Positions 1-64,000 of a stretch of DNA of 64,000 bases are shown here, piece by piece. The notes beneath the pieces are model-generated. The model did not search any database. It was not told the DNA's origin and saw only the letters and a list, made by a program, of their open reading frames with translations. Both the position numbers and the translations under genes were made by a program. Location: positions 1,550,001 through 1,614,000 of the forward strand of contig NZ_CP048272.1 of NCBI RefSeq assembly GCF_019469425.1, in the 5' to 3' direction. Numbering within the stretch: the first letter of the stretch is position 1; the number at the start of each line of letters is the position of its first letter. Origin of the DNA: Bifidobacterium asteroides (lineage in GTDB: Bacteria; Actinomycetota; Actinomycetes; Actinomycetales; Bifidobacteriaceae).

Positions 1-11
1 GGCGGACCCTG

Positions 12-1247
12 TTGAAACAGATCGCCATAGCAGTTGGCATAGGAGCCCTGGGATTGCTGGCCACATGGCTGGTCTCCGACGTCTTCATGCTCTTCGGAGT
101 TTCCCTGGGCTGGATGGTCATCATCACCGTAGCCTTGGGCTTCCTAGCTGTGGGGTTCGCCGTATGCATCCTCATTACTGCACATGGATGGCGACGGCTT
201 TTGGCAGCCCTGAGCGTCCTGCTCTGTCTGCTGTCCACCGGGTTGCGGGTGGATATCATCTATGGGGAGTTCACCACACTGGGATCCCTGTTCAGCGTCA
301 CCCTTTATCCTGACTATGGGAGCCACCAGGCAGCCAGACCGGCCATGAGTGTGGCCCAGTGGCGCGCCCGGGCCTCCCGGGGCGATCTGCCGGCCTATCC
401 CCGCACCGGCCGCTCCTACAGCGTGCACATTCCCAATGACAGCTCCCGCTTCCTGGCCCGACCGGCCGATATTTACCTGCCGCCCGCTGCGTTGAGCAAA
501 AAGCCTCCGGCCCTGCCTGTCTTCGTCCTACTGGCCGGCCAGCCTGGCAGCCCCGACCGGCTCTTCACCGCCGGATCCATCCCTGCCATGATGGATGCTT
601 ACGCCGCCAAACATGATGGACTGGCTCCAGTGGTGGTCTCTCCGGACCAGAACGGTTCCTCCTTCCACAACAGCCTGTGCGTAGATTCACCTGTCTATGG
701 AAAGGCTGAAACCTATTTGAGCCGTGACGTGCCCGCCTGGATCCGGGCCAACCTGCCGGTCGACAGCAAACCCCAGCTCTGGGCCATCGGAGGATTTTCC
801 CAGGGCGGAACCTGTTCCACTCAGCTGGGAGCCCGGCATCCCAACATCTACGGGAACATGCTCCCAGCCGACGGGGAGCTGGAGCCGACCCAGGGTCGAC
901 AGGACCAGATGATCCACGACTACTTCGGCGGCGACCGAAAACGCTTCCTGGCACAGGTTCCTGCCAAAGCCATCATGGAGCGGGCGCCATCGAACCAGCG
1001 GCTATTCACTGCCGCTGGTTCCAACGACAAGGAGTCCCAACACAATATGATGGTCATCGCCAAGGCCGCCGACCAGGCAGGCATGAGTGTGGAGGCCGTC
1101 GTAACCCAAGGGTCGGGCCATGACTGGCACACGGTCAAGACCGCCTGGAAGCCCGGACTGGAATGGCTGGGCGAATCCATGGGTCTTGGACCAATGTCCC
1201 AACCAGTCCAGGACTTTCCGGATATTGTTGAGATGAACATCAGCTGA
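12..1247 (+). CDS. Membrane-anchored esterase (alpha/beta hydrolase, esterase D/antigen-85-like), possibly 5'-partial
   Basis: The first 100 or so residues hold about four hydrophobic segments. They are followed by an extracytoplasmic alpha/beta hydrolase domain with the nucleophile elbow GFSQGG near residue 260 and a candidate catalytic His in GHDWH near residue 375. This resembles the putative esterase family related to esterase D and mycolyl transferases. The substrate is unknown; a cell-envelope acyl ester is an inference. The only start in the window is TTG at 12 and the frame stays open to base 1, so the true start may lie off the left edge. It is followed 54 bp later by the MprF-like gene on the same strand, so the two may be co-transcribed and both act on the envelope. 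Confidence 0.75.
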   Translation: MKQIAIAVGIGALGLLATWLVSDVFMLFGVSLGWMVIITVALGFLAVGFAVCILITAHGWRRLLAALSVLLCLLSTGLRVDIIYGEFTTLGSLFSVTLYPDYGSHQAARPAMSVAQWRARASRGDLPAYPRTGRSYSVHIPNDSSRFLARPADIYLPPAALSKKPPALPVFVLLAGQPGSPDRLFTAGSIPAMMDAYAAKHDGLAPVVVSPDQNGSSFHNSLCVDSPVYGKAETYLSRDVPAWIRANLPVDSKPQLWAIGGFSQGGTCSTQLGARHPNIYGNMLPADGELEPTQGRQDQMIHDYFGGDRKRFLAQVPAKAIMERAPSNQRLFTAAGSNDKESQHNMMVIAKAADQAGMSVEAVVTQGSGHDWHTVKTAWKPGLEWLGESMGLGPMSQPVQDFPDIVEMNIS

Positions 1248-1301
1248 AGCGCCGATACAGCAGATCAATAAAGATCATCAGCAGAAAGAGCCGCCGCAAT
1301 C

Positions 1302-3905
1302 ATGCAGACAACGAATAAGGGATCCAGACTGATGGAACCTTCAGCCAAGAGCGTCTTGCTGACAGACTTGGCACGATGGGCCAGACGCCACGCCCTTGCG
1401 CTGGCCTTCAGCTTCGGACTGATCCTGCTCAATCTGATCAGCTGGCTGCTGATCTGGCTGCTGCACATCCCTGGCAGAAACCGTCTAGGCATGCCTCTGT
1501 CCGATCTGATCATCCAAGAAGCGCACCGGCCCTTCCATGGACATGGCCAATTCTCTCTCCTGGTCCAGTTCGCACGCCTGTTGGTATCCCTTGTCATCAC
1601 TCCTGGTCCTCTGGAACTCGTGATAGATGTGGCCTTGGTCCTGGTCATGCTGTGCATCGCCGAGACCCGGCTGGGACGCAGACGCACCGTGTTGGCCGCA
1701 GTCATCAGCGCCATAGGCGGCACGACGATCGGGTTGATTATCTGCACACTGATCAATGCTCTCCAGGATCATTGGACCTGGTTCATCCGTGTGCCCATGT
1801 CGCTCAGCCCCATCATCCTGGTGGTCGGTGCCCTGATGGCCTCCATACCCTTCAGCGACTTTCTCTGGCGCCGCAGGATTGCCACCATCGGTTACACCGC
1901 CCTGATCCTGGTCGTGCTCTACACCGGCAACCCTGGCTACTACTGCGCCCTGGCGGCAGCCCTGATCGGGCACTTGACCGGACACCTCTGGCACGGACCG
2001 GTCAAGGATGCCAATCCGCATGGCCACAGCGGCTCCTACGAGACCCGCCACTTGCTGGGAGCCGTCTCCACAGTCCTGGCACTTGGCCCCCTGGTCACAG
2101 TCTCCTCTCGAATCCGCGCAGGCTTCTTCACCCCCTTAGGCACGTTCCTGGGCTCAAACAGAGGTGGAAGCGCCACACTGTCCCGTTGCCTTGCTGAAAA
2201 CAACCAGGCCAGCTGCTATGCCCAGTACGGTCTGGTGGCCGGCCATGGCCCCAGTGGCGTCTCGTCCCTGATCATGCCCACCCTGGTCCTGCTGGTAGTG
2301 GCCTGGGGAATCTATCACGGCCGCCGAGTCGCAGCGGTCACCGGTCTGGTCTTGAATGCCCTGACCATCGTCCTGGCCCTGCTCTATTTCCTGGTTTTCC
2401 CACTGACAATCAGCGAAGGCCTGCCCCAGGCCATCCGTCACGGCGCCCTGCCCTCACTGCTGATCATCACCCTGCCGCCGCTTATTTTCAGCTGGTTCCT
2501 GGTGCGCAACCTGGACATCTTCCTGGTGCGGACCAAGACTTCCCGTCTGCAACTGGGCTGGGCGGCCATCGTTCTGGCCTTCCTGGCCACCGCCATGGGT
2601 TATATGGCTTTCACCGCCATCAGTCCCGGCTCCTTCAGCCCCTGGCCCACCACGGGCAGAGCACTCTCCCAGCTGCCTGAGCTCTACCTGCCCAATGGAG
2701 TAGCTTCACGCTTCCTTCCGACCCTAGTGCCGCGCACCCCCACAGGCAGAATAGTCAGCCACGGGATAGGACTGATCTTCTGGCTGGTGGTCCTGGTGGT
2801 TCTGCTCTCCTGGATGCGCAGCTCGGTCATCCAGAACGGCAGCGAACGCCAGGAGGCTGACAGGCTGGTCGAGTACGGCGGCGAAAGCATGTCCTTCATG
2901 ACCACCTGGGAGGGCAACAGCTACTGGTTCTCCCCTAGCGGCCGCTCTGGCATCGCCTACCGGCTTTTGCACGGCATAGCCCTGACCACCACTGGCCCAT
3001 TCGGAGACCCTGACGAGTATGCGGATGATCTGGACGAATTCACACATTTCTGCAACACCCACTCCTGGTCACCGGTCTTCTACAGCGTTCACAAGCCACA
3101 GCGCGATCTGCTTGTCTCCCGCGGCTGGTCCACCCTGACAGTCGGCTCGGAGATGGTGGTCACGCCCAGCCTTTGGCAGACCAAGGGCAGGAAGTGGCAG
3201 GATATTCGCACAGCCATCAACAAGGCCAGGCGCGACAAGATCACCGATGTGCTGACCACATTCAACGATGCCTCCTGGGATGTCCAGTCGCAGATCGTGG
3301 ACATCTCCGAACAGTGGGCTGAACTCAAGGCGCTGCCTGAGATGAAGTTCACCCTAGGTGGCCTGGATGAGCTGAGGGACCCGCGCATGGCCGTCCTCTA
3401 CGCCGTGGACGGCCAGGGCAAGGTGTTGGCCGTGACCAGCTGGATGCCCACCTACCGCCAGGGCCAGGTGATCGGCTGGACCCTGGACTTCATGCGGCAC
3501 CGGACCGATAGCCCCAATGGAATCATGGAGTTCCTGATAGCGCGAATGGCTGAACGTCTGCGCGACCAAGGCACGGCGGAATTCATGAGCCTATCGGCCG
3601 CTCCCCTGGCCGGCATGGACAGCAGCGAAGACGATGATCAGGGCGAAGATCGGACCGCTTTCCTGCAGCACGCACTTCATCTGGTGGCCGACCTGATGGA
3701 ACCAGCCTATGGCTTCCGCTCGCTCTTCTTCTTCAAGAAGAAATTCCAGCCCAGCGAGCACCCGGTCTATATCTGCTATCCCGATCCGGCTCAGCTCGCT
3801 CAGATCGGTCTGGCTGTAGTTCAGGCCTATCTGCCCAATCTCAAGGCTTCACAGGCCTGGGATGCCATCAAGTCCATTATGCCCAAGGGCCGGGAGGATC
3901 ACTGA
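1302..3905 (+). CDS. mprF: MprF-like phosphatidylglycerol lysyltransferase/flippase
   Basis: The protein has 867 residues. The N-terminal ~520 residues carry many membrane segments. The C-terminal ~330 residues form a DUF2156 (GNAT-fold) aminoacyl-phosphatidylglycerol synthase domain, starting near the YGGESMSFMTTWEG stretch. MprF proteins transfer an amino acid, usually lysine, from tRNA to phosphatidylglycerol and flip the product, lowering envelope charge and cationic peptide binding. The amino acid used here cannot be read from the sequence. A second in-frame ATG at 1332 is an alternative start; neither has a strong Shine-Dalgarno. The 3' end overlaps the convergent Fur-family gene by 29 bp. 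It sits just downstream of a membrane esterase. Confidence 0.8.
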   Translation: MQTTNKGSRLMEPSAKSVLLTDLARWARRHALALAFSFGLILLNLISWLLIWLLHIPGRNRLGMPLSDLIIQEAHRPFHGHGQFSLLVQFARLLVSLVITPGPLELVIDVALVLVMLCIAETRLGRRRTVLAAVISAIGGTTIGLIICTLINALQDHWTWFIRVPMSLSPIILVVGALMASIPFSDFLWRRRIATIGYTALILVVLYTGNPGYYCALAAALIGHLTGHLWHGPVKDANPHGHSGSYETRHLLGAVSTVLALGPLVTVSSRIRAGFFTPLGTFLGSNRGGSATLSRCLAENNQASCYAQYGLVAGHGPSGVSSLIMPTLVLLVVAWGIYHGRRVAAVTGLVLNALTIVLALLYFLVFPLTISEGLPQAIRHGALPSLLIITLPPLIFSWFLVRNLDIFLVRTKTSRLQLGWAAIVLAFLATAMGYMAFTAISPGSFSPWPTTGRALSQLPELYLPNGVASRFLPTLVPRTPTGRIVSHGIGLIFWLVVLVVLLSWMRSSVIQNGSERQEADRLVEYGGESMSFMTTWEGNSYWFSPSGRSGIAYRLLHGIALTTTGPFGDPDEYADDLDEFTHFCNTHSWSPVFYSVHKPQRDLLVSRGWSTLTVGSEMVVTPSLWQTKGRKWQDIRTAINKARRDKITDVLTTFNDASWDVQSQIVDISEQWAELKALPEMKFTLGGLDELRDPRMAVLYAVDGQGKVLAVTSWMPTYRQGQVIGWTLDFMRHRTDSPNGIMEFLIARMAERLRDQGTAEFMSLSAAPLAGMDSSEDDDQGEDRTAFLQHALHLVADLMEPAYGFRSLFFFKKKFQPSEHPVYICYPDPAQLAQIGLAVVQAYLPNLKASQAWDAIKSIMPKGREDH

Positions 3906-4320
3906 CGTCTGTCTGACCGGAACGGCCCCGACAGCTGCTGCACAGCCCGTAGACCTCCAGGGTGTGCGAGGAGACTGTAAAGCCGTATTCAGCCGCCATG
4001 GCCTTCAACCAGCCATCGTCGGGCGGGCTGATTTCGACGGTCCTGCCGCAGCGTTCACAGACCAAATGGTGATGGTGCTTCCGCTGGGCCAAGCAGACTC
4101 GGTAGAGGCGGATGCCTCCATGCTCAATGCAGTCCAGGCTGCCGGACATATGCAGGAAACCCAGCTGACGATAGACCGTGGCCAAGCCGATTCGCTGGCC
4201 TGAATCGTGCAGAAGCCTGTGCAGCTCCTTGGCTGAGACGAAGTCGTTCTGGGCCTGAAGAACCTTCCAGATGGCGTTCTTCTGCCGCGTCCGGCGACCG
4301 ACGGATGAGCCAGCGTTCAT
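3877..4320 (-). CDS. Fur-family metal-responsive repressor (Fur/Zur type)
   Basis: The protein has 147 residues from the ATG at 4320. AAGGAG lies about 11 bases upstream; a GTG at 4332 is too close to that site to be used. A winged-helix domain contains the typical AKELHRLLHDSGQRIGLATVYR recognition region at about residues 33-55. The metal-binding part holds the run HHHHLVCERCG near residue 85 and a second CSSC pair near residue 128, as in structural zinc sites of Fur/Zur proteins. Zur is plausible, but the ligand cannot be proven. No target box was identified. The gene runs convergently into the 3' end of the MprF-like gene and is 70 bp from purK. Confidence 0.85.
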   Translation of the reverse strand: MNAGSSVGRRTRQKNAIWKVLQAQNDFVSAKELHRLLHDSGQRIGLATVYRQLGFLHMSGSLDCIEHGGIRLYRVCLAQRKHHHHLVCERCGRTVEISPPDDGWLKAMAAEYGFTVSSHTLEVYGLCSSCRGRSGQTDVSDPPGPWA

Positions 4321-4389
4321 GATGAGACACACTCCTTGGGCTCCACCAAGCCTACATCCGGATTGCCAGGACAGATGTGAGGATTCGGT

Positions 4390-5556
4390 TCATTCCAGGT
4401 CGGACCAGCAGCCTGTGGCCTCCAGGCCGTGGGCTGTCTGCTCCGGATCGTCGGTCAGCACCGTCAGGTGCCCCATCTTGCGGTCAGTGCGCACTTCGGC
4501 CTTGCCGTAATCATGCAGGAACCATTCGGGGTGCTCACCCAGCAGCCCCCTTACTGGAGCCACATGCTGACCCAGAACGTTGACCATGACAGCCGGGCTG
4601 AGCAGGCGAGGATTGGGCAGGGGCCATCCGGCGATGCCCCGGACGTGGGCATCGAACTGGTCCATGGAGCATGCCTCAATGGTGTAATGACCGGAGTTAT
4701 GGGGCCGTGGGGCCAACTCGTTGACCACCAGACCGCCGTCGGGCATCACGAAGAGTTCAAGGGCCAAAGTCCCCGATAGCTCGAAGCCGTCGGCGAGAGT
4801 CAAGGCCATGTCACGCGCCCGATTGGCCACCTCAGGCTCGACCTGGGCCGGCGCCAGAGTCATGTGCAGGATGTTGTGACGGTGCTCGTTACGCACCATG
4901 GGGAAGGTCACGTAATCCTTTCCGTTGCCTGAGACCAGTATGGAGGCCTCGAAGGCGAAGTCCACGAACCCCTCCAGCACAGAAGGCGGAAAATCTCGGC
5001 CCTTCATCCGCGCTTTCAGGGCCTGCAGATCCTCCTTTGTCTGCAGAACTGCCTGGCCATGGCCGTCATACCCACCAGTGCGAGTCTTGAGCACAGCGGG
5101 CATTCCCAGTTCTTTCAAAGCCGCGTCCAGCTGGTCAAGACTGTCAATCTGCCTCCAAGGGGCTGTATCGATACCATGGCGGTTGATGAAGGTCTTCTCG
5201 TGGACGCGGTCCTGGGTGACCCTGAGCAGATCGGTCCCCTGGGGAATGGCCACATGGTCCCTCACCTGATCCAGTGCGTCAGCATCCACATTCTCGAATT
5301 CGTAGGTGAGTACATCGCTGCGTTCGGCAAGCCGCTTGAGGGCATCAAGGTCGCCATAGTCGGCCGTCTCCTGAAAGTCGGCCACTTGGGCCGCTGGAGC
5401 ATCGGGCGTGGGATCCAGCACACCGATGCGGAATCCATGGTAGCGGGCGCTCAGGGCCATCATCCGTCCCAGCTGGCCGCCGCCCACGATTCCGATGACG
5501 GACCCCGGCTCCAAATGATCGATTTTCCCCCTGGTCTCCTCAGACAAGCTTGGCAT
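4390..5556 (-). CDS. purK: 5-(carboxyamino)imidazole ribonucleotide synthase PurK
   Basis: PurK is the ATP-grasp enzyme that carboxylates AIR to N5-CAIR in purine synthesis. The open frame extends upstream to 5661, but the start is placed at the ATG at 5556 ([10 protein letters not shown]). That gives 388 residues, the usual length, and puts the nucleotide-binding [12 protein letters not shown] motif near residue 20. The ATP-grasp core follows, with [11 protein letters not shown] and, near the end, [14 protein letters not shown]. The start overlaps the end of purE by 17 bp, so the pair is translationally coupled and supplies consecutive steps. Confidence 0.95.
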
Positions 5557-6046
5557 TGGATGCCTCCACGGATCGGGCCAGCTCGGCACGGTAGTCGTCC
5601 AGGGCCTGAGCCAGTTCGGAATCGTTGATGGAGAGGATCGAAGCCGCCAGCAGGCCGGCATTGGTAGCCCCGGATGCCCCTATGGCCGTGGTCGCTACAG
5701 GAATTCCGGCAGGCATCTGCACGATGGACAGGAGTGAATCAACCCCGCTCAGTGCATGGGACTTTACTGGCACCCCGATGACCGGCAGCGTGGTCTGGGC
5801 CGCCACCATCCCAGGCAGATGGGCTGCTCCTCCGGCCCCGGCGATGATGACCCTTAAGCCCTGGCTCCGGGCCTGATGCGCGAACTCCGCCATGCGCCCA
5901 GGTGTGCGATGGGCGGAGATAACCTCCTTGGTATAGACGATAGCGAACCGGTCAAGCACCTGACAGGCTTCCTTCATCGTCTCCCAGTCGCTTGATGATC
6001 CCATGATCACCGCCACGCATGCCCCTTCATGTATATTGTCAGCCAT
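5540..6046 (-). CDS. purE: N5-carboxyaminoimidazole ribonucleotide mutase PurE
   Basis: PurE converts N5-CAIR to CAIR. The 168-residue protein has the class I signature [10 protein letters not shown] near the N terminus, the SAHRTPGRM loop and the [12 protein letters not shown] phosphate-binding loop. The ATG at 6046 is preceded by GGAGGG a few bases upstream; earlier in-frame Met codons lie above that site and are less likely. It is the first gene of the purE-purK operon and is divergent from the Dxs-family gene, with about 180 bp between the starts. Confidence 0.95.
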
Positions 6047-6223
6047 CGGCCCTCCAATGTTCATGCACATTCGATACTACGCAAGGCCGGAGAGAAGCCG
6101 GCCAATCGTGACGGTCCTATGGATGTAAAGGCCGGGCCTGGTGAACATCGAGTTCTCAGAGGCTTCGGGCAGCCGACTTAGACCTAGAATCATCTGATTA
6201 TTACCGAAACAGACAGGAGGGCT

Positions 6224-8101
6224 ATGGGCAAGCTTCTGGACAGCATCGACTCCCCAAAGGATCTGAAGGTCCTCTCCCTGGAAGAGCTGAATCGTCTAGC
6301 CGATGAAATCCGTCAGCTGCTGATCCGCTACTGTCGGCGCCATGGCGGCCACCTGGGTTCCAACCTGGCCACCATCGAGCCCATCATCGCCCTGCACTAC
6401 GTCTTCAATATGCCTCATGATCATCTGATCTTTGACGTCTCTCACCAGGCCTACACCCACAAGATTCTGACCGGTCGGCGCCAGGCCTACACGAACCCCG
6501 AGCATCAGAAGGATTTGTCCGGATTCACCTCGCCCAAGGAGAGCCCCTACGACGACTTCATGCTGGGGCACACCGGCACCTCTATAGGCCTGGCCTGCGG
6601 GATGGCCGCCCAGCGGGATGCGACCGGCGGCAGGGCCAACATCATCGCTTTCATCGGCGACGGCTCCCTGAGCAGCGGGCCAGCCTTCGAAGGGCTGGAC
6701 TGGGCGGCTGAGCAGGGCGGCAACCTGATTATTGTGGTCAATGACAATGAGATGTCCATCGCCGAAAACCATGGGGGACTCTACAAGAGCCTGGCGGCCC
6801 TGCGTGCCAGCGGTGGGCGGAGCTCGGACAATCCCTTCCGAGCCCTGGGGCTGGACTACCGCTACATTAAGGAAGGCAACCGGATCAAGGACCTGATCGA
6901 GGTGTTCCGCCAGGTCAAGGATGCCGATCATCCGGTGGTGGTCCATATCCACACCCGCAAAGGCCTTGGGCTGGGGCAGGGCAGCCAAGGGCAGATCGGC
7001 CTGGCTTCCATGAATGAGAGCATTGGCGAAAAAGCCCACATGACTCCCCTGCCTGATTTGCCTGCCGAGGGACCGGTCGAGGCCAACCATTGGCAGGATG
7101 GCTTGGACTCCCTGGGCCGTCTGCCCAACTCACGAAAAACCTATGGAAGAATGGCCATGCAGGCTTTGGAGGCCAGGTTCCCGAAGGAGCCGGGCCTGGT
7201 GGTCATCTCACCTGCAACGCCGCTGTCCAACGGCATCGATCCCGACTTCCGCCAGCGTGCCGGAAACCATTACCGGGACGTGGGCATAGCCGAATCACAC
7301 GCGGTGGCCTATGCCGCCGGCATCGCCAAGGCCGGAGGTACGCCTGTCGTCGCCACCTCGGCCACTTTCTTCCAGAGGGCCTACGACCAGATCGAACAGG
7401 AGATGGCCTTGAATGGCAGCGCGGTGACACTGCTGGTTTTCTCCACCGGTGTGGCTAGAACCGATGCCACGCATTCAGGCGTGACCGACATGGTCATGAT
7501 GCGAGGCATCCCAGGACTGACCTGTCTGGCTCCGACCAGCGGGGCCGAGTTCCTGAACATGCTGGCCTGGGCCACTGGCCCGGCTCGACAGCCGGCGGTC
7601 ATCAGGGTGCCCGGCGAGCGCACGCTGGCAACGGAACGGGCAGGCAAGCCAATAGCGGCGGCAACCTTCGATCCCACGACCGGAGACCAGCCATGGGATC
7701 GCTATCGTATCCTGCGGCAAGGCAGGACAGTGGCCCTGCTGGCTCTCGGCGACGCCCTGCCCCTGGCTCGTGACCTGGCTGATTCTTTGGAAGAATCCCT
7801 AGGGCTGCAGCCCACACTGGTGGACCCACATCGCTATGACCGCTTGGATGAGCAGACCCTGGATGTCCTGTCCGACACCCACTCCCTGGTGGTCACCATT
7901 GAGGACGGTCAGCTGGACGGCGGCTGGGGCCAAGCTGTCGCTGCCTACTACGGGCCTAGTCAGGTTCGTACCCTGGCCTTCGGAGCGGCTAAGGAATTCA
8001 ACGACCGGGTTCCCAAGGCCACCCTGTTGGAAAGGTATGGCATGACCGTTCCTGCAATGGCTCAAGCCATATCGGATGCCCTTGTCGACCAGGCTTCATA
8101 G
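6224..8101 (+). CDS. dxs: Divergent 1-deoxy-D-xylulose-5-phosphate synthase family enzyme
   Basis: This is a 625-residue thiamine-diphosphate enzyme of the DXS/transketolase superfamily. Family signatures are GGHLGSNLATIEP and SHQAYTHKILTGR at residues 40-90, the ThDP Mg site GDGSLSSG near residue 145 with VNDNEMSIAEN, and the C-terminal GIAESHAVAYAAGIA with the catalytic Glu. It departs from typical DXS in several places: GHTGTSIG instead of GHSSTSI, and FSTGVARTDATHSG where DXS usually has DRAGLVGADGPTHHG. The second change removes an arginine that binds the substrate phosphate in E. coli DXS. It could be the cell's MEP-pathway enzyme or a paralogue with another acceptor. GGAGGG lies upstream of the ATG and TAGAAT at 6185 could be its -10. 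Confidence 0.75.
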   Translation: MGKLLDSIDSPKDLKVLSLEELNRLADEIRQLLIRYCRRHGGHLGSNLATIEPIIALHYVFNMPHDHLIFDVSHQAYTHKILTGRRQAYTNPEHQKDLSGFTSPKESPYDDFMLGHTGTSIGLACGMAAQRDATGGRANIIAFIGDGSLSSGPAFEGLDWAAEQGGNLIIVVNDNEMSIAENHGGLYKSLAALRASGGRSSDNPFRALGLDYRYIKEGNRIKDLIEVFRQVKDADHPVVVHIHTRKGLGLGQGSQGQIGLASMNESIGEKAHMTPLPDLPAEGPVEANHWQDGLDSLGRLPNSRKTYGRMAMQALEARFPKEPGLVVISPATPLSNGIDPDFRQRAGNHYRDVGIAESHAVAYAAGIAKAGGTPVVATSATFFQRAYDQIEQEMALNGSAVTLLVFSTGVARTDATHSGVTDMVMMRGIPGLTCLAPTSGAEFLNMLAWATGPARQPAVIRVPGERTLATERAGKPIAAATFDPTTGDQPWDRYRILRQGRTVALLALGDALPLARDLADSLEESLGLQPTLVDPHRYDRLDEQTLDVLSDTHSLVVTIEDGQLDGGWGQAVAAYYGPSQVRTLAFGAAKEFNDRVPKATLLERYGMTVPAMAQAISDALVDQAS

Positions 8102-8129
8102 ATCTGACCCGCCGGCGGATTCAGACAGT

Positions 8130-8135
8130 TATAAT
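8130..8135 (+). promoter_or_regulatory. -10 element of the tRNA-Arg promoter
   Basis: A perfect TATAAT lies 10 bp upstream of the tRNA 5' end. No good -35 hexamer is visible at the usual distance. Confidence 0.5.
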
Positions 8136-8145
8136 GAAAGAGTTT

Positions 8146-8222
8146 GGCCCCGTAGCTCAGCTGGATAGAGCAACTGACTTCTAATCTGTAGGTCGAGAGT
8201 TCGAATCTCTCCGGGGTCACCA
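8146..8222 (+). tRNA. tRNA-Arg (anticodon UCU), CCA encoded
   Basis: The cloverleaf folds by eye. The acceptor stem GGCCCCG pairs with CGGGGTC, with one G-U. The D arm contains AGCTCAGCTGGATAGAGC, the anticodon loop is CTTCTAA giving anticodon TCT, and the T arm is GAGAGTTCGAATCTCTC. The discriminator A at 8219 is followed by a genomic CCA. The anticodon stem ACTGA/TCTGT has a central T-T mismatch. The 3' end abuts a region with mobile-element relics, and tRNA 3' ends are common integration sites. Confidence 0.95.
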
Positions 8223-8228
8223 GGCAAA

Positions 8229-8265
8229 AGCCCTACTCCTTATTGAGGAGTAGGGCTATTCTATT
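8229..8265 (+). terminator. Rho-independent terminator of tRNA-Arg
   Basis: A perfect 12-bp stem, AGCCCTACTCCT/AGGAGTAGGGCT with a 5-base loop, is followed by ATTCTATT seven bases after the tRNA CCA. Confidence 0.9.
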
Positions 8266-8291
8266 AACTTGATTCAGCAGCAGAAAACCCT

Positions 8292-8313
8292 CATGTGTGA
8301 CCCATGTGTGACC
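8292..8313. repeat. Two tandem copies of CATGTGTGACC
   Basis: The 11-mer CATGTGTGACC occurs twice back to back, about 70 bp past the tRNA-Arg 3' end. Short direct repeats beside a tRNA gene are typical of arm-type binding sites of tyrosine integrases at att sites. No integrase gene remains in the window, so the role is inferred. Confidence 0.55.
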
Positions 8314-8334
8314 CATAATTGGCAAAAACAAAAA

Positions 8335-8694
8335 TCAGCGGCGAGTCTTATATCTGCGCTCCAGGTCCCCGACTGTCTTCTCTGTGGCTCCATAACGGAT
8401 AGCGGCCATGTCGGTCCTGATCTGCTGGTGGAGACCTTTGAATCTCCGCCCCTCCTGCCTGCTGATGCCTGGCTGCCTCTCCTGGTCGATGATCTGGTCG
8501 AGCCGCTGGTGCAGGAGGATGGTCAAGCGCATTCGGCGATCCTCCGGGGCCGGCACATAGCCGGGGTGGTTGTCGGGCATCTGGCTGGCATCATCGGGAA
8601 TGCACATGCCTTCGGATGACAGAGGCCTGCGCGCCTCCAGGAGGGATCCCCCCGCCGCCGTGTCCCACGGCTGCCAGAAGCACGCGCACACCAA
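8335..8694 (-). CDS. Hypothetical protein, possible element relic
   Basis: I do not recognise this product. The frame is open from a stop at 8695 to 8335. The earliest start is TTG at 8694; an internal ATG (MCIPDDASQMP, about 8607) gives some 90 residues. The C-terminal half is strongly basic and rich in Arg and Gln (LHQRLDQIIDQERQPG, ending LERRYKTRR), so a small DNA-binding or structural phage protein is possible. No start has a convincing ribosome-binding site. It lies between the tRNA-Arg and the 12-G tract, inside the decayed element, and may not be expressed. Confidence 0.35.
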   Translation of the reverse strand: MVCACFWQPWDTAAGGSLLEARRPLSSEGMCIPDDASQMPDNHPGYVPAPEDRRMRLTILLHQRLDQIIDQERQPGISRQEGRRFKGLHQQIRTDMAAIRYGATEKTVGDLERRYKTRR

Positions 8695-8755
8695 TCACAC
8701 CCGCACCACGGCCGGCCCCAACCCCCAAGAACCGCTCATGCGGACACGCCGCTCA

Positions 8756-8767
8756 GGGGGGGGGGGG
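8756..8767. repeat. Homopolymeric tract of 12 G (12 C on the minus strand)
   Basis: An uninterrupted run of twelve G lies 27 bp beyond the stop codon of the minus-strand DUF285 surface-protein gene and about 60 bp before the next minus-strand open frame. Runs of this length slip during replication. Confidence 0.9.
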
Positions 8768-8794
8768 AGCCCCGAACACAAAGGGACCAGGGAA

Positions 8795-10525
8795 TCAGGC
8801 ATCCCTCATATCCCACTGGTAGACCGTCGCCTCGGGGCGCGGGCCCATGTCCATCAGCTGCTGCGAAGTGTACATCGAACCCTTCGCGGACCCATTCAAC
8901 GCCACCCACCGGGAGGAAGCCACAACCTGCGACGACCCCGGCACAAGGCTGCCCGCAACCGGCACATCCGGCAGACCGGAATTCGCCATCCAGTGGTAGG
9001 CATCACGCGGCAGCACCAGCGTATGAAGCGACGTTGTCCCCGCGAACATGTCCTCAGAATGGACATGCGTGTAAGGAGGATTCTCCTCCGGGGAGGCGCT
9101 GCTTAATGCCGAAAGGTCAAGAAAGGACAGGGATGAAGCCCCGTCGAACATATGCTCCAACCTCGTCTCATGCTCATCCCCAGCTGGCGTGAATCTCACA
9201 CTTATGCAAGAACCGCGGAAATTGACGTCGGTCAGGGATCTATCCCCCGCGAACATGTAATCCGCACGCGTGACTTCCCCAATGCTGGTATGGCTCATAT
9301 TCACCGATACCAGGGCGGGATCATTGGCGAACATGTGCCCGATATACTTCACGGCGGAATACTCACTATAGCTCATGTCCACGCTCACCAGCGAGGGGTC
9401 ATCGGCGAACATGTACACCATGGAGTCAAAACCGCCGTTGTAGGCGGCGATGTGATCGAGGTTGATGTATTTCAGTCTCCCGCAATCCCTGAACATATAG
9501 GCCGTCTCCTGATTGCTCAACAGGCTCCAGCCGCTTGTGTCCAGGTTATCCAGCATGGCATCATGCTCGAACATATGAGCGGTGTAGGAGAGGGTCTTCG
9601 TGTTCCAATCCCTGACATCCAGATACTGCAACGAGGTGTCGCCCCTGAACATCCCGGCCGCGTCAACCAGTTTTCCCACATCCCACCGGCCGACGTCCAG
9701 GAAGGTCAGCATCGAATCGTTCTCGAACATCCCCTGCGTTTCATGCATCGGGTCAGCCTCGTTGTACTGGACATCGCCACGGTCATACTGGTCCTCACCG
9801 CCCCATCCCGTCTGAGAGACTTTGCTCGTATTCCAGTTGCCCACGTCCAGGCTCCTGAGCGACCGACAGTTCTTGAACATCGCTGCCGCGTTAGTCACGT
9901 TGCTCATGTCCCAGCCGCCCACGTCGACGCTCTGCAAAGCCACGTCATCCTCGAACATCCGATACGTCGACGTGACCTTGCTGACATCAAGGTTCCCGCC
10001 GCCCTCGATCCTCAACAGCGAGGGAAGCCCAGCGAACAGGTGTTCACCATATGCGGCTGCCACGCCGGGGTCGATGCGGATCACGGACAGGCCCGACCCC
10101 TTGTCCGGCAGCATGTCAGCAACCGAATCCCCGGAGTACCAATCGCCCGGGGAATAAGTCTTGCCTATGGTTCCGGCATGCAGGGTCAGCACCCGTTGAC
10201 CGTTCTCCACCCGGTACTCCCAGGGGCTGGACCCCCACATGCCCGACCCCACCAGCCCGTCAGGCTCCGCCGACCGAGCGGCCGCAGGCGCCACAGGCTC
10301 CACCACCGGCCTGGCCGCCTTCGCAGCCGCAGCCAGCCGGGCCGGATCCTTCCTCGCCTTGGCCTCACGGACAGCACGGGCAGCCGCAGGCGGCAACGAG
10401 CCGCCGCCCCCGTCCGCACGAGCCGGCGCCACCGGACCCAACGCCGCCAGCATCCCCACACAAGCCACAGCACCCACAGCAAGAGCCGGGAGCCTTGTCA
10501 ACAATCCCCTTCGAACACCAGACAT
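8795..10525 (-). CDS. BspA-like (DUF285 repeat) secreted surface protein
   Basis: The protein has 576 residues from the ATG at 10525, which has GGGGGTGG just upstream; the longer frame to 10558 is unlikely. A signal peptide with Arg-rich n-region and Ala/Leu/Val core ends near APARA at about residue 38. An Ala-rich linker follows, then about ten DUF285 repeats from about residue 180 to 500. Each has the pattern MF..(D/C)..L..LDV..WD.S.V, for example MFKNCRSLRSLDVGNWN. Such leucine-rich-like repeats are typical of adhesins in gut and oral bacteria. There is no LPXTG motif or C-terminal membrane anchor, so it is either released or truncated at its 3' end. It lies just downstream of phage lysis genes, which suggests acquisition with a prophage. 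Confidence 0.8.
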   Translation of the reverse strand: MSGVRRGLLTRLPALAVGAVACVGMLAALGPVAPARADGGGGSLPPAAARAVREAKARKDPARLAAAAKAARPVVEPVAPAAARSAEPDGLVGSGMWGSSPWEYRVENGQRVLTLHAGTIGKTYSPGDWYSGDSVADMLPDKGSGLSVIRIDPGVAAAYGEHLFAGLPSLLRIEGGGNLDVSKVTSTYRMFEDDVALQSVDVGGWDMSNVTNAAAMFKNCRSLRSLDVGNWNTSKVSQTGWGGEDQYDRGDVQYNEADPMHETQGMFENDSMLTFLDVGRWDVGKLVDAAGMFRGDTSLQYLDVRDWNTKTLSYTAHMFEHDAMLDNLDTSGWSLLSNQETAYMFRDCGRLKYINLDHIAAYNGGFDSMVYMFADDPSLVSVDMSYSEYSAVKYIGHMFANDPALVSVNMSHTSIGEVTRADYMFAGDRSLTDVNFRGSCISVRFTPAGDEHETRLEHMFDGASSLSFLDLSALSSASPEENPPYTHVHSEDMFAGTTSLHTLVLPRDAYHWMANSGLPDVPVAGSLVPGSSQVVASSRWVALNGSAKGSMYTSQQLMDMGPRPEATVYQWDMRDA

Positions 10526-10624
10526 ATCCACCCCCACTAACAATCGACCCGCAGACACCGCGGCATCACATCGTTTTCACAATACCACCACAAGCCAGCC
10601 ATACACGGACCCCACCCCGGGAAT

Positions 10625-10665
10625 AATAAAAACGCCCTCGCTCCGGTCTCCCGAAACAAGGGCGT
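10625..10665 (-). terminator. Rho-independent terminator after the phage lysis genes
   Basis: On the minus strand ACGCCCT and AGGGCGT pair around an inner stem-loop (CGGGAGACCGG region). The hairpin is followed by TTTTTATTATT, a classical intrinsic terminator 20 bp after the holin stop. Confidence 0.85.
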
Positions 10666-10686
10666 CTTGTTGCATGTGAATGGTGC

Positions 10687-10923
10687 CTACTTGTCTGCCA
10701 GTCGTACGGGGTTGTAGGCGACGCCGAACCCGGCTGTGACGGCTCCCGCGGCCGTCGAGATGAACCCGCCGATCCCGGGGCGGCCGAAGCACATGAAACC
10801 CAGCCCCACCACCGAGGCAAGAAGGCCAAGCACATAGACGGCCGTGCGCACCGCGTCAGAAAAGACCGGCGTGTAGCCAGGCCGGCCCGACGCATGCTCC
10901 GGCATAGGATCGCTGCCTGTCAC
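10687..10923 (-). CDS. Phage holin
   Basis: This is a small membrane protein of 79 residues from a GTG at 10923, preceded by the excellent ribosome-binding site AAAGGAGG at 7 bases. Two hydrophobic segments are visible, AVYVLGLLASVVGLGFMCFG and GGFISTAAGAVTAGFGVAY, with a short charged C terminus. That is the layout of holins from actinobacterial phages, which form membrane pores that release or activate endolysin. The frame is continuous with the upstream endolysin remnant, so a fused read-through product is also possible. A terminator follows directly. Confidence 0.7.
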   Translation of the reverse strand: MTGSDPMPEHASGRPGYTPVFSDAVRTAVYVLGLLASVVGLGFMCFGRPGIGGFISTAAGAVTAGFGVAYNPVRLADK

Positions 10924-11334
10924 GGCTGTCCTCCTTTCAGAAGGTCCTTGGTTGAGCCGAGCCTGGAGGGCCCTGACGGTCGCAGGGCCGAAACTGCCGT
11001 CCCGGGCCAACCCCAGCCTGGCCTGCACCGCACGGACCAGCTGGCTCCCATACCCCCCATACGTGCAGGAGACAAGGCTCGGCCAGGCATAAGCGCGCCC
11101 GTCAGGCTTCACCTGGCCGGAAACCACCCCGTCCACCGGAGTGCCCATAACCTGCTGCCACCGTCTGACCGTGGCCGGCCCGCAGGAGCCGTCCACCGCA
11201 ATCCGAGGCACAACAGGATCCGGAGCCAGCCCAGGCTTGCCCGCAGGCAAGACGCGCGCCAAACGATCGATGCGCGCCAGGTCATACGCGCCCGGACAAG
11301 CCGTGTCACATTGGGTTACACCCTGATATGCCAA
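10924..11334 (-). pseudogene. Endolysin remnant: end of amidase domain plus peptidoglycan-binding repeats
   Basis: The frame begins with VTQCDTACPG, which matches the end of an N-acetylmuramoyl-L-alanine amidase (Amidase_2/PGRP) domain with its zinc-ligand Cys. Two peptidoglycan-binding repeats follow, VDGSCGPATVRRWQ and RDGSFGPATVRALQ. The catalytic N-terminal part is missing: upstream in frame a TAG stop comes after only seven codons, and the only start is a TTG with no ribosome-binding site. The 3' end has lost its stop and runs in frame into the holin, although a TGA exists two frames over in TTCTGAAAGG. Both features point to a 5'-truncated, frameshifted prophage lysin. Confidence 0.7.
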
Positions 11335-11511
11335 CAGCAGCGGCCAATGGCTACCCTAACGCGGATCGGTCTTGGCAAACTTCAAACGCCTCAGGAGGAC
11401 CACAGAATCTCTGCGACCAAACCGCGTATGCACCTCCAATCCAACGGCGCCAGCGGACCGGCCCAAATTCACCCTTGGCAACTTCTGGCCCAGTATGTCA
11501 GCAGGCCGGGC
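11335..11511. other. Non-coding junction between lysin remnant and TM2 relic
   Basis: No credible coding sequence, hairpin or repeat of the tRNA-Arg 3' end was found here by eye. The right boundary of the integrated element probably lies in or near this stretch. Confidence 0.3.
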
Positions 11512-11756
11512 ATGTCTAACAAATCGAAGTCACGGCGGCCATCCTGACTTCTTCCTAGGCGGCTTCGGCATACACAACTGTCATCTGGGCAAGAAACGGG
11601 CGTGGGGTTGCGCAACTGCTGATCACCATCTTCGTTCTCTTCATCGGCCCTCTCACCTCTTCAATCTGGGCCATCGTTGAAGGTGCGCAGATTCTTGGCT
11701 CACATCCAGGCTCGCCTTGCCGCATGGACCGCAAAGGACTCCAGCTGCAGGATTGA
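11512..11756 (+). pseudogene. Frameshifted TM2-domain membrane protein
   Basis: Pieces of one TM2-domain protein are spread over frames. MSNKSKS starts at the ATG at 11512, TAAILTS is in a second frame, FFLGGFGIHNCHLGKKR in a third (from about 11546), and GVAQLLITIFVLFIG then SSIWAIVEGAQILG back in the second frame, ending at TGA 11754-11756. Joined together they recover the TM2 signature of two membrane helices with GGFGIH and YLGKK-like motifs. At least one and probably three indels separate the pieces, so no functional product is expected. This is the first chromosomal-type gene right of the phage relics. Confidence 0.7.
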
Positions 11757-11804
11757 AAACGACAGACAATCAGCAGAGCACGGCACAGATGTCGCTTGAT
11801 TACA

Positions 11805-14462
11805 TCATGACACCCGCAGGATGCCATGCGCGCCTTTTTCGGCCAGACTCATGACGTGGTTGACTATGGAGTAGTCGCCGGGCTGATCGACCTTGAGCTC
11901 TACAAAGCCGCCTTGAGCAGGCAGCAGGGGCAGGACCTGCGCTCCGGCCGATGAAGGACCGGCGGAATTCGCACCTGCGCTTCCGCCAATCAGGTAGCGG
12001 CCCTCAGTCCAGACCGTATCGAACTGGGTTCCCACGATATGGAAGGACAGCGGCTGGTTGGGGCCGGCATCCAGAACCCAGATGCGGACCCTTTGCCCCT
12101 TCTCCAGCTTGAGAGGGTGGGCGTCATATTGAAAGGCCCGACCGTTGAAAGTCATGATATCCGGGTTCATGGCCGCAACCTTTTCAGCATCGGCAGTCCC
12201 TCCATCGGACCCCAGATAGATCTCGGACTGGACCAGAACATATTCAGCAGCCACTGGCGGCAGGGTGCCGTCATCCACGACCAGGACCCCGTACATGCCG
12301 TTGGCTATATGGTTTGACATGGGGTCGCTGTTGCAGTGATACATCCAGATGCCAGCCCGACCAGCAGTGAAGGTGTACAGGAGCTCCTTGCCTGGCTCTA
12401 TGTTGCGCATCATGGTCTGGGGGACGGCCGGGCCGGCATGAAAGTCAATGGAATGGCTCATGCTTCCCTTGTTTCTGATGGTTACTTCAAAGGTGTCTCC
12501 CACCCGGCCTCTGAGCACTGGACCTTGAGCCAGGGGCCGCGAACCCTTATCGCGTGGATCACTCGCATCGTCGAAGCTCCAGACCGTCCGCTCAATCCCT
12601 GCTGCCACCGGCTCCTTGCGCTCCTTGACGTCCAGCGTGTACTTTCTGATTCCAGCCTTCCCCTGATTGTCCAGCGGCGGAAGGGCGGCGTGGGCAGGGT
12701 CGCTCTTCTCTGCCTGCGACTTGAGCTTGGCGGCTGATGGGACATGGCTTAGGGCTGCCTTCCCTGCGGAGGACTGACCTTGCTCGGCAACAGCTCCACC
12801 TTTTGTTCTGATCTTGAGTTCCATGCCCATCTGGCGGTGTCCTGCCAACGAGCACCAGCCCAGTGTGTCGCCCCCCAGGACCCCCACGTCGACCGAGGCG
12901 CTCTGGCCTACCGGAACTGACCCTGTGCTCTTGCCATTGGCAAAAACCAAGTCGTGCCGCTGATCTCCGGTGTTTTGAAAATCCACAACCAGCCGGTCGC
13001 CTGCCTTGACGGTGATGACATCCGGCACAAAAGCCATCCCCTTTACCTTGATTGAGGCTCTGCTGGTGTGACCCGTCGGCGGGACGCTCTTTGACGATGC
13101 CCCCTGGACGCCTACGGCGCTAGGTGCTGCCTCGACCGAGACGGCCAGCGTCGGCCGCAGGGCCATCAAAGCCACGGCGGCCACGAGGATCAGCACAGTA
13201 GCCGAGGTGGCAATCAGGTCCATCCTCAGTGCCAGGGTCCCCATCCGTTCGTTTTGCGAGCCCTCGGGCTGGCGCCGACGGTAGCGCTTGGATGCCAGGA
13301 CCTGCTTGCCACGGGCAGCCAGGTACACCACAATCAGCATCATGGAGAGGATTCCCAGCACATTCAGCAGGTTCCCGGCCTTCCATAAGGGCGTGTAGAG
13401 CCGGATGGCTCCGAGGAGCCTGATCAGCAAACCAACCTGCATAAGCGCCCAGGCACCCCAAAGGAGCGGATGGAAGGGCAGAGGCCTGCGGATGACCGAG
13501 GGAACGATCATGCAGACATGGGCGATGACCATGGTCATGATGAATCCCACAGCCAGCGCGTGCAGTGCCATGTCGCCCCAGTAAGTGCCGGAATCCACGG
13601 GTGCCGCCATCCAGATGAGGGCAGCCAGAAGTCCCCAGGCGTAAGCCGACAGCATGCAGGTGCCCATGAATCCTGGCAGGCCGCCGTGACGGAAGGTGCC
13701 CTTGGCCACATCATGACTGGCCATGATCAGGAGGAGCAGGCCCAGCGACAGCCCCAGAAGCGGATAGCCGACCGAAGGCGCCATGGCTTGAACCGGCAGG
13801 ACCAGGACGGTTAACAAACTTAGACCCAGAATCCCCGATTCAAGACGGATATCCGAAAAGACCGCCCTGGCCAGCTCCACCCGCTCACCGACGATGGTCA
13901 GAACCAGAAAGAAGAGCCAGGTTGGAGCCAGAACCGAGGCGTCCAATCCTGCAACCCATCCAAAAGCTCCGACCAGCCCCACCAGGGATCCGAGAACCTG
14001 TATGAGCACCTCTGCGGAAGGCTGTCGATGCCAGATGGCCAAGTACATGGCTGTCATAATCAACATGGATAAAGTCCACGGAATGCCGCCAAAAAGCTCC
14101 ACCCTGACCCATGCCGGGGCAGCAGCGCGGCTTGATACTGTCAGCGACAGCAGGCAGAGCAGAGACCCCAGCAAGCCCAAGGCGGGAGCAAGAAATCCCC
14201 AGGAGGGCTTCTTGGATCCACCGCTGCGATAGGCCACCGCCCTCTCCAGACCAATGGCAGCGCCCAAAAACCCATAGACCATGAGCCCGCCATGCAGATC
14301 TGCCAGGGGCACCCTGTCTGAGGGATGGATCAGATCCGCGCGGATCAGCGCTGCAACAAGGCCAAGCAGTGCAGCCAGGCCAGCGCCGATAAGGAGGACC
14401 ATCCTGGATCTGGGCAAGGCCGTTCCGCCACCGGACTTGCGCATCTTCTGGTCGTTCTGCAT
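11805..14462 (-). CDS. nirK: Copper nitrite reductase fused to NnrS-like membrane domain and cupredoxin
   Basis: This is an 885-residue three-part protein. Residues 1-460 carry about 12 membrane helices with NnrS-like histidine motifs (ADLHGGLMVYGF, ALHALAVGFIMTMVIAHVC). Residues 480-570 form a plastocyanin-like domain with Cu ligands in RHDLVF and WCSLAGHRQMGM. Residues 620-885 are a two-domain NirK-type reductase: SHSIDFHAG provides type 1 and type 2 ligands, MYHCNSDPMSNHIANGMYG supplies His, Cys, His and Met, and SFHIVGTQFDTVW supplies the domain-2 type 2 His. The predicted reaction is nitrite to nitric oxide outside the membrane, with electrons passing through the cupredoxin. It is divergent from a probable Fe-S regulator and a ferredoxin. 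ATG at 14462 is the only sensible start. Confidence 0.85.
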   Translation of the reverse strand: MQNDQKMRKSGGGTALPRSRMVLLIGAGLAALLGLVAALIRADLIHPSDRVPLADLHGGLMVYGFLGAAIGLERAVAYRSGGSKKPSWGFLAPALGLLGSLLCLLSLTVSSRAAAPAWVRVELFGGIPWTLSMLIMTAMYLAIWHRQPSAEVLIQVLGSLVGLVGAFGWVAGLDASVLAPTWLFFLVLTIVGERVELARAVFSDIRLESGILGLSLLTVLVLPVQAMAPSVGYPLLGLSLGLLLLIMASHDVAKGTFRHGGLPGFMGTCMLSAYAWGLLAALIWMAAPVDSGTYWGDMALHALAVGFIMTMVIAHVCMIVPSVIRRPLPFHPLLWGAWALMQVGLLIRLLGAIRLYTPLWKAGNLLNVLGILSMMLIVVYLAARGKQVLASKRYRRRQPEGSQNERMGTLALRMDLIATSATVLILVAAVALMALRPTLAVSVEAAPSAVGVQGASSKSVPPTGHTSRASIKVKGMAFVPDVITVKAGDRLVVDFQNTGDQRHDLVFANGKSTGSVPVGQSASVDVGVLGGDTLGWCSLAGHRQMGMELKIRTKGGAVAEQGQSSAGKAALSHVPSAAKLKSQAEKSDPAHAALPPLDNQGKAGIRKYTLDVKERKEPVAAGIERTVWSFDDASDPRDKGSRPLAQGPVLRGRVGDTFEVTIRNKGSMSHSIDFHAGPAVPQTMMRNIEPGKELLYTFTAGRAGIWMYHCNSDPMSNHIANGMYGVLVVDDGTLPPVAAEYVLVQSEIYLGSDGGTADAEKVAAMNPDIMTFNGRAFQYDAHPLKLEKGQRVRIWVLDAGPNQPLSFHIVGTQFDTVWTEGRYLIGGSAGANSAGPSSAGAQVLPLLPAQGGFVELKVDQPGDYSIVNHVMSLAEKGAHGILRVS

Positions 14463-14520
14463 TGGTCTGTCCGCCTTGTCCCAGGTTGATAATTAATTTG
14501 ATAGTTATACAATTTAATCT
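14463..14520. promoter_or_regulatory. Divergent promoter/operator between nirK fusion and its regulator
   Basis: This AT-rich 58-bp spacer contains two TTGATA hexamers 12 bp apart (14486 and 14498) and TATACA at 14506-14511. TATACA would place a transcription start at or next to the regulator ATG at 14521. That ATG has no Shine-Dalgarno, so a leaderless message is possible. The repeated hexamers are candidate operator half-sites. Confidence 0.5.
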
Positions 14521-15270
14521 ATGAGTCAGGAAATTCAAGCCCGTAAACAATGGGACCAAGCCGGCAAGCGCAGAACCGGAGAGAAGATCCGCTCTGCAAT
14601 CTTGGATTACCTGCATACGGCTGTCGAACATACTGGTACAGGTCTAACTGCACACCAGATCGGAGAAGCCTTCGGCATCCATCCGACGACCGCTCGTTTC
14701 CATCTTGAACATCTGGTCGAACAGGGCGAGGCGGTCCGCCAAAGAAACGGCAATGATGGTCAACCAGCCAGTCGAGGCAGACCAGCTGTCATCTACTCCC
14801 CCACATCCACCAACCACGCCCAGGAGGGTATGATCTCTTCGCTCTGCACGGCTCTGGAAACCACCTGCCCCGATATTGGCAGCAGGGGCAGGGCTGCACT
14901 GAAAGCAGGTCAGGTCTGGGGCCGTACTCTGGTCAGACGAAGCAGGGGAAATACAGAAAAGGGCGTGTCATCAAGCATGACTCAGGCCCTGTCGAGCACT
15001 CTGGCCACCCTGGGTTTTGCTCCGGTTACGGCAGAACCGGATTCAGCCAGCCTATATCTGACCTCATGCCCCTTCTTGGACAGCGTCAACGCCCACCCCA
15101 TTATCTGCACAATCCATCTGGGCATGGTCCAAGGAATCATGGAGGGCAGCTGCAAGGCGGCCAAGGTTAAAAAAGCCAGTGTGTCGCTGAAACCTCTGTC
15201 CTCGCCAAAGGGATGCTTCCTGAAAGTAGCGAAAGCGGACAGCCAATCAAAAAGGAGAGCAAAGCAATGA
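14521..15270 (+). CDS. Winged-helix regulator with C-terminal Fe-S-type cysteines (SufR/ArsR-like)
   Basis: The protein has 249 residues. An N-terminal winged helix at about residues 20-95 ([20 protein letters not shown]) resembles ArsR/SufR-type regulators. The C-terminal domain has four cysteines spaced C-x12-C-x14-C-x20-C, starting at SCPFLDSV and ending at SSPKGC. This resembles the cluster-binding pattern of SufR, so a redox- or NO-sensitive Fe-S cluster is likely by inference. It is divergent from the nitrite reductase fusion across 58 bp and is its probable regulator. Its stop overlaps the ferredoxin start (ATGA at 15267-15270), which couples the two genes. Confidence 0.7.
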
Positions 15271-15653
15271 CCTACGTAATCGCCCAGCCCTGCGTGGACG
15301 TCAAAGACAAGGCCTGCGTGGATGAGTGCCCGGTGGATTGCATCTACGAGGGCCCTAGGAATCTATACATCAATCCCAACGAATGCATCGACTGCGGTGC
15401 CTGTGAGCCAGTCTGCCCTGTGGAAGCGATCTTCTACGAAGAAGACCTGCCGGAGGAATGGACTTGGTTCAAGGATGCCTCTGAAGACTTCTTTGCCCAG
15501 GTCGGCGATGCAGGCGGCGCCCAGGCCCAGGGACCCTACGATCACGACCATCCAAAGGTCGCCGCGCTGCCACACCAGGATAATTTCGTCTGCATTCAGC
15601 CGGAATCACGCAGCCAGCGCGCGGTCTGGGTCCGCAAGGACCAAACGGAATGA
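15267..15653 (+). CDS. fdxA: Seven-iron (3Fe-4S/4Fe-4S) ferredoxin
   Basis: The protein has 128 residues from ATG 15267, with AAAGGAGAG upstream. It begins [20 protein letters not shown], has the first cluster motif around [13 protein letters not shown], and the second as [15 protein letters not shown]. This is the actinobacterial FdxA type with one 3Fe-4S and one 4Fe-4S cluster. It is a soluble electron carrier. The overlap with the upstream regulator and the downstream glycosylase shows one operon, and it may feed electrons to redox reactions linked to nitrite or NO stress (inference). Confidence 0.92.
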
Positions 15654-16255
15654 AGGCCCGTTCAAGCCAAGACGATCACCTGGTCTTCCCTGACTTTTTG
15701 GACCGCCCTGTGGAGGAGGCAGCCCGGATGCTTCTGGGCTGCTTTATCATTCGCGATTATGAGTCGGAAGGTGAGCAGGCCAGGGTTCGGATCGTGGAAA
15801 CCGAAGCCTACGATCAAAATGATCCGGCCAGCCACGCCTACCAAGGGCGAACGGCCCGCAACGCTGCCCTCTTCGGCCCCAGCGGGCATATGTATGTCTA
15901 CTTCACTTATGGAATGCACTATTGCATGAATATCTCCTGCCAGGAGGACGGGTTCGGCGCTGGGGTGCTGATTCGAGCCTGTCAGCCAACGCAGGGTCTG
16001 GACCTTCTGCGCAGCCATAGGCACGGCCGTCACTCGGACCGGGATTTGGCCAACGGGCCCGCCAAGCTCTGCCAGGCCTTGGACATCGACAAGCGCAACT
16101 ATGGCCATGATCTCAGAAAACCACCCATCCGCCTGGCAATGGCGGGACTGGACCAGGACGAGACCATCACGGCAACACCGCGGATAGGCATATCGCACGC
16201 CAAAAAGACTCTACGGAGATTCGTCATCACCGGCAATCCCTGCCTGTCGCGATGA
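15650..16255 (+). CDS. 3-methyladenine DNA glycosylase (AAG/MPG family)
   Basis: The protein has 201 residues and removes alkylated or deaminated purines in base excision repair. The family signature is [20 protein letters not shown], with the catalytic Glu in VETEAY near residue 49. [14 protein letters not shown] (the Tyr that intercalates into DNA) and [10 protein letters not shown] follow. The start ATG overlaps the ferredoxin stop as ATGA, so it belongs to the regulator-ferredoxin operon. Placement beside a nitric-oxide-producing enzyme fits repair of nitrosative purine damage, but that link is inferred. Confidence 0.92.
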
Positions 16256-16301
16256 GCGGGCGAAAACCTGCGCTTCTGGCTTATACAGCCTAGAGGATAA
16301 C

Positions 16302-17546
16302 TTATCGCTTGATGAAGCGGGACTCGACACAGCTCTGGAAGCGAACAAGCGAGAGCATGACAGCAGCCAACAGAGCAATGATCAGCATGCCTATGAAACT
16401 GCCTGTCACCGGATCCAGTCCAAACATTTTCGAGAAAGTCTTGAAGGCCCAGGTAGATGCCGTAAAACCGAGGCTGGTGGTGGCCGAAAAGACCCCCATA
16501 ACCAGCGGATAGCGTCTGTCCGGAGTGAGGTTGGACAGGAGGAAAGGGCAGGTGGCCATATTGATTGCACTGCCTGACCCAATCAGAAATGCTGATAGAC
16601 AGACTATCGGGAAGGAGCGGGTGGTCAGGAAGAGCAGGGCCCCCAGGGCCATCAGAAGGAAGGCGAATGGAATGGTCCATTGTCGGCAAACCCGTTTGAT
16701 GCCGTTGATGCTAAGACCAATCACGACCGAGGAACCCGTGTTGAACATCAGGGCCACCCCGGCTGCACTGGTGCCGCCCAAACTGTACTTGGCTATGTAG
16801 ACCGCGAGTTTGTTGTACAGGACCGCGACCAGGAAAATGCTCAGAAAACCGATAAGAATGCAGGAAAGAGTGGCCCACCAGCATTGCACGCCCTTTTGTG
16901 AGGACGATGCCTCAGATCCTACCGCCTGTGAATCCTCCTCGACGGCACCGACCCCGGGAACCATGAAGATGACCAAGACCAGGGCAGGCAGGGCTAGGAA
17001 ATAGAGCCAATAGTTGTGCAGCCACCCTCCCTTGGCCAGAACACCGCCCAGGGCAAGGACCAGCATGGAAGAGCCATCCTGAACAGCCAAGACCAGCCCC
17101 ATCAGCGCCGCCAACCGCTTCCCGCGGAAGAACCTAGCCGACAGGCTGGGCAGGACTGTGGTGGCGATGCCCACGCCGAACCCGACGACCAAAGCGAACA
17201 AGAGCAGCTGGCCTACACTGCTGTGCACAAAAAGGGGCATCAAGCCGCCCAGCGCGACACACAGACAGCTGATGCAGCCAGCGGTTCTGAAACTCATTCT
17301 GGTCAAGAGGTGACCGAATAAAAGGGCGGAAACTATAGCAGCCGAAGAGCCGATGGAAACCACAGACTCAACGGTTGAAGGATCAGTGCGAGGAAAGGAT
17401 GCCTGTATGGCCGCCACGGAGGGAGAAATGATGGAGTCAAACCGCGACATGATGGCCAAGGCCATGATTCCAACCAGAATTCCAAGATTCTGCCTGGACA
17501 ATATCCCTGTGTCATTGGACTTAGACGCGCACGGGTCCGGTTCCAC
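16302..17546 (-). CDS. MFS transporter
   Basis: The protein has 414 residues and about 12 membrane helices, with a central hydrophilic loop (EEDSQAVGSEASSSQKG). The frame opens with a TTG at 17627, but the GTG at 17546 has GGGAGG eight bases upstream and is preferred. The motif between helices 2 and 3 is LLFGHLLTRMSFRTAG, a loose form of the MFS signature. The substrate cannot be read from the sequence. It follows an ion-transporter-family permease on the same strand with a 55-bp gap. Confidence 0.75.
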   Translation of the reverse strand: MEPDPCASKSNDTGILSRQNLGILVGIMALAIMSRFDSIISPSVAAIQASFPRTDPSTVESVVSIGSSAAIVSALLFGHLLTRMSFRTAGCISCLCVALGGLMPLFVHSSVGQLLLFALVVGFGVGIATTVLPSLSARFFRGKRLAALMGLVLAVQDGSSMLVLALGGVLAKGGWLHNYWLYFLALPALVLVIFMVPGVGAVEEDSQAVGSEASSSQKGVQCWWATLSCILIGFLSIFLVAVLYNKLAVYIAKYSLGGTSAAGVALMFNTGSSVVIGLSINGIKRVCRQWTIPFAFLLMALGALLFLTTRSFPIVCLSAFLIGSGSAINMATCPFLLSNLTPDRRYPLVMGVFSATTSLGFTASTWAFKTFSKMFGLDPVTGSFIGMLIIALLAAVMLSLVRFQSCVESRFIKR

Positions 17547-17601
17547 CGTCGCTGCCTCCCTCTCAATGTCAGCGGCACCATTCCTGGTTGATGGGGGTAG
17601 T

Positions 17602-18783
17602 CTACTCCAGCAGCAGGGCCATGCCAAGCAACACGACGAGGAAGAGCAGATTAAAAACGGTGTAGATTTTCAGGTACTCGCCTTTCTTGCCCGGATACTG
17701 CTTGACTACGGCCTTGTAGGAAATCAGCGAGGCCATCGAAGCGACCAAGGTTCCGAGCCCGCCCAGGTTGGTGCCAAGAATGATCGGGTGCCAGGCTGTC
17801 GAAAAACCTGAGACTAGAAGGGCTGTGGGCACATTGCTGATGACCTGGCTGCACAGGACCGAGGTAATCAGAGGATGGATATTGACCAGGCCGCTGACCA
17901 GGTTATAAAACTGGGGAATCCTCCTCGCATTGCCGATGAAAACGAAGAAAGCCACGAAGGTCAGCAGGAGTCCCCAATCTACATGCAGAAAGACCCCCCT
18001 ATCGCAGATCAAGAAGGTCACCGCTACCACCAGGACCATAACCCATTGGGATATCAGTTTGGCCACGCCCAGCAGGCAGACAAGAAAGAGAAGGAGGTAG
18101 ATGGCGATGCGCCAGCCGCTGGACTGCTGCATCTCTTTCACCTGAGGCTGTATCTCATCCTCCCTGGGCGCTAGTACGCTGCGGCGAATCTCCTGCGGAT
18201 CCATGCCCTCGAACTTGTTAAGATGCCGATTCCTGAAAGCAAACCAGCAGCACAGGAAGAGCATCAGGGCAGCGACCAGGGCATAAGGCACCATAAGGAA
18301 GAGGAACTCACCAGTAGGCATCTCGGAGCGAGCCTTGAGATATAAGTTGTGGGCGTTGCCGATGGGCGTTAGCATGCTGCCCACATTGGCGCCCAACGTC
18401 ATCAGGGTGACGATCAGCAGAGCATGGCTTTCCAAACCAGCCATGATGAGAACAGCAATGGCGAAGGGCACAAAGGTAACCAGGGCTACATCGTTCGTGA
18501 TGAACATGCTGGAGAAGAAAGGCAGGGAAACCAGGACCAAAGCCAGGCCCCGCACCGAGCGGACACGACTCAGCAGGCCGGCGCCAATGGCATGGAAGAC
18601 CCCGATGCGCTGGAAGCCGCAGACCACCATCATCAGAGAACCCAGCTGGGTGAGGGTATTGACGTGGATGTAGCCCAGATACTGCCTGTCGGGAGGAATG
18701 AGGATGCAGGATATGAGAGCGATGACTGCCGCGACGACCAGAACGGTCTCGTTTTTCAGCAGCCCGATCACCCGATGTTGCAT
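17602..18783 (-). CDS. Ion-transporter-superfamily permease (ArsB/CitMHS/NhaD-like)
   Basis: The protein has 393 residues from the ATG at 18783, which has GGAGG six bases upstream. The earlier GTG overlaps that ribosome-binding site. There are about ten to eleven membrane helices in two similar halves. The conserved loop FSSMFITNDVALVTFVPF and LMTLGANVGSMLTPIGNAHN are typical of the IT superfamily (ArsB, CitMHS, NhaD). A second re-entrant motif, QVISNVPTALLVS, lies in the C half. The substrate could be an anion, a dicarboxylate or Na+/H+; the sequence does not decide. Confidence 0.8.
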   Translation of the reverse strand: MQHRVIGLLKNETVLVVAAVIALISCILIPPDRQYLGYIHVNTLTQLGSLMMVVCGFQRIGVFHAIGAGLLSRVRSVRGLALVLVSLPFFSSMFITNDVALVTFVPFAIAVLIMAGLESHALLIVTLMTLGANVGSMLTPIGNAHNLYLKARSEMPTGEFLFLMVPYALVAALMLFLCCWFAFRNRHLNKFEGMDPQEIRRSVLAPREDEIQPQVKEMQQSSGWRIAIYLLLFLVCLLGVAKLISQWVMVLVVAVTFLICDRGVFLHVDWGLLLTFVAFFVFIGNARRIPQFYNLVSGLVNIHPLITSVLCSQVISNVPTALLVSGFSTAWHPIILGTNLGGLGTLVASMASLISYKAVVKQYPGKKGEYLKIYTVFNLLFLVVLLGMALLLE

Positions 18784-18975
18784 GGTCACCTCCGGCGAAC
18801 GAATTCCTCACTTAGTTTACGCGCCTGACAGAGGCTTACAGGACCCCTCATGGCGCTATTTTCCGCTGCTGTGCCCACGGTCGGAAGACTCGCGAGCTAC
18901 TGGCCGCTAGCCTGTCTGGCCCCGACTTTTGACCTTTGTCGGATAGGCATAGAGTCAGATGCTCATGAAACATGA

Positions 18976-19016
18976 ATAGGGGTCCCGCGAATAGGTTGCA
19001 TTCGCAGAACCCCTAT
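18976..19016. terminator. Hairpin after the minus-strand MFS gene
   Basis: The arms ATAGGGGT..GCGAAT and ATTCGC..ACCCCTAT pair over about 14 bp with small internal mismatches. It lies 15 bp past the stop of the MFS gene at 19032. There is only a weak T-run on the minus side. Confidence 0.65.
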
Positions 19017-19031
19017 CAGATGGCAATATTA

Positions 19032-20486
19032 CTAGTCATCCATTCGTTCCGGATCGGGAATCAGGTAGGACAGGGCCAGGGCAATCAGCACCAGCACGCC
19101 GCCGCCGACCATGGCGGCAACATATCCATTGCGGGCTCCCCCGGACGCCGCCAGACCGTTCATGAATGCGTAAAGGACTGCATAGCTCAGGCCTGAGCCC
19201 AGGTTGAAAGCTCCGGCGTTGAGTCCCGGCAAATACCCGGTATTGTCCGCAGGAGACAGGACCACGCCCAACCCGTTGAGCATGATGTTGGCCGTCCCCG
19301 CATAGGAGACACCCAGGATTAGGGAAAGCACCACCAGACTCCAGATGCTGGGGACCAGACAGACGTAAATGCCGAAGACCAGTCCCAGCACGCTGACCAA
19401 CTGACCCACCCTCAGAACCCTGAGGTAGCCGAAGCGCGATGCCAGCATCCCGGCGACCGGGCCAAAGACCAGACCGACCAGGGCATAGGGGGTCAGCGTC
19501 GCGAAGGAGACGATGCTGGCCTTCAAACCGACGCCGACCTCCCCATCCTGAGCCAGGGCCGGAACGATCCCGTTCATAATGGCGAAGACACCGACCATGG
19601 TGGTGAGAGTCGTCAGCAGAAGGCCCCAGGTGCGCCGTTGCCTCAAATAGGTGGTGGTGACCATGGGTGCCGACGTGGTGCTCTCAACTTTCCAGAAGAT
19701 CATGAAGAAGACCGCAGCAACCAGAATCTCGACAACCACTAGGATCCAGCGCGCCTGGGCCAGCTTCTCGACCTCATTGATAGCCAGATATGCGGCCAGG
19801 AAGGCAATGCACAGGAAGACCACGCCGGTCCAGTCCATGCGGGGACGATTTTCTGCATAGCTCTCGCGGGCGAATAGGGTCACCAGGAGTACGGCGATCA
19901 CGGCAATGGCCACCATAAACCAGAAGACCGATCGGAAGCCGAAAGTGCCAGCCAGCCAACCGCCTAGGATGGCATCCACGCCGCCGATGCCGCCATTGAC
20001 CGCCGTGAGAACAGCCATGAGTTTGGCGTAGCGGGCTTCATCGGTCACCTCGGCGTGCAACATGATCAGGGTCATGGGCACGACCGGACCGGCCACTCCC
20101 TGAATGACACGACCAATCATGAGCACCGTCACATTGGGCGCCAGAGCGGAGACCACGCATCCCAGCGCCGTCAGGCTCAACATGCCCAGCAGCACCTTCT
20201 TGCGGCCGGCCAGATCGCCCAACCGAGGCAGGAAGAGTGAGAAGACCGCACAGGAGGTGAAGAACACCGTCTGGGTCAGACCGATGCTGGAGCTGCTGGC
20301 GTTGAGCTCGGTCCCCATGGTTGTCAGGGCCGGCGAGAGCATGGAGGCGTTGAGCTGGAAAGCGAAGACAGCGGCCATAAGGGCCGTCATCAGAGCGACG
20401 ATCGAAGAACCTGAGCCGCCAGCGGTCGTGGCAGCAGGCTTGTCGGTCTGGGATGCAGCTGTGTTCGAAGTCTTCATCGATCTCAT
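19032..20486 (-). CDS. MFS drug/nucleoside-type exporter (14-TM DHA2-like)
   Basis: The protein has about 484 residues and roughly 14 membrane helices. The MFS signature between helices 2 and 3 is PRLGDLAGRKKVLLGM, and the helix-5 motif C region is GRVIQGVAGPVVPM, as in DHA2 exporters. The start is either ATG 20486 (ATGA overlap with the nucleoside hydrolase stop) or ATG 20477 (MKTSNT); the upstream open frame to 20615 is not used. Coupling to a nucleoside hydrolase suggests it moves nucleosides, bases or analogues, but the fold alone would fit a multidrug exporter. Confidence 0.78.
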   Translation of the reverse strand: MRSMKTSNTAASQTDKPAATTAGGSGSSIVALMTALMAAVFAFQLNASMLSPALTTMGTELNASSSSIGLTQTVFFTSCAVFSLFLPRLGDLAGRKKVLLGMLSLTALGCVVSALAPNVTVLMIGRVIQGVAGPVVPMTLIMLHAEVTDEARYAKLMAVLTAVNGGIGGVDAILGGWLAGTFGFRSVFWFMVAIAVIAVLLVTLFARESYAENRPRMDWTGVVFLCIAFLAAYLAINEVEKLAQARWILVVVEILVAAVFFMIFWKVESTTSAPMVTTTYLRQRRTWGLLLTTLTTMVGVFAIMNGIVPALAQDGEVGVGLKASIVSFATLTPYALVGLVFGPVAGMLASRFGYLRVLRVGQLVSVLGLVFGIYVCLVPSIWSLVVLSLILGVSYAGTANIMLNGLGVVLSPADNTGYLPGLNAGAFNLGSGLSYAVLYAFMNGLAASGGARNGYVAAMVGGGVLVLIALALSYLIPDPERMDD

Positions 20487-21427
20487 CCAATCGCAGTGAT
20501 GGCCTTGACCACCAGGTCCCAGAATCCCTGGAAGTCCAGCTTGACAGCCACCTGGGTGTGGCAGTCTTCGGCAGAGGGCTCCGGACCGCGCAGGTCGGCC
20601 ACGGTCATCCCGCAAGTCAGATCCCCGCGCAGCTCCACATCAACCGGGCAACGACGGGTGCTCACAATAGAGGGGTCGATCAGATAGGCCACAGTGCAGG
20701 GATCATGCACCGGCGGATCCACGAAGTCCTGATTGTCCTGGTAGGACTTGCGGAAGAAGTCCATCAGCCCGCTGACGAAGTGGGCCAGATTGGTGCCGAT
20801 GCCCTCGATGCGCTGCTGAACTTCCGGGGTGCACAAGGCCTGATGGGTCAGATCCAGCCCTACCATGGTGACAGGCCAAGGCTCGTTGAAGACGATATGA
20901 GCGGCCTCGGGATCCACCTTGATGTTGAATTCAGCGACAGCGCTCCAATTGCCCACATGGCAGCCGCCGCCCATGAGCACAACCTCTTGGACGCGATCGA
21001 CGATGCGGGGTTCCTTGCGGACAGCCATGGCGATGTTGGTCAGGGGTCCAGTGGGAACCAGAGTCACTGTGCCCGGCTCCTCGCGCATGATAGTCTCAAT
21101 GATCCAATCGACTGCATGGCCAGGATCCAGGGGCCGGGCAGGTTCAGGCAGCTCGACGCCGTCCAGACCGGTCTGGCCATGGATGGAGGCGGCCACCTCC
21201 TGAGGACGCACCAACGGCCTATCGCATCCGGCATGGACCGGCACCTGGCGCGCATGAGCCTTTTCCAGCACAGCCCTCGCATTGTAGGTAACCTTGTCCA
21301 GACTCTGGTTGCCGCCAACCGTAGTCACTCCGATCAGATCGATCCGCGGATCGCCTACTGCCAGAAGGATAGCCACCGCATCGTCATGACCGGGATCACA
21401 GTCCAGGATGATCTTGCGCGTCGTCAT
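20483..21427 (-). CDS. Inosine-uridine-preferring nucleoside hydrolase family protein
   Basis: The protein has 314 residues from ATG 21427 (MTTRK), with AAAGGTG about 14 bases upstream. The calcium-binding signature DCDPGHDDA lies at residues 8-16. NQSLDKVTYNA, the MGGG segment and the C-terminal PPVHDPCTVAYL with the catalytic His and Ca ligand complete the family pattern. It cleaves the N-glycosidic bond of ribonucleosides to free base and ribose for salvage. Which nucleoside is preferred is not clear. It is coupled to the downstream MFS gene. Confidence 0.9.
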   Translation of the reverse strand: MTTRKIILDCDPGHDDAVAILLAVGDPRIDLIGVTTVGGNQSLDKVTYNARAVLEKAHARQVPVHAGCDRPLVRPQEVAASIHGQTGLDGVELPEPARPLDPGHAVDWIIETIMREEPGTVTLVPTGPLTNIAMAVRKEPRIVDRVQEVVLMGGGCHVGNWSAVAEFNIKVDPEAAHIVFNEPWPVTMVGLDLTHQALCTPEVQQRIEGIGTNLAHFVSGLMDFFRKSYQDNQDFVDPPVHDPCTVAYLIDPSIVSTRRCPVDVELRGDLTCGMTVADLRGPEPSAEDCHTQVAVKLDFQGFWDLVVKAITAIG

Positions 21428-21525
21428 ATACTCGCCTGCACCTTTCTCATAAATATGCCCTGGGCCATAGCCCAAAACATAATACCGCTGATTGGCATTC
21501 AATCGATGCAGGCGCGTTAAGCTGG

Positions 21526-23679
21526 TCAGCCCCGGACCTGGGCGAACCCACCCACTGCCCAGGCCAGTCGATCCCGAAGCTCGGAATCCACTGCGAATAG
21601 CCCCAATCCGTGCACCCCTCGTTTGAGCAACACATTGAACTCATGCCGAAGATTGTCCACAGGATCCATATCCGGCTCCGACCGCTGATTAGTCGCCAAT
21701 GTGTTGCAACTAAGCTTCGGTTCGAATTTGACCTTTCCATTCCTGTAGGTGACCGAGGGTCCGAGGATGACCCCCGCGTAGTTGAGGTCAAAACCCTGAA
21801 TGGTAAATATGGAGCCCACCTCATCGATGGTGAAGGGCAACTCGGCCCATGCAATCCGATGATTTGCAGCAGAGTTTCCCTGAGCCTCATATAGTTCGTA
21901 ATTCCAAGGCATTGCGAATTCGCCATCCCCGTCTTGACCGTCTTCGGCCCACACCCACTGGCCTGAGTCCTCTTGGCGTAATACAACCTGCCAGTGACGA
22001 GAGGAATCCTGTGGATCCGGGTGTTTCTTGCTGCTATAAGGCCAGTCATAGGTGGATAAGAGTCGGCAAAGGCCCAAAGAGCCCTTAACTCTTTGTTCCT
22101 GGTCCTTTTGACGAATGAACTTCCTCAAATCCTTTGGCGAATCAAAAACCTTGATCTCGTAAGGATGCTCCCAAGGATCCGGATGCAGTGGACCAATCAC
22201 GCCATCCTTGGCTGTCATCCGATCCAACCATGCGCATGTTGCAGGGTCAGCCTGAATGCGCATCTGTCGACCCAAATGTACATGACTGACCTGGAAGGTA
22301 TCCTCGCGTACATACTGACCATCCCGTGACTTTTCACGGATGAGCACGGGCCGGGAGAATGACTTGTCCTGTTCAGAACCCGTCAATCCCAGAAGCCGAC
22401 TTTCCTGAGCATCGACGAACTGGGACCCACGCAACACTTGTTCCGGGTCGAAGACCACGATGGCTACTTTTGCCCGCCGCAAAATGTCGTAGAGCTGGTT
22501 GCTTCCGGAGTAGCTCTGCGATCCTTGTGTCAACAATAGGTGCGCCTCGTCAATCAGCACCACATCTGCCTGGGCGTCGACGCTATTCATGGGGTTCGCT
22601 GCCCTGCCTGTGGACCGGCCATTTCGATTGGTGTGCTTGCTGAACCGATTGATGAACTGGACAGCACCAACCACGCACTGGCCGCGTTTCTTTTGCAGTC
22701 CCAGCTTCAGAGCCATTTGGTTGTAGACATTAGCCTGTTCGGTCTGGTTGACAATGATGTAGGAACGCTGCCTGGCATTTGCCGAACGAGTATCGCCCTT
22801 TCCGCCCAAGTCACCATAGATGCCATAACTGGCACATATTTGATAAAAGAGATGGCTGAGCAAAACGGTCTTCCCTGTCCCTGACATGCCCTGAACGACA
22901 ATAACTTGGGTATGGCCTTCATTGTTGATCTGAACCGGGCCTATCGATTCTGTCATCGAGTGGAAGCCCTCGTTACGGTTTTGAATAATGACCGACTCCA
23001 ATACATGCAGAACAGCCTCTTCTGCTCGCCGTTGTTCGTCGGTGAGTTTGCGGAAAGGCGAAGCCTTAAACAGGGCAGAGTCCAGAATCGCCTTTTCTTC
23101 CGGGAACAGATCGGGCTCCATTTCATGCAGAGTCCGCCAAGCCTTGGAAAAGATGCTGTCGAATTCATCGCTGGTGTAATACCTGTCCTGAGCGTTAGTT
23201 CTACGGTTCATAACCAGCTTGACCGCGTCGACGCTCTGCATATACCCCATCAGCCGATTTTCCATATCCAGGGTCAGAGACTTATTAAAGTGGCGATCAC
23301 CAATGATGTACTGGCAGACCCTGTCCTGATGATCGTGCATGAATCGCACTAAGCGTTCCCAATCCGTCCGAGTCCGTGGATCCAGCTCAATATGCTGCCT
23401 AGTTCGAGAACGGATGTCGTTGGTTTCTCCGACGTAAACCACATAAGGGGGCCCACCGCCTTGCTTTTTGCTGCTATCTCTTTCGTCGGCAGAGACGATA
23501 TACACAGTGGGATAGCGTAGGAACAGCTCCTCAAGCAGCTTCCCCTCCAAATTACTGCCCTGACTGCCAACAGCTTTCGCCTGCTTGTACTCTGCAATGG
23601 CCTTGGAAAAATCCTCATCTCTATAATTGCCATAGGGCAGAGTCAACACCACAGGCTTCGGCGCACTTAACGAATCCAT
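21526..23679 (-). CDS. GIY-YIG nuclease fused to DUF2075 ATPase/helicase
   Basis: The protein has 717 residues from ATG 23679 (MDSLSAPKP). Residues 60-130 hold a GIY-YIG-like nuclease (YVVYVGETNDIRSRTRQH). From about residue 240 there is a P-loop ATPase of the DUF2075 family with Walker A GMSGTGKT and Walker B VVLIDEAHLLL, and conserved C-terminal helicase-like motifs (DEVGSIFTIQGFDLNYAGVI). Proteins of this build are widespread accessory genes of unknown role, possibly defence or DNA repair. It is divergent from a MazG-like pyrophosphohydrolase whose ATG is only 67 bp away, so the two may share control. Confidence 0.85.
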   Translation of the reverse strand: MDSLSAPKPVVLTLPYGNYRDEDFSKAIAEYKQAKAVGSQGSNLEGKLLEELFLRYPTVYIVSADERDSSKKQGGGPPYVVYVGETNDIRSRTRQHIELDPRTRTDWERLVRFMHDHQDRVCQYIIGDRHFNKSLTLDMENRLMGYMQSVDAVKLVMNRRTNAQDRYYTSDEFDSIFSKAWRTLHEMEPDLFPEEKAILDSALFKASPFRKLTDEQRRAEEAVLHVLESVIIQNRNEGFHSMTESIGPVQINNEGHTQVIVVQGMSGTGKTVLLSHLFYQICASYGIYGDLGGKGDTRSANARQRSYIIVNQTEQANVYNQMALKLGLQKKRGQCVVGAVQFINRFSKHTNRNGRSTGRAANPMNSVDAQADVVLIDEAHLLLTQGSQSYSGSNQLYDILRRAKVAIVVFDPEQVLRGSQFVDAQESRLLGLTGSEQDKSFSRPVLIREKSRDGQYVREDTFQVSHVHLGRQMRIQADPATCAWLDRMTAKDGVIGPLHPDPWEHPYEIKVFDSPKDLRKFIRQKDQEQRVKGSLGLCRLLSTYDWPYSSKKHPDPQDSSRHWQVVLRQEDSGQWVWAEDGQDGDGEFAMPWNYELYEAQGNSAANHRIAWAELPFTIDEVGSIFTIQGFDLNYAGVILGPSVTYRNGKVKFEPKLSCNTLATNQRSEPDMDPVDNLRHEFNVLLKRGVHGLGLFAVDSELRDRLAWAVGGFAQVRG

Positions 23680-23746
23680 GGTTTTCACTATGTCACAAAC
23701 CCACACCAATATGATGGCAGGATAGCCGGCTGATAGGCTCGAAATC

Positions 23747-24079
23747 ATGATCAGCAAGGAAACAGAAACAGCAGTGATGGATTTTGTGCACGAGCGCGAC
23801 TGGGATCAATTTCACACGCCTGCAAACCTAGCCAAATCCATCTGCATCGAAGCTGCCGAGCTCCTGGAATGCTATCAATGGGGGGATGATCCCAGGGACG
23901 GAGATGAAGGCCACGTGACCGACGAACTGGCTGACGTGCTCACCTATTGCATCCAGCTGGCGGATCGACTGGATCTGGACATGGACCGAATCATCATGGA
24001 CAAACTGCAAAGGACTGCCGACAGATATCCGGTGGCCACTTCGCGCGGTTCCAGCCGAAAATACCGGCCCCTGCAGTAG
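23747..24079 (+). CDS. MazG-like nucleotide pyrophosphohydrolase
   Basis: The protein has 110 residues. It has the all-alpha MazG/dCTPase (RS21-C6-like) pattern: DWDQFHTPANLAKSICIEAAELLECYQW supplies the first EE metal ligands near residues 36-39, and ELADVLTYCIQLAD near residue 60 supplies the E..D pair. Such enzymes hydrolyse non-canonical or excess NTPs to NMP and PPi. It is divergent from the GIY-YIG/DUF2075 gene and convergent with a HAD phosphatase. A shared role with the DUF2075 protein is likely from position only. Confidence 0.88.
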   Translation: MISKETETAVMDFVHERDWDQFHTPANLAKSICIEAAELLECYQWGDDPRDGDEGHVTDELADVLTYCIQLADRLDLDMDRIIMDKLQRTADRYPVATSRGSSRKYRPLQ

Positions 24080-24089
24080 GCGGATCGAT

Positions 24090-24842
24090 TCAGCAAGTCT
24101 GCGTAGCCGGCGACCCCGATCGTCCGAGTCGCTCGACAATCAGAGCAGACAAATCATCCAAGGTTACTCCAACATATCTATTCAAGGAAGCGAACTGGGG
24201 GCCTGATGAGGTGTCGACCGGGTTGGTGCCGGTATAAGCCACAGTAGTAGCTCCTGAGGCCACAGCCGAGGTGATGCCGGTCAGGGTATCCTCGAAAGCC
24301 AGGCAGAAGGCCATCAAATCAGGGCTGTTGATGCCCACCAGACTGGCCGCATGCAGATAGGGAGCAGGATCGGGCTTCTGCGCCAGCCCATCATCCCCGC
24401 AGACATAGTCGGCAAAAGCTCCCTCGGGTGCCTTAGCGACCACAGCCTGAGCCATGCGGCGTGGCGAAGTAGTGACCAGAATCGAGGGGACGCCAACCTC
24501 AACAAGGTCTGTCAGGATGGCACGAACCCCTTCAATCCATGGCATGTGACGCTCCTCCATGGCGATTACTCCATCAATCAGCAGATCTGGGATCTGATCC
24601 TCAGGAAGGTCAAGACCACGCTCCCGCATCACCCTTGCCACTTTGGTCAGAGGCTTGCCGGAAACCTGCCACCCCAAGTCGGCATTCCAGTCTCCTCCAT
24701 GCTCACGCACTAGATCGACCTCCGCCTGATGCCAGTAAGGCTCTGAATCGATCAGGGTTCCGTCCATGTCCCAGAAGACTGCAAGCGGCCGGCGTCCCAC
24801 AGCAGACCGGGCTTTATTATCCTTTTGATGCTCCATGTTCAT
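24090..24842 (-). CDS. HAD-family phosphatase (beta-phosphoglucomutase-like)
   Basis: The protein has 250 residues. HAD motif I is FWDMDGTLIDSEP near residue 24, motif II is VTTSPRR, and the Lys and acidic motifs III and IV are AQKPDPAPY and AFEDTLTGITSA. A helical cap lies between motifs I and II, as in subfamily I. It probably dephosphorylates a small sugar phosphate or similar metabolite. It starts at ATG 24842 behind AGGGTG; ATG 24836 is possible. It is convergent with the MazG-like gene, ending 11 bp from it. Confidence 0.85.
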   Translation of the reverse strand: MNMEHQKDNKARSAVGRRPLAVFWDMDGTLIDSEPYWHQAEVDLVREHGGDWNADLGWQVSGKPLTKVARVMRERGLDLPEDQIPDLLIDGVIAMEERHMPWIEGVRAILTDLVEVGVPSILVTTSPRRMAQAVVAKAPEGAFADYVCGDDGLAQKPDPAPYLHAASLVGINSPDLMAFCLAFEDTLTGITSAVASGATTVAYTGTNPVDTSSGPQFASLNRYVGVTLDDLSALIVERLGRSGSPATQTC

Positions 24843-24891
24843 GCATTCACCCTATCGGCAGGGCCTGTCTTGAGAATGGCGCTGCTGCACA

Positions 24892-25122
24892 TTACTTAGC
24901 ATGAAGATCCGGCCATGGATCAGGCAGCAGCTCATCCAGACTCACATTGAGCACTTGAGCAACTGCCATTATGTTGATCAAACTGGGATTGGCTGGACTC
25001 CCGGGTCGCGACTGACCATGCTCCAACTGCTGATATGCGAACCGGGAAAGGTTGGCATTATAGGCGACGAACTCTTGACTGTAGCGCAAAGCCGTCCTTC
25101 TGCGTTGTATGTTCATGCCCAT
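24892..25122 (-). CDS. XRE-family helix-turn-helix protein
   Basis: A small DNA-binding protein of 76 residues if started at MGMNIQRRR; the frame opens at a GTG at 25170. The HTH covers about residues 7-60: IQRRRTALRYSQEFVAYNANLSRFAYQQLEHG, then INIMAVAQVLNVSLDELL. No other domain is present. No good ribosome-binding site is seen before any start. A 9-bp inverted repeat between this gene and the divergent hydrolase is a candidate operator. Confidence 0.8.
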   Translation of the reverse strand: MGMNIQRRRTALRYSQEFVAYNANLSRFAYQQLEHGQSRPGSPANPSLINIMAVAQVLNVSLDELLPDPWPDLHAK

Positions 25123-25202
25123 TATTACGGCGTATTCCGCCCATCCACTCGGTACTTGAGAATGTGCCACAGAGCCAAAATAGGTACAAGAAACAGGTTG
25201 TC

Positions 25203-25236
25203 ATGCCTTACCGGTAATACTATATCAGTAAGGCAT
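25203..25236. promoter_or_regulatory. Inverted repeat ATGCCTTAC/GTAAGGCAT between divergent genes
   Basis: A perfect 9-bp inverted repeat with a 16-bp spacer lies in the 281-bp gap between the XRE gene and the plus-strand hydrolase. The spacer holds TATAGT on the minus strand and ACCGGT occurs at 25210 and again at 25238. This suggests an autoregulated operator overlapping a promoter; it is not proven. Confidence 0.45.
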
Positions 25237-25403
25237 CACCGGTTATCTAACGGGGATCGATTACTGTGCTCTGTCTTGCACCAAACTAGGTCACTCGTAG
25301 GCGTTGCTGGTTTCAGCACCTACATACGCGATGAACAACGAGGATCATCAATGCAAGCAACAATCCTGGAAGACTACGCGAACAGCACAAAAAGGACGAA
25401 TCC

Positions 25404-27323
25404 ATGAAAAAAACCGCACTCATTCACAATTCAGCCATCGGCCTGACCATTTCCCTCATTCTCTGTCTGACGTGTGGACTTATGTCCAATCTGGCTCAAA
25501 CCGATGGGGGACACGTTACCAAGGAGACGCTGCAAATTGAATCGCCGTCAGGCCACCGATTGAGCATGGACATGCTCCAGCCGAAAACAGCTTCCCCCAA
25601 GCACCCGGCACCTGCCATTGTCTTTGCTCACGGAGGCAACACCAACAAGGAGAAAAGCGATGACTTCCAGATTGAGTGGGCCCGCAGAGGTTTCGTCGTG
25701 GTATCTTTCGACCTCTATGGCCATGGCGAATCTGAAATCCTCAATGACCAGGAATGGCTGGTGAACGGGCGCGGACTGTATGACACAGTGGAGTACCTCA
25801 CCTCTCTCCCCTTTGTCGACGCTGATCGGATAGGGGTTTCAGGGCATTCAAGAGGCGGGAACACCATACACGAATCCATCCTGATCGATAACAAGCGCCG
25901 GCATCCACTGATCAAGACCGTGCTCTATGTCAGCCGAGACCCGGTCTATAGGGACAACGAGACGGCTGCTTTCGGATATGTACCCGGCAAGACCAACGTC
26001 GTCGAAGCAGCCAGGAAGAACACCAACGGCAAGTATTTCAACTACTACCGTGAGCGCACCGTAGGAGTACTCGCCGGCAAATACGACGACTATTCTTTCA
26101 AGGAAAAAGATACGTCAACTGGCAAAATCAAGCCCAACCCACAGTACCTCAAATCAAATAACGCACGATCCTTCCTCAACTTCGGCATCACACCCACCGA
26201 TCAGACCCCTGCAGGAATCAGCGGCCGGTGGTACCACAAGCAGATCAATGGCCATCAAGCTTCGCACGTCATATACATGGAGAATGGGACGCATGGAACG
26301 GTGCTCTTCCTATCCCGACCCTGCACTGACGCTGTTCAATTCATGGTGCAGGCTTTCAACTTGAAAACAGGCCTTGCCGACGGCGACCATATCTATCCTG
26401 TTAAAATGATCGGAGGGCTTCTTGGACTGATTGGCCTCATGCTCTTCATGGTCTATGGAACACTCTGTCTAGTCAGAACCAACCTCTTCAAAAAGGCCGG
26501 ATCAGAGGAACCGGCACGCATGCGTCAAGCTGATGCCAATAAGGGAGGTTCAGTATGGCTTTGGGTCTGCCTGCTGTCAGCCACTGCCTTCTCAGTTGCC
26601 AGTGCCTTGACATTGTTCGGGCTGAAAGTCGACAAGCATATCGGCAACTTCTTTCGACAAGGCATGCCCTTGTTCTACGGTGTTTGGGGCTGTCTGAATG
26701 CCGTATTCATGATTGGACTGACGATTCTGTGGTACCGCATGTATGCGCGAAAGAGGGGCATTAAAGTCTCGGATCTTGATCTGCCCATCAGTGGGGGAAG
26801 ACTTTGGCAGACAATAAAGCTTGCACTGACAGTGAGTCTTCTGGCTATATTGCTGATCTTCACCTGCAAGTTCCTCTTCAACTCCGATTTCCGGTTCTGG
26901 TACTGGGCCGCCAGACCATTCACCGCCGACAAGATTCCTGAGATGCTCAAGCTACTGCCCTTCTTCCTTGTAGCCTACGGAACCACATCGGTCTTCATCA
27001 ATAGCCTGAATTACTCCACCTCATTCGGGAGGAGCCCAGCAGCCAACATAGGTCTGCTGGCATTCTTCGACATGCTGCCGGCCCTGCTTATAGCAGTAGC
27101 TGGATATGGGTATTTCTTCGCCACTGGAGTCAACGGTCTTTTTGGCAACAGCACACAGATACCGGACTGGATGCTGACACCCTTGGTTCCACTGGCCGTC
27201 ATGCCTCTGGTGACCCGGGCGATCTACCGTCACACCCGAAATCCCTATCTGGGCGGCATCATTACCGCAATCATCGTCACGATAATGACCTGCATCAACT
27301 CGCAGATATCCTTCCCCGCCTGA
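25404..27323 (+). CDS. Alpha/beta hydrolase fused to a polytopic membrane domain
   Basis: The protein has 639 residues. An N-terminal signal-anchor (ISLILCLTCGLMS) is followed by an alpha/beta hydrolase of about 300 residues with the oxyanion-loop motif FAHGGNTNKEK, nucleophile GHSRGG near residue 150 and a likely catalytic His in ENGTHGT. The C-terminal half has about eight membrane helices. The hydrolase part should sit outside the membrane. The substrate is unknown. The start has AAAAAGGA upstream. It is divergent from the XRE gene, which may regulate it, and ends before a bidirectional hairpin. Confidence 0.75.
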   Translation: MKKTALIHNSAIGLTISLILCLTCGLMSNLAQTDGGHVTKETLQIESPSGHRLSMDMLQPKTASPKHPAPAIVFAHGGNTNKEKSDDFQIEWARRGFVVVSFDLYGHGESEILNDQEWLVNGRGLYDTVEYLTSLPFVDADRIGVSGHSRGGNTIHESILIDNKRRHPLIKTVLYVSRDPVYRDNETAAFGYVPGKTNVVEAARKNTNGKYFNYYRERTVGVLAGKYDDYSFKEKDTSTGKIKPNPQYLKSNNARSFLNFGITPTDQTPAGISGRWYHKQINGHQASHVIYMENGTHGTVLFLSRPCTDAVQFMVQAFNLKTGLADGDHIYPVKMIGGLLGLIGLMLFMVYGTLCLVRTNLFKKAGSEEPARMRQADANKGGSVWLWVCLLSATAFSVASALTLFGLKVDKHIGNFFRQGMPLFYGVWGCLNAVFMIGLTILWYRMYARKRGIKVSDLDLPISGGRLWQTIKLALTVSLLAILLIFTCKFLFNSDFRFWYWAARPFTADKIPEMLKLLPFFLVAYGTTSVFINSLNYSTSFGRSPAANIGLLAFFDMLPALLIAVAGYGYFFATGVNGLFGNSTQIPDWMLTPLVPLAVMPLVTRAIYRHTRNPYLGGIITAIIVTIMTCINSQISFPA

Positions 27324-27349
27324 CAGGGAACCATTTAGCCCAAATCCTC

Positions 27350-27383
27350 CCCGTCCCTGTCCGGGAAAATCGACAAGGACGGG
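27350..27383. terminator. Hairpin between convergent hydrolase and dnaG
   Basis: CCCGTCC-x-TGTC pairs with GACA-x-GGACGGG, a 12-bp stem with one mismatch. It lies between two convergent genes, so it may end both. T-runs are weak. Confidence 0.55.
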
Positions 27384-27408
27384 AAGATAGATTTAGCCGG
27401 CCGCCGGT

Positions 27409-29505
27409 TCACTCGGCGTTGCCGAAGACCTGGTTGCGCAATTCGTTGCGCTGGGTCTCGTACTGGGTGAGCTGACCAAGAAGGTTGAACTTCTCCTGAC
27501 CGTCGGGCAACTGATTCATCCGGTGCCTGGCCGAAGCGATCAAACGCATGTAGGTGGCGTCCAACAGTCTTGCCAGCAGCTCGGAGGCGTACTGACGCTC
27601 CTCCGGGCTAGGCTGCTTCAGCTGGACATCCGTGTCCGCATCTTCGGAGCCCGCGCCCTGATCGTCCCCCTCATTGCCTTTCTCGGAACCTGGGCCTGAG
27701 CCTCGCTGCTTATCCTCCTGCTTATCCAAATTCAGCGGCAAGGGCATGACGGCTAGCTCATTGATGGCCGACTCCAGCATGGGCCCGCCCGCCTTGGTTA
27801 GATTATGCATCCACAGTCCCTGTGGCGTCTTCCTGTCGGGCAGCCCTCCGGCGGCCTGCACAGCCCGATAGAGCGAGCGGAAAATCGGAACCTCGAAACT
27901 GTCCGGACTGAGCTGGCCGAAGGCATCCGACCCAACCGCCCTGGGAATCTGAATGAGCACGCCCATGAACTGCTGCTCGCAGATGAAGACAGAATCATCG
28001 ATGTGGTGGTAGCCCTGTCGAAGGGCATCCTCGCGCTGTATACTGCGGCGTCGCATGGCATCGTCACTGCCATGGCCCGCACGACCCTCCGATTCACCTG
28101 CACCACGGTGAGAAGTGCGGACCGCATAGGCATCCTGGTCCTTCACATGCAGCTTGCGACGTGCCCTGTTGACCTCCTGACGCAGCAGATCCAGATCCAC
28201 GCCGATTCTTCTGGCGGTCTTGCGGGTATAGGCCCCCACCAGAGAGCGATCCCTGATCTGGGCCAGAATGGGCGCTACGGCCTTGACCGCCCCCATCTGC
28301 CCGGTGGTGTACTGGGTGTCGAACATGGCCACGGCAGTGTCGATGACAAAGTCGTACAGCGGTCGGGCATGCTCAACCAAGGATCGCACAGCCTCATCGC
28401 CGTACTGGATGCGCAGATCGCATGGATCCAGATTCTCCCGAGCCACCGCCACGAAGGTCTGCGTCAGAAAGCTCCCGTCAAGGCCGAAGGCATGCAGGGC
28501 GGCCTTCTGCCCGGCCGCATCCCCATCGAAGGTGAAGACCACTCGGGATCCCTGGACCGGCCCCACCAGCTGGATGGCCCCCAGGGCATCGTCGGAGATG
28601 AGCCGGCGGACGATCTTGGCATGGTCCTCGCCGAAGGCAGTGCCGCAGGTGGCTACAGCCGTATCGACGCCGGCAAGGTGGCAGGCCATGACGTCGGTGT
28701 AGCCTTCCACAATGACCACCTGCCGCTTTTTGACAATGGCGTCCTTGGCCAGATCGATGCCGTAGAGCACCTGGTTCTTGCGGTAGAGCTGGGTGTCCGG
28801 CGTGTTGATGTACTTGGCGCTGATGCCGTCGTCCTCGTAGAGCTTGCGAGCGCCGAAGCCCAAGGTGCGTCCTGTGGAATCCCTGATGGGCCAGGTGACC
28901 CTGCCCCGGAAGTAGTCGTAAACCCCACGTTGCCCCTGTCTGGCCAGCCCGGCGTCCAGCATCTCCTGCTGGGTGAAACCCTTGGTGGACAGATGGCGAA
29001 CCAGGTTGTCCCATCCGCGTGGGGCGTACCCGCAGCCGAAGCGTGCGCTGTCAGCCTGGGAAAAGGTCCTGCCCGCCAAGAGCTTGCGCCCCGCCAGCGC
29101 CTCCTTGCTCATGATCTGCGAGACGAAGAAACGCTGAGCCTCCTCGTTGGCCTCCAGCAACCGGGAACGTTTGGACCCGCGACGCGTGTCCTGGCGGGAG
29201 TTTTCGTAATGCAGCTCGATCTGGTACTTGTCTGCCAGGATTTCGACGGCATCGCCGAACTCGACGTTCTCCTCCTGTTCCACGTAGGTGAAGACATCGC
29301 CGCCCAGGCCGCAGCCGAAGCAGTGCCAGACCCCCATGGAGGGACGCACTGAAAAGGAGGGGGACTTCTCGTCGTGGAAGGGGCACAAGCCCATGTAGGT
29401 GCCGGAACCGGAAGGCTTCAGGGTCACACTTTCAGATACGATCTCATACAGATCGGCCTTGGCCCTGACCTTCTCAATGTCTTCCTTCTTGATCATTCCG
29501 GACAT
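27409..29505 (-). CDS. dnaG: DNA primase DnaG
   Basis: The protein has 698 residues and makes RNA primers at the replication fork. The CHC2 zinc finger lies at residues 41-65 (CPFHDEKSPSF then WHCFGCG). The TOPRIM core contains VEGYTDVMACHLAG and FDGDAAGQKAA. The C-terminal helicase-binding part is interrupted by a Ser/Gly/Glu/Asp-rich low-complexity stretch (EKGNEGDDQGAGSEDAD). It starts at ATG 29505. It is followed on the same strand by no close gene and preceded by dgt, 57 bp away, a pairing common in Actinobacteria. Confidence 0.96.
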   Translation of the reverse strand: MSGMIKKEDIEKVRAKADLYEIVSESVTLKPSGSGTYMGLCPFHDEKSPSFSVRPSMGVWHCFGCGLGGDVFTYVEQEENVEFGDAVEILADKYQIELHYENSRQDTRRGSKRSRLLEANEEAQRFFVSQIMSKEALAGRKLLAGRTFSQADSARFGCGYAPRGWDNLVRHLSTKGFTQQEMLDAGLARQGQRGVYDYFRGRVTWPIRDSTGRTLGFGARKLYEDDGISAKYINTPDTQLYRKNQVLYGIDLAKDAIVKKRQVVIVEGYTDVMACHLAGVDTAVATCGTAFGEDHAKIVRRLISDDALGAIQLVGPVQGSRVVFTFDGDAAGQKAALHAFGLDGSFLTQTFVAVARENLDPCDLRIQYGDEAVRSLVEHARPLYDFVIDTAVAMFDTQYTTGQMGAVKAVAPILAQIRDRSLVGAYTRKTARRIGVDLDLLRQEVNRARRKLHVKDQDAYAVRTSHRGAGESEGRAGHGSDDAMRRRSIQREDALRQGYHHIDDSVFICEQQFMGVLIQIPRAVGSDAFGQLSPDSFEVPIFRSLYRAVQAAGGLPDRKTPQGLWMHNLTKAGGPMLESAINELAVMPLPLNLDKQEDKQRGSGPGSEKGNEGDDQGAGSEDADTDVQLKQPSPEERQYASELLARLLDATYMRLIASARHRMNQLPDGQEKFNLLGQLTQYETQRNELRNQVFGNAE

Positions 29506-29562
29506 GACATCCAGCCTACCGGCCCAGGGGGATGTGTCGCGCCTGGCATAAATGCCGCAGGC

Positions 29563-30846
29563 CTATGGGCAGACCAGGGAATGCAGGGCCAGCGCCGAAC
29601 CGTCGGTCAGGGAGGCCACCTGGTCGATGGCCACCCGCAGACGCTCCGCATCCGAACCTGCCTGGCGCCAATCCTCCAGGAAGACATCCTCCAAGGCATC
29701 AGAGGGGGCTGGCGAATCGGCCATCATCACCTCAACCAGGTCGGTCACGATTTTCAGCTGCTCTGCGTGGAAGGGCTCCTTCTCGCGGGGAGCCATGACG
29801 AAGTAGACGGCAATCCCTTTCAAGGCCACAATCTCATAGGAGGTCCGGGAAGGAATGACCAGTCCCGCCGAGTACCTGGTCAGCGGACCATGGCCGTGGC
29901 GGCTTCGAGTGGCCGCCTCCACGGAGTCGGCAAAGCGGCCGATCAGATAGCTGGTGGTGTTCTTTAAAGTAGCCAGGGCCCGGCGTGAACCATCGAAGCC
30001 TGTCGGCAGCATGCCACGGACGGTCTCCAGGGCTCGGACCAACTGGTCGGCATCCCAGCGGTCGCCATACCAGGATTGGGCGGCCTGAACCACGCCATCG
30101 ATGATTCGAGGCTCAGCCAGTCGTTCAGGTAGGAAGGAACCAACCACGATGGCATCCTCCACGTCGTGGACGCTGTAAGCGATGTCATCAGCCAGATCCA
30201 TGACCTGGCATTCCATAGGCGTGCTGGCCCGCGGCGCCCCTTGCTTGAGCCAATGGAAGACCTCCTGATCGTCCGGATAGACGCAGAACTTGGCGGTCCT
30301 CTCCCCCTTAGGATGAGCCGAGGCCTCAGCCAGGGTCCAGGGGTATTTGACCGCAGCATCCAGAGCAGCCCTGGTCAGGTTAACCCCTGCTGAACGTCCG
30401 TCCGAGTGGAAGACCTTGGGCTCCAGTCTGGTCAGCAGACGGAGGGTCTGCGCATTGCCCTCAAATCCCCCTATATCCGAGGCCAGCGAGGACAGGGCGC
30501 GTTCGCCGTTGTGGCCGAAGGGCGGATGACCCAGGTCATGGGCCAGACAGGCACAGTCCACCACGTCGGGGTCACAGCCCAGCATGGTCCCAATCTGCCG
30601 TCCGATCTGAGCCACCTCCAGGGTGTGGGTCAACCGCGTGCGGGCAAAGTCATCAGTGCCAGCGACCAGGATCTGCGTCTTGGCCCCCAACCGACGCAAC
30701 GCCGAAGAATGGACCAGGCGCGCCCGATCACGTTCGAAGGGAGTCCTGCCGCTGGTCTTTGGAGGCTCTGGAGCCCACCGTTCCTGATCCCGGGCGGAGT
30801 AGCCCTCGGCCAGCAGGCGGGATCCGCCCTCCTCGTCAGTGCCCAT
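29563..30846 (-). CDS. dgt: Deoxyguanosinetriphosphate triphosphohydrolase-like protein
   Basis: The protein has 427 residues. The HD-domain metal ligands are in RLTHTLEV, CLAHDLGHPPFGHNGE and DLADDIAYSVHDVED. The family hydrolyses dGTP, or dNTPs more broadly, to the nucleoside and triphosphate, controlling dNTP pools. The N-terminal RDRARLVHSSALRRLGAKTQI segment is also conserved. It starts at ATG 30846, just after ohr, and precedes dnaG, so replication and dNTP control are linked. Confidence 0.93.
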   Translation of the reverse strand: MGTDEEGGSRLLAEGYSARDQERWAPEPPKTSGRTPFERDRARLVHSSALRRLGAKTQILVAGTDDFARTRLTHTLEVAQIGRQIGTMLGCDPDVVDCACLAHDLGHPPFGHNGERALSSLASDIGGFEGNAQTLRLLTRLEPKVFHSDGRSAGVNLTRAALDAAVKYPWTLAEASAHPKGERTAKFCVYPDDQEVFHWLKQGAPRASTPMECQVMDLADDIAYSVHDVEDAIVVGSFLPERLAEPRIIDGVVQAAQSWYGDRWDADQLVRALETVRGMLPTGFDGSRRALATLKNTTSYLIGRFADSVEAATRSRHGHGPLTRYSAGLVIPSRTSYEIVALKGIAVYFVMAPREKEPFHAEQLKIVTDLVEVMMADSPAPSDALEDVFLEDWRQAGSDAERLRVAIDQVASLTDGSALALHSLVCP

Positions 30847-30864
30847 CAGGCGCGTCCGCTCAGT

Positions 30865-31323
30865 TCAGTCCAGATCGTCCACGACCACCACTTCAGTGGG
30901 CACATTGCCCGCCGTGGCCTTGGAATAGGGGCAAAGCTCCTGGGTGCGCTCCACCAGGCGGGTGGCCAGATCACGATCGACGCCGGGCAGGCAAACCTCG
31001 ATCAGAGCCTTGATGCCAAAGGACTCGCCCTGGTCACCGAGGGAGATATGGGTGCGCACCCTGCTTTGGGCAAGCTTGGTGGCCGACACGCGCAACTCCT
31101 TGCCGGCCAGTCCCATGGCTCCCTGGAAGCAGGCGCCCCAGCCGATGGCGAAGAGCTGCTCGGGGTTGGTGCCCTGGCCCTTGCCCCCCATGGCCTTGGG
31201 CGTGTCCAGGTCCAAGGAGAGATCGGGCTCGTGGCTGTCCGCATGGCCCTCGCGGCCACCGGTGATGCCAGCTACAGCTGTGTACGATATATTGCTTGGT
31301 TCATTTCCTGTATATGTAGCCAT
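30865..31323 (-). CDS. Organic hydroperoxide resistance protein (Ohr/OsmC family)
   Basis: The protein has 152 residues. It has the two redox cysteines of the Ohr group, in GWGACFQGAM near residue 62 and ELCPYSKAT near residue 130, with a conserved Arg-Glu region between. Ohr enzymes reduce organic hydroperoxides using a lipoylated partner. It starts at ATG 31323 with GATGAGG upstream. The dgt ATG follows 18 bp after its stop, so the two may be co-transcribed. Confidence 0.92.
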   Translation of the reverse strand: MATYTGNEPSNISYTAVAGITGGREGHADSHEPDLSLDLDTPKAMGGKGQGTNPEQLFAIGWGACFQGAMGLAGKELRVSATKLAQSRVRTHISLGDQGESFGIKALIEVCLPGVDRDLATRLVERTQELCPYSKATAGNVPTEVVVVDDLD

Positions 31324-31393
31324 AACCTCATCTCACCACTAATAATGCCCCTTGACAAGGCTCCAAGCCTATGTTCGACCTGTGATTGTGGTC

Positions 31394-32752
31394 TCAAATT
31401 ACAGATTCAGGGGCAATCAGGTGCAGGTCGGCAGGGTCGACCACCTCATGCACACCCAGATAGAGCCGCGGAATCCGGCTACGCAGGCAGGTGAAAATCT
31501 CATAGCTGATGGTGTCGGCGGCCCGGGCCCAGTCATCAGCGGTTGGCTCAGCCCGATCCTCCCCCCGACCTGGCCCGAAGAGAACAACGGTATCGCCCTC
31601 GTTCACTCCCAATTCGGAAGCCATGCCCTTGAGATCAAGAACGCACTGGTCCATACAGACCCTGCCAGCGACGCGAACCAACTTGGGTCCTTGACGAGTC
31701 ATCAAACGGACGGGGCCGCCCAAGCGCTCCCGGCCCATAGCGCCCTCACGGTCGAAGCCCGAGGCAGACCGGTGAATCCCGTCGCCGTATCCCAGAGGCA
31801 AGATGGCCGTGCTTGTCGGCTTCTCCGTCAAATAAGTGCGTCCGTAGGAGACGCCGTGGCCGGCCGGCATATCCTTGACGGTGCCCAGCTGAGCCTGGAG
31901 GGTCATTGCCGGGCGTAGGCCATAATCAGTCGAAACCCCCATGGAGGGATCCGGCTCGTATCCGTACAGGCCGATGCCAGGACGGGTCAGGTCATAACGT
32001 ATCCCAGGACGGGTGAGTGTGGCGGCGGTGTTGGCCAGATGCCGGATTGCGGGCTTCATGCCGGCGGCCGCCATCCTGTCAGAGAACTCCTCGAAGAGGG
32101 CGATCTGCTCGCCAGTGGACGACACGAACTCGTCCACGCCAGGCATGTCGGCCACTGCCAGATGGCTGAAAAGCCCCACAGGCTCCAACAGACCCTGGGC
32201 GGCCAGGGTGGAGAGCTCGTGCAGGGCATCCCCGAAGGCTTCAGGAGTAAAGCCGTTGCGTCCGAAGCCGGTGTCCACCTTGATGTGGACACGGGCAGGC
32301 CTGCCAACCTGATCTGCAGCCTTAGCCACCATGTCCATGGTCTTCAGGGAACCGACGCCCAGGTCGATGTCAGCCTGAATCAGCTGACCGAAGGGGGCGC
32401 AGTCCCCGTTGAACATCCAGGACAGAATCCGGCAACGGTCGGAGCCTATGCCTGCACGACGCAGACGCAGGGCCTCGCTGGGCTGGGCCGTGCCCAGCCA
32501 GGTGGCCCCGCCGGCCAAGGCCGCCAGGGCGGCGGGGATGAGCCCATGGCCGTAGGCATCGGCCTTGACCACGCCCATGACTGCAGCACCGGGGTTCGTG
32601 GAATGAACCAGTTTCACCAGGGTGACCATATTGGCCTTCAAGGTCCGCAAGTCCACGATGATCTGCCCAGGATAGGCCCGAAGAGCTTCCTCGTAATGTC
32701 TCTGGCCCTCGGGCCCGGAGAACCGCCATGCCGGTGCTGCATTCAAAGTCAT
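31394..32752 (-). CDS. alr: Alanine racemase
   Basis: The protein has 452 residues from ATG 32752 (MTLNAAP). The open frame to 32950 overlaps the GNAT gene and is spurious. The PLP lysine is in VMGVVKADAYGHG near residue 50. The second catalytic Tyr is in the GVSYGRTY region, and RVAGRVCMDQ is also conserved. It supplies D-alanine for peptidoglycan. It is somewhat longer than usual because of an N-terminal extension of about 20 residues. The GNAT gene ends 31 bp upstream of it on the same strand. Confidence 0.95.
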   Translation of the reverse strand: MTLNAAPAWRFSGPEGQRHYEEALRAYPGQIIVDLRTLKANMVTLVKLVHSTNPGAAVMGVVKADAYGHGLIPAALAALAGGATWLGTAQPSEALRLRRAGIGSDRCRILSWMFNGDCAPFGQLIQADIDLGVGSLKTMDMVAKAADQVGRPARVHIKVDTGFGRNGFTPEAFGDALHELSTLAAQGLLEPVGLFSHLAVADMPGVDEFVSSTGEQIALFEEFSDRMAAAGMKPAIRHLANTAATLTRPGIRYDLTRPGIGLYGYEPDPSMGVSTDYGLRPAMTLQAQLGTVKDMPAGHGVSYGRTYLTEKPTSTAILPLGYGDGIHRSASGFDREGAMGRERLGGPVRLMTRQGPKLVRVAGRVCMDQCVLDLKGMASELGVNEGDTVVLFGPGRGEDRAEPTADDWARAADTISYEIFTCLRSRIPRLYLGVHEVVDPADLHLIAPESVI

Positions 32753-32783
32753 GGCTCCATTGTGCGACGGCGCTGCGACGGTC

Positions 32784-33434
32784 TCAGACAGTGACCAAGC
32801 GCTTGGCCTCCCTTTCGCGCTCAGCCAGGTCAAGGGGACGGCCGTGCCACTGATAGGCCACTCGCACGTTCTCGATCTCCTTGTTCTCAGGCATGATGAT
32901 GTTGCCGCAGCGGGTGAAACCATGGGTCTCCAGGATGTGCTGCATGGCATAGTTCTTCAGTCCCGTATCAGCGCGGATGTTCTCGTATCGGCGCATGCTC
33001 CAGTCAAGCAGGTCCCCGGCCGCGTGGCGCCCCAGTCCTGAGGCGGCCACCCGATGGATGGTGGTATAGGGGCGGTCGTCCAGCCAACTGCCATCGATGA
33101 CCCGATAATCCGGCTCCGGATCATGGAAGAGGGCAAAGACGCCGACGATGCGCTCGTGGCTGCCCTTGTGCTCGTCCAGCTCAGGTTCAGGGTAGACGGG
33201 ATCCTCAGGCATCTGATCCATGCCAGCTGCATCGTCAACCAAGAGCATGGTGTGGCCCCCGGCGATATCTTCGCGGATGCGTTCGGGCAGGGGGTACTTG
33301 TCCCCCCACTGACGGGGGTTGCCGGTCTCGGCCATCCGCTTCCTGGCGTAGGCGTAGACAGGCATGATCGCCTCAAAGTCGTCCATGGTGGCATGACGGA
33401 TCCAACGTGCAGTTTCCATCGCGTACCTGCTCAC
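32784..33434 (-). CDS. GNAT-family N-acetyltransferase
   Basis: The protein has 216 residues from a GTG at 33434 with GAGGT seven bases upstream. The fold signature is [20 protein letters not shown] at the N terminus, the acetyl-CoA-binding region VAASGLGRHAAGDLLDW near residue 145, and NYAMQHILETHGFTRCG near the C terminus. The acceptor is unknown. Its first 91 codons and 141 bp of its upstream region are repeated exactly at 40362-40776, where they are fused to luxS. It is followed by alr. Confidence 0.85.
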   Translation of the reverse strand: MSRYAMETARWIRHATMDDFEAIMPVYAYARKRMAETGNPRQWGDKYPLPERIREDIAGGHTMLLVDDAAGMDQMPEDPVYPEPELDEHKGSHERIVGVFALFHDPEPDYRVIDGSWLDDRPYTTIHRVAASGLGRHAAGDLLDWSMRRYENIRADTGLKNYAMQHILETHGFTRCGNIIMPENKEIENVRVAYQWHGRPLDLAEREREAKRLVTV

Positions 33435-33575
33435 TGTGGCTACCTCTTTCTCGACCGATGCGGGAGGGGCCAGGCCCGCCCCCGCGATTGCCGAAGTACG
33501 AGTGTATCCATCAGGAAGCTGCTACGAAGTGAGTACGCATTGAGCGAATCAGGGAATAGTTTGGGCTATTGCGCG
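33161..33575. repeat. 415-bp direct repeat, copy 1 (GNAT 5' part and upstream)
   Basis: This sequence is identical, base for base by eye, to 40362-40776. It covers codons 1-91 of the GNAT gene, its ribosome-binding site and its upstream region. Similarity ends at 33576, apart from a possible 1-bp offset continuing over CCTCT. Confidence 0.95.
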
Positions 33576-34621
33576 GCCTCTTGATTCCGACTTTTCGAGC
33601 GCAAACGACGGACACGGGTCAGGTTGACCACACTGTGTCGGCTGACCAGACGGGTTGGCATGACCACATGTCGCTGGAACTCCTTGCCCTGGCGTGCATC
33701 GAGGATCATTCCCACCGCCATCCTGGCCATCAGATCAAATGGCTGGTCCACCGTGGTAAGGGATGGCATCAAATACGAGGATGGATAGACGTTGTCGAAT
33801 CCGACAACAGACAAGTCCTGCCCGGGCTCCAGTCCACGTTCGCGCGCCGCTCTATAGATATTGACGGCTGTCAAGTCGTTGCAGGCCAGGATAGCAGTCG
33901 GACGATGAGCACGGTCCAGCAGATCACAAGCAGCCTGGTACCCTCTGTCAGGCAAATAGTCTCCCTGCTGAACCATAGTCGAGGGCAGGCTGGCACCGAT
34001 GGCTGCCAATGCTGCCCGGTATCCAGCCAGTCTGGCTTGCGCGGATTGCACATTCGCCGGTCCGGCGATAACTCCAATACACCGGTGGCCGGCGTCCAAA
34101 AGGCATTTGGCCGCCTGGTACCCTCCAGTCCAATTATCAAGCGTTATGCTCATGTCCTCATCGCTGACCAAGTCCACTGGATCGACCGCAACCAAGGGAA
34201 TGCCCCGTGCTTTGAGCACATTCTTGCCCTCCTGGTCTATGGAGGACATTTGGGTGATCACACCCAGCGGGTTGCGATCAATGATCCCCCTCAGACATTC
34301 CTCGGCGCGCCGCTGGTGGTCAGTCTGTGTCACCGTCAGAGCCAGACCGGCATCCAAAGCCCATTTTGAGGCATAACGTATCATCTCGATGGTGCCATTG
34401 TTGGCAATATAATCCACCACCAGCTCAATGGTTTGGGCGATCTTGGTACTGACAAGCGGATGCGCATAGCCCTGGTCAGCCAGAGCCTTTTCGACCCTGC
34501 GACGGGTTTTTGCCGCCACGCCCGGTCGACCGTTGATCACCTTGGATACGGTCGAAGCCGAGATGCCGAGCTGCTCGGCTATTGCGCCCACGTGCGGATT
34601 GCCGGGTTCCTGTCTGGCCAT
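33566..34621 (-). CDS. LacI-family regulator of the fucose cassette
   Basis: The protein has 351 residues from ATG 34621 with AAAGGA upstream. The N-terminal HTH (VGAIAEQLGISASTVSKVINGRPGV) lies at residues 7-32 and is followed by a periplasmic-binding-protein-like sensor domain. It is divergent from the fuconate dehydratase gene, so it probably controls the L-fucose genes. Its basic tail RRLRSKSRNQEAAQ is unusual. The last two codons and the stop lie inside the 415-bp repeat, so the insertion supplied the end of this gene. Confidence 0.88.
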   Translation of the reverse strand: MARQEPGNPHVGAIAEQLGISASTVSKVINGRPGVAAKTRRRVEKALADQGYAHPLVSTKIAQTIELVVDYIANNGTIEMIRYASKWALDAGLALTVTQTDHQRRAEECLRGIIDRNPLGVITQMSSIDQEGKNVLKARGIPLVAVDPVDLVSDEDMSITLDNWTGGYQAAKCLLDAGHRCIGVIAGPANVQSAQARLAGYRAALAAIGASLPSTMVQQGDYLPDRGYQAACDLLDRAHRPTAILACNDLTAVNIYRAARERGLEPGQDLSVVGFDNVYPSSYLMPSLTTVDQPFDLMARMAVGMILDARQGKEFQRHVVMPTRLVSRHSVVNLTRVRRLRSKSRNQEAAQ

Positions 34622-34771
34622 GTGCATCCTTTCCATTACCCAACAATCGTAACCAATGAAGAAGCGATAGCATCCATGTCGGGTTTAGAATTTTTACATT
34701 TCCGATTTTCAAATTTCTATTCATACGCCTATACTGAGGTATACGTTCACAAGATTGGCAAAGGAGCCACG
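34622..34771. promoter_or_regulatory. Divergent control region of the fucose cassette
   Basis: This 150-bp AT-rich gap separates the LacI gene from the fuconate dehydratase gene. TATACT at 34730-34735 is a good -10 for the plus-strand operon, with a weak TTTCAA about 17 bp upstream. TTAC-N9-GTAA at 34636-34652 is a possible operator. AAGGAG precedes the ATG at 34772. Confidence 0.45.
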
Positions 34772-36055
34772 ATGAGTACTATCACTGCAGTGAAAACGTA
34801 TGACTTTCGTTTTCCCACTTCTCTGACCCTCTCAGGGTCGGATGCCATGAACAAAGACCCCGACTATTCGGCCGCCTATGTGGAAATACACACCTCGGCT
34901 GAGGACGGCATCAAGGGCTGCGGACTGGTCTTCACCATCGGACGAGGCAACGATGTTGTATGCAGAGCCATAGATTCCATAGGAGATACTCTGCGTGGCC
35001 TGGAGGTTGAACGTCTGCTGGACAGCATGGGTTTAGCCTGGGACCTATTGGTCCATGACTCACAGTTACGCTGGCTGGGACCCGAAAAGGGGGTTGAGCA
35101 CATGGCCATTGGCGCGCTGCTGAGCGCCCTTTGGGACATGAAAGCCAAAAAAGCAAGAAAACCTTTGTGGCTGCTGCTGGCTGAAATGGATCCCGAAGAC
35201 CTGGTCAGCACCTTGGACTTTCGATATCTGTCCGATGCCCTGCGCCCCGAGGAGGCCATAGACATCCTCAAGGATGGGCAATCTGGTAAGCAGGAGCGCA
35301 TTGAGGACATTCGCCAACACGGATATCCTGGCTATTCGACAGCACCCGGCTGGCTTGGCTACAGCGACGAAAAAATGGTGGAGATCGCCAAACGGGAGAC
35401 CCGGGAAAAGGGCTTCAAACAAATCAAGCTCAAGGTTGGCCAGAACCTTGATGATGACATACGCCGCCTGGGACTGGCCAGGGATGCCATCGGCCCCGAC
35501 ATCCGCCTGGCCGTCGACGCCAATCAGGTTTGGGACGTCCCACAAGCCATTGACTGGATCAACCATTTCCATGACTTCGACCTGGCCTGGGTCGAAGAGC
35601 CTACCAGCCCCGACGACATTATCGGCCACGCAACCATTGCCAGAGCCATCAATCCCATCCCAGTGGCAACCGGCGAACAGATGCAGAACCGCATTATGTT
35701 CAAGCAGTTCCTGCAGGCCAACGCCTTCGGCATCATGCAGGTCGACGCCACAAGAGTGGCGGGCCCCCAAGAGATAGTTCTGGAATACCTATTGGCTCGC
35801 AAGTTCCACAAAATAGTCTGCCCACACGCCGGCGGGGTCGGACTGTGCGAGATGGTCTGCCACTTCGCCATGTTCGATTATGCAGCCGTCTCCTGCACCA
35901 CGCAGGGTCGAATGATCGAATATGTGGACAACCAGCACGAATACTTTGTGAACCCCGTGCGTATCAGCCAAGGCATGTATCAAGCACAGACAAATCCCGG
36001 CAATGGGGCTGAAATGACCCTGGAGACTGCAAAGCGCTACCTCCACCAAGAGTGA
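34772..36055 (+). CDS. L-fuconate dehydratase (enolase superfamily)
   Basis: The protein has 427 residues from ATG 34772 with AAGGAG upstream; the longer frame to 34433 runs into lacI. It is a mandelate racemase/enolase-type enzyme. The catalytic KxK is in QIKLKVGQN near residue 220, metal ligands are in LAVDANQVW, WVEEPTSPDD and ATGEQMQN, and the final His lies in CPHAGGVGL. Fuconate dehydratases turn L-fuconate into 2-keto-3-deoxy-L-fuconate. The neighbours support fuconate, although L-rhamnonate or D-arabinonate would use similar sets. First gene of a five-gene operon. Confidence 0.85.
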   Translation: MSTITAVKTYDFRFPTSLTLSGSDAMNKDPDYSAAYVEIHTSAEDGIKGCGLVFTIGRGNDVVCRAIDSIGDTLRGLEVERLLDSMGLAWDLLVHDSQLRWLGPEKGVEHMAIGALLSALWDMKAKKARKPLWLLLAEMDPEDLVSTLDFRYLSDALRPEEAIDILKDGQSGKQERIEDIRQHGYPGYSTAPGWLGYSDEKMVEIAKRETREKGFKQIKLKVGQNLDDDIRRLGLARDAIGPDIRLAVDANQVWDVPQAIDWINHFHDFDLAWVEEPTSPDDIIGHATIARAINPIPVATGEQMQNRIMFKQFLQANAFGIMQVDATRVAGPQEIVLEYLLARKFHKIVCPHAGGVGLCEMVCHFAMFDYAAVSCTTQGRMIEYVDNQHEYFVNPVRISQGMYQAQTNPGNGAEMTLETAKRYLHQE

Positions 36056-36135
36056 CTTCGAGCCACCTCAATCACAATTCGGTCCAACCCTGGACCCTTA
36101 ACGAATCATCAATCCATACAGACAAAGGAGTTCTC

Positions 36136-36927
36136 ATGGATCTGCATCTCAAGAACAAGGTATTCATCATCACCGGTGGCTTCAAGGGCATCGGCAGGGG
36201 CATCACCCTGCAACTGGCCCAGGAGGGCGCCATAACAGCAGTCATAGACCGTGACGAGTCAGCCAAGAGCCAATTCTGCAAAGACATCGAAGCCTATACC
36301 GATACCTATCGGACCTTCATTTTGAATCTGAATGACACCGACGGCATAGCCCCCATTGTGGAGCAGGTACACAAGGAATTCGGCCATATTGATGGCATAG
36401 TCAACAACGCTGGGGTCAACGACAACAAGGACTTGGAAACCACCGACTGGCGGGAGTTCGAACATTCCGTGCACGGTAATCTCACTCACTACTACGAACT
36501 CATGCATGCCTCTTGTGCCTATCTCAAGGAAAGCCACGGATCCGTCATAAATATCACCTCCAAAACAGCCGTGACCGGTCAAGGCAAGACCAGCGCCTAT
36601 GCGGCGGCTAAGGGCGGAATTCTGGGCCTGACCAGAGAATGGGCTGCGGCCTTGGTGCACGATGAGGTACGAGTGAACGCCATCGTGGTCTCGGAATGCT
36701 GGACCCCGCTCTATGCCGACTGGATTAAGACCTTTGGCGATGAAAAGGCCCAGCAGGCCCGTCTGTCGGTCATCACAGACAAGATTCCTCTGGAGCATCG
36801 CATGACCACACCCGAGGAGATCGGGAACACCGCCACTTTCCTGCTCTCCGATCGCGCATCGCACACCACCGGCCAATGGGTATTCGTCGATGGCGGATAC
36901 GTCCACCTGGACCGGGCACTGAATTGA
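36136..36927 (+). CDS. Short-chain dehydrogenase, probable L-fucose dehydrogenase
   Basis: The protein has 263 residues from ATG 36136 behind AAAGGAG. Rossmann motif TGGFKGIGRG lies at residues 12-21, NNAGVND follows, the catalytic Ser is in INITSKTAV, and YAAAKGG carries the Tyr and Lys. In the oxidative fucose pathway this step makes fuconolactone with NAD(P)+. Assignment to that step rests on the operon: dehydratase, permease, lactonase and aldolase surround it. Confidence 0.82.
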   Translation: MDLHLKNKVFIITGGFKGIGRGITLQLAQEGAITAVIDRDESAKSQFCKDIEAYTDTYRTFILNLNDTDGIAPIVEQVHKEFGHIDGIVNNAGVNDNKDLETTDWREFEHSVHGNLTHYYELMHASCAYLKESHGSVINITSKTAVTGQGKTSAYAAAKGGILGLTREWAAALVHDEVRVNAIVVSECWTPLYADWIKTFGDEKAQQARLSVITDKIPLEHRMTTPEEIGNTATFLLSDRASHTTGQWVFVDGGYVHLDRALN

Positions 36928-36935
36928 GCTCTGCC

Positions 36936-38204
36936 ATGGAAAATACAAATACACGAAACAAAGGCGGGTCCAAGGCCACCATCGCCATAGCCCTGGTCAT
37001 CGGCCTCTTCTTCATCTGGGGATTGACCATGAACCTGGTCAACGCTCTCAACAGCCCGTTCAGCAACTATATGGAGCTGAATAGCACCCAGGCATCACTG
37101 CTGCAGGTGGCCTACTATGGAGCCTACTTCGTTATGGCCATCCCAGCCGGAATCATCTCCAAGCGCTTCGGCTACAAGGGCGGTGTCATTTCCGGACTGA
37201 TACTGTTCGCGGCTGGAGCATTCATCGTGGTGCCAGCCACAAATATGGCCAGCTACGGACTCTTCCTATTCGCCATGTTCGTGATAGCGCTGGGAGCCTC
37301 CTCACTGGAGACCAATTGCAACCCTTACGTGACCAAGCTGGGCGACGAAAAAGGCGAATCCTTCAGACTCAATCTGGCACAGAGCTTCAACGGAGTCGGC
37401 AACGTAGTGGGGCCTCTGATTTTGGGTGCAGTCCTGTCCAAAACCCTGACCCCAAAACAGCCAGGTTTTGAGCAAGCCAAGGTCAAGTTCCTGTCTGATA
37501 CCAGGATGATCTATATTGTCATCGGCATCGTCCTGCTGCTGGTGTTGGCTGTCTTCATCGTCTTCAAACTGCCAACACCACCTGGCGATGACGAGCAGGA
37601 AGGGAAAACCGGCACCGGCTCTGGCATTTCAAGCCTGCCAAAACGCCCCTACTTCGTATTGGGCGTGATAGCCGAGTTCATCTTTATCGGCTTGCAGGTG
37701 GCAGGCATGGCCATGTTCTCCGCTTATGCTCTCCGACACTGGGGCGACGGCATAACCGCCGGTCTGGCTGCCACACTGTTGGCATTGCTGTCAGTGCTGT
37801 TCACCCTTGGCCGGTTTCTGACCACTCCGTTGATGACCAAATTCGATGCCAGCAAGATACTGGGCATCTACATGTGCATCACAGCCATGTTGATGATTCT
37901 GGTATCCCTGGGTATGGGACGATTCTCGGTCATCTGCTTCCTGATCGCCTATCTGTTCATATCGATCGGCTACCCCACGATCTTCTCGCTGACGCTCAAA
38001 GGCATCAGGGGCAACGACGCCAAGACCGGCTCTTCGGCGCTGGTCATGAGTATCGTCGGAGCGGCCCTGATCCCACTGCTGCTGGGCGCCATCCAGGACG
38101 CCATGGGCATCGAAATCGCAATGCTGGTGACTGTGCCCGGATTCCTCTACATCGCCTGGTACGCCTTCCGTGGGTGTCGCATAGGTCTTGAGCAGGGAGC
38201 CTGA
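36936..38204 (+). CDS. fucP: L-fucose permease (FucP-like MFS)
   Basis: The protein has 422 residues and 12 membrane helices. It belongs to the FHS/FucP group: GLFFIWGLTMNLVNALNSPF near the N terminus and ALGASSLETNCNPYVTKLG with NLAQSFNGVGNVVGP are typical. FucP imports fucose by proton symport. The ATG at 36936 starts 8 bp after the dehydrogenase stop with only GAG upstream, so translation is probably coupled. Confidence 0.88.
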   Translation: MENTNTRNKGGSKATIAIALVIGLFFIWGLTMNLVNALNSPFSNYMELNSTQASLLQVAYYGAYFVMAIPAGIISKRFGYKGGVISGLILFAAGAFIVVPATNMASYGLFLFAMFVIALGASSLETNCNPYVTKLGDEKGESFRLNLAQSFNGVGNVVGPLILGAVLSKTLTPKQPGFEQAKVKFLSDTRMIYIVIGIVLLLVLAVFIVFKLPTPPGDDEQEGKTGTGSGISSLPKRPYFVLGVIAEFIFIGLQVAGMAMFSAYALRHWGDGITAGLAATLLALLSVLFTLGRFLTTPLMTKFDASKILGIYMCITAMLMILVSLGMGRFSVICFLIAYLFISIGYPTIFSLTLKGIRGNDAKTGSSALVMSIVGAALIPLLLGAIQDAMGIEIAMLVTVPGFLYIAWYAFRGCRIGLEQGA

Positions 38205-38205
38205 C

Positions 38206-39003
38206 ATGACACAACAACTGCAGGTCATCGATGCCCACTTCCATATGTGGAATCTTGAGCGGCAACATCTGCCTTGGCTGGACGGGATTCCCTCACTGAA
38301 CCGGAGTTTTTCCCTTCATGAATTGGAAAGCGAGTACGAGCAGCTAGGAGTGGAGTTTCTGGGCGGAGTCTATGTGGAAGTAGACTCGGACGACCCCCTA
38401 TTAGAGGACCGCTTGGTCTATGAGAGCAATAACCCCAAAATTCTTGCCCGAATGCTCCGAGCCCAAGTAGGGCCCTATATGAGGGTGCCCATCAATGCTA
38501 CGGGCATCAGAGAGCCGCTGCATACTGACTCTGCCCCTCGCGGCCGTTGCATGGAACCCTCCTTCATCGCTGGGCTCCGCGCCATGGCCGATAAGGGCCT
38601 GCCCTTTGAGCTATGCAACAGGGGGGCGGAACTGCCGGATATGGCTCAGACATTCTCTCAGGTTCCTTCCCTGACTGTCATCATGGACCACCTGGGCAAT
38701 ATGCCTGACTTGTCGCCGGCCTGTAAAAAAGCCGTACAGACCATGGCAGCCCTGCCGCACTGCTATATCAAGGTGTCAGGCGACCTGCCGGTCGATCACG
38801 ACATCGTCGCCTTTGTCAGGGACACATTTGCCCCGGACAGGATTCTCTATGCCTCCAACTGGCCGGTAGTCACCGTCCACTCCTCATTACGGGAACACTG
38901 GCAACTGATGCTGGACATCTTTGGCCCGGATGAGGACTTCTTCAGGCACAATGCCATGAGGGCCTATGGAATTGATGCCGATATACATGCTGTGAAAGGG
39001 TGA
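38206..39003 (+). CDS. L-fuconolactone hydrolase (amidohydrolase 2 family)
   Basis: The protein has 265 residues from ATG 38206, one base after the FucP stop, with GGGAG upstream. The metal-binding VIDAHFHMW lies at residues 6-14, VIMDHLGNMPD near residue 160, and YASNWPVVTVH with the catalytic Asp/Asn position near the C terminus. The family includes sugar lactonases such as fuconolactonase and 4-sulfomuconolactonase. It opens the lactone formed by the dehydrogenase to give L-fuconate for the dehydratase. Confidence 0.82.
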   Translation: MTQQLQVIDAHFHMWNLERQHLPWLDGIPSLNRSFSLHELESEYEQLGVEFLGGVYVEVDSDDPLLEDRLVYESNNPKILARMLRAQVGPYMRVPINATGIREPLHTDSAPRGRCMEPSFIAGLRAMADKGLPFELCNRGAELPDMAQTFSQVPSLTVIMDHLGNMPDLSPACKKAVQTMAALPHCYIKVSGDLPVDHDIVAFVRDTFAPDRILYASNWPVVTVHSSLREHWQLMLDIFGPDEDFFRHNAMRAYGIDADIHAVKG

Positions 39004-39005
39004 AT

Positions 39006-39905
39006 ATGCGCACATCATCAGCCAAATTCGAGGGAATATTCTGCCCGTCAATAACCGTCAGCGACGATCAAGGAGTCATAGACACCGCCCTTTGGGGACG
39101 ACATCTGGACCATCTGATTCAGGCTGGCATCAACGGAGTGCTCCTGTTCGGAAGCATCGGCGAGTTTTATGCATATGATCTCCAAGAGAAGCGCTCAGCC
39201 CTGCAATTCGCCATCGACCATATACGAGGACGCGTGAAGGTATTCGTCGGGATAGGCGATACGAACATGGACCGGGTGATGGATCTGACCGCATTTGCCG
39301 GACAAATCGGCGCCGATGCCGTGGTTGCTGTCAGCCCCTATTATTTTGGTCCTTCGGAACCGACTGCTTACAGATATTTCAGCAGCATCGCCCATGCCTC
39401 GGTTGTACCGGTGATTCTCTATAACTTCCCGGCTCGTACAGGCAACGACTGCTCCCCCGAGTTGGTCGCGAGACTGGCCCGGAAATGTCCGAATATCGTG
39501 GGCATCAAAGACACTGTAGACACGATCAGCCACACACGTCGGATCGTATCCGCAGTCAGGGGTGTCAGCAGTGAGTTCTCGGTGTTCTCAGGGTTCGACG
39601 AATACTATTTGGCCAACCGTATCTGCGGAGGCAACGGCGTTTTGTCAGGTCTGACGAACGTGGAGCCAGAGACCTTCGTTGCCATGCATCAGGCCTATCA
39701 AAAGGGCGATTACCAAACCGCGCTAGACAAGGCCCGACGCATTAACCATTTGATGGCGATTTACGACACTGCGGATTTGTTCGTGTCGGCCATTAAGGGA
39801 GCTGTGCGACTGCAGGGTCTGCCCATCAGCACACGCATCCGCGAACCGGCTACGCAGATTGATGACTACCAGATGCGACAGATCGAGACCATACTGCGTA
39901 GTTGA
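39006..39905 (+). CDS. 2-keto-3-deoxy-L-fuconate aldolase (DHDPS/NAL family)
   Basis: The protein has 299 residues from ATG 39006 with AAAGGG five bases upstream; a GTG at 39000 overlaps the lactonase stop. It is a class I aldolase of the DapA family with LLFGSIGEFYAYD, the catalytic Tyr in LYNFPARTG and the Schiff-base Lys in NIVGIKDTVD near residue 165. In the B. longum type pathway this step splits 2-keto-3-deoxy-L-fuconate to pyruvate and L-lactaldehyde. No lactaldehyde reductase or fucose mutarotase is in the cassette. Confidence 0.82.
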   Translation: MRTSSAKFEGIFCPSITVSDDQGVIDTALWGRHLDHLIQAGINGVLLFGSIGEFYAYDLQEKRSALQFAIDHIRGRVKVFVGIGDTNMDRVMDLTAFAGQIGADAVVAVSPYYFGPSEPTAYRYFSSIAHASVVPVILYNFPARTGNDCSPELVARLARKCPNIVGIKDTVDTISHTRRIVSAVRGVSSEFSVFSGFDEYYLANRICGGNGVLSGLTNVEPETFVAMHQAYQKGDYQTALDKARRINHLMAIYDTADLFVSAIKGAVRLQGLPISTRIREPATQIDDYQMRQIETILRS

Positions 39906-39924
39906 GCTTTCATCTATTGCATCG

Positions 39925-39965
39925 AACAGGGCCTGAGAAAAACCTACCTTTCCTCAGGCCCTGTT
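39925..39965. terminator. Bidirectional terminator between aldolase and chimeric gene
   Basis: A perfect 13-bp stem, AACAGGGCCTGAG/CTCAGGCCCTGTT with a 15-base loop, lies between the convergent aldolase and the chimeric GNAT-LuxS gene. It ends 9 bp before the luxS repeat begins. Confidence 0.85.
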
Positions 39966-39973
39966 GTTCGTCT

Positions 39974-40363
39974 GTCAGCGTTCAGACCAGCTTGCGCTCG
40001 TAAGGATCGGAGCTGATGCCAGCGGCCACAATGTCGCGGCTCCACTGCTTGGCCGAGAAGAGCGAATGGTCGCGGTAGTTGCCGCAGGAGGTGATCTCGG
40101 TGCCGGGCACGTCATCCCAGGTGGCCTTTCCGGCGATGAACTCCAACGACTCCTTCAGAGCCTTGGCCACATCCTCGGTCGAATGACGGCCCCAGGCAAG
40201 CAGATGGAAGCCCGTCCGGCAACCGAAGGGCGAGCAGTCGATGTAGCCGGGAATGCGCTCGCGCAGGAGCACGGCGATGGTGTGCTCAATGGTGTGCAGC
40301 CCAGCAGTTGGAATGGCGTTCTGGTTGGGCTGGACCAGGCGCAGATCATAGTTAGAGATGATG
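39974..40363. repeat. 390-bp direct repeat, copy 1 (luxS 3' part)
   Basis: This matches 47418-47807 with two substitutions by eye, one silent and one changing a luxS Glu codon to Gly. It covers luxS codons 35-160 plus the stop and 8 bases past it. It shares TG with the start of the GNAT repeat at the junction. Confidence 0.95.
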
Positions 40364-40635
40364 CCCTTGTGCTCGTCCAGCTCAGGTTCAGGGTAGACGG
40401 GATCCTCAGGCATCTGATCCATGCCAGCTGCATCGTCAACCAAGAGCATGGTGTGGCCCCCGGCGATATCTTCGCGGATGCGTTCGGGCAGGGGGTACTT
40501 GTCCCCCCACTGACGGGGGTTGCCGGTCTCGGCCATCCGCTTCCTGGCGTAGGCGTAGACAGGCATGATCGCCTCAAAGTCGTCCATGGTGGCATGACGG
40601 ATCCAACGTGCAGTTTCCATCGCGTACCTGCTCAC
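39982..40635 (-). CDS. Chimeric gene: GNAT residues 1-91 fused in frame to LuxS residues 35-160
   Basis: The open frame has 217 codons with the GNAT start and ribosome-binding site. Residues 1-91 equal the GNAT protein at 33434 up to DEHKG. Residues 92-217 equal LuxS residues 35-160 from IISNYD, with one change (FIAGKATW for FIAEKATW). All LuxS zinc and catalytic residues are kept (HTIEH at 114-118, the Cys in SPFGCRTGF, the Cys in [10 protein letters not shown]). The LuxS N terminus and the acetyl-CoA motif of GNAT are lost. Neither parental activity is assured; it could be silent, or could mix with real LuxS, which works as a dimer. It is expressed from the duplicated GNAT promoter if at all. 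Confidence 0.8.
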
Positions 40636-40776
40636 TGTGGCTACCTCTTTCTCGACCGATGCGGGAGGGGCCAGGCCCGCCCCCGCGATTGCCGAAGTAC
40701 GAGTGTATCCATCAGGAAGCTGCTACGAAGTGAGTACGCATTGAGCGAATCAGGGAATAGTTTGGGCTATTGCGCG
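40362..40776. repeat. 415-bp direct repeat, copy 2 (GNAT 5' part and upstream)
   Basis: This is identical to 33161-33575. Here the GNAT codons read into luxS sequence at 40362-40363 instead of the rest of the GNAT gene. Confidence 0.95.
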
Positions 40777-40805
40777 CCTCTCATAAAAGTCGGAACCTTT
40801 CTTTA

Positions 40806-42809
40806 TCAGCTCCTTAACCAGACTTTCATGCTTCCCGTCTCCCGATTGGCCCAAGCATAGTAAGGAACCAACTTCATGTTTACAGATCGCTCATGCTTAT
40901 CCGACAGGGGGATATAGAGAGGATCATCAGGGCTATCCTCGGAATCAAGCATGGCTGGTACGGTCAGCATGTCGACGCCGCCAAGCAGATCCTGGTGGAA
41001 TTCAGATGTCACTTTCTGAGGATCAACAAGGACCCGGTACTGCCAAAGCTTCCCCGGGTTATCAGTCGACTCTGCGCAATAGACCAGAGGGCCCCGCATA
41101 AGCGCAACAGATCCGGCATCCGACGAAACCCGCGAGTTGGCTCTCATGAGCTTAACGGCCATATCCATTTCCAGGTGAACATGGCTCTTTTGGCCTGGAG
41201 CCAGATCCACATAAATGAATCCGCGCTCAAGCTCCGTCGATTCTTCGAATCCGTCATGGGTCATCTTGTACGAATCTGCCGTCCAACTGGGCACTCTGAT
41301 GCCGAAACGAACTGGTCCGGAAGCATCCGCAGACAGTTCCAAGTCGTAGTCGACAAGTCCACTCCATGGGTAATTCGTTGACTCCACAACTTCAAGGCCA
41401 TTGTCAAAGCCGGCCTGATTGGCGATGAACTGATGGCTGAGCACCGTGAAGTCATCAGGCCTTGCATAAATATATCTATCCACGGAGGCGATCAGTCTGG
41501 CGATGTTGGCGGGACAGCAGGCGCAGCCAAACCAGTCCACTCTATGTGCCAGAACGTGATGACGATCCGGATTGTCTATACCCTCGGGATCGACTTGGAG
41601 GGGATTGACATAGAAGTACTGACGTCCATCCAGACTGATGCCTGCCAAGGCACCGTTGAAAAGCTCACGCTCGAGTATGTCGCCATATTCGCCATCGGCA
41701 TCCAGCGCAAGCATTCTCTCGGCCAGCATGGTAGCTCCGACCGACGCACAAGTTTCCCCGTACATAGTGTCATTAGGCAGATCGTAATCGTAGGTGAGGG
41801 ACTCACCGACGTGAGTGGATCCGACATTCCCGGTGATATACATGCGTTTGTCGACCAAGTTGCGCCACAGTCGGCGTACCGTGCGTTCCAAGTCTGCATC
41901 TTGGGTAATGGCAGCCAGGTGAGCCATGCCCGTACATAGATACATCAACCTCACTGCATGGCCATGAGCTGTTTGTTGCTGACGAACCGGGCGATCAGCC
42001 TGAAAGTACTCCAGAGGATAATCGGCCATATCCGGCGCAATTTGCTCACCTGGCGCGCTCTCTTGTTGCTTGGCGTAGAAACGTGGATCCTGCCCACGAA
42101 TATTGATGAGATAGGCAGCCAATTGCTTATACCGCTCTTCACCAGTAGCCTCAAAGAGCTTGCAGAGAGCAAGCTCGATTTCAGGATGACCATCGGCTCC
42201 GTGGATTTTCCCCTCTTCGGGTCCAATATGCGAATCAATGCAATCAGCCATCCGACGAGCTATATCCAAGGCCTGCCTATTGCCGGTGACTTGGTAATAC
42301 GCCAGTCCCGCTTCTATGTAGTGACCCATGCTGTAGGTTTCATGGGATTGCTGCAACTGCGAGAAGGGCCTGCGATCCGCCCAAGGACCCGTCCCGATCT
42401 GAAATGGTGTGACCAGGTACCCGTCTGGAGTCTGAGCCCTGGAAATAAGGTCCACGGTTCTGTCACAGACCGCTTGCAGGTGGGAATTTGGATGATACTC
42501 CAGCACATAGGCGGCTTCCTCCAGCCACTTGTAGAGATCGGAATCCTGAAAGACCATACCTTTGAATTCTCCAGCCTGCTCACCAGCGGCAATGCGCAGA
42601 TTGCTGACAGCATGACTAAGTGGGTCAGAACCCTGGTTGCCGGCTGGATCATCAGGCACATTTACATTGGCTTGATCATTGAGAACCTGCCACTGATAGG
42701 GCAAAACCACACGTGCAATCTGCTCCCGCCGATGTTGCCAAAAAGTTGATGTAATCCTAACTTGTGGTTCACTAGGCAGTGGCTTCCAGCGCAACTGTGT
42801 TTTTCTCAT
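40806..42809 (-). CDS. GH127 beta-L-arabinofuranosidase
   Basis: The protein has 667 residues from ATG 42809 with AAGGAGAACGA upstream. It matches HypBA1-type GH127 enzymes. YGETCASVGAT near residue 340 supplies the zinc Glu and first Cys, and FGCACCPANIARL near residue 415 supplies the Cys pair, one of which is the nucleophile. An (alpha/alpha)6 barrel is followed by beta domains. It releases beta-linked L-arabinofuranose from plant glycans or arabino-oligosaccharides. No signal peptide, so it acts in the cytoplasm on sugars imported by the adjacent ABC transporter. Last gene of cassette B. Confidence 0.9.
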   Translation of the reverse strand: MRKTQLRWKPLPSEPQVRITSTFWQHRREQIARVVLPYQWQVLNDQANVNVPDDPAGNQGSDPLSHAVSNLRIAAGEQAGEFKGMVFQDSDLYKWLEEAAYVLEYHPNSHLQAVCDRTVDLISRAQTPDGYLVTPFQIGTGPWADRRPFSQLQQSHETYSMGHYIEAGLAYYQVTGNRQALDIARRMADCIDSHIGPEEGKIHGADGHPEIELALCKLFEATGEERYKQLAAYLINIRGQDPRFYAKQQESAPGEQIAPDMADYPLEYFQADRPVRQQQTAHGHAVRLMYLCTGMAHLAAITQDADLERTVRRLWRNLVDKRMYITGNVGSTHVGESLTYDYDLPNDTMYGETCASVGATMLAERMLALDADGEYGDILERELFNGALAGISLDGRQYFYVNPLQVDPEGIDNPDRHHVLAHRVDWFGCACCPANIARLIASVDRYIYARPDDFTVLSHQFIANQAGFDNGLEVVESTNYPWSGLVDYDLELSADASGPVRFGIRVPSWTADSYKMTHDGFEESTELERGFIYVDLAPGQKSHVHLEMDMAVKLMRANSRVSSDAGSVALMRGPLVYCAESTDNPGKLWQYRVLVDPQKVTSEFHQDLLGGVDMLTVPAMLDSEDSPDDPLYIPLSDKHERSVNMKLVPYYAWANRETGSMKVWLRS

Positions 42810-42846
42810 TCGTTCTCCTTCTGTCCACAATCGTCAACGCGGACCG

Positions 42847-43665
42847 TCAGCCCTTGACTGCGCCTGCCATGAATCCCTTGACGTAATACTTCTGAAGCGT
42901 CAGGAAGAGGATCGCTGCAGGCAGAAGCAAAACAACCACGCCGGCCTCTGTAGCTCCATAATCAATAACGCCCATGGTCTGCTGACGCATGTTGACCAAG
43001 GCCAAAGGCAGGGGGGCGTGCGAGGACCCGACAAGGTAGAGGGGAATCATGAAATTATTCCATGCTTCAAGGAAGGCCAGCAGCCCCACGGTCACCATGG
43101 AAGGTTTGACTACGGGCATCAGGATCTTGACCAGTGCCTGCAGGCTATTGCATCCGTCTACCATGGCGGCCTCCTCCATATCCTTGGGAATGGCATCAAA
43201 AGCTATCCGCATAATGAAGGTGCTCATGGGAAGTTGGAAAAGAGTCAGGACAAGGCCGACGCCAACCAGGGAATCGTTCAGACCGATGTCCTTGCACCAA
43301 ACCATAAGCGGTATCAGCAGGGATGCATACGGCACCATGAGAATGGACAGCGTTACCATAAATCCCAGATCATGCCCTGGATATTCAAATCTGGAGAAGG
43401 AGTACCCAGCCATAGTGCAGACAATTACGGAAAGCACCACCGTAACCAGAGTGATTACCACCGAATTGGCCAAGTAGGTAGGCAACCCGTCCTGGTAGTG
43501 CAACAAGGTCAGATAATTGCCCGGTCCCCAGCCGTCCGTCTGGGCAGATCCTGTCTGCGGACTGAAGGAGCAGATGACCACCCATATCAGGGGAGCAATG
43601 AAGACCAGGGCCAACAGGGCCTGAAGAATCCTGCTTATGCAGCGTTTCCACAAGGGCGTAGTCAT
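42847..43665 (-). CDS. ABC sugar transporter permease (MalG type)
   Basis: The protein has 272 residues from ATG 43665 with GAGGGG upstream. It has six membrane helices, and the EAA loop reads EEAAMVDGCNSLQALVKILMPVVKPS. It pairs with the permease encoded just upstream. It ends 38 bp before GH127, so imported oligosaccharide would go directly to that enzyme. Confidence 0.9.
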   Translation of the reverse strand: MTTPLWKRCISRILQALLALVFIAPLIWVVICSFSPQTGSAQTDGWGPGNYLTLLHYQDGLPTYLANSVVITLVTVVLSVIVCTMAGYSFSRFEYPGHDLGFMVTLSILMVPYASLLIPLMVWCKDIGLNDSLVGVGLVLTLFQLPMSTFIMRIAFDAIPKDMEEAAMVDGCNSLQALVKILMPVVKPSMVTVGLLAFLEAWNNFMIPLYLVGSSHAPLPLALVNMRQQTMGVIDYGATEAGVVVLLLPAAILFLTLQKYYVKGFMAGAVKG

Positions 43666-43673
43666 GATTCCCC

Positions 43674-44594
43674 TCACTTGGTATTGTCGCGCAGACCGCG
43701 CATTTGAATGGAATTGATGACGACCAGGGCCAGCAGCACAATCAGGGAGAGCGCTGCAGCCATGCCCAGGTCCTTCTTGGAGTCGAAGGCAAAGTTGTAA
43801 ATGAGCTCGACTACGGTCATGGTCGCGTTGTTCGGCCCACCCTTGGTCAGAATGAAGAACTGATCGAAAGCGAGAATGGACCCGGTTACACTATAGACCA
43901 AGCACATAATGATGGTCGGCCGCATCAAAGGAAGGGTGATTGACTTGAAAATCCGCCAAGTACCCGCCCCATCCATGCGCGCAGCTTCGTAAAGATCACC
44001 CGGAATGGATTGCAGACCTATCATCATGAGCAGCATGTAGTACCCCGAGAACCGCCAGACAATGACAATAATGGTGGCCCAAAGGGCACTCTGCCCGGTG
44101 GCCAGCACAGAACCATTGGCATGCATGAGTCCCAGATGAGCCAGGATTTCCGTGACCGGTCCCACCTGAGGCGAATACAGGGCATAGAAGAGCAACGATG
44201 CTGAAGCCAGTCCAGTGGCGCTAGGCAGCAGGAAGCAGGTCCTAAGCACGTTGTTCCATGCACTGGACTCTTGCACAAGCAAGGCCAATCCCAGTCCGAG
44301 GACCAGGAGAATAACGGTTACTATGACGGTGTACTCCAACGTGAACCCGATGGCATGGCCAAGCAGCTCATTGTGCAGAACCTTGATGAAATTCGTCGGA
44401 AAATTCCAACCCCGGTTACCGCCCATCAAGGTCCAGCGAGAACCTGCCATGACGATCAGCAGGACGATGGGAACGACGAAAAGGACGATAATGAACAGCC
44501 AATCCGGGAGAGCATAAATCATCCCTCGGCGCATTCTTCTTCCGCCTACCATGCTTCGTCTTCGTGTTACTGCTTGCCCACTGCTACCTGACAT
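43674..44594 (-). CDS. ABC sugar transporter permease (MalF type)
   Basis: The protein has 306 residues with six membrane helices and a basic N terminus (TRRRSMVGGRRMRRG). The EAA loop is YEAARMDGAGTWRIFKSITLPLMRP. It forms the heterodimeric channel with the MalG-type protein, whose ATG starts 9 bp after its stop. No ATPase gene is in the cassette; as usual for this family the importer must borrow a shared MsmK-type ATPase. Confidence 0.9.
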   Translation of the reverse strand: MSGSSGQAVTRRRSMVGGRRMRRGMIYALPDWLFIIVLFVVPIVLLIVMAGSRWTLMGGNRGWNFPTNFIKVLHNELLGHAIGFTLEYTVIVTVILLVLGLGLALLVQESSAWNNVLRTCFLLPSATGLASASLLFYALYSPQVGPVTEILAHLGLMHANGSVLATGQSALWATIIVIVWRFSGYYMLLMMIGLQSIPGDLYEAARMDGAGTWRIFKSITLPLMRPTIIMCLVYSVTGSILAFDQFFILTKGGPNNATMTVVELIYNFAFDSKKDLGMAAALSLIVLLALVVINSIQMRGLRDNTK

Positions 44595-44693
44595 ATTGCA
44601 CCCCTTCGTTGGTCATACCGATCGTCGGCGATCGTCAGAGAGGCTCCTCCGCAACCTTTCTGACGAAACCGATGGATCCTTATTTACGGCCAT

Positions 44694-46016
44694 TCACTCC
44701 TTGGACAGGACCTTGCTGACCGCCTGATTGTCGGCTTGCAAATTACCCTTGCCCCAGACGGCATTCTGTATCAGTAACTGCCAGGGCGACCCGGCGGCAT
44801 TGAAGGCCTCGTTGAAGGCCGGAGACTTTGGGGTCTGACCATGGCCGTCGACAATGACAGAATTGATGGTCTGTACCCGCGGATCAGCATCGGTATAAGC
44901 GGTCTTCAGGGTACGGATGTTCGATGCGGTGTCACCCTTGTCAGCAAACACCTGCTTCTGGCTATCCGCTTGCATCAGCCAGGAAAGGAAGTTCCAAGCC
45001 TGAGCGACATGCTTGCTGTCCTTGGAGATTCCCATGGCATCCCCGCCAAGGAAAGTGGCGGTCTTGCCCTCCTCAGTGCCGGGTATAGGAGCCACGCCAA
45101 CCTTGAATCCGCCCTTCTTCTCCGCTTCAATGACTGCGGTCACCGAAGTGTTGGGGTAGGGCATCACACCGACCTTTCCATTGGCGAATGGGGCTGTCCA
45201 AGTAGCGCCCGTCTCCTCCTTGGAGCCTGCTCCTAGGCCATTGGAGGTCTCAGCAAGCTGATGGTAAGCGTCCAGAGTGGCCTTCATAGAGGGGTTGTCC
45301 AGAGAAGCCTTGCTACCGTCGTCGTTCATCACTTCATGACCATCAGCCCACGAGGACGGGAAAAGATCAAATGCCAGCGCCCCGCCTGACTGACCAGCCA
45401 GATATGATCCTGAGACCCCGTCCTTGTTCAAACCGGCAATCTTCTTGGCCTGACTTGCGAATTCCTCTATGCTGGCTGGGCCTTTCTCCGGGTCCAGACC
45501 GGCCTGCTGGTAAAGGTCTTTGTTCCAGACCATGATCGAAACATCGGTGATGAAGGGCAGCGTGTATTTCTTGCCATCCACTGTTCCAGCCTTGATATGG
45601 CCCTGTTGAAGATCAGCTTTATTCGACAGGGCATCGATCTGCTTGGTGATGTCCTTGAAGATGCCCTCAGAAGCCCAATAGGGAATGCGGACTACATCAC
45701 CCGCCAGAATATCCGGCAGCGAACCAGTCTGGGAGGCTCCGCCTACCTTGCCTTCCATATCGTCGTTGGGGATAATCTCCAACTTGACCTTGTTCTTGTG
45801 GGACTTGTTGTACACAGCGACCACGTTTTTTGCCTGCCGCTCCAGTGGCGATCTGGTCCACAGGGTGATTTGCTCCCCATCGTCCGTCCCCTTGGCCGGT
45901 ATCTTGTCGGAAACCGCGCCGGGCTGCGATCCTCCTCCACATGCGGCCAATGGCAGGAGCATGGCGACAGCGGCTATGGCTGTCGTCGTACGTACGATGC
46001 TCTTCATCGAGATCAT
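44694..46016 (-). CDS. ABC sugar-binding lipoprotein
   Basis: The protein has 440 residues from ATG 46016 (MISMKSIV) or 46007. The signal peptide ends with lipobox LAAC near residue 25, followed by a Gly/Ser linker. It is a family 1 solute-binding protein: TLWTRSP, YNKSHKNKVKLEIIPND, GDAMGISKDSKHVAQAWNF. It captures the oligosaccharide outside the membrane. A 99-bp gap with a possible CGATCG-based hairpin separates it from the first permease, which fits higher expression of the binding protein. Confidence 0.9.
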   Translation of the reverse strand: MISMKSIVRTTTAIAAVAMLLPLAACGGGSQPGAVSDKIPAKGTDDGEQITLWTRSPLERQAKNVVAVYNKSHKNKVKLEIIPNDDMEGKVGGASQTGSLPDILAGDVVRIPYWASEGIFKDITKQIDALSNKADLQQGHIKAGTVDGKKYTLPFITDVSIMVWNKDLYQQAGLDPEKGPASIEEFASQAKKIAGLNKDGVSGSYLAGQSGGALAFDLFPSSWADGHEVMNDDGSKASLDNPSMKATLDAYHQLAETSNGLGAGSKEETGATWTAPFANGKVGVMPYPNTSVTAVIEAEKKGGFKVGVAPIPGTEEGKTATFLGGDAMGISKDSKHVAQAWNFLSWLMQADSQKQVFADKGDTASNIRTLKTAYTDADPRVQTINSVIVDGHGQTPKSPAFNEAFNAAGSPWQLLIQNAVWGKGNLQADNQAVSKVLSKE

Positions 46017-46356
46017 ATCTGCTTCTTTCTCTACGTTCCCGCTCATCGTTGAGAGCTGGCTGCGGAAACTCCGCTTAGCATTCGACGAGTCTCATTTGAA
46101 TCCAACCGAATGATCCACGCCAAAAGCCCTTTCATCATATGTGATATCAGCGAAAATGCAAAATCGCTTTCTCACAGTGTTGCAAATCTATTGATTATTC
46201 ATAGATGAAGTATTTTCCTCTACTTTTTTGTCGTCTATGCGAAAATGAAGGTTTTGAGTTTTCGCAACTGCCGAAATCCTCGCAAGACCGCACTAGCATA
46301 TGGATTAACACACGATGCAATCAACTGCTCGGAAAATTCACGAACTGGAGTCGGAC
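46017..46356. promoter_or_regulatory. Divergent control region of the arabinoside cassette with two LacI-type operator candidates
   Basis: The 340-bp gap between the binding protein and the LacI gene holds no gene. Two imperfect palindromes stand out: AGCGA-N10-TCGCT at 46149-46168 and GCGAAAA-N13-TTTTCGC at 46239-46265. Their shared half-site GCGA suggests operators for the adjacent LacI protein. GGAG lies before ATG 46357. Confidence 0.5.
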
Positions 46357-47367
46357 ATGGAGAAGACAACACGGACTGTCAGGCTGTCGGATGTGGCACG
46401 AATGGCCCAGGTGTCGCTATCGACGGCTTCTAAAGCGCTTCATGACCAGCCCAGGGTGAGTCCAGCGACCAGAAAAAAGGTTCGGGCAGCGGCAGAACGT
46501 CTGCACTACAGTCCAAACAAGATGGCTCAATCGCTGGCCAGCGGCAAGAGCGGCATCATCGGTCTGGTCACCTCAGACCTGACCGGCCGTTTTTCAACCC
46601 CTATCCTAATTGGGGCCGAAAACGAGTTGCGCGCTGGCTCCGTATCTGTTTTGCTGGCGAACGCCCGAGGTGATGAAGCCTTGGAACGCAGCCATGTTGA
46701 AAAACTACTCTCGTTGAATGTGGACGGCCTGCTCATCGTGCAGAGGGAAACCAATCCCCGTTCCAGCCTGGGAAACGTAGGTGTCCCTTTGGTCTATGCA
46801 TATGGACCGTCAACCAATCCCAATGATGCTTCTGTCACCTGCGACAATGTCGATGCCGGACGAATCGCAGTCAATTCGCTCATCTCCTGCGGACGCAACA
46901 AAATAGCCATCATTGGAGGCGACGAAACTTTTACAGCAGCCACAGATCGGACCAAGGGATCACTTGAGGCGCTGGCAGAATTCGGCCTTGAACCTGCTGG
47001 GCCAATCCGATACGGCCGTTGGAATGAGAATTGGGGACGCGCAGCTACCAGACTATTGCTTGACCAAGGCGTCGATTTTGATGCAGTCGTCTGTCAAAGT
47101 GACCAACTGGCAAGGGGCTGCATCGATGCACTGAAGCAACAGGGGCTGTCGATTCCTGATGACGTGGCGGTGGTAGGCCACGACAACTGGGATGTGCTGG
47201 TCAACGCCTCCAGGCCTTCATTGACTAGCATCGACAACAACACCGAGCTGATTGGCCGCATTGCCGCTCGGCAGCTCATGGATGCCATCAAAGGACAGCC
47301 GCACCATGGGATTGACTATGTACCCTGCCGTCTGATTCAACGCGAGTCAACGGTACCCATGGATTAA
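46357..47367 (+). CDS. LacI-family regulator of the arabinoside cassette
   Basis: The protein has 336 residues from ATG 46357 with GGAG six bases upstream. The HTH at residues 8-30 is VRLSDVARMAQVSLSTASKALHDQP, with the hinge-helix region SPNKMAQSLASGKSG. A sugar-binding sensor domain follows, with VVGHDNWDVLVNASRPSLTSID near the end. It is divergent from the transporter and GH127 genes and probably represses them. It is not close in sequence to the LacI protein of cassette A. Confidence 0.9.
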   Translation: MEKTTRTVRLSDVARMAQVSLSTASKALHDQPRVSPATRKKVRAAAERLHYSPNKMAQSLASGKSGIIGLVTSDLTGRFSTPILIGAENELRAGSVSVLLANARGDEALERSHVEKLLSLNVDGLLIVQRETNPRSSLGNVGVPLVYAYGPSTNPNDASVTCDNVDAGRIAVNSLISCGRNKIAIIGGDETFTAATDRTKGSLEALAEFGLEPAGPIRYGRWNENWGRAATRLLLDQGVDFDAVVCQSDQLARGCIDALKQQGLSIPDDVAVVGHDNWDVLVNASRPSLTSIDNNTELIGRIAARQLMDAIKGQPHHGIDYVPCRLIQRESTVPMD

Positions 47368-47375
47368 AGCAAGAT

Positions 47376-47415
47376 AGAGGCCCAGGCTGAGCTTTCATCT
47401 TCAGCCTGGGCCTCT
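47376..47415. terminator. Bidirectional terminator between LacI and luxS
   Basis: A perfect 15-bp stem, AGAGGCCCAGGCTGA/TCAGCCTGGGCCTCT, has the loop GCTTTCATCT. The 13-mer TGAGCTTTCATCT within it recurs at 39903-39915 at the same edge of cassette A. Confidence 0.88.
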
Positions 47416-47417
47416 TA

Positions 47418-47807
47418 GTCAGCGTTCAGACCAGCTTGCGCTCGTAAGGATCGGAGCTGATGCCAGCGGCCACAATGTCGCGGCTCCACTGCTTGGCCGA
47501 GAAGAGCGAATGGTCGCGGTAGTTGCCGCAGGAGGTGATCTCGGTGCCGGGCACGTCATCCCAGGTGGCCTTTTCGGCGATGAACTCCAACGACTCCTTC
47601 AGAGCCTTGGCCACATCCTCGGTCGAATGACGGCCCCAGGCAAGCAGATGGAAGCCCGTCCGGCAACCGAAGGGCGAGCAGTCGATGTAGCCGGGAATGC
47701 GTTCGCGCAGGAGCACGGCGATGGTGTGCTCAATGGTGTGCAGCCCAGCAGTTGGAATGGCGTTCTGGTTGGGCTGGACCAGGCGCAGATCATAGTTAGA
47801 GATGATG
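47418..47807. repeat. 390-bp direct repeat, copy 2 (luxS 3' part, parental)
   Basis: This is the intact-luxS copy of the repeat at 39974-40363, with two base differences. It ends inside luxS after codon 35 counted from the start. Confidence 0.95.
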
Positions 47808-47908
47808 TCTCCCTGCGGGCCCTTCTCTTCGTCGATCAGACGAACGTAGGGCGCCTTGACCTTGGTGTGGTCCAGTTGGAAGCTCTCTACGATAGGTTTG
47901 TCAGCCAT
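47426..47908 (-). CDS. luxS: S-ribosylhomocysteine lyase LuxS
   Basis: The protein has 160 residues from ATG 47908 with AGGAAAGGAAA upstream. LuxS splits S-ribosylhomocysteine into homocysteine and the autoinducer-2 precursor DPD. Zinc ligands lie in HTIEH (residues 57-61) and Cys127 of [10 protein letters not shown], and the catalytic Cys is Cys82 in SPFGCRTGF. Length and motifs are complete. It lies next to recQ, separated by 112 bp. Its last 126 codons are duplicated in the chimeric gene at 39982-40635. Confidence 0.97.
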
Positions 47909-48020
47909 TGTAATTTCCTTTCCTGTCGGGCGCCCATACGAAAGGCAGCCGCGGTGAAGTCATGCATACCTCATGGTAGGCCGACCCGCCTATCAGACCC
48001 TGCCGTGCCCATGGCCATAT

Positions 48021-49988
48021 TCACCCTCTTCCGGCCGAGAACTCGGAAATGACCCCCATGAACTGGGGCCCATATTGCTCCAGTTTGTGCTGTCCCACCC
48101 CGTTGACGGTCAGGAAGGTCGCATCGTCGACGGGCCGAAGGCGGCACATATCGCGCAGCGCCTTGTCGGAGAAGACGATGTAGGGAGGCTTGCCGATCTC
48201 GCGGGCTATGCTGGTCCGCAGATCGCGCAGCTTCTGGAAGAGTTCCTCATCCTCTGGGCTGGCATCGCTTGCGCCGGCCTGATCGAGACCGTCATCGCCG
48301 ACTGTCGAAGAAGACCCGCCGCCGAAGACCTTGCCTGAAATACTCGGGCGTTCCGTCCGCTTGATTTCGTAATGGAAGTCCGGTCTGACCGTCTGTACAG
48401 CCTTGGGTCCGAAGTGGACCATGGGCAGCCGCCCTTCGGTGATATGCAGATACCCGTCCGAGGCCATCTGGTTAAGCACGTCGCGAATTCGCGCCTCTGG
48501 AACCTGGGCCAGAGCGCCATAGCTGGGGCACCGATCCAGCCTTCGCTGAAGAAGGTCCTGCGAGCGCGAACCCCGGAGGATCTGAGCGATCTTGCCGGAG
48601 CCGAATCGCTGGTTCACATCATGCACGCACCTGCTGATGGCACGGGCCACATCGCTGACGTCGATAGTCGTGAAGGTGCTCAGACAGTTGGAACAGTTCT
48701 GGCAGCCGACGCTGCCCGTGTCGGGATGCCCTGCTGTGACGGATTTGCCCTTGTCGGCCTCGGCGGGCGAAAGACCTGCAGCAGCCTGGTCCACCTCCTC
48801 GCCGAAGTACCGCAACATGTACTGGTGAAGGCAGCCAGTGGTTCGACAGTAGCCGATCATGACATTGAGCAGACGCCGGTGTTCGGCCCTGACCGCTTCA
48901 GTCTGTTCACCGGTCAGTCTGTCGTTGCCATTGTCCATGTCCAAGAGCCGCCTGCGGGTGACGATGTCGCTCTCGTTCCACAGCAGCGAGCATCGGGCGG
49001 GCTCGCCGTCGCGTCCCGCCCTGCCGGCCTCCTGGTAGTAGGCCTCGATACTCTCAGGCATATTGTGATGAACGACATAGCGCACGTTGGACTTGTCGAT
49101 GCCCATGCCGAAAGCATTGGTGGCCACGACCACCTGCACCTTGTCGTCAACGAAGTCCCGTTGTGCCTGCACCCTGTCCTGGGTATCCATGCCAGCGTGG
49201 TAGCTGACAGCGCTGACACCAGCCTTGGTCAGATCATCGGCAAGGGCTTCGGTCTCCTTGCGGGTGGCGCAGTAGACGATGCCCGAATCGTCCTGATGCT
49301 TCAGGGCGTACTGGACCACCCAGCGATTCTTGTATTTACTCTCCAGCTTGATCACGTCGAAGAAGAGGTTTGGCCTGTCGAATCCTGTCACCGCTACATA
49401 GGGGTCGTTCAAGCCCAGCATGTATACGATGTCGCGCCGAACCTTCTCGGTCGCCGTAGCAGTGAAGGCTGCCACCGTGGGCCGGTTAGGCAGGGATCTG
49501 ATGAAATCGCCGATGCCCAGGTAGGCAGGGCGAAAGTCCTGACCCCACTGGGATACGCAGTGGGCCTCATCCACAGCCAGCAGGGAGATCCTCGTACGCT
49601 GGGCGAATTCCCTGAATCTGGGGGCATCCAGCCGCTCGGGAGCCACATAGAGGATCTTGCTGCGTCCCTGGGCAGCTTCCGCCAGGGCCAAAGACTGCTC
49701 ATCCATAGCTTGGGTGGAATTGACGAACGAGGCCTGGATGCCGGCATCCTCCAGCCCGTCCACCTGGTCCTTCATCAGGGAAACCAAGGGGGAGATGACG
49801 ATGGTCAACCCGTCCAGCAGGGTGGCAGGAATCTGATAGCAGATGGACTTGCCAGCCCCGGTCGGCATCACACCCAGGCAGTCCTGCCCACCCAGAATCG
49901 CCTTGACCAGATCTTCCTGACCCGGGCGAAAAGACTCATATCCGAAATACCGCTTCAGCGCCTGCCCTGCATCCTGGATGTCCACCAT
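48021..49988 (-). CDS. recQ: ATP-dependent DNA helicase RecQ
   Basis: The protein has 655 residues from ATG 49988 (MVDIQDAG) behind GGGGAATC; the longer frame to 50048 is unlikely. Helicase motifs include MPTGAGKSICYQIPA (Walker A), AVDEAHCVSQWGQDFR (DEAH plus aromatic loop) and YYQEAGRAGRDG (motif VI). Zinc cysteines lie in CRTTGCLHQYML and CQNCSNC, followed by a winged helix and a C-terminal HRDC domain. It works in recombination repair. Confidence 0.96.
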   Translation of the reverse strand: MVDIQDAGQALKRYFGYESFRPGQEDLVKAILGGQDCLGVMPTGAGKSICYQIPATLLDGLTIVISPLVSLMKDQVDGLEDAGIQASFVNSTQAMDEQSLALAEAAQGRSKILYVAPERLDAPRFREFAQRTRISLLAVDEAHCVSQWGQDFRPAYLGIGDFIRSLPNRPTVAAFTATATEKVRRDIVYMLGLNDPYVAVTGFDRPNLFFDVIKLESKYKNRWVVQYALKHQDDSGIVYCATRKETEALADDLTKAGVSAVSYHAGMDTQDRVQAQRDFVDDKVQVVVATNAFGMGIDKSNVRYVVHHNMPESIEAYYQEAGRAGRDGEPARCSLLWNESDIVTRRRLLDMDNGNDRLTGEQTEAVRAEHRRLLNVMIGYCRTTGCLHQYMLRYFGEEVDQAAAGLSPAEADKGKSVTAGHPDTGSVGCQNCSNCLSTFTTIDVSDVARAISRCVHDVNQRFGSGKIAQILRGSRSQDLLQRRLDRCPSYGALAQVPEARIRDVLNQMASDGYLHITEGRLPMVHFGPKAVQTVRPDFHYEIKRTERPSISGKVFGGGSSSTVGDDGLDQAGASDASPEDEELFQKLRDLRTSIAREIGKPPYIVFSDKALRDMCRLRPVDDATFLTVNGVGQHKLEQYGPQFMGVISEFSAGRG

Positions 49989-50069
49989 GATTCCCCAGTC
50001 TATTGCCACGGCAGGAGTCAAGCAGTGGGCGAACGACCATGTGGTCAATCGTGGGACATAGACGGAAAC

Positions 50070-50918
50070 CTACAGGGTCGCGGCTGCCAGCAACTGTCTG
50101 GTATAGGACTGCTTGGGATGATTGAGGATTGCTTCCACCGGCCCCTCCTCCACCGCCTTTCCCTGGCTGAGCACCATGACCCTGTCTGCGATGTGCTGGA
50201 CCACGCCCAGATCATGGGAGATGATGATCATGGACATGCCATTTGACGGATCACTCTGCTGTTTGGACTGGGCCATGATGGATTGAAGGGTATGGAGAAT
50301 CCCGACGCGTGCTGAGACATCGATGGCGCTCATGGGCTCATCGGCCAGGAGTATCCGGGGCTTCACGATCAGAGCCCGGGCTATGGCCGCCCGCTGGGCC
50401 TGGCCTCCGGACAGATCCGAAGGATAAGCCGTCATGATCCTGCCGGGGTCAAGCTGAACCTCCGACAAGACCTTGGCCACCTGATCAGCAGGGCCCGTCC
50501 TGTTCTGACGACGATGCCATAGGTGTCCACCCCCCCTGCGCCTGGCAGCCAGAAGAGGTTCGGCGACCGATCGGCCGATGGTCCACCGGGGGTCGAGAGA
50601 GGCGAAGGGATTCTGAAAGACCAGAGCAGAGTCTCGCGCAAGCGACTTGGCGGCCGGGGAACCGTGGAGAACCGATCTGCCCAAATATGCCACCTGCCCG
50701 GCATCAGCCCTCAACTGACCCAGGAGCAGACGGGAAAGCGTGGTTTTCCCTGAACCTGACTCCCCTATGATCGCCAGGCACTCCCCCGGCAGGAGGGAGA
50801 CATCGATTCCGTCAACCGCAGCCTTTCGAACCATGCCGCTGCCATTGGAGGCATAGGCCTTGGTCAGGCCCCTCCCGATCAGGATCGGATCGGCATGTGC
50901 ACCGTCAGTCGCCATCAT
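50070..50918 (-). CDS. Peptide ABC transporter ATPase (OppF/DppF type)
   Basis: The protein has 282 residues from ATG 50918, where GGAG is six bases upstream; METS at 50930 is less likely. Walker A is GESGSGKTTLS, the signature is DLSGGQAQRAAIARAL, Walker B is RILLADEPMSAIDVS, and the H-loop is IISHDLGVV. It overlaps the end of the OppD-type gene by 14 bp. It energises the second half-site of the peptide importer. Confidence 0.9.
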   Translation of the reverse strand: MMATDGAHADPILIGRGLTKAYASNGSGMVRKAAVDGIDVSLLPGECLAIIGESGSGKTTLSRLLLGQLRADAGQVAYLGRSVLHGSPAAKSLARDSALVFQNPFASLDPRWTIGRSVAEPLLAARRRGGGHLWHRRQNRTGPADQVAKVLSEVQLDPGRIMTAYPSDLSGGQAQRAAIARALIVKPRILLADEPMSAIDVSARVGILHTLQSIMAQSKQQSDPSNGMSMIIISHDLGVVQHIADRVMVLSQGKAVEEGPVEAILNHPKQSYTRQLLAAATL

Positions 50919-51699
50919 GCTTGTCTCCATCTGCGCTCAGCGTCAACTCTCTGGCCGCTCTCACCAAGGTCCTGCCCTGTGGACTGGATGGGCTGCGCAG
51001 AATGCTGCGAGTCTGCCCGCTTTCCACCACTCGGCCTGCGTCAAGGATGTAGCAGTAATCAGCAACCCGAGCCAGTACGGAGAAGTCATGGGTGATGAAC
51101 AGCAAGGAGGCCCCGCTTTGGTCAACCAAGGAGACCAACAGATCCACGACCTGCCGCTGGGTGATGGCATCCAGGGCCGTGGTCGGCTCGTCCGCCAAGA
51201 TCAGTCTGGGCTTGGTGACTAGGGCTGCAGCTATAGCCGCCCGCTGCTGCTGGCCTCCGGACAGCTCATGCGGATAGGAGCCAGCCAGTCCCACATCCAA
51301 CCCGACCTGTTCCAATATTTCCATGACCCGTCTACGCCTTTCCTGGGCGCTCAGGCGGTAGTGGCGGCGAAGAGGGAGCTCCACCTGGCTGTAGACCTTC
51401 TTGACAGGGTTCAGGGCCATGGAAGGATTCTGAAAGATCATGCCCATCCGGGAACCGCGCAGGTCCGCCAGAGACTGGTCATCAGAACCGAGAATCTGGA
51501 GCCCGTCCACCAGAATGGATCCAGACAGGGAGGCCATCAGTGGTGCTGTGCCCAGAACGCTGCGGGCGATCATCGACTTTCCGGAGCCTGAGGAGCCGAT
51601 CAGGCCGACCCGTTGGCCGTCCCCCACCTTGAGGTCCACCTGGTCGAGAATGGTGCGGCCATTGATGGACAGACTCAGGCCGTCAATACTCAGCGACAT
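50905..51699 (-). CDS. Peptide ABC transporter ATPase (OppD/DppD type)
   Basis: The protein has 264 residues from ATG 51699 with GGGAGG upstream. Walker A is GSSGSGKSMIAR, the signature [17 protein letters not shown], Walker B LILADEPTTALDAI and the H-loop FITHDFSVL. It overlaps the OppC-type permease by 10 bp. It lacks the usual long C-terminal Fe-S/regulatory extension and is short for OppD. Confidence 0.9.
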   Translation of the reverse strand: MSLSIDGLSLSINGRTILDQVDLKVGDGQRVGLIGSSGSGKSMIARSVLGTAPLMASLSGSILVDGLQILGSDDQSLADLRGSRMGMIFQNPSMALNPVKKVYSQVELPLRRHYRLSAQERRRRVMEILEQVGLDVGLAGSYPHELSGGQQQRAAIAAALVTKPRLILADEPTTALDAITQRQVVDLLVSLVDQSGASLLFITHDFSVLARVADYCYILDAGRVVESGQTRSILRSPSSPQGRTLVRAARELTLSADGDKHDGD

Positions 51700-52739
51700 G
51701 GCTGACCTCCCTCGCCGGCATGGATCTCACTTTCGATATGATGATCGGAGTCATCTGATTGCGCAGACGTTTCCTGGCGCTTCTCAGACCGGAGAGCGGA
51801 CCAACCCGCGGTAGCCACGGCGGCCCTGAGACAGGGGTTGGAAACCGGATCAATGGCATCGCGCAGGGCATCACCGAACAGGTTCAGCGCCACCACCACC
51901 ATGGTGACCACCAAGCCGGGCCAGAGCACGGTCAGCGGAAAGACATTAATGAACTTGACCGAGGTGGTCAGCGAATGACCCCAGGAGGGCAGGCCAGAGG
52001 GAACACCCACCCCCAGATAGGTCAACCCTGCCTCAGCTAGAACGGAGGTCCCCGCCGACATGGAGAGCTGCACACACAGGACCGGAATGATATTGGGCAC
52101 CAGGTGGGTACAGAAGATTCTGAAGGACCCAACTCCACTGTGCCGGGCGGATTGCACGTAGTCCGACTCTTCCGCCAGGAGCGCCTGGGGCCGCACGATC
52201 CGGGCCAGGTTGAGTCCGTAGCCGAAACCACAGGCCACGACAACCACGGCAATGCTGGGTCCCAGGGGGACGGCCAGGACCAGAGCCAGCAGGACTGTGG
52301 GCAAGGAAATCAGGGCATCGATCAGCACCACGACCGTCTGCGATACTGCAGAACGTCGGGAGACCATGGCCATGACCAGAAGGAGCCCCAATACGCCTGA
52401 CAGGATGACCGTCAGAAGGCAGATGGCCAGGTTGGTGGCCGACCCCGCCATCAGCCAGGAGAGAATGTCTGCTCCGGTGCCGTCCGTTCCCAACAGATGG
52501 TCGCGGCTGGGAGCCTGCCAGATCCGGTACCCGTCAGTGTCCCAAATAGGAACCGGGGTCCAGAACCTGGAGACCAGGGAGACCAGGATCCAAATGGCCA
52601 GAACAATCAGCGAGTATCGCCCAGAGGGCTTGCGCCACATGCTGGCCAGCACCAAACGCGTCCGCCCGAAAAATCCCAGTCGGCCGGGGAAAGCGGCCCT
52701 CGATCCCAGGCGGGGCCTGTCTGTATGCCCCCAGCCCAT
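51690..52739 (-). CDS. Peptide ABC transporter permease (OppC/DppC type)
   Basis: The protein has 349 residues and about six membrane helices. The BPD_transp_1 signature EESDYVQSARHSGVGSFRIF is present, and the helix-1 region RYSLIVLAIWILVSLVS is preceded by a long basic N terminus. A hydrophilic C-terminal tail of some 50 residues beyond the last helix is unusual. The start overlaps the OppB stop (TGATG). Confidence 0.88.
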   Translation of the reverse strand: MGWGHTDRPRLGSRAAFPGRLGFFGRTRLVLASMWRKPSGRYSLIVLAIWILVSLVSRFWTPVPIWDTDGYRIWQAPSRDHLLGTDGTGADILSWLMAGSATNLAICLLTVILSGVLGLLLVMAMVSRRSAVSQTVVVLIDALISLPTVLLALVLAVPLGPSIAVVVVACGFGYGLNLARIVRPQALLAEESDYVQSARHSGVGSFRIFCTHLVPNIIPVLCVQLSMSAGTSVLAEAGLTYLGVGVPSGLPSWGHSLTTSVKFINVFPLTVLWPGLVVTMVVVALNLFGDALRDAIDPVSNPCLRAAVATAGWSALRSEKRQETSAQSDDSDHHIESEIHAGEGGQPCR

Positions 52740-53722
52740 CAGTCAGCCACCTCCTTCCTGACTGCACCTCGAAAACGCGGATCGATCAGTCTATGGATAA
52801 CGTCCACCAGCAGTCCCAGGAAGAGGAAGAAGGCCGCCAGAAGAAGCAGCTCGGACTGAACGGCCGGAAGATCCCGGTTGCCCACATCGGTGATCAGCAT
52901 GGAGCCAAGCCCCGGCAGGGCGAACAGGTTCTCGCTGACCATGACCCCGGTGATCATCTCGGCCATGGTCAGCCCCACCACCGAAACCAACTGGGGAGAA
53001 GCCAGCCGCAGACCGATGCGCAGGGCGGCCTGGGTTCGGGTCATCCCGCAGGCCATGCCCATGTCCACATACCCCGAAGAGAGCATGTCGCCCAGAAGGG
53101 AACGAGTGTACCGCATGATGCCGGCGCCCACGATGATGCCGGTGGACAGGGCAGGCAGAATCAATGACGACAGGGCCTGCCCCGGACGAGCCCAGCCGAG
53201 AGCAGGAAAGCCCTGGGAGGGCAGCAGACCGATCAGGCCACTTCCCCTGGCGAAGAGCATGATCAACAGCAGTCCTGACCAGAGGGCCGGTACGGATCCG
53301 CCCACGATGGCTGCCATGTGGCTGAAAGACTGCATCCGTGGCGAGCGAGCCAGAGCGGCGGCGCAACCCAGGGGGACGCCCAGCAGCAGGGCCACGCCCA
53401 GCCCCAAAAGAATCAGAGGGAAGGTGATCTGGGCTCGTATGCCCACCTGGGAGGCAATGGAACGGTTGGTCAGAGTGGACTTGCCTAGGTCCCCTTTCAG
53501 AAAGTCGCTGATCCAATCCAGATACTGCCGTGAGTAGGAGCGGTCCAGGCCCATCTGCCGACGCAGCCTGTCGACACGCTCAGGTGGGGCATCCAGTCCG
53601 GCCATGACCGCGGCCACGTCACCGGGCAGGATGCGTAGGGCCAGGAAGATCAGCAGGGAGATGCCCATCAGCGCCAAGACGAAGAGCACCAGGCGCCGCA
53701 TCAGGAATCTGACCATGGTCAT
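52739..53722 (-). CDS. Peptide ABC transporter permease (OppB/DppB type)
   Basis: The protein has 327 residues with six membrane helices. Characteristic OppB features are RLVLFVLALMGISLLIFLAL, LRILPGDVAAVMAG near the N terminus and SSGYVDMGMACGMTRTQAAL as the EAA-type loop. Its start overlaps the binding-protein stop (ATGA). It forms the channel with the OppC-type permease. Confidence 0.9.
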   Translation of the reverse strand: MTMVRFLMRRLVLFVLALMGISLLIFLALRILPGDVAAVMAGLDAPPERVDRLRRQMGLDRSYSRQYLDWISDFLKGDLGKSTLTNRSIASQVGIRAQITFPLILLGLGVALLLGVPLGCAAALARSPRMQSFSHMAAIVGGSVPALWSGLLLIMLFARGSGLIGLLPSQGFPALGWARPGQALSSLILPALSTGIIVGAGIMRYTRSLLGDMLSSGYVDMGMACGMTRTQAALRIGLRLASPQLVSVVGLTMAEMITGVMVSENLFALPGLGSMLITDVGNRDLPAVQSELLLLAAFFLFLGLLVDVIHRLIDPRFRGAVRKEVAD

Positions 53723-55365
53723 CCCCGCCTATAAATCACGTCGGACAGGGGCATGAGGGACTGGTTCAGATCGACCGGGAAGCCCTCCAACCCCGTCCTC
53801 CAGGCCGTGGTCACCCGGTAGTTGAAGAGCCAGTCCGCCGCCGCATCGCTGCTGACAATCCGGGCGGCCTGGGCCAAGAGTCTGTCGGAGTCATCGGCGG
53901 AGGTCGTGGCCATGGCCTTCTGGTAGAGCTCCTGGACCTGACGATTGTCGTAGTTGTAGTAGTAGCCGGGGTTGGCCCACTGATGGAAGTCGTGGCTCTC
54001 GCCATGATCCACCAGGGACAGGTCGTAGTCCTTGTTGGCATGCACGTCCTGCAGCCAAACTGAAAACTCCACCACCCGCACATCCAGGTCGATGCCCACC
54101 TGACGCAGTTGCGAGCGCAGCTGATCGCCCAATTCGCTGCCGTAGGTGTTGGCATATGTCAGCCGCAGCTTAAGCGGGTGGTCGGGACCATACCCGGTCT
54201 GGGCCAGAAGCCTCCGCGCCTGCTCCGGATCGTGGGGGTAGAGCCCGGTCAGATCCCGATAGCCTGGATCCAGGGAGGGTATTGGACCGCCCAAGACCCT
54301 GTCCGATCCGCCCCGGGATGCGATCAGCTGCCGATGATCAATGGCATGGCGGATGGCCTGACGCACCCGTGGATCGGATGTGGCGGCACCCTTGCCGTTC
54401 ATGGCCAGGACGTACTTGTCGGTGTCGTCGCCCGCCTTGACCTGGAAGTCGGGATTGTTGCGGAATGGGCTGGCCAGGTTCTCGGTGACTGGAGCCAGCA
54501 CCTGCACATCCCCGCTGCGCAGGGCGTTGACGGCGGCGTTGTCATCATTGAGGTAGCGGATAACGATGGTTGGCGTCTTAGGCTTGTCGCTGCCCCAGTA
54601 ATGCGGATCGGCCTTGAGGGTGACCGAATCGTTTGGACGGAAGCTCTCCAGGAGGTATGGACCGGAGCCCACGGCCTGGGTCTTCATGTCGTAATGGGCT
54701 CGCCGGTCAAAGACCAGACCAGCCCTGCCACTCAGCTGCCAGAGTAGATCCTGGTAGGGTCTGGACAGCGTCAGACGGACAGTCAGCGGATTTGCGGCAT
54801 CAACGCTCTGGAAACCCTCCAGCATCTCGCTGCCCTGATAATGACCTGTCATGAGCCCGCGTATGGAGTCGACCACGTCTTGGGCCCGAAGAGCATGGCC
54901 ATTGGAGAAGCGGATGCCCTCATGCAGATGGAAGGTGTAGACCAGCCCGCTTTCAGAGACATTCCAGGTCCTGGCCAGACCCGGGCGCACCCGGTTCCGG
55001 GAATCCCGTGACACCAGGCCCTGATAGACGTTGCCGATCAGAAGCTGATCCAGCGCCGTGCCCGACTGGCTGCGAATGTCCAGATTGGTGGGGGCCAGCT
55101 TGAGTCCAACCGTGACCGTTTCCGCCACGGTTCCGCCCTCGGCCTGACCAGCGGCTCCACGATGCCCGGTCCACAGGGAGAGGGCCAAGGCCAGGGCCAG
55201 CAGGAGACTGAGCAACTTCCAAGGCAGGCTGTTGCCACCTGACCTCATGGGCCTGATCCTGGCATTGAGTTCGGGATCAGTGCTGGGGCCTGACTCCTGT
55301 ACCGCGCCTGTATCTGTTGCGGTCACACTGCTATGGGCATGCGCGCCGTCTCGATCTGCATTCAT
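53719..55365 (-). CDS. Peptide-binding protein of the ABC transporter (family 5)
   Basis: The protein has about 548 residues from ATG 55365, with AAGGA eight bases upstream; an earlier start at 55410 is possible. It is a family 5 binding protein: TVGLKLAPTNLDIRSQ, NVYQGLVSRDS, VGSGPYLLESFRPNDSVTLK and DPRVRQAIRHAIDHRQL. The N terminus is odd: about 45 hydrophilic residues precede one membrane helix (LLSLLLALALALSLW), and no lipobox Cys follows. It seems tethered by that helix and not by lipid. First gene of the five-gene peptide importer operon, divergent from coaX. Confidence 0.88.
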   Translation of the reverse strand: MNADRDGAHAHSSVTATDTGAVQESGPSTDPELNARIRPMRSGGNSLPWKLLSLLLALALALSLWTGHRGAAGQAEGGTVAETVTVGLKLAPTNLDIRSQSGTALDQLLIGNVYQGLVSRDSRNRVRPGLARTWNVSESGLVYTFHLHEGIRFSNGHALRAQDVVDSIRGLMTGHYQGSEMLEGFQSVDAANPLTVRLTLSRPYQDLLWQLSGRAGLVFDRRAHYDMKTQAVGSGPYLLESFRPNDSVTLKADPHYWGSDKPKTPTIVIRYLNDDNAAVNALRSGDVQVLAPVTENLASPFRNNPDFQVKAGDDTDKYVLAMNGKGAATSDPRVRQAIRHAIDHRQLIASRGGSDRVLGGPIPSLDPGYRDLTGLYPHDPEQARRLLAQTGYGPDHPLKLRLTYANTYGSELGDQLRSQLRQVGIDLDVRVVEFSVWLQDVHANKDYDLSLVDHGESHDFHQWANPGYYYNYDNRQVQELYQKAMATTSADDSDRLLAQAARIVSSDAAADWLFNYRVTTAWRTGLEGFPVDLNQSLMPLSDVIYRRG

Positions 55366-55510
55366 TGACGAATCCTTATGCTGCGGTTGACCGCCATTCT
55401 GGTCGATCACCGCCCACCAGCATACTCCCCGAAGCCACCACCCAGGCTTATGCGCTTAGGATGGGCTCGGAAAGCGCCACGCGCCCGGACGACGGCAGGG
55501 AGGAAAAGAC

Positions 55511-58454
<2,944 letters not shown>

Positions 58455-58489
58455 TTATGTCCCACTAGGCTGACTGTTCTGACTCCTCA

Positions 58490-59230
58490 TCAAGCATCCA
58501 AAGGAATAGAAGAGTTGAAAGCGCGATTAACCCCGGTGAAGGGGTCCGTGAATTCCAGGCGACGGGCCACCAATTGCAATGGTCTGGAGAAGTCGTCATA
58601 GGCCCGGGTCTGGATTCTGGGGTAGAGATCGTCACCCACTATAGGCAGCCCCAGAGCATTCATGTGCACACGAAGCTGGTGGGTCTTGCCGGTTTCCGGG
58701 TAGAGGGTGTAGGTGGCCAAACATCCATGGCCCGCTGTCAGCTCGACCCGAGTAACGGCATTGACAGGCCCGCGCTCCTCCCAGGCCTGGAGAACCCCAC
58801 GGCGCTTGATCACCCTGGAGCGGCGCTCTAGCGGAAAAATACAGGGTGGATTCAGGTATCGCACGGTACCAGTCTGCGGACGCGCTATAGGTCGTACCTG
58901 TGCCAGGCACTGGTAGACCTTGTGCACGCGATGCTTCTGGAAGAGCATCTGATAGGCCCGCCTGGCAGCAGGATCGCGTACCAGGACCAGCACGCCCGCA
59001 GTGGCCCTATCAAGCCTGTGGGCAGGGATGATGTCGGGCTCCCCGTAGAGTCGTCGCACTTTGATCAACACGGTGCCGGCATACCACATCCCCCTGGGCA
59101 TGGTAGCCAGAAAGTGAGGCTTGTCGACCACGATGATGCGCCGGTCTTCATAGATGACTCTGGGTTCGAAGGGGATCTGCGGCTCCTCCAAGACCATCCT
59201 GTGCCCCCGCTGCCCGGACCCGACGACCAC
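58490..59230 (-). CDS. RluA-family pseudouridine synthase
   Basis: The protein has 246 residues from a GTG at 59230, with AGAGG six bases upstream; ATG 59197 is an alternative. The catalytic Asp is in the motif PAHRLDRATAGVLV, and TGKTHQLRVHMNALGLPIVGD completes the family pattern. There is no N-terminal S4 domain. It isomerises uridines in rRNA or tRNA; the target site is unknown. It follows glmS by 9 bp in the same frame. Confidence 0.88.
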   Translation of the reverse strand: MVVGSGQRGHRMVLEEPQIPFEPRVIYEDRRIIVVDKPHFLATMPRGMWYAGTVLIKVRRLYGEPDIIPAHRLDRATAGVLVLVRDPAARRAYQMLFQKHRVHKVYQCLAQVRPIARPQTGTVRYLNPPCIFPLERRSRVIKRRGVLQAWEERGPVNAVTRVELTAGHGCLATYTLYPETGKTHQLRVHMNALGLPIVGDDLYPRIQTRAYDDFSRPLQLVARRLEFTDPFTGVNRAFNSSIPLDA

Positions 59231-59239
59231 GGACAGCCT

Positions 59240-61132
59240 CTATTCCACCGTGACTGACTTGGCTAGATTGCGGGGCTTATCCACATCCAGACCCTTGAGT
59301 CGGGCCATGTCCAGGGCGAACAGTTGCAGGGGGACCACATCCACCAGGGGGCTGAGCAGGGTCGGACAGGGCGGCCGCCAAAAGACCACGTCAGCATAGC
59401 GGTCGGCATCCGGATCGCCCTCTTCGGCCACAACGATGGTGAAGGCACCCCGTGCCTTGACCTCCTCGATGGCCGAGATGACCTTGTCATGCAGCACATT
59501 GCGACCCCGGGCGCTGGGGACGATGACCACCACCGGCTCACCCGGCTCCACCAGGGCGATAGGCCCGTGCTTAAGCTCGCCGGCGGCAAACCCCTCGGTG
59601 AAGATGTAGGCGATTTCCTTGAGCTTGAGCGCCCCCTCCAGGGCCACCGGATAGCCCACATGCCGTCCCAAAAAGAGGAAGGAGCGAGCCTTGGACATGC
59701 GCTGAGCCGTCTGCCTGATGACCTCGGCCTGTCCGTCCAGCACTTTCTGGATCTTGGCTGGCATGGCCTTAAGATTGTCGATGGTCTGGTGAATCTCGTC
59801 TCGATACATGGTTCCCTTGACCTGGGCCAAGTAGAGCCCCAGCAAGTAGGCCGCCACGATCTGGGCCAGGAAGGCCTTGGTGGAGGCCACAGCCACTTCG
59901 GGGCCAGCGTGCGTGTAGAGCACGGCATCGGACTCCCTGGGGATGGTGGACCCCTGGGTGTTGCAAATGGCCAGAACCCGTGAACCCTGCTCCCGTGCAT
60001 GCCGAAGCGCCATCAGCGTGTCCATGGTCTCCCCGGACTGTGAAATGGCCACGACCAGGGTGCGCGGGGTCAGAATGGGATCACGGTAGCGGAACTCATG
60101 GGCCAGCTCTACCTCCACCGGAATGCGGACCCAGTGCTCGATGGCATACTTGGCCACCAGTCCAGCATAGGAGGCCGTCCCGCAGGCCACGACGATGATC
60201 TTGTCGATCTGGCGGAAAACCTCCTCATCGATGTGGACCTCGTCCAAATCCAGGCCGCCCGACTCGTCGTACCGGCCCAGCAGAGTGTTGGAGACCGCTG
60301 CAGGGTCCTCGTGGATCTCCTTGTCCATGAAGGAATCCCATCCGCCCTTTTCGGCGGCTGAGGCATCCCAGTCGATGGTGTAACGGCGGGGATGCTCCAC
60401 CGGGTGCCCTTGGAAGTCGGTGACCTTGACCTGGTCGGCGCTGATGCAGACGGCCTGATCCTGACCCAGCTCCATGGCCTGGCGGGTATAGGCCACAAAG
60501 GCGGCCACATCGGAGCCCAGGTAATTCTCTCCGTCTCCCAGACCGACCACCAGCGGCGAATCGTGCCGGATGCCCACCACCAGATCGGGCTGCCTTGAAT
60601 CCACTGCCAAAATGGTGAAGGCTCCCTTGAGCATGCGGGCCAGCCGCCTGATGGCCTCGAAGATATCGGGCTGGCCGGTGGCATCGATAATCTCCTGGGC
60701 AATCTTGCCCAGGAGCTTGGCCGCTACCTCGGTGTCCGTGGAGGATACGAAGGTGTATCCCTCGGTCTCCAGGTCCAGCCGCAGCCTTGAGGCGTTCTCG
60801 ATGATCCCGTTGTGAATCAGCGCGACCTTGCCGTCACGGCTGATGTGGGGATGGGCGTTGACATCGGTAGGTTCGCCATTGGTGGCCCAACGGGTGTGGC
60901 CGATGCCCACAGTGGCCTCAGGCATGGGCTTGGCCTTCAAATCGGCGACCAGATTACCCAAGCGCCCGGCCTTCTTGCGCACGGCTACCTGCGTCATCCG
61001 CGGGGCAGCCAGGGCTACTCCGGCCGAGTCATAACCTCGGTACTCCAAGCGTTCCAGACCCTTGAGACAGACCTCCAAGGGCCTGCCGCAGGCCGTCCGT
61101 ACTGATCCCGCATAACCGACGATTCCACACAT
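59240..61132 (-). CDS. glmS: Glutamine--fructose-6-phosphate aminotransferase (isomerizing)
   Basis: The protein has 630 residues. The start is placed at ATG 61132 because maturation must expose the nucleophile Cys of MCGIVGYAG. The glutaminase domain has GHTRWATNGEPTDVNAHPH. Two SIS domains follow with VACGTASYAGLVAKY and AISQSGETMDTL. The C terminus ends LAKSVTVE as in family members. It makes glucosamine-6-phosphate for peptidoglycan. No glmS ribozyme is visible upstream. Confidence 0.96.
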   Translation of the reverse strand: MCGIVGYAGSVRTACGRPLEVCLKGLERLEYRGYDSAGVALAAPRMTQVAVRKKAGRLGNLVADLKAKPMPEATVGIGHTRWATNGEPTDVNAHPHISRDGKVALIHNGIIENASRLRLDLETEGYTFVSSTDTEVAAKLLGKIAQEIIDATGQPDIFEAIRRLARMLKGAFTILAVDSRQPDLVVGIRHDSPLVVGLGDGENYLGSDVAAFVAYTRQAMELGQDQAVCISADQVKVTDFQGHPVEHPRRYTIDWDASAAEKGGWDSFMDKEIHEDPAAVSNTLLGRYDESGGLDLDEVHIDEEVFRQIDKIIVVACGTASYAGLVAKYAIEHWVRIPVEVELAHEFRYRDPILTPRTLVVAISQSGETMDTLMALRHAREQGSRVLAICNTQGSTIPRESDAVLYTHAGPEVAVASTKAFLAQIVAAYLLGLYLAQVKGTMYRDEIHQTIDNLKAMPAKIQKVLDGQAEVIRQTAQRMSKARSFLFLGRHVGYPVALEGALKLKEIAYIFTEGFAAGELKHGPIALVEPGEPVVVIVPSARGRNVLHDKVISAIEEVKARGAFTIVVAEEGDPDADRYADVVFWRPPCPTLLSPLVDVVPLQLFALDMARLKGLDVDKPRNLAKSVTVE

Positions 61133-61218
61133 GGGCCCCAGTCTAGCCACGGGAGTTCAGCCGCCGCGCGCCCGGAAAGCTTCTTGCCGGAATTTCTACA
61201 ACCCGGCAGAGCCCGAGC

Positions 61219-62031
61219 CTAAAGCACGGTATGCAGGAATTCGGCGAACCTCTCCGTGCGTGGATGGTCGATGATGTCAGGGCCTCCCTGCTCCACCACG
61301 ACTCCCTGGTCCATGAAGACGATCTGCTCGGCGACCTCGCGGGCGAAGCCCATCTCATGGGTGACCACCACCATGGTCATGCCCTGTTGGGCAACCTGCC
61401 TCATGACTCCTAAAACATCTCCCACCAGCTCCGGATCCAGGGCTGAGGTGGGCTCGTCGAAGAGCATGATGTCAGGATGCATGGCCAGGGCTCTCGCGAT
61501 GGCCACACGCTGCTGCTGGCCACCGGAGAGCTGGGCGGGATAGTAGTCCATCCTGTCCTCAAGCCCTACACGTTCCAGCTGGGCCTGAGCCTCTTGGCGG
61601 GCATTGGCCTTGGGAACCCGGCCCACATGGACCGGCGCCTCCATGACGTTCTCCAAGGCTGTCATATGGGGAAAGAGATTGAAGCGCTGAAAGACCATGC
61701 CAATCTTGGAACGCTGTCTGGCAATGGCCTTGTCATCCAAGGTCTGCAGCACAGGGCCCTTGCCGGTATCGATCTTCCGGTATCCAGTCAGCTCGCCGTC
61801 CACATAGATTTCTCCAGCTGTGCGGGTCTCCAGCTGGTTGATCAGCCGCAGCAGTGTTGACTTGCCTGAGCCGGAAGGCCCCAGGACGGCCGTTACCGTG
61901 CCGGGCATGACCTCCAGGTTGATTCCCCGCAGCACATGCTGATCGCCGAATACCTTGTGCACATTCCTGATGACGATGGCCGGATCCTCGCCGCCTTGAC
62001 CATCTTTCTTGGTCTGCCTGTCCTCGCCCAT
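61219..62031 (-). CDS. Polar amino-acid ABC transporter ATPase
   Basis: The protein has 270 residues from ATG 62031 behind GGAGGAG. Walker A is [12 protein letters not shown], the signature [19 protein letters not shown], Walker [15 protein letters not shown] and the H-loop [11 protein letters not shown]. This is the GlnQ/HisP group. It forms an operon with the permease 16 bp upstream and the binding protein. Glutamate, glutamine, cystine or another polar amino acid could be the substrate. Confidence 0.93.
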
Positions 62032-62047
62032 GATTCTCCTCCTGCAC

Positions 62048-63022
62048 TCAGGCGTTCAGCCCGGCCATCATGACCTTGTTGACCTTGTCAGTCTCCTGAC
62101 GGGTCTGAAGGTCCTTGCCATCCTTGCCGTCCTTGGTCCCCGACCCGGCCAGGGGCCGCGAATCGAAGCCCTTGCCGTAGTGCTTCTCCAGCTGGGCCTG
62201 GATGACCATCAGGACGGAGGTGATGACCAGGTACCAGATGCAGGCCACGATCAGGAGCGGGATGGTCTTGTAGATGCGGTTGGCGATGGCGTTGGTGGCG
62301 AACTGGAGCTCCAAGGTGAAAGGCACGGCAAGAGCCAGAGATGTTGTCTTGAGCATGCCGATAGTCTCATTGCCGGTAGGCGGCACGATGATGCGCATGG
62401 CCTGAGGCAGCACGATCCGCCGCATGATCATGGAGGGTGGCATGCCCAGGGCCTTGGCGGCCTCCTCCTGGCCTGGGTCCACAGCCTCGATGCCGGCACG
62501 GACGATTTCAGAAAGGTAGGCAGCCTCGTTAAGTCCCAGGCCCAGAACCGTGGCCACGGTGGCATTGAGCACAGTCTTGGTGTCGACGCTCCAGAACTCG
62601 GGCCCGAAGGGGATGCCGATGGCCAGCTTTGGTATCAGCACGGAAAGCAGGCCCCAGAAGACCAGCTGTGTATATACAGGAGTGCCGCGGAAGAACCAGA
62701 TGAAGAACCAGCTGACCCACCGCAGGACCGGATTTGAAGACTTGCGCATGACAGCCAGGATGATGGCCAGGATTGTGGCCAGGACCATGGCGTAGACGGT
62801 CAGCAAGAGGGTCCACTTGATGCCGTCCAGGACGTGCTCATTGAAGAGGTACTTCCAGACAGTGGGCCAATCAAAGTTGGGGTTGGTCACCATGCCGTGA
62901 ATCAGCATGGCCACGAAGATGGCCACGATGACGGCAGCCACAATCGGCCCCGGCTTGCGCACCGGCCTGGCATGTATTCTGCCGGGGATCTGAATCTGGT
63001 CCGTCCCCTTCTTGGTATGCAT
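62048..63022 (-). CDS. Polar amino-acid ABC transporter permease
   Basis: The protein has 324 residues from ATG 63022 behind AGGAGATGC. It is a HisM/GlnP-type permease with the loop [25 protein letters not shown] and [17 protein letters not shown] single permease gene means a homodimeric channel. The C terminus extends about 45 hydrophilic residues past the last helix. Confidence 0.93.
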
Positions 63023-63086
63023 CTCCTGCTTCCTTCCACAACGCTGTACTGTTCAGGCCTGATCTATTGGCCGAACCGCCCGCTTA

Positions 63087-63120
63087 GGCGCGGGTCGCCC
63101 GATATGACACGACCCGCGCC
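63087..63120 (-). terminator. Intercistronic hairpin between binding protein and permease
   Basis: A perfect 11-bp GC-rich stem, GGCGCGGGTCG/CGACCCGCGCC with a 12-base loop, lies 9 bp past the binding-protein stop. There is no T-run, so it more likely protects the upstream message or causes partial termination, keeping the binding protein in excess. Confidence 0.7.
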
Positions 63121-63129
63121 CGGCCTTGC

Positions 63130-64000
63130 TCAGTCAGAGACCGCAGGGTTGATCTCAGCCTTTTCGACCGCACCGCTCTGGACGCCCCAGTTCTTGAGAA
63201 TCTTGGCGTAGACGCCGTCGTCAATCAGCTTCTGAAGAGCCGCCTGCGTGGCCTCGGCCATGCCGCTGCCCTTCTTGAGAGCGGCACCTTGCAGGACGAT
63301 ATCAGCATCCTTGCCGAGCTTCTCCAGCCGTCCATCGGTCTGCTTTATGGCATACCCGGTCACTTGGGAGTCTGCGTAGAGGACGTCGATCTTGCCGTTG
63401 ACCACTGCCGTGGCAGCGTCGGTCTGCTGCTTGTAGGACTGCACATCCACCGGCTTCTTGCCCTTGGCCTTGCACTCGGCCGAGATCTTGTCGGCTGCCT
63501 GCTGCTCTTCGATGGTCCCGGTCTGCACGCCGACCTTGACGCCGCAGATGTCGTCAGGATTGATCCTGGAGGGGTTGCCCTTCTTGACGGCAAAGGCCGT
63601 GCCCGCCTTGAAAGTGGTGACGAAGTCTACCGACTGCATCCGCTCTTTGGTGATGGTGAAGCTGGAGATGCCCGCGTCATACTTGTTGCCGATGGCCGGA
63701 ATGATGGCGTCGAAGGAGGCGCTGACCATCTCCCCATCGAGCCCCATGACCTTGGCAATCGCGTTCGACAGGTCCACATCATAGCCAATGGGAGTCTTTC
63801 CATCCTCATTCATGAACTCGCCAGGCGCATATGAGGTCTCCATACCCACGGTCAGCTTGCCGTCCTTGGAAACCGACTCGGGCACCTTGGCCGCGATGGC
63901 CGGATCCTTCTTGATTCCGCTGACGTCAAAAGCCGCTGGATGGGAGCTGGTGGTGGCCTTGCCCGAAGCGCTGCTGGTGTCCGCCTCGTCGGTGGTTCCA
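63130..64000 (-). CDS. Polar amino-acid ABC transporter binding protein (5'-partial)
   Basis: The frame stays open to the right edge, so the N terminus with its signal or lipobox lies outside the window. The visible 290 residues begin in an Ala/Ser/Thr-rich linker (GTTDEADTSSASGKATTSS). The family 3 binding-protein domain follows: KLTVGMETSYAPGEFMNEDGK, VDLSNAIAKVMGLDGEMV and GVKVGVQTGTIEEQQA. It presents an amino acid to the permease downstream. The GTG at 63885 is internal, not the start. Confidence 0.9.
   Translation of the reverse strand, partial: GTTDEADTSSASGKATTSSHPAAFDVSGIKKDPAIAAKVPESVSKDGKLTVGMETSYAPGEFMNEDGKTPIGYDVDLSNAIAKVMGLDGEMVSASFDAIIPAIGNKYDAGISSFTITKERMQSVDFVTTFKAGTAFAVKKGNPSRINPDDICGVKVGVQTGTIEEQQAADKISAECKAKGKKPVDVQSYKQQTDAATAVVNGKIDVLYADSQVTGYAIKQTDGRLEKLGKDADIVLQGAALKKGSGMAEATQAALQKLIDDGVYAKILKNWGVQSGAVEKAEINPAVSD

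Follow-up and report, generated by a model that had tools for sequence, protein, structure and literature searches.

Gene order between alr and recQ

The window, i.e. the whole stretch of 64,000 nucleotides that was analysed, carries a gene cluster bounded by two conserved flanks, an alanine racemase gene (alr, 31394..32950, minus strand) on the left and a recQ-type helicase gene (48021..50048, minus strand) on the right. Next to alr lies an intact GNAT-type gene encoding 216 amino acids (32784..33434, minus strand; full frame, PDB matches), which is overlapped by the alr ORF as listed. Next to recQ lies an intact luxS gene encoding 160 amino acids (47426..47908, minus strand; full frame, Pfam). 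The label GNAT is based on the PDB entry 2pc1 ('Acetyltransferase, GNAT family'), which matched residues 111-195 with an E value of 1.4e-10. A second entry, 3h4q ('putative acetyltransferase'), matched residues 12-66 (E 4.3e-5). No match to the protein encoded at 32784-33434 was found in Pfam (limit E 10) or NCBIfam (limit 0.001).

Despite this lack of Pfam and NCBIfam matches, a GNAT-type gene was detected downstream of luxS in 64 of the genus loci examined, which were the best 80 of 161 relatives. In the same set the distance between the two genes was below 1 kb in 47 loci, 1-5 kb in 8 and above 5 kb in 9, and for 16 of the 80 luxS loci no downstream GNAT was found in the available DNA. Close luxS-GNAT linkage is the common state. 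At L054, L057, L063, L069, L094, L097, L098, L100 and L080 the nearest downstream GNAT match was approximately 3-9 kb from luxS (the match at L080 was weak, 38% identity), and the luxS-GNAT gap may take up DNA in other Bifidobacterium loci too. In B. saimiriisciurei two luxS-like loci (L050 and L051) were located on one contig.

The DNA between the intact GNAT and luxS genes contains two groups of genes, assigned with Pfam and NCBIfam. Cassette 1 (33576..39973) consists of a LacI regulator gene on the minus strand and, on the plus strand, genes for an enolase-superfamily protein, an L-fucose dehydrogenase-type SDR, a FucP-like MFS transporter, an amidohydrolase and a DapA-type protein. The SDR exceeded the NCBIfam cut-off for L-fucose dehydrogenase (380 vs 300 bits). 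The FucP-like transporter was slightly below its cut-off (277.1 vs 280.4), the DapA-type protein was below that of dapA (191 vs 206), and the sole NCBIfam match of the amidohydrolase, L-fuconolactonase, was far below (42 vs 400). The gene set resembles a non-phosphorylating L-fucose route. Cassette 2 (40777..47417) consists of genes for a GH127 protein, two ABC permeases and a solute-binding protein on the minus strand, and a LacI regulator gene on the plus strand. The GH127 protein matched the Pfam beta-L-arabinofuranosidase GH127 models and scored well below the NCBIfam cut-off for aceric acid hydrolase (386 vs 950). Among the 11 main cassette genes there was no integrase or transposase; their Pfam domains are metabolic, transport or regulator domains. 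All 13 genes tested (six of cassette 1, five of cassette 2, GNAT and luxS) had full frames. With both cassettes the strain may be able to use two types of plant sugar, as against one in its relatives.

An ORF of 217 codons (39982..40635, minus strand; ORF list and base-by-base comparison), composed of GNAT codons 1-91 and LuxS codons 35-160, separates the cassettes, and the order of the region is GNAT - cassette 1 - cut luxS|cut GNAT - cassette 2 - luxS. The ORF lies within two adjoining repeats. Repeat D1, comprising GNAT codons 1-91 together with the 141 bp in front of them, is present at 33161..33575 and at 40362..40776, and the two copies are identical over 415 bp. Repeat D2, comprising luxS codons 35-160 and 8 bp downstream, is present at 39974..40363 and, within the full luxS and its 8 bp downstream, at 47418..47807; here 388 of 390 positions match, the two differences being at 40130/47574 and 40258/47702. 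The length and identity of the repeats rule out chance matches. Their sole overlap is the dinucleotide TG at 40362..40363, which is common to both parents and marks the illegitimate join. When a 1101-bp probe covering the chimera was compared with the whole genome (one contig, 2,233,706 bp), it matched three places only, the chimera and the two parental copies.

These comparisons confirmed the fused gene as a genuine feature of the assembly. The original prediction had described it as an isolated chimera, with its parents, codon limits, TG join and two base differences, all of which proved correct base by base. The GNAT upstream region said to have been carried along is indeed present, as the 141 bp preceding the start codon in D1. 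The fusion thus stands as described, but not its isolation: the repeats bracket two complete cassettes, and the chimera is the joint of a tandem. A lone insertion of a luxS piece into GNAT was rejected, because neither outer parent is damaged and entire cassettes lie between the repeats. Attention had also been drawn to the reading frame, intact despite the illegitimate join. The frame is open, but since both parents are on the same strand, this is a 1-in-3 event that does not need selection.

The GNAT-luxS site in related genomes

The segment 29.5-50.5 kb of the window was compared with 15 loci of the B. asteroides/indicum group, 12 of them from the asteroides group. Between GNAT and luxS, six relatives had cassette 1 alone (B. 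mizhiense, B. choladohabitans, B. polysaccharolyticum, B. apousia, strain B4142 and B. mellis), three had cassette 2 alone (strain VRA_9sq_n, strain ESL0200 and G018) and six had neither (ESL0199, sp. 7101, G007, B. indicum, one MAG and G014). None had both. The matches continued from the cassette into the GNAT or the luxS flank, therefore the cassettes are alternative contents of one site. In this group of bifidobacteria the GNAT-luxS gap is thus a site for the fucose-type cassette, the GH127/ABC cassette or neither. That alr/GNAT on one side and luxS/recQ on the other flank cassette 1, cassette 2 or neither in the relatives is the pattern of a recombination hotspot without a mobile element.

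In a whole-genome check, 27 genus genomes (the window's own and 26 others) were probed with the DNA of each cassette. Cassette-1 DNA was found at 92-93% identity in six of the 26 other genomes and cassette-2 GH127 DNA at 89-92% in three, always between GNAT and luxS, and the two sets of carriers were disjoint. Weaker matches elsewhere were seen for GH127 (64-66% in two genomes) and for the enolase-family gene (73-75% in two genomes, including the cassette-2 genome G010), and fragments of only 33-75 bp matched cassette DNA in the window's own genome and three others. These are presumably paralogues or chance pieces. With six and three carriers among the 12 asteroides-group genomes, the lack of double carriers has no great statistical weight on its own; the stronger argument is that the site is shared. 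Within the sequences searched, the fused junction was specific to this genome. None of the 26 other Bifidobacterium genomes contained it, the GNAT and LuxS matches being separate there, and no chimera was present among the best 80 of 161 relatives, in which all 80 LuxS copies keep the N-terminal Ser and His. A search of viral_contigs for 36 bases of the junction gave no exact match, and megablast against plasmids gave none either.

Some variation of the site and its surroundings was observed in addition. Three asteroides-group loci without a cassette (L037, L039 and L114) retain a stretch of about 100 bp similar to the 3' end of the LacI gene of cassette 1, and from this remnant they look like deletion derivatives of cassette 1 rather than the original empty state. 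In B. polysaccharolyticum (L036, about 12275-12281) cassette 1 lacks the FucP-like transporter gene, corresponding to 36988-38116 of the window. A second variable spot was noticed past recQ, at about 50052-50068 of the window, where 10 of the 12 asteroides-group relatives have approximately 2.4 kb of extra DNA; this stretch is absent from the window, L035 and L042.

The age of the joint was estimated from the divergence of the repeats. Divergence between the window and the 12 asteroides-group loci was 4.3-8.0% in D1 and 4.9-7.4% in the luxS part, and the flanks and cassettes of the window were 89-93% identical to theirs. Because the repeats within the window differ at 0 of 415 and 2 of 390 positions as against 4-8% among the 12 related loci, a single species is the most likely source of both haplotypes, and the join is most likely recent compared with the divergence of the species, provided that the similarity of the repeats is not maintained by gene conversion. 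Gene conversion could make the join appear younger than it is. As one strain was examined, it is also possible that the tandem has long been fixed in the species. Import of cassette 2 with its flanks from a sampled species is unlikely, the repeats being alike within the window and 4-8% different from the 12 asteroides-group loci.

The cassettes themselves give little indication of which one was resident. Cassette 2 was closer to its relatives than the flanks by 1.7-2.2 percentage points in two relatives and by 0.9-1.6 in the third, and cassette 1 by 0.2-1.7 points in five relatives (B. polysaccharolyticum was left out); a gap of this size appears too small to pick the resident cassette. The two differences between the luxS copies were not informative in this respect either. 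At 47574 all 15 relatives have T, as in the full luxS copy, and at 47702 C, the base of the chimera, is found in 13 of 15, while T, the base of the full luxS, is found in B. indicum and G014. Neither difference separates the cassette-1 relatives from the cassette-2 relatives.

In the window two copies of the locus thus follow one another in the same orientation, linked by a novel joint, and comparison across species identified the copies as alternative alleles of one locus, as in a merodiploid. The stacked order, the near-identical repeats, the one-or-none state in the sampled relatives and the full frames of the outer and cassette genes are direct observations. We conclude that the region is very probably a heteroallelic tandem of alternative haplotypes, i.e. 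a natural merodiploid, in which the chimera is the scar at the joint.

Coding capacity of the fused ORF

Three outcomes had been offered for the fused gene: a dead scar, a new protein or a subunit that alters AI-2 output. The first of these is best supported, and the other two found no positive support. As predicted, the zinc and catalytic residues of LuxS survive: H57, E60, H61, C82 and C127, for which zinc and catalytic roles have been described in S. suis numbering (PMC4618692), are all present in the chimera. The chimera also scored 132.9 bits with the Pfam LuxS model, well over the gathering cut-off of 27 bits, over profile positions 26-149 of 154. Similarly, the predicted loss of the LuxS N terminus was borne out, and with it Ser9 and His14 are gone. 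These two residues did not vary in any of the 80 loci compared (the best 80 of 161 relatives). Ser-6 and His-11 of LuxS are named as important for activity in PMC4618692. We read Ser9 and His14 as their counterparts, because of the conserved VESF-LDH stretch and because Arg-39 and Glu-57 show the same offset of 3.

When tested with the ten NCBIfam LuxS models, the chimera was below the cut-off in all ten; the full luxS passed two of the ten. The acetyltransferase half is not complete either. The chimera contains residues 1-91 of 216, and the part matching 2pc1 (residues 111-195) is absent. A simple consensus scan of 39850-40950 detected no promoter-like or terminator-like site, a result of limited value as such consensus sequences say little in this genus.

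Of the two base differences from the full luxS, one is silent, and in this position the chimera has the common base. The other, private to the chimera (all 15 relatives have the base of the full copy), results in the substitution E112G. In the luxS stretch of 13 genomes 68 of the 126 codons were variable, and 66 of these 68 varied silently only, therefore the fact that the first change of the chimera alters the protein can be taken as a hint of lost constraint. This is a single mutation, possibly a sequencing error, and the position is variable in the genus: among the best 80 of 161 relatives residue 112 is Y in 49, E in 14, N in 9, D in 5, F in 3 and G in none.

Taken at the level of its residues, the chimera is probably a dead scar, a non-functional by-product of the joint. 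The notion of a working new protein, be it a partner of true LuxS that alters AI-2 output or a protein with a new function, could appeal to the open frame, the retained GNAT start region, the five conserved LuxS residues and the Pfam score. We regard it as extremely improbable in view of the missing LuxS N terminus with Ser9 and His14, a GNAT half that ends at residue 91 of 216, a sole private change that alters an amino acid, the failure to reach the cut-off of any of the ten NCBIfam LuxS models and the occurrence of the chimera in one of 27 genus genomes, the window's own. The lack of a promoter-like site in the consensus scan is weak evidence in the same direction. An intact chimeric frame, it appears, may represent the seam of a recombination event instead of a new gene.

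Formation and fate of the tandem

Stacking of the two haplotypes would have taken place in the lineage of the strain, with a single illegitimate join at the 2-bp TG match fusing mid-luxS to mid-GNAT, and with homologous recombination in the shared flanks combining two haplotypes of the same species. Each route considered requires one illegitimate join. The most economical is a circle route, in which a linear fragment extending from mid-GNAT to mid-luxS and carrying one cassette would be circularised by end joining, and the circle would then integrate by one crossover in GNAT or luxS, the resident losing nothing. Circularisation followed by a single crossover has been described as a fate of linear DNA in E.coli (PMC3240628); in that work, out of 60 clones in which homology-facilitated illegitimate recombination (HFIR) was expected, 56 gave a PCR signal of duplication and 14 were sequenced. 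No match to Ku was found in the genome, which makes Ku-type end joining an unlikely source of the join; this is a point against the circle route, whose end-joining step would call for some other enzyme. For the circle route alone we would put the chances at a little under even.

The same order and near-identical repeats would also result if duplication came first and replacement second. An illegitimate unequal exchange at TG between sister chromosomes would duplicate GNAT'-cassette-luxS', and later a conspecific fragment would replace one of the two like cassettes by homologous recombination in the flanks. Tandem duplications are stated to be the commonest form of merodiploidy, some of them arising without flanking repeats (PMC3784515), and replacement by recombination at flanking core genes is the proposed route of change for such sites (PMC5635113). 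On the other side, this scheme needs one event more than the circle route, and a tandem of two like cassettes was not seen at this site in any of the 15 relatives; we consider it possible but rather unlikely. Less probable still is HFIR of a linear donor, one end of which would have recombined in luxS/recQ or alr/GNAT while the other was joined illegitimately at TG. It would require only one homologous and one illegitimate event, and HFIR-like stacking has been proposed for the immunity-gene arrays of V. cholerae (PMC5361080). HFIR has been described mostly with 3-10 bp of microhomology, and usually with a deletion of about the size of the insert (PMC3240628), whereas the joint here has 2 bp in common and no net loss is visible at the locus, where a loss refilled by donor luxS would not show. 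DNA uptake is putative in the B. asteroides group. ComEC- and DprA-family proteins are encoded in the genome, but they were also found in 10 and 11, respectively, of 14 control genomes including E.coli, and do not imply competence. Bee-gut bifidobacteria have been reported to have variable accessory segments and low core recombination (PMC4449606); the low core recombination would at most speak mildly against exchange being frequent here.

An origin of the joint in the assembly or the library was also considered. Both haplotypes occur singly in relatives, and a mixed culture of two strains, one per cassette, is conceivable. The genome is a single contig with a listed contamination of 0.21%, and the join shares 2 bp only, leaving an assembler nothing to join on. 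Because assemblers join at long shared sequence and not at 2 bp, a false join would, on this argument, need chimeric DNA molecules. Such an artefact appears very unlikely.

If the region is a heteroallelic tandem, a RecA crossover between the two copies of D1 would produce GNAT-cassette 2-luxS and one between the two copies of D2 would produce GNAT-cassette 1-luxS, and each of the ordinary haplotypes might be released in this way. Repeats of 415 and 390 bp should be long enough for RecA to reduce the tandem to a single copy. Sequencing may have captured a short-lived state, or the tandem may be maintained because it is an advantage to have both cassettes. It is improbable that it serves as a standing reserve of two haplotypes, the strain regularly yielding cassette-1-only and cassette-2-only progeny via D1/D2 recombination. 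Were this so, the progeny would be exact ordinary haplotypes, and a haploid lineage would keep a balanced polymorphism within itself. The strain offers a ready system for measuring the frequency and direction of tandem collapse.

The kind of structure is already known. A search by title and start of abstract for Bifidobacterium merodiploid, luxS fusion and B. asteroides luxS topics, in a collection with subscription papers mostly outside it, showed no paper on this locus among those listed. What is unusual is that a one-contig genome contains two whole alternative cassettes as a tandem. The relatives examined have the alternative cassettes one per genome and the swap route is deduced, and here an apparent swap intermediate has been caught in a one-contig genome with a joint readable to the base.

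The closest parallel is provided by the merodiploids of transformed Streptococcus pneumoniae (PMC3784515), which are likewise tandems of two chromosomal versions with a chimeric joint. Partial loss of the duplication, expected here, was observed there. The joints described in that report lie in the long repeats IS861 and IS1167, as opposed to 2 bp in common, and the duplications are mostly at least 107 kb (one of 3.3 kb arose without repeats), whereas the unit here is about 7 kb and its two copies hold different genes. The circularised linear DNA of E.coli (PMC3240628) provides another parallel, the homologous flank being duplicated after one crossover of a circle that had lost sequence; that was a plasmid experiment, while integration of a circle is deduced here from a natural chromosome. 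In the effector/immunity modules of Vibrio cholerae (PMC5361080), for which HFIR has been proposed, alternative modules also stand side by side, but older effectors were lost and the immunity genes kept, whereas both modules of the window are complete. Finally, chromosomal hotspots without mobile elements (PMC5635113) similarly have variable genes between core genes, with exchange thought to proceed via homologous recombination in the flanks. Double recombination at such hotspots, according to that account, replaces one variant by another; in the window two are held at once.
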